Below, piece after piece: positions 1-34,327 of a DNA stretch of 34,327 nt. The notes beneath the pieces were generated by a model. The model was not told the DNA's origin. It made no database searches and saw only the letters and a list, made by a program, of their open reading frames with translations. Source of the stretch: a virus; the IMG/VR virus record IMGVR_UViG_3300018080_008403, positions 1 to 34,327 of that record. One strand, given 5' to 3'. The position numbers were made by a program, and so were the translations under genes. Numbering within the stretch: the stretch's first letter is position 1; every line of letters begins with the position of its first letter.

Positions 1-627
1 CTACTGCACGCCGAAGTACCGGGCGTCCGGGTGGTAGGTGATAAGAGCGCTGGTCGATTGCTCCGGATGGAGCTGGTATTCCGCGGACAGCGCGATGCCG
101 ATGCGCTCGGCCTCGAGCAGCTTCATGAGCTGGACCTGGTCGGCGAGGTTGGGGCAGGCGGGGTAGCCGAAGCTAAAGCGGGCGCCTTGATAGCCCTGCT
201 TGAAGAGCTTCTTGAGGTCGCGCGCGTCCTGGCCGGCGACGCCCAGCTCGATACGGACCTGCTTGTGGACGTACTCGGCCAGCGCCTCGGCGGCCTCGGC
301 GCCCAACCCGTGCAGCATCAGGTACTGCAGATACTTGTTGTCGTCGAACCACTGCCGGGCCACCTCGCTGACCTTGCTGCCGACGGTGACGATCGACAAC
401 GCGACCACGTCCGGGACGCCGGCCTCCAGCGGCCGCCAGAAGTCTGCCAGGCACCAGTACGGAGCCTTGTGCTGGCGCGGGAACGTGAAGCGAGCGATCT
501 CGCGGCCGTGATGCTCCGGGCGTTTGATGGTTCCGGTGGGCGGCTCGAAGATGATCAGGTCGTCGCCCCTGGAGTTCGCCGGCCAGTATCCGTGGACTGC
601 ACAGGAAAAAATGGCCGAATTGTCCAT
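1..627 (-). pseudogene. metH: 3' fragment of metH (activation domain of B12-dependent methionine synthase), cut by the prophage
   Basis: The 208-residue frame matches the C-terminal S-adenosylmethionine-binding activation domain of MetH, which supports reductive remethylation of cob(II)alamin. Visible signatures are HGYWPANSRGDDLIIF near residue 12, LADFWRP near 60, the MetH motif R150 to GYPACP (154-159), and the closing block EYQLHPEQSTSALITYHPDARYF. Only about 200 residues are present. The helical start of this domain and the homocysteine, folate and cobalamin domains of a normal ~1,200-residue MetH are missing. Family similarity begins at about residue 10; residues 1-9 are encoded by sequence assigned to the prophage end. 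The ATG at 627 is therefore probably accidental. The stop codon is at bases 1-3. A stand-alone activation-domain gene is the alternative, but such a protein should keep the missing helical segment. The identification is strong; the disruption is inferred from the abrupt loss of homology. Confidence 0.8.
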
Positions 628-730
628 TGAGGGAAACGCGGGTTAAGTGGTGTTGTGGCCGAGAGTTAGGTGGGAATCAACGGTGCGCGGAAATATGGCC
701 ACGCAAGCGCGCACGGCCGGAATTCGGCCA
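598..730. mobile_element. Left end of the prophage with candidate transposase-binding repeats
   Basis: MetH homology ends at base 597 and a TG dinucleotide, the usual terminus of Mu-type elements, follows at 598. TGCACAGGAAAAAATGGCC (598-616) recurs as TGCGCGGAAATATGGCC (684-700). A 10-bp core TGGCCGAATT (612-621) recurs inverted at 721-730. Multiple related subterminal sites are typical of MuA-type transposase ends. The 5 bp just outside, TGGAC (593-597), would be the target duplication. From 731 to 944 I see no gene, only the TGTAAC cluster listed separately. Confidence 0.6.
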
Positions 731-825
731 GCGGTGCGGTCATTCTTCTGCGCACGCGGCCACGTTGGCGGCGCGGCGTAAGCGGCGGTGGTGCCGAGGG
801 TTGTGGGGGATGCCGGGGTCCCGGC

Positions 826-876
826 GTTACAGATGGCGTGTAACAGCCCGTGTAACGTTGTGACAGGGTTGTTACA
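826..876. promoter_or_regulatory. Cluster of four TGTAAC/GTTACA motifs
   Basis: GTTACA occurs at 826-831 and 871-876, and TGTAAC at 839-844 and 851-856, giving two nested inverted pairs in 51 bp. It lies about 70 bp beyond the end of the last leftward gene. It could be a binding cluster for a phage DNA-binding protein or a pair of small hairpins ending the leftward transcript. There is no T-run, so a classical terminator is less likely. Confidence 0.35.
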
Positions 877-944
877 AGGAATCGGGGCTCGAAGCGGGTT
901 CAGAGAGGCTTCGAGGGTTGCTTGGGAAAGGGCCGGAAACGGGG

Positions 945-1646
945 TCACGAGGCGGCCTGGTGGGCTGCTTGGCGCATGCGGCAGCGGGCGGTCTTGGCGA
1001 AGTCGGGGTCGAGCTCGATGCCGATGAAGCGGCGGCCGATCTGCAGGCACGCCACGCCAGTGGAACCGCTGCCGGCGGTCGGGTCGAGCACGAGCTGGTT
1101 GGGTCGGGTGACCTTCTCGACCAGGGGTCGCAGCAGGCGCACGGGCTTCTGCGTCGGGTGCACGAGTTCGCGTGGGGAGACCTTCGGACAGCGGAGCACC
1201 GAGCGGGGGCGGCCGTTGGGGAAGGCGAAGCGGCCCTTGGTCGCGAACCAGATCACGTCGTGCTGAGGCGCGAAGGTTGAAGCGCAATCGCCGGCGCCAT
1301 GATACTCGCGGTCCCAGATGACCTGCGAGCGGACGTGCAGACCGGCGTGGGTGATGGCGTCCTTGAAGACGTCCTGCACATCGCCGCGACAGAAGCACAG
1401 CAACACACCGCCGTCGGCCAGGATCCGCTGGGCGTCGAAGAGCCACCAGTGAAACGGGCGCGCATCGTTGGCCAGGAGGTTGAAGCGCCGGGAGTGCTTG
1501 GACTGATACGAGATCCCGTAAGGGGGATCGCCGATCACCGCGTGGACGCGCCCGTCGGGGAGCTTGCGCAGCTCGGTGAGGCAGTCGCCGTTGATGAGCG
1601 TCCATCGTCGCCGACCTGAGAGGACCTGGCTGACTCTTCGTTTCAA
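945..1646 (-). CDS. Beta-class DNA methyltransferase (N6-adenine or N4-cytosine)
   Basis: The 233-residue protein transfers a methyl group from S-adenosylmethionine to an exocyclic amino group in DNA. It shows catalytic motif IV as DPPY at residues 40-43, then HPTQKP at about 163-168, then the AdoMet-binding motif I DPTAGSGST at about 188-196, followed by GIELD. The order IV before I defines the beta class. It is the last gene of the leftward operon. The start is a TTG at 1646 directly behind a GGGAGG purine run, closer than usual, but the conserved core begins only about 15 residues in, so no later start fits well. No restriction endonuclease is adjacent, so a solitary phage enzyme protecting against host restriction or marking phage DNA is likely. 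Target sequence and adenine/cytosine choice cannot be read from the protein. Confidence 0.88.
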   Translation of the reverse strand: MKRRVSQVLSGRRRWTLINGDCLTELRKLPDGRVHAVIGDPPYGISYQSKHSRRFNLLANDARPFHWWLFDAQRILADGGVLLCFCRGDVQDVFKDAITHAGLHVRSQVIWDREYHGAGDCASTFAPQHDVIWFATKGRFAFPNGRPRSVLRCPKVSPRELVHPTQKPVRLLRPLVEKVTRPNQLVLDPTAGSGSTGVACLQIGRRFIGIELDPDFAKTARCRMRQAAHQAAS

Positions 1647-1670
1647 CCTCCCTTCGCTATCTCTGAACCT

Positions 1671-2192
1671 CTATGATGTCCGTATCGAATCTGGCCGGCG
1701 TGTAAAGACCGCTGGTGTTGTGGCACCAGCGGCGTTCCGGGTAGACTGAACCTCCCCGGCGCGCCGGTCTTCTGCAATGAGCTTGGCCAGTTCGTCGCGG
1801 GCCCAGTCGGTTATGGTGAGGATCTCGTAGCGGACCACGTAGAGTGAGCCGCCGGAGTTGCGCCAGCGATCGAAGGCCGGGAACGTGCAGTCTCCCCAGA
1901 TCTGCTGACGGGCCGACTTGGGCAAGGCTTCCGGGTGCTCGTGCAGCCAAGCGAAGCCCTCGGCCTCGTAATCGCTGCTGGGCATTGAACTAAGCGGCTC
2001 GTAGAGCGCATCCTGCGTCAGCCGGCCGGTACCGATCGGGCGACCACCGAAACGGGGCGAGCGGTTGTAGGCGACGAACTCGGTCCCGCGCTTCCAGAGC
2101 GCCGCATAGGCCGGCGACCAGTCGCGGCGCGTGGCGGTCTTCACCAGTGCGACGAACGCAGCCCAGGTCCAGCCGAACGAGAGGATCATCAT
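1671..2192 (-). CDS. ASCH-domain-like protein, function unknown
   Basis: This 173-residue protein begins MMILSFGWTWAAFVALVKTATRRDW and continues with a strand-rich segment (GTEFVAYNRSPRFGG, YVVRYEIL). The pattern resembles ASCH/PUA-like folds, where an N-terminal SF...TRR segment lines a nucleic-acid-binding pocket. The assignment is by eye and moderate. The ATG at 2192 overlaps the stop of the deaminase gene upstream in the operon as ATGA, which supports this start and suggests translational coupling. It sits between a dCMP deaminase and a DNA methyltransferase, so a role linked to modified nucleotides or nucleic acid is plausible but not shown. The C-terminus (about residues 140-173) is polar and looks disordered. 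Confidence 0.6.
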   Translation of the reverse strand: MMILSFGWTWAAFVALVKTATRRDWSPAYAALWKRGTEFVAYNRSPRFGGRPIGTGRLTQDALYEPLSSMPSSDYEAEGFAWLHEHPEALPKSARQQIWGDCTFPAFDRWRNSGGSLYVVRYEILTITDWARDELAKLIAEDRRAGEVQSTRNAAGATTPAVFTRRPDSIRTS

Positions 2193-2716
2193 GTCTCCAC
2201 CTTCACGCCCAGGAGTTCGATCGCGGTGATGAGCGGGACGAGCGGAGGGTTCTTGTAGTGCACGAGCTCGATGTGGTGATCGCGGGCCAGCAGGGCCACG
2301 CCGGCCTGCTCGTCACTGTCGACCGAGTCGGACGAGAGGTTGCCGTAGACCACGCGCACCAGGCCGGCCTGGATGATCGTCAGCATACAACGCGTGCACG
2401 GGCAACCCGTGACGTAGATCGTGCCGCCCTCCGGACGGTGCGAACAGTTCAGGATCGCGTTGAGCTCTGCGTGCACCATGTACGGGTACTTGTCCGGCCG
2501 CGTCATCGGATACCGCGACTCGTCGCCGCCACGCGGCAGGCCGTCGTACCCCTGGCCCAGGATGCGGTGGTCACGATCGACGATGACGGCGCCGTGCTTG
2601 GTCTCGGGATCGTGCGAGCGCGTGGCGCCCAACACCGCCAACGCGCTGAGGTAGCTGTCCCAGTTGGGGCGGTCGGCGATTGACGATTGGGGATTGACGA
2701 TTGGAGATTGGCTCAT
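2189..2716 (-). CDS. dCMP deaminase family protein (zinc-dependent)
   Basis: The 175-residue protein belongs to the cytidine/deoxycytidylate deaminase fold. The zinc site is H82 in HAE (82-84), with E84 as proton shuttle, and C107/C110 in PCTRC. Family members convert dCMP to dUMP and feed dTMP synthesis; phages often carry them to adjust the nucleotide pool. The first ~15 residues (SPIVNPQSSIADR) are encoded by the GATTGAC-type repeat at 2678-2711, so the native N-terminus may have been lengthened or replaced; the conserved core starts at about NWDSYL (residue 18). The start ATG at 2716 overlaps the stop of the XRE-HNH gene as ATGA, and its own stop overlaps the next start in the same way. 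Confidence 0.88.
   Translation of the reverse strand: MSQSPIVNPQSSIADRPNWDSYLSALAVLGATRSHDPETKHGAVIVDRDHRILGQGYDGLPRGGDESRYPMTRPDKYPYMVHAELNAILNCSHRPEGGTIYVTGCPCTRCMLTIIQAGLVRVVYGNLSSDSVDSDEQAGVALLARDHHIELVHYKNPPLVPLITAIELLGVKVET
2678..2711. repeat. GATTGAC-type heptamer repeat array
   Basis: Degenerate tandem copies of GATTGAC ending in GATTGG. The array lies inside the 5' end of the dCMP deaminase gene and encodes part of its N-terminus. Confidence 0.85.
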
Positions 2717-3495
2717 GCGGGCTCCTTTCTGCGCCGAAAATCCTTGAGCTGCCGGTACTCAATCCAGCGTCGGCGGCTACCAAGAGATGCGCGCCGTTTG
2801 CGTTTGGTCTCCATGTTCGGGCGGATAGATCGCTGCCAGGCGAGCTGCTGCTGGCGCGTCATAAGGATTAGGTTATACAGCTCGTCGTTCAGTGTGTTGC
2901 CATCGGCGTGGACGACGAACATGCCCGGCGGGATGGGGCCGTGTTTGTGCTCGTAGCGATAGCGAGCAAGTGGAATGTAAGCTTCTACGCCCGGTCCGTG
3001 CGGGCGTATTTTGATCCAGCGTCGTTTCGAGCCGTGGCCGTGGTCGCGGCGAATAGTGACACTTCCAACAGGCCGGAGCTTGCGCGCCGCGGCCCCACCA
3101 ACGTGGCCGGGTTTGAACTCGGTAGCGGGCGATTGGTGGATGCCCTTGAGACCCTTACACCATGGGACGTGGCCCTTCGCGAAGCGAGGGCCGATCGTGT
3201 GGCCCGGTTTGAATCCGTTTTGCTTGAGCATCGCCCAATACTGCGGAGAGCCCCAGCGCAGCGGCGCTGCCGCCCGCCTCAACTCCTCTAGCCGGCGAGC
3301 GTCTTTTTCACTGAGATCCAGCGAGGCGATCAGGCGGCGACGGGTGGCCGCGCGCGGAACGTGTTCGCCACGCTCGATCAGGCCGATGTAACTGCTGCTT
3401 ACACAGACATCGCGGCCGAGCGTCGCCTGTGACATGCCACTGCGGCGTCGGGCGCGTCTGATCAACTGGCCGAGCTGGCGCGCCGGGTTTCTCAT
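2713..3495 (-). CDS. XRE-type helix-turn-helix fused to an HNH endonuclease-like domain
   Basis: Residues ~5-60 form a Cro/CI-type helix-turn-helix (LGQLIRRARRRSGMSQATLGRDVCVSSSYIGLIERGEHVP). Residues ~95-150 hold short GFKPGHTIGP / FAKGHVPWCKG / FKPGHVGG elements like the DNA-binding repeats of free-standing HNH homing endonucleases. Residues ~185-215 (GPIPPGMFVVHADGNTLNDELYNLILMT) match the HNH_3 core. The segment after LMT reads RQQQ where the family usually has the last metal-ligand histidine, so catalysis is doubtful. The 260-residue protein could be a homing endonuclease that recognises its site through the XRE head, or a DNA-binding protein derived from one. It overlaps the genes on both sides by 4 bp and so is integrated in the early operon. 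The domain calls are good; the activity is unknown. Confidence 0.75.
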   Translation of the reverse strand: MRNPARQLGQLIRRARRRSGMSQATLGRDVCVSSSYIGLIERGEHVPRAATRRRLIASLDLSEKDARRLEELRRAAAPLRWGSPQYWAMLKQNGFKPGHTIGPRFAKGHVPWCKGLKGIHQSPATEFKPGHVGGAAARKLRPVGSVTIRRDHGHGSKRRWIKIRPHGPGVEAYIPLARYRYEHKHGPIPPGMFVVHADGNTLNDELYNLILMTRQQQLAWQRSIRPNMETKRKRRASLGSRRRWIEYRQLKDFRRRKEPA

Positions 3496-3881
3496 GCCGG
3501 CTCCTCCAAGGGCAGGTTGAGCTGGCCGGCGCCGGCGGCTTCGAGCGCATCACGGAAACGGCGCTCGCGGCTGAGGATCTTGACGCCGCGTTCGTGCAGG
3601 CTCTCCAGGTAGTCGAGCGCGGGCTGGAGATCGTCGCCGCGCTTCAGCAGGCAGCGGCCGGGGTTGTTGGAATCGCACGAGGCCATCACGAGGTGGCCGG
3701 CATCGATCAGCTCGCCGGCCAGGTCGACGATGTCGCGCTCGGGGGCATGCACGGACTTGGCCAGGTCCTTGTCCTTCACCATCGCGCCGGCGCCGTGGTG
3801 GGCGCGCTGGATGTTGAGCTCCAGCAGCAGGTGCCGGGCGCGCGGGGAGAGCTCAGGTTGTGGGGGGGGCTGGGGCGGCAT
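3492..3881 (-). CDS. Hypothetical protein, winged-helix-like
   Basis: This 129-residue acidic-to-neutral protein has no family I recognise. After a proline-rich start it runs LSPRARHLLLELNIQRAHHGAGAMVKDKDLAKSV and then alternates helices and short strands (DIVDLAGELIDAGHLVMASCDSNNPG), a pattern resembling a winged helix with strand turns. Such small proteins often precede DUF5131 or HNH genes in phage operons. The ATG at 3881 lies 29 bp inside the apparent end of the upstream DUF5131 gene because that gene reads through a repeat array. The stop overlaps the next start (ATGA), which indicates co-translation. Confidence 0.65.
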   Translation of the reverse strand: MPPQPPPQPELSPRARHLLLELNIQRAHHGAGAMVKDKDLAKSVHAPERDIVDLAGELIDAGHLVMASCDSNNPGRCLLKRGDDLQPALDYLESLHERGVKILSRERRFRDALEAAGAGQLNLPLEEPA

Positions 3882-4764
3882 CCGTGCCTTTCGATTGACG
3901 ATTGACGATTGACGATTGACGATTGGAGATCTCGGCGATCTGTGGCGGGAGCTGATTCCACTCGCGGCCGTCGAGCAGGCGACCGGCGGTCTTCTTGCCG
4001 AGGCGATACCAGCACCAAGTGGTGGACTCGCGCATTGGGTCGCCCAACATACAATCAGGGTCGCGGCATTCTGCGGGTGTTCGCGTGGCGCCTGATCTCA
4101 GCACCTTGCCGATGCGTGGGCTGATACCCCACTCACCCCACTGCTTGAAGAAGAAGGGGATCTGGTGAGACGCACACCAGTCGCGCGCCGTGCGGAACCA
4201 ATCCGGATGGGCTGGTCGGGCGCCGCGGCCGGACTCGCCGCCGGCGATCAGCCAGTCGATGAACTCCCAGCCGCGCCAGTCGATGGGACCGAGGGCGGGC
4301 TCGTAGCTGACGAACGTGCGCCAGCCGAGCGCGGAGAGGCCGCGTAGATACTTCTGGCGCTCATCGGCGCGGCGCTGGTTTTCGATGCTGACGCCGAGCC
4401 AGACGTTGCGCAAAGGAATGCCGTGGTTTAGGAGCCCCATCAGGCGGGGAACGAGGTCGCGCATGATGCGGGGGCGCTTCGTGAGCACGAGAAAGACGTG
4501 CTGCGGGCAGCGGCGCATCGTGTCAAGGATCCGAGTCAGGTTCGAGCACGCAGAATATCCGACCTGCCTAAGCTTGAATGCTCCGCTAGAGTTGTAAAGC
4601 AAGGGGTGGAAGAGATCGCCCATGCTGGGGACGAAGATGACGCGCGGGCGCTGCGTGGGCTGGACCTCGTCGAAGCGGTCGGGGCGCCAGCGCGGCGCGA
4701 AGGGGTTGTGCTTCGGATAGCCGAACCGGCCGGCGAGACGTTTGGCCATGCGGCTAGTGCCCAT
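3853..4764 (-). CDS. DUF5131 (phage Gp37/Gp68) family protein, N-terminally truncated
   Basis: The 303-residue protein matches the Gp37/Gp68 family almost throughout: RMAKRLAGRFGY near the start, RVIFVPSMGDLFHP, CPQHVFLVLTKRP, RTFVSYEPALGPID, LIAGGESGRGARPAHPDW and IPFFFKQWGEW. Family members normally begin with a WNP...GC..VSPGC..CYA segment whose cysteines are thought to bind a metal or Fe-S centre. Here the protein starts only four residues before the RMAKRLAG block, with no such segment in frame upstream, so the cysteine motif is absent. A good GGAGGTG site lies just before ATG 4764. At the other end, after REWNQLPPQIAEI, the frame reads through a GATTGAC array (SNRQSSIVNRQSK) and ends inside the next gene. 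The function of the family is unknown. Confidence 0.85.
   Translation of the reverse strand: MGTSRMAKRLAGRFGYPKHNPFAPRWRPDRFDEVQPTQRPRVIFVPSMGDLFHPLLYNSSGAFKLRQVGYSACSNLTRILDTMRRCPQHVFLVLTKRPRIMRDLVPRLMGLLNHGIPLRNVWLGVSIENQRRADERQKYLRGLSALGWRTFVSYEPALGPIDWRGWEFIDWLIAGGESGRGARPAHPDWFRTARDWCASHQIPFFFKQWGEWGISPRIGKVLRSGATRTPAECRDPDCMLGDPMRESTTWCWYRLGKKTAGRLLDGREWNQLPPQIAEISNRQSSIVNRQSKGTDAAPAPPTT
3893..3929. repeat. GATTGAC heptamer array
   Basis: Four to five perfect tandem heptamers ending GATTGGAGAT. It lengthens the C-terminus of the DUF5131 frame and lies immediately upstream of the start of the following gene at 3881. Confidence 0.9.
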
Positions 4765-4778
4765 CGGCTGGCACCTCC

Positions 4779-5297
4779 TCAGAACAAGGCCGTGGCCGCG
4801 GGGACGCGGCGGCGGTTGACGAGCCGGGTGCGCGGCGGCGGTGACGGGCGGGCCGGCTCCGCCGGCGGCGGGCCGCCGTGGCGCGGGCGGCGCAGCGCGG
4901 CGGGATCGACCTGGAAACGCACGGTCAGCCCCAGGTCGCGACGGATACGCTCGGCGGCCGGGCGCAGGCGCAGCGAGACGCTCGGGTGCGACACCGCGAT
5001 CGTGAGCACGCCGGCGGAGATCCCGGCGACGCCGACCTGCCAGGCCAGCTCGCCCGGGCACTCGGACATCAGCGCGATCAGCGCCCGCTCGCGCAACGTG
5101 ACCGAGTGCGATGCGCTACGCAGCAGCCTGGTCAGGCTGACGTCGAGTGACACATCACGCTCGCGATACGACCGGGCAGCCGCGAACTCGCGCCGCGTGA
5201 CGCGGATCGACTTCGTTAGCCGGGCGTTGGTGACGAGCTGGTTGTATTGCATGAGGTTCAGGGCGCTGACCTCCATGTCAGCGAAGTTCTCAGTCAT
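4779..5297 (-). CDS. Hypothetical protein (possible distant DciA/DUF721-like segment)
   Basis: The 172-residue protein has a central segment ELAWQVGVAGISAGVLTIAVSHPSVSLRLRPAAERIRRDLGL that faintly recalls DciA/DUF721, a helicase-associated family with the pattern of a strand, a short turn and amphipathic helices. This is a weak eye match and could be chance. The last ~45 residues are rich in Pro and Arg and probably disordered. The N-terminus MTENFADMEVSALNLMQYNQ offers a second in-frame ATG at residue 8. The gene ends 14 bp before the DUF5131 start and is preceded by a short CAGTTTT repeat. I would annotate it as hypothetical. Confidence 0.6.
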   Translation of the reverse strand: MTENFADMEVSALNLMQYNQLVTNARLTKSIRVTRREFAAARSYRERDVSLDVSLTRLLRSASHSVTLRERALIALMSECPGELAWQVGVAGISAGVLTIAVSHPSVSLRLRPAAERIRRDLGLTVRFQVDPAALRRPRHGGPPPAEPARPSPPPRTRLVNRRRVPAATALF

Positions 5298-5310
5298 CAG
5301 TTTTCAGTTT

Positions 5311-5679
5311 TCAGGGCTCGTCATCCCAGCCCTCTTCGTCGTCGAATCCGCTGGCCGTGTCTGCCTGCTCCTCCTCGTCAAGGGCGCCGGGATCGTTCGA
5401 TTCGGATGGCGCGGGAAGCTGGCGGAGTTCGAATGGATAGATCGGCATGCGCTGACTGCGCTTGGCGATCGCACGCGCGATCTTCTCGGTGGTCGGCGTT
5501 ACGCAGTAAAGGGCGTCGGGACTGTAAAGCTGTGTCGTCATGACGCCATCATCGCCGGGTACATCCACGCGCAGCATGGCCTTGCCGTAGTGCTCCTCGG
5601 GCCGAACGTGGCCGGCGATACGGACGTGGCCCATCAGCTCAACGATGGCCCAACCTTCAAATGATCGTGTCTCGGTCAT
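5311..5679 (-). CDS. Conserved phage-type protein of unknown function
   Basis: The 122-residue protein begins TETRSFEGWAIVELMGHVRIAGHVRPEEHYGKAMLRVDVPG and continues TTQLYSPDALYCVTPTTEKIARAIAK. I recall this GWAIVELMGH...YCVTPT arrangement from small proteins in phages and integrative elements, with no known function. The conserved part is about 75 residues and probably a compact beta-rich fold. The remaining ~40 residues are highly acidic (DEEEQADTASGFDDEEGWDDEP), a tail typical of disordered interaction segments. An AAGGTGG sequence precedes ATG 5679. It lies between a 34-residue membrane peptide gene and the DciA-like gene. Confidence 0.7.
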   Translation of the reverse strand: MTETRSFEGWAIVELMGHVRIAGHVRPEEHYGKAMLRVDVPGDDGVMTTQLYSPDALYCVTPTTEKIARAIAKRSQRMPIYPFELRQLPAPSESNDPGALDEEEQADTASGFDDEEGWDDEP

Positions 5680-5706
5680 CTTCCACCTTCTCGCCTTGTT
5701 ACGTTG

Positions 5707-5811
5707 TTACGTTCTCCACCAGGCGGTCCAAAAGAGCAGGAGGCCGGTCAGCCAGTCGAGGATGGCCAGGGCCCAGATCACCAGGCCGAGCTTCGTGTCT
5801 TCACCGATCAT
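5707..5811 (-). CDS. 34-residue single-span membrane peptide
   Basis: This short gene encodes MIGEDTKLGLVIWALAILDW followed by LTGLLLFWTAWWRT: an acidic head and one long hydrophobic helix rich in Leu and Trp, ending Arg-Thr. ATG 5811 is preceded by GGAGGG at ideal spacing and overlaps the stop of the GemA-like gene as ATGA, the same coupling used elsewhere in the operon. That is the main evidence that it is real. A small early membrane peptide could act in superinfection exclusion or modulate a host membrane protein. No homologue is recognised. Confidence 0.65.
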   Translation of the reverse strand: MIGEDTKLGLVIWALAILDWLTGLLLFWTAWWRT

Positions 5812-6290
5812 CCGGTTTCCCTCCGTCGGTTCGTGGCTTCGTGGCTTCGTCGCTGCGCTTTGGCCAGGATGTTGTCGAGCGCGTCGAGGATGTCGCTGGC
5901 CTGGCCGCTCTGAAGGCCCTCGACATACGGGTGCGCGATGCCGTAGCGGCGCTGGAGCCAGCCGGCGCACTTCGCGCTCGACCAGCCGCACTCCTGATGC
6001 AACTGCTTGAGCTTGGCCCAGATCGCTTTGCGCTGCTGCTGGCTGGCATCGGCGTAGGGTGTGTTCACCAGGCGCGGCGTGCCGTGGCGCTCTTCGAGCT
6101 GGTCCATGAAATGCGCGGCCTGGGCGCGCGTCAGATCCTTGAGGCTGGCCACGCCGGCGGCGTCGCGCAAACGTTCGTGATCGAGGCCGAGCTGGCGGCC
6201 GATGGCGTGGAGCCGGCGCAGTTGGGGCGTGGTGACGGAGTCACCCTTCGTCACTGCGTTACTTCGTCTCTTCGTCACGGCCGTTGTCAC
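5808..6290 (-). CDS. GemA-like phage regulatory protein (Mu gp16, DUF1018)
   Basis: The 160-residue protein carries the DUF1018 pattern: an N-terminal helical pair (LRRLHAIGRQLGLDHERLRD, LKDLTRAQAAHFMDQL) and a C-terminal half (QQQRKAIWAKLKQLHQECGW, CAGWLQRRYGIAHPYVEGLQSGQASDILDAL). In Mu this family (GemA) affects host gene expression and DNA topology. The start is GTG 6290, overlapping the upstream stop as GTGA, with AGGTGAG at good spacing. The first 16 residues, VTTAVTKRRSNAVTKG, come from the octamer part of a 102-bp duplicated sequence and are identical to the start of an unrelated protein at 7573, so they are not part of the ancestral domain. An internal GTG at 6278 or 6254 could also be used. 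Confidence 0.75.
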   Translation of the reverse strand: MTTAVTKRRSNAVTKGDSVTTPQLRRLHAIGRQLGLDHERLRDAAGVASLKDLTRAQAAHFMDQLEERHGTPRLVNTPYADASQQQRKAIWAKLKQLHQECGWSSAKCAGWLQRRYGIAHPYVEGLQSGQASDILDALDNILAKAQRRSHEATNRRRETG

Positions 6291-6342
6291 GTTCTCACCT
6301 TGCTAGGTTGGCAGGCCGGGGCCTGCCCTACATCTGGGCGGT
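6241..6342. repeat. 102-bp duplicated leader cassette, copy A
   Basis: By my reading, 100 of 102 positions match 7524-7625. Read leftward it holds a GGCAGGCC/GGCCTGCC palindrome, a purine-rich ribosome-binding stretch, a GTG start and an octamer array that encodes the first residues of the GemA-like protein. Its far end encodes the last residues of the preceding 229-residue protein. Confidence 0.9.
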
Positions 6343-6976
6343 CCACGATCGCAGTGATCAGGTGGAGGATGCCGGCGAAGTCGCGCTGGGTCAGCTGGTC
6401 GAGTAGCTCGCCGGCCAGGCCGGCGAGGAGTTTGACCTCGTGCAGTTTCTGGCCGCGCTGGTTGTTCCACTGGTGCAGCAGGGCGACGTCGGCCTCCAGG
6501 TCGGCGTAGCTGGGCGGCGGATCGCTGGTGGCCGGAGCGCTGCGCGATTGGCGATTGGCGGTTGACGATTGACGATTGGGCGGGTGGTTGCCTGTCAGTT
6601 CGGCCTCCTCGGCGATCGCGGCGGCGCAGCGGTCGGCCAGGGGCCGCTGGGCGGCGGCGAGCTCCTCGTCAAGAACCGCCTGTCCTTCGGGCGTGAGCTC
6701 TAGCTCATCATCAGCGGCGGCGAGCTCCTCGTCGGCCGCGCGGGCGGCGGCGAGGGCGACCTCGCGGCGGAGGTAGAACAGTTCCTCGAGCGCGTGAGCC
6801 AGGACCTGCGGGGCGGTGTGGGCCTGGTCCATCAGGTGCGTGTGCTGCGATTGGTCCGTGCGAAAGCTGCATTCGAAGAGCTGGTCGAGCGCCTGGACGA
6901 TGAGCGTGGCGGGGTGCTCGGTGAAGTCGGCCAGCTTGGGCTCGAACTTGACGGTCGGGCGGGCGGGTACGTTCAT
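6287..6976 (-). CDS. Hypothetical early protein, Ala/Glu-rich, invaded by repeats
   Basis: The 229-residue protein is largely helical, with an Ala/Glu-rich probable coiled coil (RREVALAAARAADEELAAADDELEL, residues ~69-95) and a C-terminal helix pair (KLHEVKLLAGLAGELLDQLTQRDFAGILHLITAIVD). I recognise no family. Two stretches are repeat-encoded: NRQSSTANRQSR (about residues 133-144, heptamer array at 6546-6580) and the last 18 residues DRPDVGQAPACQPSKVRT (palindrome and leader cassette). The ancestral protein was therefore probably shorter and continuous across the array. ATG 6976 has GGAGGTC upstream at good spacing. It precedes the GemA-like gene with a 4-bp overlap. Confidence 0.7.
   Translation of the reverse strand: MNVPARPTVKFEPKLADFTEHPATLIVQALDQLFECSFRTDQSQHTHLMDQAHTAPQVLAHALEELFYLRREVALAAARAADEELAAADDELELTPEGQAVLDEELAAAQRPLADRCAAAIAEEAELTGNHPPNRQSSTANRQSRSAPATSDPPPSYADLEADVALLHQWNNQRGQKLHEVKLLAGLAGELLDQLTQRDFAGILHLITAIVDRPDVGQAPACQPSKVRT
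6310..6331. repeat. GGCAGGCC/GGCCTGCC palindromic repeat, copy 1
   Basis: Two 8-bp complementary arms followed by CTAC. It is 19 nt upstream of the GTG start at 6290 and inside the 3' end of the preceding gene. Confidence 0.9.
6546..6580. repeat. GATTGAC-type heptamer array
   Basis: Degenerate copies (GATTGGC, GGTTGAC, GATTGAC) within the coding frame of the 229-residue protein, where it encodes NRQSSTANRQSR. Confidence 0.85.
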
Positions 6977-7012
6977 GGCTGACCTCCGTGTCAGCGGGGG
7001 AGTTTTCAGTTT

Positions 7013-7282
7013 TCAGTTTTCAGGTCCCGGTTCGGTCCATTCGTCCTTCGGCCGCAGCTCGACGCGGCCGTCGCGGCAACGGACCATATTGCGGCGGATC
7101 ATGGCGCGGCGCGTGTGGTTCGAGACGGAGGTGCCATTCGCCCAAAGCCAGCGGCAGACCGGGACCTCGAGTAGTCCGTAGCCGCAGCGCAGCCGACCGA
7201 CGACGTAGGCAATACCCGATGGGAGCCGCTGTTTCCCCTTCGTCGCTCCGTCGCTTCGTCTCTTCGTCACTGGCATTTTCAC
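7013..7282 (-). CDS. Hypothetical early protein with repeat-encoded N-terminus
   Basis: The 89-residue protein has a compact core LPSGIAYVVGRLRCGYGLLEVPVCRWLWANGTSVSNHTRRAMIRRNMVRCRDGRVELRPKDEW, which looks like a small basic DNA- or RNA-binding fold, but I recognise no family. The N-terminal VKMPVTKRRSDGATKGKQR is encoded by the octamer array at about 7225-7270 and matches the starts of three other proteins in this window. The start is GTG 7282 (or ATG 7276); the sequence upstream, GTGCGAAC, is a poor ribosome-binding site. The palindrome copy at 7295-7316 lies 12 nt upstream. Confidence 0.6.
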   Translation of the reverse strand: MKMPVTKRRSDGATKGKQRLPSGIAYVVGRLRCGYGLLEVPVCRWLWANGTSVSNHTRRAMIRRNMVRCRDGRVELRPKDEWTEPGPEN

Positions 7283-7294
7283 GTTCGCACGTTT

Positions 7295-7316
7295 GGCAGG
7301 CCGGGGCCTGCCCTAC
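7295..7316. repeat. GGCAGGCC/GGCCTGCC palindromic repeat, copy 2
   Basis: Located 12 nt upstream of the GTG start at 7282 on the minus strand. It forms with its surroundings a third, diverged copy of the leader cassette (about 7243-7316). Confidence 0.9.
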
Positions 7317-7324
7317 CCGGCTTG

Positions 7325-7573
7325 TCACCTGGTCACGTTGTGAGCTTGCCGCTTGCGCTTCCGTTGCTCGCGGTAAGACCACTGCGTGCAACGACGCTCG
7401 GTGGCATGAGCGGCGTACCAGGCGCGGCGCATAGCGCGGAAGCAGCTTGGATTCCGTGTGCAGATCCCGTATCTGTTCCCGGCGCGAATCGGGCCACCGC
7501 AGAGCTTGCAGCGGGGGCCTGGTTCACCCTTCGTCACTGCGTTACTTCGTCTCTTCGTCACTGCCGTTGTCAC
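7325..7573 (-). CDS. Small Cys-rich (zinc-finger-like) protein with repeat-encoded N-terminus
   Basis: The 82-residue protein has CKLCGGPIRAGNRYGICTRNPSCF at about residues 22-45, with a CxxC pair and two further cysteines that could bind zinc, followed by a basic helical tail (RRAWYAAHATERRCTQWSYREQRKRKR). Early Mu-like operons often hold small zinc-finger proteins that bind DNA or RNA; the exact role is unknown. The start is GTG 7573. Residues 1-16, VTTAVTKRRSNAVTKG, are identical to the start of the GemA-like protein because both come from copies of the 102-bp cassette. It lies downstream of the MuB-like gene by about 50 bp. Confidence 0.65.
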   Translation of the reverse strand: MTTAVTKRRSNAVTKGEPGPRCKLCGGPIRAGNRYGICTRNPSCFRAMRRAWYAAHATERRCTQWSYREQRKRKRQAHNVTR

Positions 7574-7625
7574 GTTCTCATCTTGCTAGGTTGGCAGGCC
7601 GGGGCCTGCCCTACATCTGGGCGGT
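7524..7625. repeat. 102-bp duplicated leader cassette, copy B
   Basis: Matches 6241-6342 with two differences by my reading. It begins at the stop codon of the MuB-like gene and ends in the coding start of the Cys-rich protein, so it forms the entire junction between them. Confidence 0.9.
7593..7614. repeat. GGCAGGCC/GGCCTGCC palindromic repeat, copy 3
   Basis: Lies 10 bp downstream of the MuB-like stop and 19 nt upstream of the GTG start at 7573. Confidence 0.9.
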
Positions 7626-8821
7626 TAGGCCGTTTTCGTGAGCAGCTCGCCGCCGGCCTGCTCGTCGATCACGATCGCGACCGACTTCCCGAAGGTCATC
7701 TCCAGCGCCTCTTGCAGGACGTCGACATCGATCGGCTTGGCGAGCTTCGGGGCGCCGCCGGGCGGAAGGCTGATGTCGATCGCGAGCTTGAGGACGTCGA
7801 GCGCGAAGCCCAGCCGGCCGTAGCCGACCACGTTCGCCAGGTCGCGCAGCCAACGCGTGGCCCGCGGCGTGAGGATGCGGACACGCTCGTTCTGGACGAT
7901 CTTGACGATATCGTCGACGGTGTAGAGGCCGCCGTCGTCGTCGAGCGCGCACTCGGCATCGAGATCGAGCACGGGCTTGAGCCGGCGGGCGAGCTGCGGC
8001 TCGATCACGGTCCGCTCGTCGGCGCGGCTGGCCTCGATCAACTTCTTGAAGCGGTGGTCGCCGAACAGGACGATCGGGATCCCGCGGCGGCCGGAGACGT
8101 CGGAGATGTCGTGAATGTCGCGGAGCATCTCCAGACCGGCCTTGTTGAGCTTCTGGGCCTCGTCGACCACGATCACGGTCGAGCCGTGCTTGCGGAGCCA
8201 GGCCTTGATCTCGAGCAGCCGCTTGCGGTGCGGCTGGTTGATCTGCTGGCGCAGCGGGTCGATCGCGGTGCAGAGCAGGATCGTGACGCCGCGGTCGTCG
8301 CGGTGGGCCTCGTCGGGCCGGATGACGACCACGCCGCCGCGGTCGGCCGCGAAGGCCCGGGCGTGGGCGGTCTTGCCGACGCCGGGCGAGCCGATGATCA
8401 CGGGCATCCAGTTGCGCCGGATGCCGGTGCGGATCGTGCCGAAGATCTTCCCGGTCATGCCGATCTGCGCGTGCGAGCGAAACTCGAAGCGCCCGCGCTT
8501 CTCGCGCTCGTCGGCCAGGAACTGGTCGATCTTGCGGAGCACCGCGTCACGGTTGCCCTTGTACTTGTCGTAGCGGATGTCGTGCAGCGTCGACGGCGGC
8601 AGGCCGATCATCTCGGCCAGGCGTTGCCAGCTCAGCGGCTTGCGGCCACTGAGCGGGTTGTCGTCGCGATACGCCTTGAGATCGTCGACGATCTGCCGCC
8701 GGAGCTCCGGCGTGATCTCCTGGTCTTCCTTGACCATTCTGTAATCCACCCTTCCCTGCTGACGCAGGGCTTCGAAGCCGTGCCCGTCCGTGGGCGGTTG
8801 GGAAGTTGAATCGGTGGTCAT
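7625..8821 (-). CDS. MuB-like AAA+ ATPase, transposition target-selection protein
   Basis: The 398-residue protein has an N-terminal helix-turn-helix (about 64-82, SWQRLAEMIGLPPSTLHDI), Walker A GSPGVGKT at 144-151 and Walker B VIVVDEAQ at 216-223. It ends with helical segments like the C-terminal domain of MuB/TniB ATPases. In Mu, MuB forms ATP-dependent filaments on DNA, delivers target DNA to MuA, stimulates strand transfer and protects the phage from self-insertion. MuB is 312 residues; the extra length is mainly N-terminal. The start ATG 8821 overlaps the transposase stop as ATGA, the standard A-B coupling. A long open frame upstream of this start is only a shadow of the transposase gene. 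Confidence 0.92.
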   Translation of the reverse strand: MTTDSTSQPPTDGHGFEALRQQGRVDYRMVKEDQEITPELRRQIVDDLKAYRDDNPLSGRKPLSWQRLAEMIGLPPSTLHDIRYDKYKGNRDAVLRKIDQFLADEREKRGRFEFRSHAQIGMTGKIFGTIRTGIRRNWMPVIIGSPGVGKTAHARAFAADRGGVVVIRPDEAHRDDRGVTILLCTAIDPLRQQINQPHRKRLLEIKAWLRKHGSTVIVVDEAQKLNKAGLEMLRDIHDISDVSGRRGIPIVLFGDHRFKKLIEASRADERTVIEPQLARRLKPVLDLDAECALDDDGGLYTVDDIVKIVQNERVRILTPRATRWLRDLANVVGYGRLGFALDVLKLAIDISLPPGGAPKLAKPIDVDVLQEALEMTFGKSVAIVIDEQAGGELLTKTA

Positions 8822-10956
8822 CCCGCCGCCTCCGTTTCGTAGTTGAGCCGCTCCCAGCCGGTGATGGGGCGCTGCTCGGTGTGCTGCTGCTCGTCGTACT
8901 CGGCCAGCGCCGCGAGCTTGTCGAAGCCGCTGCGACGGGGTTTCGAGGGGCGCTCGACGGCCTGTCGAACGACGGTCTTCTGCTCCTGCCGATGGAGCCG
9001 GGCCGCGGCAGCGGCCAGGTCCGGCCGGACGATGGTGACTGCCGGCGGCTCGGGCGCGGGGAGCTGCTTGCGCTGCTCGGCCTCGCGGGCCTGGGCGTGC
9101 CGACGCTTGGCCTGGAGGATCTGGGCGGTGGGCGTCTCGCGGAGATAGTCGCGGGCCTGGGCCGCTTCCCGGTGCACACGGCGATAACGGGCCTGGAGAC
9201 GGGCGGCCTCGCGGCGATCGTCCTGGGAGGCGCCGCCGAGCTGGCGGTTGTGGGCGTAGCAGATCGGCGCGCCGTCGGAGTCGCACACGGTGACGCGGTC
9301 GGCCCGTTCGGGTTCGATCGTCAGGTAGTAGCGATCGTCCTTGAGACGCCAGACTTCTTCGTCCCACCGGCCGTAGAGGATGTGCTTCCAGCGGAAGCCG
9401 TCGCGGCCGCGCTTGACCGGGCCGACCGTGCGCGTCGAGAGCTGAGCGACGACGTCCAGATCGACGCGGCGAATCGGGGCGCGGTATTGCTCCATAACGA
9501 GGTTGGGACACAGGCCGCGGGTGCCTTTGCCGCTCTGCGCGGTGGCGTGATACTCGCCGAGCCAGATTGGCAGCCACTCGCGCACGTCGTCCTCGGTGGG
9601 CAGGTCGTCGATGCGGCGTTTGATCTCGCGCTCGTGGCCTTCGGGCCGCTCGGCCGGCGAGCCGCCGCACCATGACCAGAGCCAGCGGTCGAAGTCCTCC
9701 TTGAGCTTGTCCCAGATCGACTCGAGCGGCTTGGCCCAGCCGTGGTAGGGGATGCTGCTGTGCAACGTGACGCCGAGCTTGGCGAAGACGCTGCCGATGC
9801 GCGGATCGGCCATGTACTTCTTCTGCCAGCCGGAGCCGCGGCGCGAGCCGAGTGCGGCTTTGTACGCCTCGCCGTTGTCGGCGATCACGTGCTCCGGCGC
9901 GCCCCAGTCACGTAGGGCCTGCTGGATGCCGGCCAGGATGCCGTCGCTGTACTCGGTGCTGCGCACGTCGAGGCGCAGTGAGCGGCTGCGCATATCGAGC
10001 ACGCCGGTGACCACCAGACGGGCCGGACGCCACTCGCGCCGGGCGTCGGGCACCCGACACTTGAAGTCGAGGGTGCGGCCGTCCAGGCACCACCACTCGC
10101 CGGCGAGCATGCTCTCGAAGTCGCGTTCGCACTTGGGGACGCAGTCGGCCTCGAAGCGCTTGGGGCCGCGGCGGGCCAGCGTCAGCGTGGACGGATGCAG
10201 CTCGTCCTTAACGCGCTGGCGGATGGTCGATTCGGACGGCCAGACCCAGCCATGTTGGGCGGCCTCGCCTTGGACGAAGCGCCAGCACTTGGTCAGCTTG
10301 AGGCCGTTGCTCTGCAGGTAGAGCGAACGGAACAGCTCCCAGGCTTCCGGGGTGCAAGCCCCCCTACCGCGCTTCGCGCGACGTCGGCGGACGTTGCCGT
10401 CGAAGTCGGCGCCGGAGTTGGGATCGAGGCGGCGGCGGATGCGCCGGAGCGTGCGGAGCGAGAGGTGCTTGAAGCCCAGCCGGGCGACGTCGTCGGCGTG
10501 GCGGGCTATGAACAGCGCGAACGACTCGCTGGCAGGCAGATGGCCTGCCCTACATTGCTTGGTCGCTTCCCACAGTGTGAGCAGCTCGTGCGAGTTCAGG
10601 AAACGCTCGCGGTCTCGATCGCTCCAGCGCTGATGACCGGGCGGTAACGTGAAGCCGACGAGCTGCTCGACGCGGCCGACGTTGAGGTAGGACTCGACTG
10701 TCAGCCCATCGGGCAGGCGCGCCTCGAGCGAAACCTCGCGTCGGCCGGCGAGCTTGCGGGCCTGGCCGCGGGCGGTCAGCGCGAGCGCCCAGCGGTGCGC
10801 CGACTGGCGGCGGGCGCTCAGCGTTGGGCCGGGGAACGCCGCGACCAGGTCGGTCAGCGGGACAAAACCGGGCGAGGACGCGGCCGGCATACGGGCCGCG
10901 CCCTGCCCAGCGGAGGGGAAAGAAGCCGTCGGGCTGTGAGCCGGTTCGGCACTCAC
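8818..10956 (-). CDS. MuA-like DDE transposase
   Basis: The 712-residue protein carries the RNase H-like DDE core of Mu-type transposases. Candidate catalytic residues are D292 (WCLDGRTLDF), D360 (HVIADNGEAY) and E412 (GWAKPLESIWD), with spacings close to those in MuA; the AKP-E motif is typical. A beta-barrel/Mu-transposase C domain follows (about 490-590), then a basic helical tail that would contact MuB. N-terminal regions (30-90 and 150-260) should bind the element ends. The start is GTG 10956 with AGGGGA upstream and a GTGA overlap with the preceding 36-codon gene; ATG 10890 is an alternative. Residues ~134-143 (QCRAGHLPAS) are encoded by an inserted palindromic repeat, in frame. The enzyme catalyses strand transfer for integration and replicative transposition. 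Confidence 0.95.
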   Translation of the reverse strand: MSAEPAHSPTASFPSAGQGAARMPAASSPGFVPLTDLVAAFPGPTLSARRQSAHRWALALTARGQARKLAGRREVSLEARLPDGLTVESYLNVGRVEQLVGFTLPPGHQRWSDRDRERFLNSHELLTLWEATKQCRAGHLPASESFALFIARHADDVARLGFKHLSLRTLRRIRRRLDPNSGADFDGNVRRRRAKRGRGACTPEAWELFRSLYLQSNGLKLTKCWRFVQGEAAQHGWVWPSESTIRQRVKDELHPSTLTLARRGPKRFEADCVPKCERDFESMLAGEWWCLDGRTLDFKCRVPDARREWRPARLVVTGVLDMRSRSLRLDVRSTEYSDGILAGIQQALRDWGAPEHVIADNGEAYKAALGSRRGSGWQKKYMADPRIGSVFAKLGVTLHSSIPYHGWAKPLESIWDKLKEDFDRWLWSWCGGSPAERPEGHEREIKRRIDDLPTEDDVREWLPIWLGEYHATAQSGKGTRGLCPNLVMEQYRAPIRRVDLDVVAQLSTRTVGPVKRGRDGFRWKHILYGRWDEEVWRLKDDRYYLTIEPERADRVTVCDSDGAPICYAHNRQLGGASQDDRREAARLQARYRRVHREAAQARDYLRETPTAQILQAKRRHAQAREAEQRKQLPAPEPPAVTIVRPDLAAAAARLHRQEQKTVVRQAVERPSKPRRSGFDKLAALAEYDEQQHTEQRPITGWERLNYETEAAG
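10531..10553. repeat. GGCAGGC/GCCTGCC palindromic repeat inside the transposase gene, copy 4
   Basis: GGCAGGCAGATGGCCTGCCC plus TAC matches the family seen in intergenic positions. It sits in frame in the N-terminal DNA-binding part of the transposase, far from the DDE residues. Confidence 0.85.
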
Positions 10957-11063
10957 GATTTCCCCTGTATGAAGATCAGGAATGGCGCGACGGTGGCCTT
11001 GTTGTACAGGGGGTACACATCCAGGTTTCGAGCGAGTGGGATGGACGAGGTCCGCCGCGCCAT
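10953..11063 (-). CDS. 36-residue conserved-context small ORF
   Basis: ATG 11063 begins MARRTSSIPLARNLDVYPLY and continues NKATVAPFLIFIQGKS. It starts 10 bp after the stop of the upstream 132-residue gene, has AGGA at acceptable spacing, and ends in a GTGA overlap with the transposase start. This placement, rather than any homology, is the case for translation: it would couple translation into the transposase gene. The C-terminal half is moderately hydrophobic. It could also be a leader peptide with no function of its own. Confidence 0.5.
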   Translation of the reverse strand: MARRTSSIPLARNLDVYPLYNKATVAPFLIFIQGKS

Positions 11064-11072
11064 GATGACGTC

Positions 11073-11471
11073 CTATTTCTTGCCGCGGGCGCCGACGATG
11101 CGGATCCGCGGGCTGCCCTGGCGGTTGGTCGCGATCAGCTCGAAGGCCTCCTGGCCGAGTGCGGCCTTGGCGCGCTTGGCATCGACGGTGTGCTTGACCG
11201 CGTCGGTGAAGACCGCCGGGGCGATGTCGCGCGCCAGGCACGCGTCGCGAAAGGCTTCGAACGTGATGATGGTGCTGGTCGGCCGGCTGAGCAGGGCGCG
11301 ATGCTCGGGCGTCAGATTGAGGGCCTTGAGGCCCGCGGCCTGCATAAGCTTGATGCACTCGGCGTGGACGGCCTGCTCGTCCTTCCGGGTCTCGTCGATT
11401 ACCTGGCGGATCGCGGCCAGGCGCGTTAGCTGCTTGACCAAGTGGTCATGACTCACGAGTGTGCTAGACAT
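11073..11471 (-). CDS. Hypothetical early protein upstream of the transposase
   Basis: The 132-residue protein starts MSSTLVSHDHLVKQLTRLAA, is helical at its N-terminus (IRQVIDETRKDEQAVHAECIKLMQAAGLKAL) and continues LTPEHRALLSRPTSTIITFEAFRDACLARDIAPAVFTDAVKHTVDAKRAKAALGQEAF before a basic end. I do not recognise a family. ATG 11471 has GGAGG upstream at good spacing and overlaps the end of the upstream frame by 8 bp. Position directly before the transposase suggests an accessory early function; a Gam-like or Ner-like role is possible by position only. Confidence 0.75.
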   Translation of the reverse strand: MSSTLVSHDHLVKQLTRLAAIRQVIDETRKDEQAVHAECIKLMQAAGLKALNLTPEHRALLSRPTSTIITFEAFRDACLARDIAPAVFTDAVKHTVDAKRAKAALGQEAFELIATNRQGSPRIRIVGARGKK

Positions 11472-11913
11472 CGGCGGAGGCCTCCATGCCCGTGGTGTTC
11501 TTGGCGCGTTGGCGGTCATGTTCGTTCGGCCAGGGGCGGAGGTAGTCGCCGCCGGGGCCGAGGAGCAGCACGGGGATCGACGATTGACGATTGACGATTG
11601 ACGATTGACGATTGGGGATTGCGGATTGTTTTGGTCCTATTCCCTCCGTGCCTTCGTGGCTTCGTCTCTTCGTGCCTCTCAGTAGGAACGCGGCGGCGGA
11701 TTGTAATAGGCGCAAGAGCAACCGCGCGGGAGACTTGCGGATGCTGCCGGAAGGCCGGGGTCGGCCTCGTGCCGAGCAGCTCGTCATCCTTGACGCGCCC
11801 CCGGCCTTCCGTGGCTCATTTCGATTGACGATTGACGATTGACGATTGGGGATTAGAGCAGAAGCGGCGGCATCGGCAATCGAGACCAGCAGCGGGGGTT
11901 GCCGCTCAGACAT
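11464..11913 (-). CDS. Repeat-laden frame, probably an eroded small gene
   Basis: ATG 11913 is preceded by GGGGGAAGAAC and overlaps the stop of the 59-residue gene, so initiation looks real. The 149-residue product begins MSERQPPLLVSIADAAASAL and then passes through two GATTGAC arrays (IPNRQSSIVNR; IPNRQSSIVNRQSSIP) separated by a segment of Arg/Ser-rich unlikely protein (including a TTCGTGGCTTCGTC-type array). It ends with VLLLGPGGDYLRPWPNEHDRQRAKN, which looks native. I infer an original small gene expanded by repeat insertion, with the frame kept open because 21-bp blocks of the heptamer lack stops. Function unknown. Confidence 0.4.
   Translation of the reverse strand: MSERQPPLLVSIADAAASALIPNRQSSIVNRNEPRKAGGASRMTSCSARGRPRPSGSIRKSPARLLLRLLQSAAAFLLRGTKRRSHEGTEGIGPKQSAIPNRQSSIVNRQSSIPVLLLGPGGDYLRPWPNEHDRQRAKNTTGMEASADV
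11582..11627. repeat. GATTGAC heptamer array
   Basis: Four to five perfect tandem heptamers followed by GATTGGGGATTGCGGATT, inside the eroded gene at 11464-11913. Confidence 0.9.
11829..11871. repeat. 43-bp repeat, copy 1 (heptamers plus unique tail)
   Basis: A GATTGAC array followed by GATTAGAGCAGAAGCGGCGGC, identical to 12105-12147. The shared tail shows that a longer unit than the heptamers was duplicated. Confidence 0.9.
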
Positions 11914-12085
11914 GTTCTTCCCCCGTCTTTGAATTGACGTACCGGACGATGACGCCGAGACGGCGGAGTTCCCGCAGAGCTTGAGCCGCCCGTTCCACGT
12001 CGCCGCTCTCGTTGGCTCTCTCAAGCACTGCGAACCAAGCGGTAGGGCAGTCTTCGGCCCGTCCTTTCACACTCTCAGACTCCAT
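11906..12085 (-). CDS. Small hypothetical protein, first gene of the leftward operon
   Basis: The 59-residue protein MESESVKGRAEDCPTAWFAV continues LERANESGDVERAAQALRELRRLGVIVRYV and ends KTGEEHV. It reads as two helices and a strand and has a normal composition unlike its repeat-rich surroundings. A similar layout is seen in small host-type proteins of planctomycetes, but no function is known. ATG 12085 has GAGGTG at ideal spacing; the GTG three bases upstream is too close to it. The stop overlaps the next start by 8 bp. Confidence 0.7.
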   Translation of the reverse strand: MESESVKGRAEDCPTAWFAVLERANESGDVERAAQALRELRRLGVIVRYVNSKTGEEHV

Positions 12086-12104
12086 CACCCACCTCTGTAA
12101 GATG

Positions 12105-12147
12105 CGATTGACGATTGACGATTGGGGATTAGAGCAGAAGCGGCGGC
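12105..12147. repeat. 43-bp repeat, copy 2
   Basis: Identical to 11829-11871. It ends 20 nt upstream of the ATG at 12085 on the minus strand. Confidence 0.9.
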
Positions 12148-12232
12148 GTGCCGCCGGCTGGCTGGACTGCTGTCCGAGCTGGGATCCTGGAATCCTGGGA
12201 TCGTGGAATCCTGGTTTCCCGGCCAGGCTGGT

Positions 12233-12254
12233 GGCAGGCCAGGGCCTGCCCTAC
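12233..12254. repeat. GGCAGGCC/GGCCTGCC palindromic repeat, copy 5
   Basis: Intergenic copy in the leader of the leftward operon, about 150 bp upstream of its first gene. Confidence 0.9.
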
Positions 12255-12405
12255 TAAACGAGGGGGAGGACGCGGGGCCGGGGGCGATATCTGGAAGCGG
12301 GCGCGGTTGGTCAGGATTCGTGCTGCCCGCTTTCGCTTCAGCGTTCCTGAACTGACCTGCCCAACGGTCCGACACCGCGGAGCCTCCCACTCGCTGTGGA
12401 CCGGG

Positions 12406-12421
12406 CAACTGGACGTTAGCC
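12406..12421 (+). repeat. CAACTGGACGTTAGCC element, copy 1
   Basis: Identical to 13959-13974; similarity extends to TGTG(g)ACCG before and GGCA after. A GGTCC/GGACC hairpin (12366-12401) precedes it, and GCCCAAC at 12359 faces the terminal GTTAGCC, an arrangement that recalls integron attC sites but does not meet the consensus. Confidence 0.5.
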
Positions 12422-12468
12422 CGGCACGCCTACAGAACCGGCCGCGGACCGCCCGCGGCCGGGAGCCC

Positions 12469-12504
12469 AAAAATTCGATAAGCCGCTTGCAAAGCGGCGC
12501 TTAT
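12469..12504 (-). terminator. Rho-independent terminator-like hairpin, leftward
   Basis: On the minus strand ATAAGCGCCGCTT pairs with AAGCGGCTTAT (a 2-nt bulge, 3-nt loop) and is followed within four bases by TTTTT (12469-12473). It lies about 70 bp beyond the stop of the minus-strand RHH gene and could end its message or act as an attenuator before the early operon. Confidence 0.6.
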
Positions 12505-12553
12505 GGGACGAGACTATACGTTGGAGATCACGCACGGAGGCATCTCTCCGAAA

Positions 12554-12572
12554 CTGGCTAGAAGCTAGCCAG
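12554..12572. promoter_or_regulatory. Perfect CTGGCTA/TAGCCAG inverted repeat
   Basis: Seven-base arms with a five-base loop, starting three bases after the stop codon of the RHH gene. It could be an RNA hairpin protecting the message end or an operator. Confidence 0.45.
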
Positions 12573-12575
12573 GAA

Positions 12576-12785
12576 CTACCCAGCGGCACGGACGCCGGAG
12601 TTGCGGCTGCGCTGCGCCCGGAGTGCGCGATAGATGAGCTTGCGCACGACATCGGAGCGCGTCGTCGGATATTTGGCCCGGGCCACCAGGTCGTCGATCC
12701 GGGCCATGATCTCCGGCGAAACCCGACAGGCCAAGAGCTCCTCGAGCGGCTGGCGCGGTGCTGGTTTTGTGGATTTCCGTTGCAT
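12576..12785 (-). CDS. Ribbon-helix-helix transcription regulator (leftward)
   Basis: The 69-residue protein MQRKSTKPAPRQPLEELLAC has a ribbon-helix-helix core: a strand ACRVSP, helix EIMARIDDLVARA, then a turn and helix TTRSDVVRKLIYRALRAQ. This is the CopG/Arc-like pattern of small dimeric DNA-binding repressors. ATG 12785 has no ribosome-binding site upstream; a TTGACA box at 12817-12822 (minus strand) with TACCCT 16 bp later would put the transcript start near the ATG, so a leaderless message is likely. CTGTTAACAG lies directly upstream of the start. With the divergent gene at 12823 it forms a plausible lysis/lysogeny switch. Confidence 0.75.
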   Translation of the reverse strand: MQRKSTKPAPRQPLEELLACRVSPEIMARIDDLVARAKYPTTRSDVVRKLIYRALRAQRSRNSGVRAAG

Positions 12786-12786
12786 T

Positions 12787-12822
12787 CTGTTAACAGGGTA
12801 CAACAAGACGCGGGGTTGTCAA
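12787..12822 (-). promoter_or_regulatory. Divergent control region: promoter and palindromic operator
   Basis: The 37 bp between the two start codons hold, on the minus strand, TTGACA (12817-12822), a 16-bp spacer and TACCCT, followed by the perfect palindrome CTGTTAACAG (12787-12796). ACAAC (12800-12804) and GTTGT (12815-12819) form a second inverted pair. The -10 box is weak. The palindrome is a natural site for a dimeric RHH protein. Confidence 0.6.
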
Positions 12823-13152
12823 GTGGCCGGCCGAAAAAAACAGGGTAATCTGGCCGAGCCGATCGGGGTGCGCTTCGATCGGCCGGTGCTATCGCGGCTT
12901 CAGGAAGTCGTGCAAGCCTCGCCTATGGCGAAGGATGCGGCAGTTGAGGTCGTGCGTGTGATCACGACCTGGTGGCTCATGCAGGCGGTGGATCTCAAGG
13001 GCGAATTCGAGCAGATCGCCTCCGAGGTGCACGAGCAGCGCAAGGGCTTCGCGGATGGCGTCCGGGCCGGCGAGCGGCTCGCAGGCCATGGAGCAGGCCG
13101 ATCAGGGCGTGCTGTGGTAAAGCGGAGAGCTCGTCGACGATCATCCAAATGA
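12823..13152 (+). CDS. Ribbon-helix-helix-like regulator (rightward), candidate phage repressor
   Basis: The 109-residue protein starts VAGRKKQGNLAEPIGVRFDRP and continues VLSRLQEVVQASPMAKDAAVEVVRVITTWWLMQAVDLKGEFEQIASEVHEQRK. The strand IGVRFD and two following helices fit the ribbon-helix-helix pattern, less clearly than for its divergent partner. A long amphipathic helix follows, then an Arg/Lys-rich tail (KRRARRRSSK). The GTG at 12823 is the best start: it opens the first frame past the shared promoter and begins a native-looking sequence. No ribosome-binding site is visible, as for the partner, so both messages may be leaderless. Role as the maintenance repressor is inferred from position. 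Confidence 0.65.
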   Translation: MAGRKKQGNLAEPIGVRFDRPVLSRLQEVVQASPMAKDAAVEVVRVITTWWLMQAVDLKGEFEQIASEVHEQRKGFADGVRAGERLAGHGAGRSGRAVVKRRARRRSSK

Positions 13153-13251
13153 GATTGGGATTTGGCGTCTGGGCGTCTGGGCGGTTAAAGTTGGCGCTGG
13201 ACATGCTGAGACTCCGTTCTCTGGTACCGATGGACCTGGGGGAGATGCCGG

Positions 13252-13267
13252 ACGGGGAGCTCCCCGT
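13252..13267. promoter_or_regulatory. Perfect 16-bp palindrome next to TATAAG
   Basis: ACGGGGAGCTCCCCGT overlaps the T of TATAAG (13267-13272), a possible -10 box for the rightward module. No consensus -35 box is visible, which is compatible with an activator-dependent promoter. It lies about 110 bp upstream of the gene at 13379. Confidence 0.4.
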
Positions 13268-13321
13268 ATAAGGTGTACAACGAGATCGGCGCGGCGCGCG
13301 CTCAGGAAAAACGGGAAAAGA

Positions 13322-13376
13322 GTGACGAAGTGACGGAGTGACGGAGTGACGGAGTGACGGAGTGACGAAGTGACGG
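13322..13376. repeat. TGACGRAG octamer array
   Basis: Seven tandem near-perfect octamers (TGACGAAG or TGACGGAG) ending directly before the start codon at 13379. Confidence 0.9.
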
Positions 13377-13378
13377 TG

Positions 13379-13900
13379 ATGTTGGCAGAGACGGACCCGG
13401 GATTAGTGTTTGCGGTGATCCTCTTTGGGCTGATTCTGTGGCTTGTGATCGGCGGGCTGGTCGGGGCGTCGATCGGCCGAGAACGAGGGCGGACGAGTGA
13501 CGGGGTCTGGCTCGGGATTCTGCTGGGACCGCTCGGATGGATCATGGCGGGACAACTGCCGCGGACGCCGCGGGCGGAGGCGCTGTATCGGCGGAAGGTG
13601 GAACTGGAGCTGGAGAAGCTGCCGGCCGAAGAGGCCGAGCAGCGGGCGCGGGCGGAGAAGCAGCGGCGACTGGAAGAGTCCGAGCGGCGAGCGCGGGAAG
13701 AGGCCGCGCGGGAGCGGCGGATCAAAGAAGAGCAAGAGGCCAGGAGGCGGAGGCGACAGGAGGAGGAACGGGCACGGCGCCGGCTGGCGGTGACGTGTCC
13801 GGCGTGTGGGTTCGAAAATCGGGGCATGGCGCGCCAGGAGGTGGTTACCTGCAGCAAGTGCGGGGCGAAGCTCCACAAGCAGGCCGGATCGCAGATCTGA
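13379..13900 (+). CDS. Membrane protein with coiled coil and C-terminal zinc ribbon
   Basis: The 173-residue protein has two predicted membrane spans (about 9-33, PGLVFAVILFGLILWLVIGG; and 43-60, VWLGILLGPLGWIMAG). A very long charged coiled coil rich in Glu and Arg follows (about 65-138), and then a zinc ribbon CPACGFENRG...TCSKCG near the C-terminus. The layout resembles host envelope proteins of unknown function rather than a virion part. It is separated from the phage modules by repeats on both sides and could be a lysogenic conversion gene (moron) in the control region. ATG 13379 follows the octamer array, with only a weak GACGG upstream. Confidence 0.7.
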   Translation: MLAETDPGLVFAVILFGLILWLVIGGLVGASIGRERGRTSDGVWLGILLGPLGWIMAGQLPRTPRAEALYRRKVELELEKLPAEEAEQRARAEKQRRLEESERRAREEAARERRIKEEQEARRRRRQEEERARRRLAVTCPACGFENRGMARQEVVTCSKCGAKLHKQAGSQI

Positions 13901-13958
13901 GATTCGGGATTTGAGGGGGTTGACGGCGGCGGGGGAGCCGATCTAGGCTTGTGACCGA

Positions 13959-13974
13959 CAACTGGACGTTAGCC
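13959..13974 (+). repeat. CAACTGGACGTTAGCC element, copy 2
   Basis: Identical to 12406-12421. It sits just before the hairpin that holds the ribosome-binding site of the lipoprotein gene at 13997. Confidence 0.6.
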
Positions 13975-13996
13975 GGCATGACATGGAGGTCATGCC
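13975..13996 (+). promoter_or_regulatory. Hairpin presenting the ribosome-binding site in its loop
   Basis: GGCATGAC (13975-13982) pairs perfectly with GTCATGCC (13989-13996), leaving ATGGAG in the loop; GGAGG spans loop and stem and the GTG start follows at 13997. Such a structure can tune translation. Confidence 0.55.
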
Positions 13997-14356
13997 GTGC
14001 GAAACCGCAAGGATGCTCATCTCACCTCGCGTGCCGAGGGCACGCATCGATTGACGATTGACGATTTACGGTTGACGCTTGGGAGGCTCTGCGCGCTGGG
14101 CGCGCTGTGCGTCTGGGCGGTGCTGCTGAGCGGGTGCGCGCTGGACACGTTCGTGCGCAACTTCTCGGCCGACGCCAGCGGGCACGACCCCGAGCTGCAC
14201 TTCATGTGGCGGGCCGAGACCGGCCTGGTGATCGCGCTGGCAAACGTGGACGGCGGAGCCGACGTGAGCGGCGAACAGGTCGCGGCGACCGGCCCGGCCG
14301 AGCCGGCCGGCGAAGCGCCGCCGGTCGCCGAGGATGAAGACCAGTCTGGAAACTAG
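13997..14356 (+). CDS. Small lipoprotein, candidate outer-membrane spanin or surface protein
   Basis: The 119-residue protein has a lipobox LLSGC with the lipidated cysteine at about residue 47, after a hydrophobic segment LCALGALCVWAVLL. The n-region of the signal peptide is unusually long (about 30 residues) because a GATTGAC array (14049-14083) encodes HRLTIDDLRLTLG within it. The mature part is short, with VIALANVDGGADVSGEQVAA and an acidic Pro/Ala-rich end. GTG 13997 has GGAGG at good spacing; a TTG downstream of the array could also start it. It opens a cluster of small membrane proteins in the place where phages keep lysis genes. Confidence 0.7.
   Translation: MRNRKDAHLTSRAEGTHRLTIDDLRLTLGRLCALGALCVWAVLLSGCALDTFVRNFSADASGHDPELHFMWRAETGLVIALANVDGGADVSGEQVAATGPAEPAGEAPPVAEDEDQSGN
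14049..14083. repeat. GATTGAC-type heptamer array
   Basis: Lies within the signal-peptide coding part of the lipoprotein gene. Confidence 0.85.
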
Positions 14357-14377
14357 TCACTAGAGATTAGGGACTAG
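14351..14377. repeat. ACTAGTCACTAGAGATTAGG repeat, copy 1
   Basis: Overlaps the stop of the lipoprotein gene; nearly identical to 24205-24229. Confidence 0.8.
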
Positions 14378-14378
14378 C

Positions 14379-14406
14379 AGCGACGGAGCGACGCAGCGAC
14401 GAAGGG
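14379..14406. repeat. CGACGGAG-type octamer array
   Basis: Short array directly upstream of the ribosome-binding site of the gene at 14415. Confidence 0.8.
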
Positions 14407-14414
14407 AGTCAGCC

Positions 14415-14552
14415 GTGAGCGGCGAGCACTTTGGCAGCGAGATCGACCGGGCCCTGCGGGGACTGTGGAGGTTGTTCGTGGTCCTGCTGGTGGCGCTGCT
14501 GATCGCGGGGGGCTGCGTGCTGGCCGGCTGGGTGTTCGGACGCGGAGGGTGA
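14415..14552 (+). CDS. 45-residue single-span membrane protein
   Basis: GTG 14415 begins VSGEHFGSEIDRALRGLWRL and continues FVVLLVALLIAGGCVLAGWVFGRGG: a charged amphipathic head and one transmembrane span with Gly and Cys in its second half. GGGAG lies at good spacing upstream. Size, charge and place between a lipoprotein and a holin-like gene suggest a lysis-cluster member such as an antiholin or small holin. IAGGC resembles a lipobox but lacks a preceding signal-type arrangement, so I do not call it a lipoprotein. Confidence 0.65.
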   Translation: MSGEHFGSEIDRALRGLWRLFVVLLVALLIAGGCVLAGWVFGRGG

Positions 14553-14602
14553 TTCGGGATTGCGGAATGCGGATTGCGGAATCCTGAACCCCGAACCCTG
14601 CT

Positions 14603-14736
14603 GGCAGGCCCAGGCCTGCCCTACCAGCTGACGGCTGCTGGGATCCTTGGATCCTTGAATCCTTGCCGAACCCAGCTGGCAGGCCCAGGCCTGCCCTACC
14701 GGGTGACGGCTGCTGGCAGGCCCAGGCCTGCCCTAC
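14603..14736. repeat. Three GGCAGGCC/GGCCTGCC palindromes in a row (copies 6-8)
   Basis: Copies at 14603-14624, 14678-14699 and 14715-14736, interleaved with GACGGCTGCTGG and GGATCCTTGAATCCTTG repeats. The last ends 10 nt upstream of the start at 14747. Confidence 0.9.
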
Positions 14737-14746
14737 GGAGGATGCG

Positions 14747-15046
14747 ATGGACATCAAACCGGGTTGGAAGACGACCGAGTTCTGGATCACGGCGCTGGTG
14801 GTGGTCTCGACGCTGCTGGGCTGGCTGGCCGGGCACATCCCGGGCGAGTACGCCGCGATCGTCGAGGCGGCTGCCGCCGCGGCCTACGCGGCCAGCCGGG
14901 CGCTGGCCAAGAAGGGAGGCAGGAATGCGGACGTGCGCGCGCAGGTGCTGGAAGTGCTCACTGCCCTTCGTCGCGGTGGCGGTAACGGGGTGTCTAAACA
15001 TCCAGCCGCCGGCGGCGGAAAGCCCTCGTCCGGGACTGGTACTTGA
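14747..15046 (+). CDS. Holin-like membrane protein
   Basis: The 99-residue protein starts MDIKPGWKTTEFWITALVVV and continues STLLGWLAGHIPGEYAAIVEAAAAAAYAASRALAK. The KTTEFW entry into a membrane span, a second Ala-rich segment and a closing ASRALAKK match a common family of small phage holin-like proteins. Holins would permeabilise the inner membrane at the end of infection. GGAGG stands five bases before ATG 14747. The last ~40 residues (Gly/Arg-rich) overlap a well-signalled lipoprotein gene in another frame and may be of little importance. Confidence 0.65.
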   Translation: MDIKPGWKTTEFWITALVVVSTLLGWLAGHIPGEYAAIVEAAAAAAYAASRALAKKGGRNADVRAQVLEVLTALRRGGGNGVSKHPAAGGGKPSSGTGT

Positions 15047-15179
15047 CGATCCGCGCGTCGACGTGCGGGTGCTGAAAGCTGGGGAGCCCGCCCCGCACGA
15101 CGGCGTGTGGATGAATGGGTGGACGTTCGAGGCGCTGCTGGGAGTAGCGCAGAGACGAAGTGACGGAGTGACGGAGTGA
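14925..15179 (+). CDS. Embedded lipoprotein gene, Rz1-like candidate
   Basis: ATG 14925 lies inside the holin-like gene in another frame, with GGGAGG at ideal spacing. The 84-residue product MRTCARRCWKCSLPFVAVAV continues TGCLNIQPPAAESPRPGLVLDDPRVDV; VTGC at residues 20-23 is a lipobox after a short signal peptide. A Pro-rich mature part is typical of outer-membrane spanin subunits, and overlap with another lysis gene is typical of Rz1. The segment DGVWMNGWTFEALLG is a second conserved-looking piece. The C-terminus (RRSDGVTE) comes from the octamer array that follows. No Rz-like partner with membrane anchor and long coiled coil is certain; 15638-16006 is a possibility. Confidence 0.6.
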   Translation: MRTCARRCWKCSLPFVAVAVTGCLNIQPPAAESPRPGLVLDDPRVDVRVLKAGEPAPHDGVWMNGWTFEALLGVAQRRSDGVTE

Positions 15180-15192
15180 CGAAGCGACGAAG
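15152..15192. repeat. TGACGGAG octamer array
   Basis: Five octamers; the first encode the last residues of the embedded lipoprotein. Confidence 0.9.
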
Positions 15193-15218
15193 GCACAGGT
15201 TGCAGAGAACTGAAAACT

Positions 15219-15242
15219 GGCAGGCAAAGGTGCCTGCCCTAC
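15219..15242. repeat. GGCAGGC/GCCTGCC palindromic repeat, copy 9
   Basis: Variant with a longer loop (AAAGGT). It ends 12 nt upstream of the start at 15255 and follows a GAGAACTGAAAACTG repeat. Confidence 0.9.
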
Positions 15243-15254
15243 CTGGAGTAAGCA

Positions 15255-15602
15255 ATGCCAGTGAACCAAGAATCGTCTGAGCCGGTGGTAGTCGGCGGGC
15301 TGGCGGCGACGTACATCGCCGCCGACGAGGTGAACGGGCACGTGGTGGAAAACGACGGCAGGATCGTGCTGCACGTCAAGAACACCGGCGGGTCGAGCAC
15401 CAACGTGACGGTCAAGGGCGGCGAGTACCAGGGTCGCACGCTGGAGGACCAGGTGGTGGCGGTGCCGGCGACCACCGGTGACCGGTTCATCGGTCCGTTC
15501 CGACCGGCGCTGTACAACCAGAGCGGGGTCAACGCCGGGAAGATCAAGATCGAGTTCAGCGAAGACACGGACGTGACGTTCGCGATCCTGAAGGTGAGCT
15601 AA
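15255..15602 (+). CDS. Small phage structural protein (virion-associated beta-sandwich type)
   Basis: The 115-residue protein reads VVGGLAATYIAADEVNGHVVENDGRIVLHVKNTGGSSTNVTVKG and later VVAVPATTGDRFIGPFRPALYNQ, ending in short strands. This pattern (ND GR...LHVKN...VPATTGDR..GPF) is common in small phage proteins near head or connector genes and predicts a beta-sandwich, possibly a capsid decoration protein. It is not itself characterised. GGAG precedes ATG 15255. Its place ahead of the terminase genes is unusual for a decoration protein. Confidence 0.7.
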   Translation: MPVNQESSEPVVVGGLAATYIAADEVNGHVVENDGRIVLHVKNTGGSSTNVTVKGGEYQGRTLEDQVVAVPATTGDRFIGPFRPALYNQSGVNAGKIKIEFSEDTDVTFAILKVS

Positions 15603-15637
15603 CCGCCAAGGCGCCGAGAGCGCCGAGGGTGTGATCG

Positions 15638-16006
15638 ATGGGCGGCGACGACGCCAGGGTGATCTTCGACAAGCTGGACGCGCTCGGGGAGGGGCAGGCG
15701 GCGTTACAGGCCGACGTCGCGCGGCTGAAGGGTACCGTCGCGACGTCGCTGAAACGGCACGAGGAGGAGATCAAGGCGCTGTTCAGCTACCGCCGCGAGC
15801 ACGAGCAGCGGATCGCGCAGATCGAGCGGGACTACGTGCCGGACGAGGACCTGAAGGCGTGTCAGGCCAAGCGCGACGAGGACCAGCGCGAGATGAACAA
15901 GAAGGTGGACTGCGTCAAGGGCAGCATGCAGCGCTGGGCGGGTGCGCTGGCGGCGATCGTCGGATTGCTGGGACTGGTCGCCGCAGTGTGGAAGGCGATC
16001 GATTAG
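15638..16006 (+). CDS. Coiled-coil protein with C-terminal membrane anchor
   Basis: The 122-residue protein consists of a long charged helix (about 10-95, with heptad-like spacing; FDKLDALGEGQAALQADVARLKGTVATSL) and a C-terminal span WAGALAAIVGLLGLVAAVWKA. In Mu-like phages a protein of this shape (DUF2730 type) sits just before the terminase genes; XhlA-like haemolysins and i-spanins look similar but usually have the opposite or different anchor order. I favour the DUF2730-like reading. ATG 15638 follows GAGGGTGTGATCG. Confidence 0.6.
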   Translation: MGGDDARVIFDKLDALGEGQAALQADVARLKGTVATSLKRHEEEIKALFSYRREHEQRIAQIERDYVPDEDLKACQAKRDEDQREMNKKVDCVKGSMQRWAGALAAIVGLLGLVAAVWKAID

Positions 16007-16036
16007 CGGCGGGTGAGAACGTGACAAGGTGACAAG

Positions 16037-16279
16037 GTGAATGAACGCGGACGGCAACTGGTGGAACTGGAGCGCGAGCTGAAGCGGTGCGTCGGGGACG
16101 CTGAGCGACACCGCGCGCAACTGATCGCGCTGAGCAGCTTTGACGATGCCCCGGCACTGAGTCGGCTGGACGAGGTCGAGATCTCGACCGCGTGGTCGTC
16201 GCTGATGCTCTGTCGCAAGCGGGCAGTCGAACTGCTCGAAGACAGGAAACGGCTGCTGGCAGCCGGGGCTGGCGATTGA
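16037..16279 (+). CDS. Small helical hypothetical protein
   Basis: The 80-residue protein MNERGRQLVELERELKRCVG continues DAERHRAQLIALSSFDDAPALSRLDEVEISTAWSSLMLCRKRAVELLEDRKRLL. It is charged and helical and probably a coiled-coil pair. It lies between the coiled-coil membrane protein and the candidate small terminase. No family is recognised. An AAGGTGA repeat-derived sequence (GTGACAAGGTGACAAGGTG) ends at the start codon. Confidence 0.6.
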   Translation: MNERGRQLVELERELKRCVGDAERHRAQLIALSSFDDAPALSRLDEVEISTAWSSLMLCRKRAVELLEDRKRLLAAGAGD

Positions 16280-16294
16280 CGAGGTCCGAGGTGG

Positions 16295-16789
16295 ATGAGC
16301 GCGGGACGACCAGACTGGACGACGAAGGTTCCCAGCGAGGAGCTGCAGGCGATCCACGAGTGGATCGACGACGAGGCGAACTACAAGTCGATCGACATCT
16401 ACCGCCAGTTGAAACTGGGGCGCTACACGCGTCCGCGGAGCTTCCGCCGGTACGTGGAGAAGCGGAGAGAAAGCTCACGCGAGCGCGTCGAATCGGGTAC
16501 CACACCGCCCTCGTCGTTCTCGCGGGACTCGCTGGAGGAGCTGACGCGCGCGGCGATCGGCAAGGCGCTGCTGACGGAGACGCTGCCGGCGTACCGGCTG
16601 CACAGTGTGCTGAGCGTGATCCAGCGCAGCAAGATCGCCGAGGTCCGGCAGCAGGCGGAGCAGCGCGCCCAGGAGCTGCACGACCTGAAGATGAAGGCCG
16701 CGGCCGAGCAACTCGACGAGATGGAGACATCCAACGAGCTCACGCCCGAACAGGTGGTCGAGATCAAGCGGAAGGTGCTGGGGCTGTGA
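16295..16789 (+). CDS. Candidate small terminase subunit (Mu gp27/DUF3486-like by position)
   Basis: The 164-residue protein begins SAGRPDWTTKVPSEELQAIHEWIDDEANYKSIDIYRQLKLGRYTRPRSFRRYVEKRR, which looks like a DNA-binding helical head in which a short loop (YTRPRSFRRYV) could contact DNA. A long helix follows (about 80-150), as in the gp27 proteins of Mu-like phages. It ends with a GTGA overlap with the large terminase gene. Such subunits recognise phage DNA and regulate packaging. Sequence similarity to DUF3486 is weak by eye, so the call rests mainly on place and shape. Confidence 0.6.
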   Translation: MSAGRPDWTTKVPSEELQAIHEWIDDEANYKSIDIYRQLKLGRYTRPRSFRRYVEKRRESSRERVESGTTPPSSFSRDSLEELTRAAIGKALLTETLPAYRLHSVLSVIQRSKIAEVRQQAEQRAQELHDLKMKAAAEQLDEMETSNELTPEQVVEIKRKVLGL

Positions 16790-18168
16790 GGAAAGCGACG
16801 AAGCGACGGAGCGACGGAGCGACGAAGGGGAAAGGCCGAAACGCGCTTAAGAGAGGACCACGCAAATCGGGGGCGGCCGGGACGCCGGCCGCCCCCCGCG
16901 CGTCGGTCTTGACGCCGCGGCCGTACCAGAAGCGGGTGATCCTTCTTCCCGACCGGCTCATGGCGCTGATGTGGTCGCGCCAGACCGGGAAGGGTTTTAC
17001 TGCCGCCTCGATCGTCAACGTCGATATCCTCGACGCCGAGGCGCAGCGGCAACGAACCGAATGGGTGTTGACCAACCGCTCACAGCTCCAGAGCCGCCAG
17101 CTCGCGCGCAAGGTGCACGACCAGGCCGAGGCCGTGGTGCGTGCCCGAAAGATGCTGCAGGGCCCCAACGTCAACGACCTAAGCGGCGGCAACTTCGAGA
17201 TCGTCTATCCCGGCGACAGCCGGGTCTGGGTGTTGAGCGGACACCCGGACGCGGCGGCCAGCTTCACGGCGAATCTGGTCGCCGATGAGATCGACCTGAA
17301 CCCGTGGTGGTCGGAGCTGCTCGGCACGGCACTGCCGGTGGCATCGACCAACAATCTGCGTGCACTGCTTACCAGCACGCCGCGCGGCAAGCGCGCGATG
17401 TACCAGGTGTCACAGGATGCGAAGAAGGACGGCTCGCCCTGGTACTTCGAGAAGCTGACCATCTACGAGGCGGTCGCGCAGGGTTGCCCGCAAGATCCGG
17501 CCTTCCTGCGGCGGGCCATCCTGAACGAGGTGCGCTGGCGTCAGGAGTACTTGTGCGAGTTCGTCGACGAGGACACCGTCTGGCTCAACTGGGATCTGCT
17601 GGTGGCGTGCGGTGATCCGGAGGCCACGGTCGAACCGGCGCCGTTTGACGGGCCGGTCTACGGCGGGTGGGACATCGCGCGCTATCACCACCTGAGCGTA
17701 TGCTGGATCGCCGGTCAGGTCGGCACGGTGCTGAGGCCGCTCGGGTTGCTCGTGATGCGCAACGTGAAGTTCGAGGCGCAGATCGAGCGGGTCTCGCAGG
17801 TGCTGTCGCGTTATCCGGCGTTTACGCGGTTGTGCATGGACGAGACCGGGATGGGGGAGATGCCGACCGAGGTCATGAAGCGTCGGTGGGGCGGCTATCG
17901 GGTCGAGGGCGTCAAGTTCAACACGATCAAACCGTTACTGGCTGGCGACCTCCGCTATGCGATGGAGGAACGCAACTTCCTGATCTTCGACGACGACGAA
18001 GTACGCAACGATCTGCACAGCATCCAGCAGACGTTCACCGCCGGGAACAAGCCACGCTTCGAGGGCGAGGCCGCCGGCTCGCACGCGGACCGGTTCTGGG
18101 CGGCCGCGCTGTGCAAGCACGCGGCCCGGCCGGCGGCCGGCGGGTGGATCGCCAGAACCACGTGCTAA
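16786..18168 (+). CDS. Terminase large subunit (Mu gp28-like)
   Basis: The 460-residue packaging motor and nuclease has a variant Walker A SRQTGKGF (64-71), Walker B LVADEID (about 164-170), a coupling motif LLTSTPRGK (about 195-203), and a RNase H-like nuclease with D296 (GGWDIARYHH), D352 (CMDETGMGE) and D435 (HADRFWAA). RQTGK and STPRGK are typical of the Mu-like branch, which packages by a headful process from host-integrated DNA. The start is GTG 16786, in a GTGA overlap; the first 18 residues (VRKATKRRSDGATKGKGR) are encoded by an octamer array and share the tag seen on early proteins. The conserved domain begins near residue 40. Confidence 0.92.
   Translation: MRKATKRRSDGATKGKGRNALKRGPRKSGAAGTPAAPRASVLTPRPYQKRVILLPDRLMALMWSRQTGKGFTAASIVNVDILDAEAQRQRTEWVLTNRSQLQSRQLARKVHDQAEAVVRARKMLQGPNVNDLSGGNFEIVYPGDSRVWVLSGHPDAAASFTANLVADEIDLNPWWSELLGTALPVASTNNLRALLTSTPRGKRAMYQVSQDAKKDGSPWYFEKLTIYEAVAQGCPQDPAFLRRAILNEVRWRQEYLCEFVDEDTVWLNWDLLVACGDPEATVEPAPFDGPVYGGWDIARYHHLSVCWIAGQVGTVLRPLGLLVMRNVKFEAQIERVSQVLSRYPAFTRLCMDETGMGEMPTEVMKRRWGGYRVEGVKFNTIKPLLAGDLRYAMEERNFLIFDDDEVRNDLHSIQQTFTAGNKPRFEGEAAGSHADRFWAAALCKHAARPAAGGWIARTTC
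16795..16828. repeat. CGACGGAG octamer array inside the terminase 5' end
   Basis: Encodes the basic N-terminal tag of the large terminase. Confidence 0.9.
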
Positions 18169-18194
18169 CGTGACAAGGTGAGAACGTAACAACG

Positions 18195-18230
18195 CTGAAA
18201 ACTGAGAACTGAAAACTGAGAACTGAACTG
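18195..18230. repeat. CTGAAAA/CTGAGAA heptamer array
   Basis: Five tandem degenerate heptamers between terminase and portal genes. Related short arrays occur at about 5299, 7001, 15207, 22830 and 25338. Confidence 0.85.
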
Positions 18231-18248
18231 GCGACAAGGCGGCCGACG

Positions 18249-19730
18249 TTGTGGCGGCGGGTGACCGCGGCGGCGACGGGATTGTTCCGCGCATCCTCGA
18301 CGCTGAGCTGGAGCCAGATCGTCACGCGGCTGTTCGGCTATGTCAGCAGTGATGACGTTACGCGGCCGATGGCGCAGAACACCTGGGTCTACGTGGCGGT
18401 GAGCGCCAACGCGCGCGGCGTGGCCGGGCTGAACTGGAAGCTGGTGCGGACCGACAACGAGGACCAGGAGATCACCAGCGGGCGCGCGTTCGAGCTGCTC
18501 AGCCGACCGGCCCGCGACGCGACCATGGAAGACCTGGTCGAGGAGTTCGTCGGGCACCTGTGCGAGGGCGGTGAAGCGCACGTGTTCGACGGCGACGCCG
18601 AGAGCCTCCGCAGCGGATCGGTCGTGCCGAAAGAGTTGATGGTGGTCGGCCGGCGCCAGATGACGCCCAAGTTCGCCGAGCGCACCGGCGAGCTGCTGTG
18701 GTGGGACTACACGCCGATGCGCGGCGACTGGAAGCGCGTGCCGATCCTGCCCGAGCAGCACGCGTACATGCGGCTGTTCAACCCCTACGACGCGTACCGT
18801 GGGCTGAGCCCGCTGGAGGCCGCGAAGCTCGGCATCCAGCAGGACTACCGCGCCGCGCAGTTCAACGACGCGGCGCTGGCGAACAACGGCTCGCCCGGCG
18901 GGCTGATCGTGTTCCCCGAGCGGGTCGATAAGAAGGAGGGCGAGGAGTACCTCAAAGCCTGGGAGGATCAATTGGGGGGGGCGCCCAACGCGCGGCGCAC
19001 ACGCGTGATCGGCGGCGGGGTGGACTACAAGCAGATGGCGATGAACAACGTCGACCTGGCGTTGTACGAGGGGCGGAAGTTCAACCGCGAGGAGATCTTC
19101 GCGGCGATCGGTACGCCGCCGGTGGTGTGCTTCGTGTTCGACTCCGCGCACTACCAGATCGGCGACGCGGCCCAGGAGGTCTGGATCCACGGGACGATCG
19201 GGCCGCTGGCCAAGAAGACGATGGGGCTGTTCAACATACTCCTGCTGCCGCGGATCGAGCCGGGCGTGAAGCTGGTGATCGACGTCAACAGCCACCACGT
19301 GATCCAGAAGCTCGAGCAGGGTAAGCTGGAGACGTTCAACAAGGCGTTGCGCAGCGGCGTGCCGTACAACGAGGCGAAAAACCTGCTGAACCTGCGGCTG
19401 GACGATCAGCCCTGGGGTGGGCAGAGCTTCCTGGAGTCGGGGCTCGCAACGCCGGAGCAGATCATCGAGGGCTGGGCGGGCTGGCGCCGATCGAGCGGGA
19501 GGAGGAAGAGGAGGAGGCCGAAGAGAGGGAGGGGCGGAGTGACGAAGGGGAAGGCGAGGAAGGTTCGGGGTTCGGGGTTCAGAGCTCAGAGATCGCGGCG
19601 ACGATCGCCAGCGAGAAGCGGGCCGAGGACGCGCAGATCCGTAAACAGGTGCCGCGTATTCGGCAGCGGTTCCGGGCACACTTCCTGCGACAGGAGCGGG
19701 AGATTCAGCGGCGGCTACGCCGCGCTGTAG
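18249..19730 (+). CDS. Portal protein, HK97 family
   Basis: The 493-residue frame matches HK97-type portals: MAQNTWVYVAVSANARGVAGL near the start, then IQQDYRAAQFNDAALANNGSPGG, NREEIFAAIGTPPVVCF, and a closing region LRSGVPYNEAKNLLNLRLDDQPW. Portals form the dodecameric DNA channel at one capsid vertex. Family similarity ends near residue 410. The remaining ~80 residues (RRSSGRRKRRRPKRGRGGVTKGK) are Arg-rich and look like a wrong-frame reading of a Glu-rich segment in the -1 frame that runs into the MuF-like gene. The start is uncertain (TTG 18249, or GTG 18261), with AAGGCGG upstream. I infer that the natural portal ends near 19500, or that a -1 shift joins it to the MuF protein. Confidence 0.88.
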   Translation: MWRRVTAAATGLFRASSTLSWSQIVTRLFGYVSSDDVTRPMAQNTWVYVAVSANARGVAGLNWKLVRTDNEDQEITSGRAFELLSRPARDATMEDLVEEFVGHLCEGGEAHVFDGDAESLRSGSVVPKELMVVGRRQMTPKFAERTGELLWWDYTPMRGDWKRVPILPEQHAYMRLFNPYDAYRGLSPLEAAKLGIQQDYRAAQFNDAALANNGSPGGLIVFPERVDKKEGEEYLKAWEDQLGGAPNARRTRVIGGGVDYKQMAMNNVDLALYEGRKFNREEIFAAIGTPPVVCFVFDSAHYQIGDAAQEVWIHGTIGPLAKKTMGLFNILLLPRIEPGVKLVIDVNSHHVIQKLEQGKLETFNKALRSGVPYNEAKNLLNLRLDDQPWGGQSFLESGLATPEQIIEGWAGWRRSSGRRKRRRPKRGRGGVTKGKARKVRGSGFRAQRSRRRSPARSGPRTRRSVNRCRVFGSGSGHTSCDRSGRFSGGYAAL

Positions 19731-20506
19731 GCAACCAGGCAACCAGGCAGCCAGGCAACGAGCTGCGCCCGTGGGAGCGGGCGGACGGAGAGGCGGAGCG
19801 GATCGCGAAACGTGTGCTGCTGCGACTCACCAGCGAGCAGGCCAAGCTGCGGAAGATGTTCAGCGAGTACTTCCCGCGCGCGGTCGAGCGGACGCTGCGG
19901 GCCGAGCTCAAGCGGCTGGGACTCTCGCCGTCGGCGGTCGAGGGGGCGGTCCAGAAGCTCAAAACCGGCAAGTACATCCAGGCGCTGATGCGGGCCAAGG
20001 CGCCCAAGGTGGCCAACGTCGAACGCACCACACGCGGTCGGCTGCAACGCACGCTGGTCGAGGGGATCGGCAAGGGCGAAACCGTCGGCGAGCTGTCGAG
20101 CCGCGTGCATGGCGTGCTGGGAGGCGACCGGGCGCGGGCGCTGCGGATCGCGCGGACCGAGGCCGGGGAGGCGGTGAGCACGGCACGCTTCGTCGCGGCC
20201 TCCGCCGCGGGCGCCAAGATGAAGGGGTGGATCACCGGTCGCAACCCGCGGCTGACCCACCTGAAGGCCGGCCGCGACTATCACCCACGCACTAACCCGA
20301 TCGCGATGGAGGAGCGGTTCAAGGTCGGCCGCGACCGGCTGATGTTCCCGCGTGATCCGGCCGGCAGCGCGGGCGAGATCATCAACTGCAACTGCGTGAT
20401 GGTGACCCTGCGGGCGAAGAAGGACCGTGAGGGCGCGACCGTCGTGCAGATAGTCAACGCGATCGGTGCCGGCTACGACGTGGTGCCATTGAGGAGAGCA
20501 GCGTGA
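19649..20506 (+). CDS. MuF-like head morphogenesis (minor head) protein
   Basis: The 285-residue frame has the MuF/SPP1 gp7 arrangement: N-terminal helices (AERIAKRVLLRLTSEQAKLRKMF), a central RTEAGEAVSTARF segment, and a C-terminal Cys-containing block FPRDPAGSAGEIINCNCVMV. These proteins enter the procapsid with the portal and may be ejected with DNA. The first start codon in frame is GTG 19649, with no ribosome-binding site and already inside the helical region. The frame is open back to 19325 with an acidic stretch (EREEEEEEAEEREG) at about 19500, but without any ATG, GTG or TTG. The true N-terminus is therefore unresolved; coupling to or fusion with the portal by a -1 shift is likely. 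It ends in a GTGA overlap with the protease gene. Confidence 0.85.
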   Translation: MPRIRQRFRAHFLRQEREIQRRLRRAVGNQATRQPGNELRPWERADGEAERIAKRVLLRLTSEQAKLRKMFSEYFPRAVERTLRAELKRLGLSPSAVEGAVQKLKTGKYIQALMRAKAPKVANVERTTRGRLQRTLVEGIGKGETVGELSSRVHGVLGGDRARALRIARTEAGEAVSTARFVAASAAGAKMKGWITGRNPRLTHLKAGRDYHPRTNPIAMEERFKVGRDRLMFPRDPAGSAGEIINCNCVMVTLRAKKDREGATVVQIVNAIGAGYDVVPLRRAA

Positions 20507-21480
20507 ACGACGAGGACAAAAAGCGACGCGCCGAGATTGAGGCGCAGCCGTGCCGGGCGGCGATCGACTTCACGATCGAGACGGCCGAGACGGTCGACGG
20601 CGAGCGGCGGATCCGCGGGTACGCCAACACGTTCGGCGTGATGCGCTCCGGGCGGATCATCCACCCCCAGGCAGTCGAGGACTGGCTGGCGGCGAACGCC
20701 GATGCGCGCCTGCCGTTGTTGGCACTGCACGGTTTCGTGGGCGGGTTCGCCACGATCGGCCTGGTCGAGAAGCTGAAGGTGCAGCGGAGCAAAGGCCTGT
20801 ACTTCGAGGCCACGGTTGCGAGCGGGCTGGAGCTGGCCGACCAGGCCTGGCAACTGGTGAGCCAGAAGATGCTGAGCAGCCTGAGCCTGGGGTGGGCCGC
20901 GAAGCAGCGGCGCTGGGTGCGCGCGGACGACAAGGACCTCGATCCGTGGTTTGCCAAGAAGTTGAAGGAGGCCGGGGTTACGGAGGCGTTGGCGTTCATC
21001 GACGTGGAGATCGTCGAGATCTCGCTGGTGGACGTGGGGGACGACCGCGGGGCCCAGCTGGCGGCGAGTGTGCGAGCCGAGCTGTCAGCGGTCAGCGATC
21101 AGCTCTCAGCTCTGAAGGAAGAGCTGGGCGGCCAGCTCCACCGGCTGGAAGCCGGTGCCACACCTGAACCCCGAACCCCGAACCCTGAACCCTTGATCGA
21201 AGCCGCCGTGAACGCGGCTCGAAAGGCGGTCGAGGGGATGATGACGGACTTCGCGCACGGCCTGGACGAGCGGCTGTGCGAGGTGATCGAAGCCAAGCTG
21301 GCGGACCTGCAGGCCGCGTATCTCGACGACGACTTCGGTGACGGTGCGGACGACGCCGAGAACCCGGACGAGACGGACGGTGATGCAGCAGCGCCGAGCG
21401 AGGCAGCCCGCGAGAGCGGGGCGTCCGCGGAATTACTCGAACGGATTCGGAGCCTGCCGGTGCCGGGGCAAGCGAGCTGA
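20503..21480 (+). CDS. Prohead protease, HK97 family, fused to a scaffold-like tail
   Basis: Residues ~18-190 match the U35 prohead protease: RIRGYANTFGVM, the catalytic His in LLALHGF (about H76) and the catalytic Ser in MLSSLSLGW (about S128), followed by VEIVEISLVDVG. The C-terminal third is helical and acidic, with a repeat-encoded patch (PEPRTPNPEPL at about 222-232, from GAACCCC-type heptamers) and an end rich in Glu and Asp, as in fused scaffolding domains. The enzyme would process the scaffold and capsid N-terminus during maturation. The start GTG 20503 overlaps the MuF stop. The total of 325 residues is longer than the HK97 enzyme (about 225), which supports the fusion. Confidence 0.88.
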   Translation: MNDEDKKRRAEIEAQPCRAAIDFTIETAETVDGERRIRGYANTFGVMRSGRIIHPQAVEDWLAANADARLPLLALHGFVGGFATIGLVEKLKVQRSKGLYFEATVASGLELADQAWQLVSQKMLSSLSLGWAAKQRRWVRADDKDLDPWFAKKLKEAGVTEALAFIDVEIVEISLVDVGDDRGAQLAASVRAELSAVSDQLSALKEELGGQLHRLEAGATPEPRTPNPEPLIEAAVNAARKAVEGMMTDFAHGLDERLCEVIEAKLADLQAAYLDDDFGDGADDAENPDETDGDAAAPSEAARESGASAELLERIRSLPVPGQAS

Positions 21481-21518
21481 GCCGGCGGGTGAGATCCCCA
21501 CAACGAAGGGAGCCAAGG

Positions 21519-22796
21519 ATGGCTAAGACGGAAACGGCGCCGGGCACCAAGCCCGACGCGATCAAGACGCCGCAGGAGGTGCAGGTCGAGCAGCTCGTGG
21601 CCGAGCTGGCCGGCAAGCTGGAATCCATCGGCGCGTCTTACAACGACCTGGACGCCAAGTACCAGGCGCAGTTCAAAGGGCAGGCCGACGAGATCGCGAA
21701 GCTCTCGAACAGCATGGAAAAGGTGCAGGCCGACGCGATCAAACGCTTCCACGCGATCGCGGGGCACTACCAGCGCGGCGGCGACTACCGCGGGCCGTTC
21801 GCCGACCGCGAGCAGGCCGCTCAGTTCGGGCGCATGGTCGCGGCGATCATGCAACATGACCACGCGGCGCTGAAGGCGGAGTATGACAAGGCCGCGATCA
21901 GCCTGACCAAGGGCCCCGAGGGCGGCTATTTGATGCCGGAGCTGCTGCTCGCGGGAATCATCCGCAACGTGGAAGAGGCGGGCGTGTTCGAGCGGAACTG
22001 CCCGGCGATCCCGGTCAGCGTGATGAGCGGCGGCGGCGCCAGGCGGACCGGCGGGCTGACGGTGTACTACCCGGACTTCGGCGTGGCCGGCACGGCCAGC
22101 ACGCCGACCGTCGGGGACACGCGTTTCGCCCTGAAGCGCTTCGTGGTCGGCACCGAGGTCGACAACTGGATGCTGGCGAGCGACCTGGCGGTCGCGCTGG
22201 GCGACTGGGTCGCGACCGAGATCAGCTACGGGCTGATGCTGGCCGCGGACAGCGATTGGTTCGTCGGCGACGGCACCAGCGGGTACTGCGGCTATACCGG
22301 TCTGTTCAAGCGGACCGACCTGCTGAGCGTGGGTGGCGATTCGGGCGACGACACGTTCGCCGAGATGATCGCCAAGAGCACCTACTACCTCGGCACCGTG
22401 CTGGGCACGGCGCCGCTGTGGGTGCACAACTCCTCACCGAAGTGGTTCATGCACCTGCTGATCTTCTTCCAATATCTGGGCGTGCGCGACACGGCCGGCC
22501 AGCCGATCGCGAACGTGATGCAGGCCCAGACTGGGCTGCCGTTCTACCTGATGGGCTACCCGGTCGAGCCGGTGCAGGTGGCGCCGAGCGCGACTGACGT
22601 CAGCACGGTGTTCACGCTGTTCGGCGCGCTCACGCGGGCCTGCCGGGTGTACCGGCACTCCAAGGCGGTCGAGCTCAAGAGCAGCGACCAGCTCAAGTTC
22701 TGGGAGGCGCAGACCGTATTCGCGGCCGACGTCCCGCAAGACATGACGGTCGTGGACGGCAACGGCGTCGTGCAGCTCAAGACGGCTGCTTCGTAG
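21519..22796 (+). CDS. Major capsid protein, HK97 fold
   Basis: The 425-residue protein has a helical N-terminal delta-like region (about 12-75, VQVEQLVAELAGKLESIGASYNDLD) followed by the HK97-like body: LTKGPEGGYLMPELLLAGIIRNVEEAGVF, FVVGTEVDNWMLASDLAV, YGLMLAADSDWFVGDGT and a late FLMGYPVE-like YLMGYPVEPV block, then FTLFGALTRACRVYRHSKAVEL. It forms the icosahedral shell; the N-terminal region is probably removed by the protease encoded upstream. ATG 21519 has AAGGGAG upstream. It sits between protease and connector genes in the standard order. Confidence 0.93.
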   Translation: MAKTETAPGTKPDAIKTPQEVQVEQLVAELAGKLESIGASYNDLDAKYQAQFKGQADEIAKLSNSMEKVQADAIKRFHAIAGHYQRGGDYRGPFADREQAAQFGRMVAAIMQHDHAALKAEYDKAAISLTKGPEGGYLMPELLLAGIIRNVEEAGVFERNCPAIPVSVMSGGGARRTGGLTVYYPDFGVAGTASTPTVGDTRFALKRFVVGTEVDNWMLASDLAVALGDWVATEISYGLMLAADSDWFVGDGTSGYCGYTGLFKRTDLLSVGGDSGDDTFAEMIAKSTYYLGTVLGTAPLWVHNSSPKWFMHLLIFFQYLGVRDTAGQPIANVMQAQTGLPFYLMGYPVEPVQVAPSATDVSTVFTLFGALTRACRVYRHSKAVELKSSDQLKFWEAQTVFAADVPQDMTVVDGNGVVQLKTAAS

Positions 22797-22862
22797 GGAT
22801 AACCGCCGGGGCGCCGGGAGCGCCAAGGCTGAGAACTGAAAACTGAAAAGCGAGGATCGATC

Positions 22863-23090
22863 ATGGCGAAAGAGAACCAGCCGCTAGCCGAGGAAAGGCC
22901 GGCGGCCGAGGAAAAGCCGGCGGTGGCCGGCTCGCTGCTCGACCTGGTGCGCGCGGCGCGCGTGGCAACGGTGGCGCAGATTCAACTGACGCCGCTGGAC
23001 GAGCTCAACCGCGTGCGGGTGAAGCTGCAGGTCTGCGAGGAGCTCCTGAACGGGCTGCCCGCGGCGGCGATCAGCGGAACCAGGACGTAG
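22863..23090 (+). CDS. Small hypothetical protein between capsid and head-completion genes
   Basis: The 75-residue protein MAKENQPLAEERPAAEEKPA has a Pro/Glu-rich start and then a helical body VAGSLLDLVRAARVATVAQIQLTPLDELNRVRVKLQVCEELLNGL. GAGGA precedes ATG 22863 at fitting distance. Small proteins in this place may be capsid cementing or connector accessories, but nothing in the sequence decides this. A CTGAAAA repeat and an AACCGCC-type repeat lie just upstream. Confidence 0.65.
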   Translation: MAKENQPLAEERPAAEEKPAVAGSLLDLVRAARVATVAQIQLTPLDELNRVRVKLQVCEELLNGLPAAAISGTRT

Positions 23091-23118
23091 GAGTTGAGAG
23101 GTGGGCCGCATCGGGACC

Positions 23119-23141
23119 GGGCCGGGCGTGACGCCCGGCCC
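23119..23141. promoter_or_regulatory. Strong GC hairpin (10-bp stem, TGA loop)
   Basis: GGGCCGGGCG pairs with CGCCCGGCCC. It lies between the 75-residue gene and the start at 23179; there is no T-run after it, so it may act as a processing or translation-attenuating structure. Confidence 0.45.
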
Positions 23142-23178
23142 GGCCCGGCCGACCTTGTAAACCTGAGAGGAGAACAAC

Positions 23179-23583
23179 ATGCGAAGACTCGCGGAAGACA
23201 CAAGGGTCGTCCTGAACATCGTGCCGGTCGACCGCACCAGCGCTGGGGCGGTCAACGGTGCGGGCGTTGCGAGGGGCGACGACGACGCCGTGATGGCGCA
23301 CTGCCCGACCGGGGCGATCGAGACTGCGTGCGCGGCCGACTACAAGCTGCAGGACTCGGACGACGACTCGACGTACACCGACATCGCCGGCGCGGCGGCC
23401 GTGCAGCTCGGGGCGAGCGACGACGACAAGTGCCCGACGATCGACGCGCGGCTGACCAAGAAGTACGTCCGCGCCGTGCACACCGTGACCGGCACGGCCG
23501 GCGTATGCGGCGGCGTGGTGCTGCAGTTCTACCGGGCCAAGGCGCTGCCGGTGACGAACGATCCGGCGTCGGTAGTCGTCTAG
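23179..23583 (+). CDS. Head-associated protein, function unknown
   Basis: The 134-residue protein is probably beta-rich: a pattern RVVLNIVPVDRTSAG...YKLQDSDDDSTYTDIAGAAAVQLGASDDDK...RYVRAVHTVTGT recalls small phage proteins annotated as head or decoration proteins that carry paired sandwich strands. Two acidic DDD clusters stand out. AGAGGAG precedes ATG 23179. Position after the capsid gene favours a head decoration or head-fibre role. This is inference. Confidence 0.7.
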   Translation: MRRLAEDTRVVLNIVPVDRTSAGAVNGAGVARGDDDAVMAHCPTGAIETACAADYKLQDSDDDSTYTDIAGAAAVQLGASDDDKCPTIDARLTKKYVRAVHTVTGTAGVCGGVVLQFYRAKALPVTNDPASVVV

Positions 23584-23597
23584 AAACTGGAAACCAG

Positions 23598-24203
23598 ATG
23601 CTCGCGACGCTGACGCAACTGAAGAGCTGGCTCTCGATCGACGAGAGCGGTGAGGACAGCGTGCTGACCGCTGCGCTGGAGACGGCTTCGGACATGATCG
23701 CGCAGCACTGCAACCGGACGATCGAGTACGTGGATGCCGATCTGACCGAGCAGTTCGACGGCGGGGTGAGCGAGCTGCTCACGCAGGCCTGGCCGATCGT
23801 CAGCGTCGCGAGCGTCAAATACTCCGAGACCTATGACTTCGCGGGGGCCACCGCCGAGACGGCCGACAGCGACTACCACGTGGTGAGCACACGCGGACGG
23901 ATCGCGCGACTGCCGCTCGGTACGCTCTGGACCAAGGGCGTGCAGTGCTGGCAGGTGGTCTACCGCGGCGGGTACTGGCCGCCGGACGCGGTGGGCGACA
24001 AGCCGGACGGCGTCGCCGATCTGATCGACAAGTTCGTCAAGGCGTGCCTGCTGCAGGCGGCCGAGCTGCGCAATCGGATGACCGAGCCGGGCTACAAGGT
24101 CGTCGAAGGACTCGTGGGCGGCGCCGGGAACGTGGGCTACGCGCCCGACATGGAGCTAGTGAAGAGCGTGAAGGCGCTGCTGGTGGGCGAGCGGCGGGTC
24201 TAG
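23598..24203 (+). CDS. Head-tail connector, gp6-like
   Basis: The 201-residue protein starts MLATLTQLKSWLSIDESGED and continues SVLTAALETASDMIAQHCNRTIEY. A start LTQLKSWL.I....D..L...ALE.AS..I...CNR is the signature of the gp6-like head-tail connector family. These proteins form a ring beneath the portal and seal packaged DNA. The later part YRGGYWPPDAVGDKPDGVADLIDKFVKACLLQAAELRNR continues the family pattern. ATG 23598 has GGAAA upstream. Confidence 0.8.
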   Translation: MLATLTQLKSWLSIDESGEDSVLTAALETASDMIAQHCNRTIEYVDADLTEQFDGGVSELLTQAWPIVSVASVKYSETYDFAGATAETADSDYHVVSTRGRIARLPLGTLWTKGVQCWQVVYRGGYWPPDAVGDKPDGVADLIDKFVKACLLQAAELRNRMTEPGYKVVEGLVGGAGNVGYAPDMELVKSVKALLVGERRV

Positions 24204-24204
24204 A

Positions 24205-24229
24205 AACTAGTCACTAGAGACTAGGGACT
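24205..24229. repeat. ACTAGTCACTAGAGACTAGG repeat, copy 2
   Basis: Nearly identical to 14351-14377. It lies immediately after a stop codon and ends close to the next start at 24237. Confidence 0.8.
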
Positions 24230-24236
24230 GGAAGCG

Positions 24237-24839
24237 ATGGCTGATGGCTTAGAGCTACATATCGACGTCGATGCGGAGGCGGTGATCGCGCGCTTCGGCG
24301 AGCTGGCCGGCGAGAAGTTCGAGCAGGCCCTGCAGCGCGGCATGGTCGAGGGACTGGACTACGCTGCGAGCCAGGTGGTGATGATGGCCGACCCGGCCGA
24401 GCACAGCCGCACCGGGACACTGCTCAACAGCGTGGTCGGCGAGCTGGACGAGCCCGAGAACCTGTCCGGGTTCGTGGGCGTGCCCACAGAGTCACCGGCC
24501 AGCAAGTACGCCTACCTGTTGACCGACGAGGTCAAGACCATCACGCCGGTCGAGGCCCAGGCGCTGACGATCCCGATCGCGGCGAACCTGACCGCGGCGG
24601 GCGCGCCGACGTACCCGACCGTGGCGGCGCTGGCCGAGGCGTTCCCCGGGAAGGTGCACCGCCGTGGGCGGGCAATCGGCATCGAGGAGGCCGGCGTGTT
24701 CGAAGCGTACTTCGGCCTGGCGGCGAGCGTGACGGTGCAGGGCTGGGACGTGCTGGAGCCGGGCGTCGCGGCGGCCTACGAGGAGATGGTGGGGGCGGTG
24801 CAGGGACGCGTGGACGAACTGACGGCGAAGACGGATTAA
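24237..24839 (+). CDS. HK97 gp10-like head-tail completion protein
   Basis: The 200-residue protein starts MADGLELHIDVDAEAVIARF, then GELAGEKFEQALQRGMVEGLDYAASQV and a Thr-rich PAEHSRTGTLLNSV segment, in keeping with the gp10/neck family, which often shows a conserved T.L..SI. The C-terminal half is Ala-rich with strands. Such proteins act at the head-tail joint. The assignment rests on order and gross pattern. A GGAAG lies before ATG 24237. Confidence 0.6.
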   Translation: MADGLELHIDVDAEAVIARFGELAGEKFEQALQRGMVEGLDYAASQVVMMADPAEHSRTGTLLNSVVGELDEPENLSGFVGVPTESPASKYAYLLTDEVKTITPVEAQALTIPIAANLTAAGAPTYPTVAALAEAFPGKVHRRGRAIGIEEAGVFEAYFGLAASVTVQGWDVLEPGVAAAYEEMVGAVQGRVDELTAKTD

Positions 24840-24848
24840 CTGAAAGCT

Positions 24849-24870
24849 GGCAGGCCCAGGCCTGCCCTAC
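24849..24870. repeat. GGCAGGCC/GGCCTGCC palindromic repeat, copy 10
   Basis: Only 6 nt upstream of the start at 24877. Confidence 0.9.
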
Positions 24871-24876
24871 GAGCTG

Positions 24877-25320
24877 ATGGCTGATTCGCAGGAAGCACAG
24901 ATCGTCGAGGGGCTGCGGGAGGCGGCGAAGGACGCCGGGTTCGGGACACAGGTCGGGAAGTTCGACCTGATGAACCTGCCGGACGGGACGGTGTGTGTGC
25001 GGCCCGTAACGGTGAAACCGACCAGCCGCGACAGCAGCCACCAGTACTACGAGCTGCGGGCGCTGCTGGGCGTCCGATCCAAGGCGCGTGGTGATGACGA
25101 TGATAGCGGTAAGCATGCGTTCACCAAGCTATGCAACGACTGTGGCACACTGCTGCGGGCGATCATCAGCTCGGCCAGGTTCCAGCCGGGCGGCCAGAAC
25201 AGCGTGGCGGCGAAGATCACGCGCGGCGAGGTGCAGTATTGGTATCGGCCGGCGGCCAAGAGCGGGCAGGCCGGCGGCGGGATCCTGGCGGTGACGGTGA
25301 CGTGGCGGGAGAGTGTGTAA
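24877..25320 (+). CDS. Tail-completion/terminator-like protein, tentative
   Basis: The 147-residue protein MADSQEAQIVEGLREAAKDA continues GFGTQVGKFDLMNLPDGTVCVRPVTVKPTSRDSSHQYYELRALLGVRS and ends in strands WYRPAAKSGQAGGGILAVTVTWRESV. Its place between the neck-like gene and the probable tail-tube gene fits a tail terminator. No direct family match is seen. The only ribosome-binding hint is GAG at 24871 after the palindrome. Confidence 0.5.
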   Translation: MADSQEAQIVEGLREAAKDAGFGTQVGKFDLMNLPDGTVCVRPVTVKPTSRDSSHQYYELRALLGVRSKARGDDDDSGKHAFTKLCNDCGTLLRAIISSARFQPGGQNSVAAKITRGEVQYWYRPAAKSGQAGGGILAVTVTWRESV

Positions 25321-25353
25321 CCGCCAAGGCGCCAAGGCTGAGAACTGAAAACT

Positions 25354-25375
25354 GGCAGGCCCAGGCCTGCCCTAC
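25354..25375. repeat. GGCAGGCC/GGCCTGCC palindromic repeat, copy 11
   Basis: Ends 12 nt upstream of the start at 25388; an AACCGCCAAGGCGCCAAGG repeat and a CTGAAAACTG unit lie just before it. Confidence 0.9.
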
Positions 25376-25387
25376 TGAGGACTGATC

Positions 25388-25831
25388 ATGGCACAGAACG
25401 TAGCCACCAGCATCATCAAGCTCAACAGCGCCAAGCGCGGCGCAGCCGGGGACACGACAATCGTCGGAGCGCGCCGACTGGCGCATCGCGTCGAAGGGAG
25501 CGGTCGTGAGCTGCCCGGCGACAAGATGCCCGCCGATTACCGGTCGACCTATGCCAAGCTGACGATCGCGATCGAGACGCTGAGCGAGTCGGAGTACGCG
25601 CAGCATCAGACGACCGAGATCGAAGAGCAAGTCGTGGTGAACTTCGCCGACTACGAGGGCTCGGTGACGCGGACGTATGAGCGCGTGCGCGCCCGGATCG
25701 GCGGTGAGAGCCTGTTCCCGCCGCCGGAGGAGGACGGGCCGGCCGGCACGCGTGAGATCCAATTCACGGTGCTGGAGAAACAGGACGGCGACGGGCTGGA
25801 CACGGCGTTCAGTGACGTGCGCGACTCGTAG
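25388..25831 (+). CDS. Probable tail tube protein
   Basis: The 147-residue protein starts MAQNVATSIIKLNSAKRGAA and is followed by a strand-rich body (YAKLTIAIETLSESEYAQHQTTEIEEQVVVNFADYEGSVTRTYERVRARIGGE), as expected for a small tail tube subunit. It directly precedes the tape measure gene. The usual pair of frameshifted assembly chaperones is not present in the 39-bp gap, so this tail may use another arrangement. GAGGA lies before ATG 25388. Function is by position. Confidence 0.55.
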   Translation: MAQNVATSIIKLNSAKRGAAGDTTIVGARRLAHRVEGSGRELPGDKMPADYRSTYAKLTIAIETLSESEYAQHQTTEIEEQVVVNFADYEGSVTRTYERVRARIGGESLFPPPEEDGPAGTREIQFTVLEKQDGDGLDTAFSDVRDS

Positions 25832-25870
25832 TAGCGCCGACCAAGCGCCGGCACAGGAGTACAGCCGAAG

Positions 25871-27244
25871 ATGGCCAAAGAGGTCAAGGTACCAGTTCGG
25901 GTAGAGGGCAGCGAGAAGGCCCAGAGCGAGCTGAAGTCGACGGGCCAGGCTGTGAAGGGCGTCGGCGCCGCCGGGGCGCAGGCGGCCAAGGGAACCGGCC
26001 AGGCGACGGTCGCGACCAAGGCGCACACTGCCGCGCACGGCAAGGCCCAGCCCGCGATAAAGGGTACCGCCAAAGCGGTCAACCAGTTCGACGACAGCGC
26101 CAAGACGGCGATGACCGGGATCCTCGGACAGTTCAACCCGATGCTCGCCAGCCTCGGCAACATCGCCGTGGACGTGGCCAAGGGCATCAGCAAGATGACG
26201 CTCGCGCTGGGTGGGATGGTCGCGGCCGGTGTTGCCATCAGCGGCCTGGTGTGGCTGTTTCGGACGATGCGCGCGGGGGCGCAGGCGGCGGAAGAAGCGC
26301 TCGAAAAAGCCACCAAAGCCCGCGAGAAGTTCGCCCAGAAGCAACAGGAGCCGGCGCAGCGGATCGCGGCCGATCTCCAGCAGGCTGGCGCCTACAGTGT
26401 GGCGAACTTTGAGAAGGCGTACTTGGCGTACATAGACATCATGAACGAGGGCGTGGAGAAGACGAAAGCGGCGGCACTAGCGACACCGACCATGCTGGCA
26501 GGATTGAAACCGTGGCAGGCCGCGAGAGTGGCGGCGGCCCCGGTGGAACCGGAGACGAAGGAGCAGGCCAGGAAGGCATTCGAGGAGCTGCAGGCCAAAC
26601 AGAAGACACGGGTCGAGGTCGCGGCTGCGGCCGAGCGGGCCAAAGAGTCGCCCGCGGGGCGGGCCGCGATCGCCGAGGCGGCGCTGGCGTATCGGGAACT
26701 TGGCAAGCAACCGCGCTTCCTTGAGAAGGTGACGGGCATCTCGCACGATGCGATCCTGCTCGCAAAGGCCATCGAGCTCGGATTGGCCGACACGGAAACG
26801 AGCATAGAGCAGGTTGACGAGCTGCTGAAGAAATACGGCGAACTTCAGCGGGAGCGGGGAAGGTTAGCACGCCCACGGCCGGGAGTACATGTAGCGCCCG
26901 GCGTGGCCGTCGGCGCTGGGGGGATTGGACCGCTCTCAGCCAGGCGAATAACGCAGGTCGACAAAGAGATAGAGGCACTCCAGCCCCTCCTGGATCTGTC
27001 GGAGACGTTGAAGCAAGCGGGGATTGCGGACACGACCGGGAAGGTACGGGACATCGCGAGGCCGGAGTCGCTGCCGTCATTCTCACCCGAGGGCTTCAGC
27101 CCCGAAACCCGTCAGGTCACCGTAAACATCAGCAACAACCAGACCACGATCAACCAGGGCACGGTACTCGACGCCCAGGGCGTGCTGGTGCGGCCGGAGG
27201 CGATCACACCGGAGATTATCGAGCGCGGGGCGGGAATGCCGTAG
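25871..27244 (+). CDS. Tail tape measure protein (short)
   Basis: The 457-residue protein has an Ala/Gly-rich helical start (EKAQSELKSTGQAVKGVGAAGAQAAKGTGQA), a hydrophobic segment (about 100-140, MTLALGGMVAAGVAISGLVWLF) and long helices (AAEEALEKATKAREKFAQKQQEP), which is the tape-measure pattern. The C-terminal region ETRQVTVNISNNQTTINQGTVLD is beta-like. Using the usual ratio of length to tail size, the tail would be short, under 100 nm. AGGAGT lies upstream of ATG 25871. Confidence 0.75.
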   Translation: MAKEVKVPVRVEGSEKAQSELKSTGQAVKGVGAAGAQAAKGTGQATVATKAHTAAHGKAQPAIKGTAKAVNQFDDSAKTAMTGILGQFNPMLASLGNIAVDVAKGISKMTLALGGMVAAGVAISGLVWLFRTMRAGAQAAEEALEKATKAREKFAQKQQEPAQRIAADLQQAGAYSVANFEKAYLAYIDIMNEGVEKTKAAALATPTMLAGLKPWQAARVAAAPVEPETKEQARKAFEELQAKQKTRVEVAAAAERAKESPAGRAAIAEAALAYRELGKQPRFLEKVTGISHDAILLAKAIELGLADTETSIEQVDELLKKYGELQRERGRLARPRPGVHVAPGVAVGAGGIGPLSARRITQVDKEIEALQPLLDLSETLKQAGIADTTGKVRDIARPESLPSFSPEGFSPETRQVTVNISNNQTTINQGTVLDAQGVLVRPEAITPEIIERGAGMP

Positions 27245-27258
27245 CAACGTGACGGAGC

Positions 27259-27294
27259 GATTGGAGATTGACGGTTGACGATTGACGATTGGGG
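27259..27294. repeat. GATTGAC-type heptamer array
   Basis: Fills the junction after the tape measure gene, followed by GAACCCTGAAGCCTGAACCC and GGCGTCCTTGGCG repeats up to the start at 27350. Confidence 0.9.
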
Positions 27295-27349
27295 AGCTGA
27301 ACCCTGAAGCCTGAACCCTTGGCGTCCTTGGCGTCTGGGCGGTTAACCG

Positions 27350-27805
27350 ATGCCGCATGCCGTATTCAACGCCGATCAAGTCGATGACCTGCCGAAGCTG
27401 GAGCCGGCGACGGACGGGCTGCTGGTCGCGGCGCGCGTGCGGACGAAGGCCGAGGGTCCGAACCCGAAGGTGCTCAAGTACTGCCTGCCGGAGCTCTCGG
27501 GCGCCGGCGCGGTGCACACTGGGCTGGGGCCGGAACGGATCAAGTGGACGATCGAAGCGTTTGTGCTGGATGACGACGACCACGACTACATCGTCTTCCG
27601 CAACAAGCTGCGGCAGTACCAGGCGACGGCCGCGACGTACACGCTGCGGAGCGAATGGGGGGAGGAGTGGCCGTACTGCCGGCTGGCGAGCTTCCGGCCG
27701 ACGGCGCCCCCGGAGCGCTGCCAGAGCCCGGAGCTGTGGTGCGGGTGGGAAGTCGAGTTTGAGTGGATGCAGCCGGGCGCCGAGGTTGCGATAAGGACGG
27801 ATTGA
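27350..27805 (+). CDS. Distal-tail-like protein, tentative
   Basis: The 151-residue protein starts MPHAVFNADQVDDLPKLEPA and continues TDGLLVAARVRTKAEGPNPKVLKYCLPELSGAGAV...IKWTIEAFVLDDDDHDYIVFRNKLRQY. Strand-rich small proteins directly after the tape measure often are distal tail or hub-adapter subunits. No specific family match is seen. The start is placed at ATG 27350 right after the repeat block; its ribosome-binding site is poor. It is followed after 3 bp by the large hub gene. Confidence 0.55.
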   Translation: MPHAVFNADQVDDLPKLEPATDGLLVAARVRTKAEGPNPKVLKYCLPELSGAGAVHTGLGPERIKWTIEAFVLDDDDHDYIVFRNKLRQYQATAATYTLRSEWGEEWPYCRLASFRPTAPPERCQSPELWCGWEVEFEWMQPGAEVAIRTD

Positions 27806-27808
27806 GCA

Positions 27809-30151
27809 GTGCCACCGATCGAGAGAGTACCGGGAGTGGGCCGGCCGGGCGGGACGGTAACCGGGCCAATACAGCCCGGGCCCCACCCGGCGGACGACCC
27901 GAGCTTGTGGGATCCGCTGGCGATCGAGGTGACACAGCTCGACGGCGAGCCGCAGGTGGTGACTTGGCTCGGCCCGGCGGCCGAGGTCGATCGGCCGATC
28001 AACGCACTACCGACGGCGAAGGCGCCGGTGGTGTTGTACGACGGGTACCTGCTGAACCGCGGGACGGAGGATGATCCGGATCCGCAGCGCCTGGACGTGG
28101 TCTTGCCGGACGACGCGATCGTGACGATCAGTACGGCGCGACCGAGCCCCGAGCAGAACGTGACGCTCTTTCGGGGGTATCTGAACACGGTGCGACGCAC
28201 GGCGGCCGGCGCAAAGCAGTGCGGGATCGAGCTGGTGCACGTCGCGGACGATCTGAAGGAACGGGCGATCCACGGTCAGTTGTGGCTGAGCAAGGCGGAC
28301 GAGGTGACGTTCGCCGAGAGCAGTACCCCGACGCTGATTCCGAAGGTCGACACGGGCTGGCCGGTGGTGTTCAACCCGGAGGGGGCCAAGAACTGCCGGA
28401 AGAAGCTGACGTATCTGGATGACGCGGACACCGAGTGGCGCTTCGGCGTGCCACTCTGGGCGCACCGCTACTACGACGACCGGCAGGCGTGGACGTGGGC
28501 GCGCGTGTTCATGTTCCTGCTGTACTGGGGCCGACGGTTGCCGGACGGCACGTTGGGAGCGATGCCGCACGACCTGGTCGACTGCAACCTGTGGAAGTTG
28601 ATCTACGAGCGCGGGTATCACCTGGAGGACCCGGACGAACTGGGCGGCGGGGTGGATCTGGAAGACCCGTGGGCGCGGGTGCTGCTGGCCCGGCCGCTGT
28701 CGCACGCGATCGAGGGGATGGACTGGATCCAGGCGCTGAAATGGACGTGCGCGCGGAGCGGGATCGGGTTCACGGTCGATGCATGGCACGAGAGCGACGG
28801 AGCACTGAAGGAGGGGTTCAGGTTCTTCGTGCCGGGGGCGTCGCGGCGCGTGACGATCCGGATGCCGTCGGCGCACTTTCGGACCGACGACAAGACCTGG
28901 ACGGAAGTGCGACGCGAAGCGGACGTGAGCAACCTGGCGGTGGTGGGGAACTACGCGGCGTGCGTCAACGCAGCCCGGGCGGGCGGGGCGGCCAAACGCT
29001 ACGAGGTGACGGTCGAGCTGGTGCCGGGCTGGGACTACGACGCGGAGCGTGTGCCGCAGGTGGACGTGGATCCGGACGATCAGAATGCGGTCGCTGAAGC
29101 GGTGGCGGCAATCAGCTCAGACGCCTGGGGGAATCGGTACTGCACGAACGGCAAGCAGTTTTTCGACCATTGGAGCGTGCTGCGGCATTGGATCGCGCCG
29201 GACTTTGCGGACATGCGGGACACGGACAAGGTGCGGCCGTTCGGTTACTTCGTCGCGGCGGCCTACGAGGCGTTGGACCTGGCCGACCTGGAGGTGGGCG
29301 AGGTGCAGGACGGTGACGAGTTCCAGCATGACCGGAACTCGCTCCGGCCGCGGCCGATCAAACGCTGTCTGACCGGGGTTCGGCCGGGGCAGACATTCCC
29401 GCCGATCGTGCAGGTGAGCTACCGCAGCGGCGAGGATGGGAGCTGGTTTCCGTTGCCCGCGGACGTCAAGGTGCTCATGACGCGATTGGGAGTATTCATG
29501 GAGATGGAGGACTTGCGCGTCGACGGGCTGAAGGAGCCGGGGGAAGGCGCGAGCACGTACACGCTGCCGGAGGCGTATATCCGCGGCACGATGCGGATGC
29601 GGATCACGGGGGTGATCGAGAGCGACAACGACTTCGTGGACGACGACTACGAAGGGTGGACGGAGATCCCCGGCTCGCTGAGCCGGCGGCGGCGGGGACG
29701 GCTGCTGTTTCGACCGGGTGACTTCCGGTGGGCGATCCGCGAGGACCGGGGCGGACACAGCGGCGGGAACTCGATCTTCAAGGGCAGCGAGAAGCCGGCG
29801 ACTGAGGAGTTTCTTGAGGATGCGGCGCGGCTGGTGAACAAGTACCTGCACCGGGCCGATCGAGTACGGCACGTCGGCCCGGTGGTGATGACGGGTCTGC
29901 TCTTCCCAGAGAAGGTCGGCGGGGAGGTGATCGGCTTTCGGCCGGGCGACGAGGTACCGGTGATCGCGGCGGAGGACCAGCAGCACGCGCACGATATAGA
30001 CCTGCGCGCCCGGCAGGACGACGACTACGCGATCATCGCGAACGTGAACTGGAGATGGAACCCGGGCGACGGTGACAAGGTGTCGCCGGAGTTGACGACC
30101 ACGCTGACGCTGGAGGATCCGGCGGCGGTGGTGGGCTTCGGTGAAGGGTAA
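27809..30151 (+). CDS. Large tail hub/baseplate protein
   Basis: The 780-residue protein is the largest product of the window. The region RLDVVLPDDAIVTISTARPSPEQNVTLFRGYLNTVRRTAAGAKQCGIELVHVADDLKERAI resembles the beta-barrel and strand pattern of tail hub proteins (Mu gp44/T4 gp27 type), in which a ring joins tube and fibres. The later part (about 540-620, FPPIVQVSYRSGEDGSWFPLPADVKVLM) is again strand-rich, and the end is acidic. A GTG at 27809 is the start. Function is inferred from size, place after the tape measure and strand pattern. Confidence 0.6.
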   Translation: MPPIERVPGVGRPGGTVTGPIQPGPHPADDPSLWDPLAIEVTQLDGEPQVVTWLGPAAEVDRPINALPTAKAPVVLYDGYLLNRGTEDDPDPQRLDVVLPDDAIVTISTARPSPEQNVTLFRGYLNTVRRTAAGAKQCGIELVHVADDLKERAIHGQLWLSKADEVTFAESSTPTLIPKVDTGWPVVFNPEGAKNCRKKLTYLDDADTEWRFGVPLWAHRYYDDRQAWTWARVFMFLLYWGRRLPDGTLGAMPHDLVDCNLWKLIYERGYHLEDPDELGGGVDLEDPWARVLLARPLSHAIEGMDWIQALKWTCARSGIGFTVDAWHESDGALKEGFRFFVPGASRRVTIRMPSAHFRTDDKTWTEVRREADVSNLAVVGNYAACVNAARAGGAAKRYEVTVELVPGWDYDAERVPQVDVDPDDQNAVAEAVAAISSDAWGNRYCTNGKQFFDHWSVLRHWIAPDFADMRDTDKVRPFGYFVAAAYEALDLADLEVGEVQDGDEFQHDRNSLRPRPIKRCLTGVRPGQTFPPIVQVSYRSGEDGSWFPLPADVKVLMTRLGVFMEMEDLRVDGLKEPGEGASTYTLPEAYIRGTMRMRITGVIESDNDFVDDDYEGWTEIPGSLSRRRRGRLLFRPGDFRWAIREDRGGHSGGNSIFKGSEKPATEEFLEDAARLVNKYLHRADRVRHVGPVVMTGLLFPEKVGGEVIGFRPGDEVPVIAAEDQQHAHDIDLRARQDDDYAIIANVNWRWNPGDGDKVSPELTTTLTLEDPAAVVGFGEG

Positions 30152-30230
30152 CCGCCAAGGCGCCAAGAGCGCCTCTGTATCGAGCCGTCAGCAGTAATCC
30201 ACGCTTGGCGCTCTTGGCGCCTTGGCGGTT
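30150..30230. repeat. Perfect 24-bp inverted repeat with 33-nt loop
   Basis: The AACCGCC...GAGCGCC arm at 30150-30173 and its exact reverse complement at 30207-30230 are two members of the AACCGCCAAGGCG family in opposite orientation. They fill the junction between the hub gene and the gene at 30242. Confidence 0.9.
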
Positions 30231-30241
30231 TGGAGCAGCAG

Positions 30242-30670
30242 ATGCAGCGGGTAGGAATCTGGGTACCGAGTGAGCTGGTCGTCGCCGGCGAGGTGGTGCA
30301 GGTTTACGGACCCGACGGCGTCGGCGGCGTGGACCTCTCGGCCGGCGTGGCCGGCGGCCGGGTGGTGCCGGTGCCCATGTACGACGGCGAGCATCATGCG
30401 CCCGGGCAGCCGCAGAACGGACCCTGCCAGCTCGGCACGTTCGGCCGCGAGACACGGAGCGTGCTGGTATTGAGCGACGAGTTGGCGACCGGGCTGCACA
30501 CGTTTGCAGCGCGGGCGTTCGATCGCGAGACGGGGGAGGCCGCGGCTGATCCGACCGAGACGGTCGAGGTGTACGTGAACACCGCGCCACGCGGCGCGCG
30601 GGCTGTACAGGCGGTCGAGGATCTGGTCGGCGGCCGGCTGCGGTTCAACTTCGGAAAGCTGGAGGAATAG
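30242..30670 (+). CDS. Hypothetical tail-region protein, beta-rich
   Basis: The 142-residue protein MQRVGIWVPSELVVAGEVVQ continues VYGPDGVGGVDLSAGVAGGRVVPVPMYDGEHHAPGQPQNGP and later ATGLHTFAARAFDRETGEAAADPTETVEVYVNTAP. The last part resembles a fibronectin-III or Ig-like strand set (LHTFAARAFD..TG....DPTETVEVYV), common in tail-associated proteins. GGAG is six bases before ATG 30242, which is preferred over the TTG at 30230. Confidence 0.65.
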   Translation: MQRVGIWVPSELVVAGEVVQVYGPDGVGGVDLSAGVAGGRVVPVPMYDGEHHAPGQPQNGPCQLGTFGRETRSVLVLSDELATGLHTFAARAFDRETGEAAADPTETVEVYVNTAPRGARAVQAVEDLVGGRLRFNFGKLEE

Positions 30671-30671
30671 C

Positions 30672-31904
30672 ATGGCGGTGGGCCATACACCAGGTCAATT
30701 GACGCCGGCGCAAGCCGAGGCGAAGCCGGGAAGCACGCACGCCAGTGGGATCCGCTACCCGGGCCTCTTGAGCGACCGCTCGACGCCGCTGACCAAGACG
30801 CAGGACTGGATGCAGATCCTGGAGCTGCTCTATCGGCGGGTGAGCTTGATGATGGGGCTGCACTGTGAGGAGACCGACAGCGCCCTGGAGGTGGCGGTCT
30901 TCGAGGGGGTGTACGCCAAGAGCGACGGGACCAAGGTCGCGTTCGCCGGCAACAGCGCGTTCGCCGTGCCGGACGACACGAGCGATTACAAGCTCTGGGT
31001 GCTGGCGTCGACCAACGCGCTGACGGGTGGGACGAGCTGGCCGGGTGACAGCACGACGTATGTGGCGGTCGCGATGGTGACGACCGCGAACGGGGCGGTC
31101 ACCGACGTGAAAGACGCCCGGCCGTACAACTCGTTGCGCATCGTGCCGACGTTCACCGACAACGGGCAGACCAGTCAGTCTGAGTTCGTGATCGACGCGG
31201 ACGCGAGCAGCGCCGGCGACCGCTACCTGTCGATGCAGCTCGGGGCGGCGCTGTGGGCGGCGCTGAAGTGGGCGACCGCCAGCAGCCGGTTCGAGTTGTA
31301 TTCCGACAAGGACTCGACGCTAGCGAAGCTGAACCTGCTGGAGTTGCTGATCAGCGGGACGACCCTGCTGGACGCCAACGGGGCGGCGAAGGTCGCGGCG
31401 GCCGTGGCGGGTGATGGGCTGGCGCACTCGGCCGGCGTGCTGTCGGTCGGCATCGACGGCACGACGATCGAGATCGACTCCGACGAGTTGCGGGTGAAGG
31501 GACAGGGGATTGGGCTCAACCAAGTTAGTAATGCGATCCGGCAGGCCGTGTTGATTGTGACCATGCAGGACGCCGCCGGCGACGTGACTGCCGGCGTCAA
31601 CGTGACGATCCAGGTCAAGGACCTCAACGGCGACAACGTCGCCGCCGAGGCCCTGTTTGAAGTTGGGGCGTTCACAGACGCGGATGGCAGTGCGTTCGAC
31701 ACGGACGTGACGATCACGATCTCTACGGGGTCGATCGTTCGGTCGATCAACAACTACGACAAGATCATCAAGGCCGACAGCAGCGGGACGGCGGTGATCA
31801 CGATCACACGGACGTCCGGCGACGACGTGTACGTGCTGGCCAAGAAGACATGGGCGAGCCGTGCGCTGAACTGTGTGGACACGGCGTTCGTGGACCACAC
31901 ATAG
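30672..31904 (+). CDS. Tail fibre-like structural protein
   Basis: The 410-residue protein begins MAVGHTPGQLTPAQAEAKPG, has a central part with EGVYAKSDGTKVAFAGNSAFAVPDDTSDYKLWVLAS typical of phage fibre or baseplate-adapter proteins, then LANAAxx-type segments (ANGAAKVAAAVAGDGLAHSAGVLSVGIDGTTIEIDSDELRVKGQGI) that resemble a trimeric fibre stalk repeat. It ends in a strand-rich domain (VLIVTMQDAAGDVTAGVNVTIQVKDLNGDN). GGAGG precedes ATG 30672. Role in host attachment is inferred. Confidence 0.65.
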   Translation: MAVGHTPGQLTPAQAEAKPGSTHASGIRYPGLLSDRSTPLTKTQDWMQILELLYRRVSLMMGLHCEETDSALEVAVFEGVYAKSDGTKVAFAGNSAFAVPDDTSDYKLWVLASTNALTGGTSWPGDSTTYVAVAMVTTANGAVTDVKDARPYNSLRIVPTFTDNGQTSQSEFVIDADASSAGDRYLSMQLGAALWAALKWATASSRFELYSDKDSTLAKLNLLELLISGTTLLDANGAAKVAAAVAGDGLAHSAGVLSVGIDGTTIEIDSDELRVKGQGIGLNQVSNAIRQAVLIVTMQDAAGDVTAGVNVTIQVKDLNGDNVAAEALFEVGAFTDADGSAFDTDVTITISTGSIVRSINNYDKIIKADSSGTAVITITRTSGDDVYVLAKKTWASRALNCVDTAFVDHT

Positions 31905-31916
31905 GACACAGGAGCG

Positions 31917-32624
31917 ATGCCGGGATCACGCGGCCAGTACAGCACGAAGGACTATCACGAGAACGCCTCGGCGATCCAGGACGCCGGCACGAGCGCGCTG
32001 GTTTGCTGGTACTATCCCACGGCCGTAGGGCCGGTGTCGCCGGTGGGGATCTACGACACGAACGATACGAAGCGGTGGCTGCGGATCGCGCATATGGGAA
32101 CGGGCGTCGTCAATGCCCAGTGGCGCGACGGCGGGGCGACCACGTCCGCCTCGTCAGGTTTCGCGGCGACGCTGAACGACTGGAACCTGCTCGGTTTGAT
32201 CTTTGTTCCCAACGCAACGCTGCGCGTCTTCCTGAATGGCACGCTCGTGACGACCTCGATGGGCGGCAACCAGTGGCCGTCCCCGCTCAACGCGACGTGC
32301 CTGGGGGTTCAGCACATCTCCACAGGCTACGATCAGCCTTGTCCGGGCTACATCGGGCCGGTGGGACGGTGGACCGCGGACATCGCCGAGGCGGATCTCG
32401 ATGTGATGTACGCCGGGCGGGATTTCCGGTCAGTCCAACCAGACAGCCTTCAGAACTACTACAAGTGCGACGGCGACGGCGATGTGAGTGATCTGATCGG
32501 CAGCTTCAACTTCACCGAGACCGGCACGGTCGGGCAGTTCGATGCTCCGTGGATGTATGGCGTGGGGGCCAAGCTAACGCGGGCGCCGCTGCGGCCGCTG
32601 GTCAACGCAGGGCAGGTGGCGTAA
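31917..32624 (+). CDS. LamG/concanavalin-like tail adhesin
   Basis: The 235-residue protein MPGSRGQYSTKDYHENASAI follows the jelly-roll pattern of LamG-like lectin domains: ALVCWYYPTAVGPVSPVGIYDTND, then LNDWNLLGLIFVPNATLRVFLNGTLVTTS (W..L...F......VFLNG..V) and a late IGPVGRWTADIAEADLDVMYAGRD. Such domains in fibres bind surface polysaccharide. AGGAGCG precedes ATG 31917. Substrate cannot be told from sequence. Confidence 0.75.
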   Translation: MPGSRGQYSTKDYHENASAIQDAGTSALVCWYYPTAVGPVSPVGIYDTNDTKRWLRIAHMGTGVVNAQWRDGGATTSASSGFAATLNDWNLLGLIFVPNATLRVFLNGTLVTTSMGGNQWPSPLNATCLGVQHISTGYDQPCPGYIGPVGRWTADIAEADLDVMYAGRDFRSVQPDSLQNYYKCDGDGDVSDLIGSFNFTETGTVGQFDAPWMYGVGAKLTRAPLRPLVNAGQVA

Positions 32625-33115
32625 TGCAATACTTGGGAGACTTTGCGAAGAATCAGATCGTGCACTTCAAGTGGAACACAGCCAGCGCCGCCGGTGCTTC
32701 GATCACGCGCGCGACGGACGGGACGGTCGCGGTCTACAAGGATGACGGTACCACCGAGGTCACGACGGGTGTGACCGATACGGAGGACCATGACAGTCTC
32801 ACCGGCGTACACCACTGTAAGATCGAGACGACGGACGAGTTCTATGCGGAGGAGCACGATTATTTTGTGGTGCTGGTGGGGGCGGTGATCGATGGACAGA
32901 CGGTCAATGCCTGCCTGGCGCACTTCAGCATCGCGAACCGCCCGGCGACGAACGACGCGCACATCGCCAAGGCCGGCGTCGCGAACAAGCAGGTGGAGTA
33001 CTCCGAGACCGGCGAGCTCGACATCTACGACGACGATGGGGAGACCAAGCTGGTTGAGCTGGAACTGGCAAGCGACGACGACGGGAAGACCGTCATTCGG
33101 CAGCCGAAAGCGTGA
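32624..33115 (+). CDS. Tail-associated protein, beta-rich
   Basis: The 163-residue protein starts MQYLGDFAKNQIVHFKWNTA and continues SAAGASITRATDGTVAVYKDDGTTEVTTGVTDTEDHDSLTGVHHCKIETTDEFYAEEHDYFVVLVGAVIDGQTVNACLAHFSI. This arrangement is often seen next to tail fibre genes and predicts an Ig-like or BppU-like sandwich. The ATG overlaps the preceding stop (TAATG). The C-terminal third repeats acidic turn motifs (YDDDGETKLVE, ASDDDGKT). Confidence 0.65.
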   Translation: MQYLGDFAKNQIVHFKWNTASAAGASITRATDGTVAVYKDDGTTEVTTGVTDTEDHDSLTGVHHCKIETTDEFYAEEHDYFVVLVGAVIDGQTVNACLAHFSIANRPATNDAHIAKAGVANKQVEYSETGELDIYDDDGETKLVELELASDDDGKTVIRQPKA

Positions 33116-33909
33116 TCGTAAAACGTCCGGACATTGTGCGGCGCTACATGGCCATACACGGCCGGGCTCTGGGTGCGCTCGGCCTGCGGGCACATTTCGC
33201 GGGGCCGCTGCGTAACTGGGCCTGGCGCAGCGGGGCGGGCGTGCTGGTGTGCTGGAAGGGCGAGCGGCTGCCATACCCGGTGCTCGATCCCTGGAGGACC
33301 GAAGAGCGCCAGGCCGCCGTCGTGGGCATCGCGCCGGGGCTGTCGGGCAGCGTAGACACGTTCGGTGACGTGACGTTCAGCGATGGGGTTTACCACTTTG
33401 CCGTGGTGACGTTCGGCCCGGGCGGCGTGCCGGCCGAGATCGATCCGCTGGAAGTGCAGACGCGCGTGTTCGACGGTGGGCAGCTCCTCGGACTGCTGCC
33501 GAATGCGCCGTCGCTCGTGCAAGTACGCCGGCTGACGGGGGGCAAGCCATACGTGAGCTGGACGTATAGCCGTGTGGGCGAGCAGGCCGCCCCGTCGGCG
33601 TTCACGGTTTACGCCTGCGACGAGGAGAGCGACTTCAATTTCGGCAATCCGGCCGGGTCGGTGAGCTTCGAGATCGGGCGTCGCCGCTACGGCTGGACCG
33701 GGACGGCGCTGAGCCCTGGTGACGTGCGTTACTACACCGTGCGGGCCGTCTCGGCCGTGAGCGTCAAGAGCTTGATTCCGCGCAACGGCCGCTGTCCGAG
33801 CGGCGTATACGACACCGTCTCGAAGGGCTACTGCGCCCGGCTGGAGATCCCGGTCGGGCCACCGGACGACGTCGGCACACTCGGGATTGAGGTGCTTGAT
33901 GAGTGGTAG
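33112..33909 (+). CDS. Hypothetical tail-end protein
   Basis: The 265-residue protein is probably beta-rich: SWTYSRVGEQAAPSAFTVYACDEESDFNFGNPAGSVSF...RYYTVRAVSAVSVKS is a fibronectin-III-like strand set, while the first ~110 residues (VRRYMAIHGRALGALGLRAHFAG) are different and helical. The start GTG 33112 overlaps the preceding stop as GTGA. It is likely part of the fibre or tail tip by position. The N-terminal part is not recognised. Confidence 0.65.
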   Translation: MIVKRPDIVRRYMAIHGRALGALGLRAHFAGPLRNWAWRSGAGVLVCWKGERLPYPVLDPWRTEERQAAVVGIAPGLSGSVDTFGDVTFSDGVYHFAVVTFGPGGVPAEIDPLEVQTRVFDGGQLLGLLPNAPSLVQVRRLTGGKPYVSWTYSRVGEQAAPSAFTVYACDEESDFNFGNPAGSVSFEIGRRRYGWTGTALSPGDVRYYTVRAVSAVSVKSLIPRNGRCPSGVYDTVSKGYCARLEIPVGPPDDVGTLGIEVLDEW

Positions 33910-34327
33910 CTGGGACGAGCTCCGTGACCTGGCCCGTCATGAACGGGACGTGCTGGCCCACTACAAGCAGATGGCGGGGGCGGAGGACGAACCGATTGTG
34001 CAGCCGTCGGCGGGGGGAGCCGGGCTCGGCCCTCACACGGTGTTGATTTTGGCCGTCCCTGACAACCGCTTCGAATGTCAGTGGATGGGTGACGATGGCG
34101 AAGGTTACGGAGCACCGTTCCCTGTGCGCGCGTTCTCGCTGCCGGTGGTTGATGGGTTGGCCGGGCAACAACTTCTGGAGGACTGCGATCCCCGGCGTGT
34201 CCCGGGCGATCTGCTCCGAGTGGAGTATCGAACCCAGCCCATCGGGAATGGGCAAGAACTTACGGCCTGGTGGGCGCTGCAAGAGTTCACGTTGTTTGGC
34301 GGAGAATGTCCGTGTGGTCAAGGATGA
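33899..34327 (+). CDS. Hypothetical protein at the right limit of the window
   Basis: The 142-residue protein starts MSGSWDELRDLARHERDVLA and continues HYKQMAGAEDEPIVQPSAGGAGLGPHTVLILAVPDNRFECQWMGDDGEG, with a helical head and a later strand part. The segment YRTQPIGNGQELTAWWALQEFTLFGGECPCG holds two cysteines. GAGGTG stands four bases before ATG 33899, and the start overlaps the preceding gene by 11 bp, so it belongs to the late operon. No family is recognised. The stop codon is the last base triplet of the window. Confidence 0.7.
   Translation: MSGSWDELRDLARHERDVLAHYKQMAGAEDEPIVQPSAGGAGLGPHTVLILAVPDNRFECQWMGDDGEGYGAPFPVRAFSLPVVDGLAGQQLLEDCDPRRVPGDLLRVEYRTQPIGNGQELTAWWALQEFTLFGGECPCGQG

Follow-up and report, generated by a model that had tools for sequence, protein, structure and literature searches.

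A 102-nt block recurs almost unchanged at two gene junctions of a virus contig, a diverged copy lies between them, and three different genes have candidate starts inside the copies. We consider the block to be probably a piece of mosaic junction repeats that was copied by recombination and whose start codons were captured secondarily.

The window (the whole stretch analysed, 34,327 nt) is a contig from a metagenomic virus record. Its predicted products place it as a whole among the Mu-like transposable phages, as domain matches point to a Mu-type transposase (PF09039, in 8818-11358), a B-like AAA ATPase (AAA_22, in 7625-9673) and a GemA-family gene (PF06252, 160 amino acids, 5808..6290 on the minus strand). 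Terminase, portal, head protease and major capsid protein were also detected. Early genes lie on the minus strand and late genes on the plus strand, according to our own codon-usage calls, which are not a standard annotation. A search of viral contigs and genome contigs for relatives of the transposase confirmed none. The contig also encodes a DUF5131 protein (PF07505, E 1.5e-53; 3853-5061, minus strand) near its left end and, inside a late gene, a Laminin_G_3 (concanavalin A-like) domain (31917-32624, plus strand).

Three copies of one block

Copies 1 (6241..6342) and 2 (7524..7625), both on the minus strand, give an ungapped 102-nt alignment with 98% identity (E 3.7e-47), with the 2/102 differences already counted in the first-pass annotation of this DNA. 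The differences fall at coding-strand position 45 (G/A), where AAGGTGAG becomes AAGATGAG, and at position 64 (C/A), a GCC/GCA change within an Ala codon. The diverged third copy, which had been placed at about 7243-7316, proved slightly longer (7236..7316, minus strand; 81% identity, E 8.4e-20). Read on the minus (coding) strand, the order of elements is a palindrome (GTAGGGCAGGCCCCGGCCTGCC), a stretch of the GTGAGAACGTGACAAC type, which in copy 1 is GTGAGAACGTGACAAC itself, and an octamer array; the palindrome was seen in all three copies, as the annotation had it. The AAA ATPase gene ends in a TAA directly 5′ of copy 2. Folded as RNA over its whole length, the cassette showed no clear advantage over shuffled sequences (z of -1.84, -1.22 and -0.27), and we therefore claim structured RNA for the palindrome hairpin only and not for the rest of the cassette. 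A search of the cassette against Rfam gave no match at gathering score, and distant blastn against plasmids and phages gave weak short matches only (best E 0.2).

The start codon and octamer coding segment attributed to each copy are there: a GTG (at 6290, 7573 and 7282 in copies 1, 2 and 3, respectively) opens the sole stop-free frame through the octamer segment. The three genes said to follow the cassette, GemA, an 82-aa ORF (7325..7573, minus strand) and an 89-aa ORF (7013..7282, minus strand), all start in the same frame and orientation inside the copies, with (x)VTKRRS(N/D)(A/G)(V/A)TKG; the peptide is VTTAVTKRRSNAVTKG in GemA and the 82-aa ORF, and VKMPVTKRRSDGATKG in the 89-aa ORF. These GTGs are real candidates for start codons. 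The start of GemA very probably lies within copy 1, which would contribute its first 16 residues, because the next ATG, GTG or TTG in frame comes no earlier than residue 41 and residue 21 is where the PHROG match sets in. Judged likewise by frame, the 82-aa ORF very probably starts in copy 2, and its cysteine-rich part (CxxC...C..C) follows directly; this ORF had no family or database match. The 89-aa ORF, with an N-terminus from copy 3, has a weak coding score and no family match. In copy 1 the GTG shares bases (GTGA) with the stop codon of the 229-aa ORF upstream, an overlap that could permit translational coupling. A related array encodes the N-terminus of the terminase, which begins VRKATKRRSDGATKGKG; the octamer array at 16795..16826 (plus strand), near that N-terminus, encodes the related peptide ATKRRSDGATKGK.

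The annotation had also assigned a ribosome-binding stretch to each copy, and so had taken the copied piece for a complete translation-initiation unit. Predicted pairing with the anti-Shine-Dalgarno (anti-SD) sequence does not bear this out. The duplex reaches -8.5 kcal/mol in copy 1 (4.8% of random sites pair as well), whereas copies 2 and 3 give -1.8 kcal/mol, so that an SD-like stretch is present in copy 1 only and the notion of a complete unit is valid at most for that copy.

Words shared between junctions

Nor is a dedicated portable unit supported, because the palindrome and the tandem words of the cassette are also found apart from each other at many other junctions, often away from starts. 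The recurring words, seen when every junction was read on its coding strand, are GTGACGAA octamers, GTGACAAG, ACTGAAA, CGATTGA, GAACCCT, GATTGCG, CTAGAGA, GGATCCTT, GGCAACCA and TAACCGCCAAGGCGCC, in addition to the palindrome. When mapped over the window, 32 of 53 hits fell wholly outside called genes, where 5.3 would be expected (5000 placements gave at most 15), an enrichment that is partly circular as the words were chosen by eye from junctions. Because of that choice we added a self-match test that uses no chosen words. Compared with within-segment shuffles, noncoding DNA had excess self-match at lags 7 (z=4.9), 8 (z=7.6), 14 (z=4.5) and 16 (z=3.1); coding DNA showed the codon period (3) only.

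Individual junctions combine these elements in various ways. One has an octamer array (15152..15191, plus strand) together with ACTGAAA words and a palindrome, and another (25318..25375, plus strand) is made of a TAACCGCCAAGG word, an ACTGAAA word and the palindrome. Three GTAG-tagged palindromes share a junction at 14603..14736 (minus strand), and a single one occupies a junction at 24849..24870 (minus strand) with no octamer. An identical 43-nt stretch of CGATTGA repeats followed by AGAGCAGAAGCGGCGGC is found at 11829-11871 and 12105-12147, a second copied junction block. In addition, TAACCGCCAAGGCG occurs at 15600-15613, 25318-25331 and 30149-30162, each time beginning with the TAA stop of the upstream gene; a TAA also immediately precedes cassette copy 2.

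From the repeats, copies, shared N-termini, word set and lag-7 and lag-8 signals observed directly in the window, we infer the following course of events. Many junctions of the phage would have been assembled from one small set of words, and the cassette would be one such block, in which period-8 tandem words follow a GTAG-tagged, REP-like palindrome. This block appears to have been copied whole between two junctions, recently in view of the 98% identity, most likely by recombination or gene conversion, with the copy in between being an older relative. Copy 2, which retains the TAA-CCGCC word, is probably nearer to the source. The copies could then have become the start and N-terminus of the genes that they precede, because the octamer variant has one stop-free frame headed by GTG; this capture would be secondary. 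Between genes, the palindrome would give a hairpin in the RNA, and the block may have an effect on expression. If junction blocks do copy between genes and supply start codons and N-terminal peptides, they offer a concrete route to new phage gene starts. The same scheme, if true, would link in one small genome REP-like elements and short intergenic tandem repeats, two classes that have mostly been investigated separately from each other and in chromosomes.

On one strand, pure arrays of GTGACGAA, GTGACAAG, ACTGAAA or CGATTGA are interrupted by stops in all three frames; the opposite strand has none. About 18% of random 7-nt units and 20% of random 8-nt units contain a stop. The octamer arrays that encode N-termini are variants with a stop-free reading frame. 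The pattern may reflect filtering and not function, because stop-bearing arrays cannot persist in sense within genes. As a broader proposal, which we put forward tentatively and hold to be possible but not likely, the junctions would share a vocabulary of REP-like palindromes and period-7/8 words that stop sense-strand translation in all three frames, are copied as blocks, and separate genes in general; variants of them would act as gene starts.

Octamer arrays, gene starts and alternative readings

Seven octamer arrays were examined in the window, and each begins between 109 nt upstream and 12 nt downstream of a same-strand start, a range that was set after the data were seen and into which random places near junctions fall 29% of the time. 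Counting the three cassette copies once leaves five arrays, still above chance. A six-unit array (13322..13369, plus strand) lies directly 5′ of the GTG at 13370, an array ending in GAAGGGAG (14373..14404, plus strand) lies just upstream of the GTG at 14415, and GTGAGAACGTGACAAGGTGACAAG (16013..16036, plus strand) lies directly 5′ of the GTG at 16037. The placement of 7/7 arrays at sense-strand gene 5′ ends counts against the mosaic-block reading and fits a selected role at starts. It would be expected if the cassette were a dedicated translation-start element, similar to the SAS/ESAS of cluster K mycobacteriophages, set before genes that need coordinated initiation. The three same-frame starts inside the copies and the related N-terminal peptide of the terminase point the same way, as do the GTGACAAG words, which yield an SD-like AGGTGA both in copy 1 and ahead of the GTG at 16037. 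However, the SD-like pairing is lost in copies 2 and 3, and identical words stand in junctions away from starts, and we consider such an element unlikely.

Similar arrays in unrelated viral contigs, which are not linked to starts, also argue against a start element. There, by our own gene calls, GTGACRAN arrays were wholly intergenic in 60 of 68 cases (17% of that DNA being noncoding) and CGATTGA arrays in 32 of 41 (23% noncoding). For the GTGACRAN octamers, the next gene was on the opposite strand more often than on the same strand (34 to 16, a count in which several loci look like copies of one phage). Thus, the intergenic location of the arrays is general but their association with starts is not, since the octamers elsewhere, though located between genes, in most cases have no same-strand start next to them. 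At one locus (L018:11840-11960), a strand with GTGACGAA octamers has CTTCGTCACTTCGTCAC about 70 nt further along, so the two octamer arrays are inverted relative to each other. The full word set of the window was found in no other locus compared, which counts against the mosaic-block reading as well.

Boundary sequences at gene junctions have been proposed in lambdoid phages to act as homology for gene swapping. Junction linkers with such a role in swaps between phages would account for words common to different junctions. Between the near-identical copies lies a 1.2-kb segment that contains the 229-aa and 89-aa ORFs and that would be lost if the copies recombined. We nonetheless regard this role as decidedly unlikely, as our searches turned up no relative in which a module had been exchanged or deleted and the terminase relatives (L014 and L015) lack every tested word. 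Mistaken duplication of one junction during assembly, conceivable for a metagenomic record, is hardly credible given the different flanks of the copies on both sides, their two substitutions and the diverged third copy.

Likeness to described repeats

The kinds of element to which the cassette belongs as a variant, REP elements, short tandem intergenic repeats and start-associated sequences, are already known. The palindrome, GTAGGGCAGGC-loop-GCCTGCC, has 11 matches in the window and folds into a 7-bp hairpin. GTAG-tagged REPs, reported in Planctomycetes and other phyla, have a stem of 5-13 bp, a loop of 2-20 and GTAG at one end (PMC3733652). The palindromes of the window have such a stem and loop with GTAG at one end, and share with these REPs the unpaired position of the GTAG, 8-base arms, a short loop, a mostly intergenic location and several occurrences per genome (PMC3733652); the likeness is one of sequence features and not a match to a published family consensus. 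Unlike the described REPs, they reside in a phage genome and are joined to period-8 arrays in cassettes (PMC3733652). No RAYT-type (Y1_Tnp, PF01797) gene was matched in the window at E 0.001, which counts against the mosaic-block reading. Association of GTAG-tagged REPs with a RAYT transposase is common but not required, and a host RAYT gene could act in trans. Between 6310 and 25375 the GTAG tag is on the minus strand at 11 of 11 sites, regardless of the direction of neighbouring genes; for about seven independent places, a hand calculation puts this at roughly 1 in 64 by chance.

The first-pass annotation knew of no described element of this kind in transposable phages, but a nearer precedent exists: the start-associated sequences of cluster K mycobacteriophages are the closest that we found in phages (PMC3203893). 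SAS are 13-bp conserved sequences containing AGGAG, 3-7 bp before the start; some SAS/ESAS have upstream inverted repeats, and a role in initiation was proposed (PMC3203893). Both systems place repeats at the starts of unrelated phage genes. Unlike SAS, the cassette holds the start codon and N-terminus inside the repeat, and it lacks a conserved repeat with an SD shortly before the starts (PMC3203893). The tandem words, in turn, resemble the TAACTGA heptamer repeats of Beggiatoaceae, Cyanobacteria and Bacteroidetes, for which a translation role was proposed and which in one species lie mostly just upstream of start codons (PMC4679880). Both are short-unit direct repeats in intergenic DNA. The window differs in being phage DNA with several words, 7 or 8 nt long, and tandem TAACTGA (TAACTGATAACTGA) is absent from it (PMC4679880).

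In viral contigs and genome contigs we found no exact palindrome of the form TGGCAGG...CCCTAC or TTGGCAGG...CCCTAC, and the exact pattern TGGCAGGCCNNGGCCTGCCCTAC had no match in a set of genome contigs from which near records may be omitted. No palindrome joined to an octamer was found in viral contigs; a shorter palindrome pattern occurred in two viral records, as the palindrome only. An otherwise unrelated viral contig (L009:1051-1125) carries two related palindromes in opposite orientation between genes, the first just 3′ of the stop of an ORF at 143-1048.
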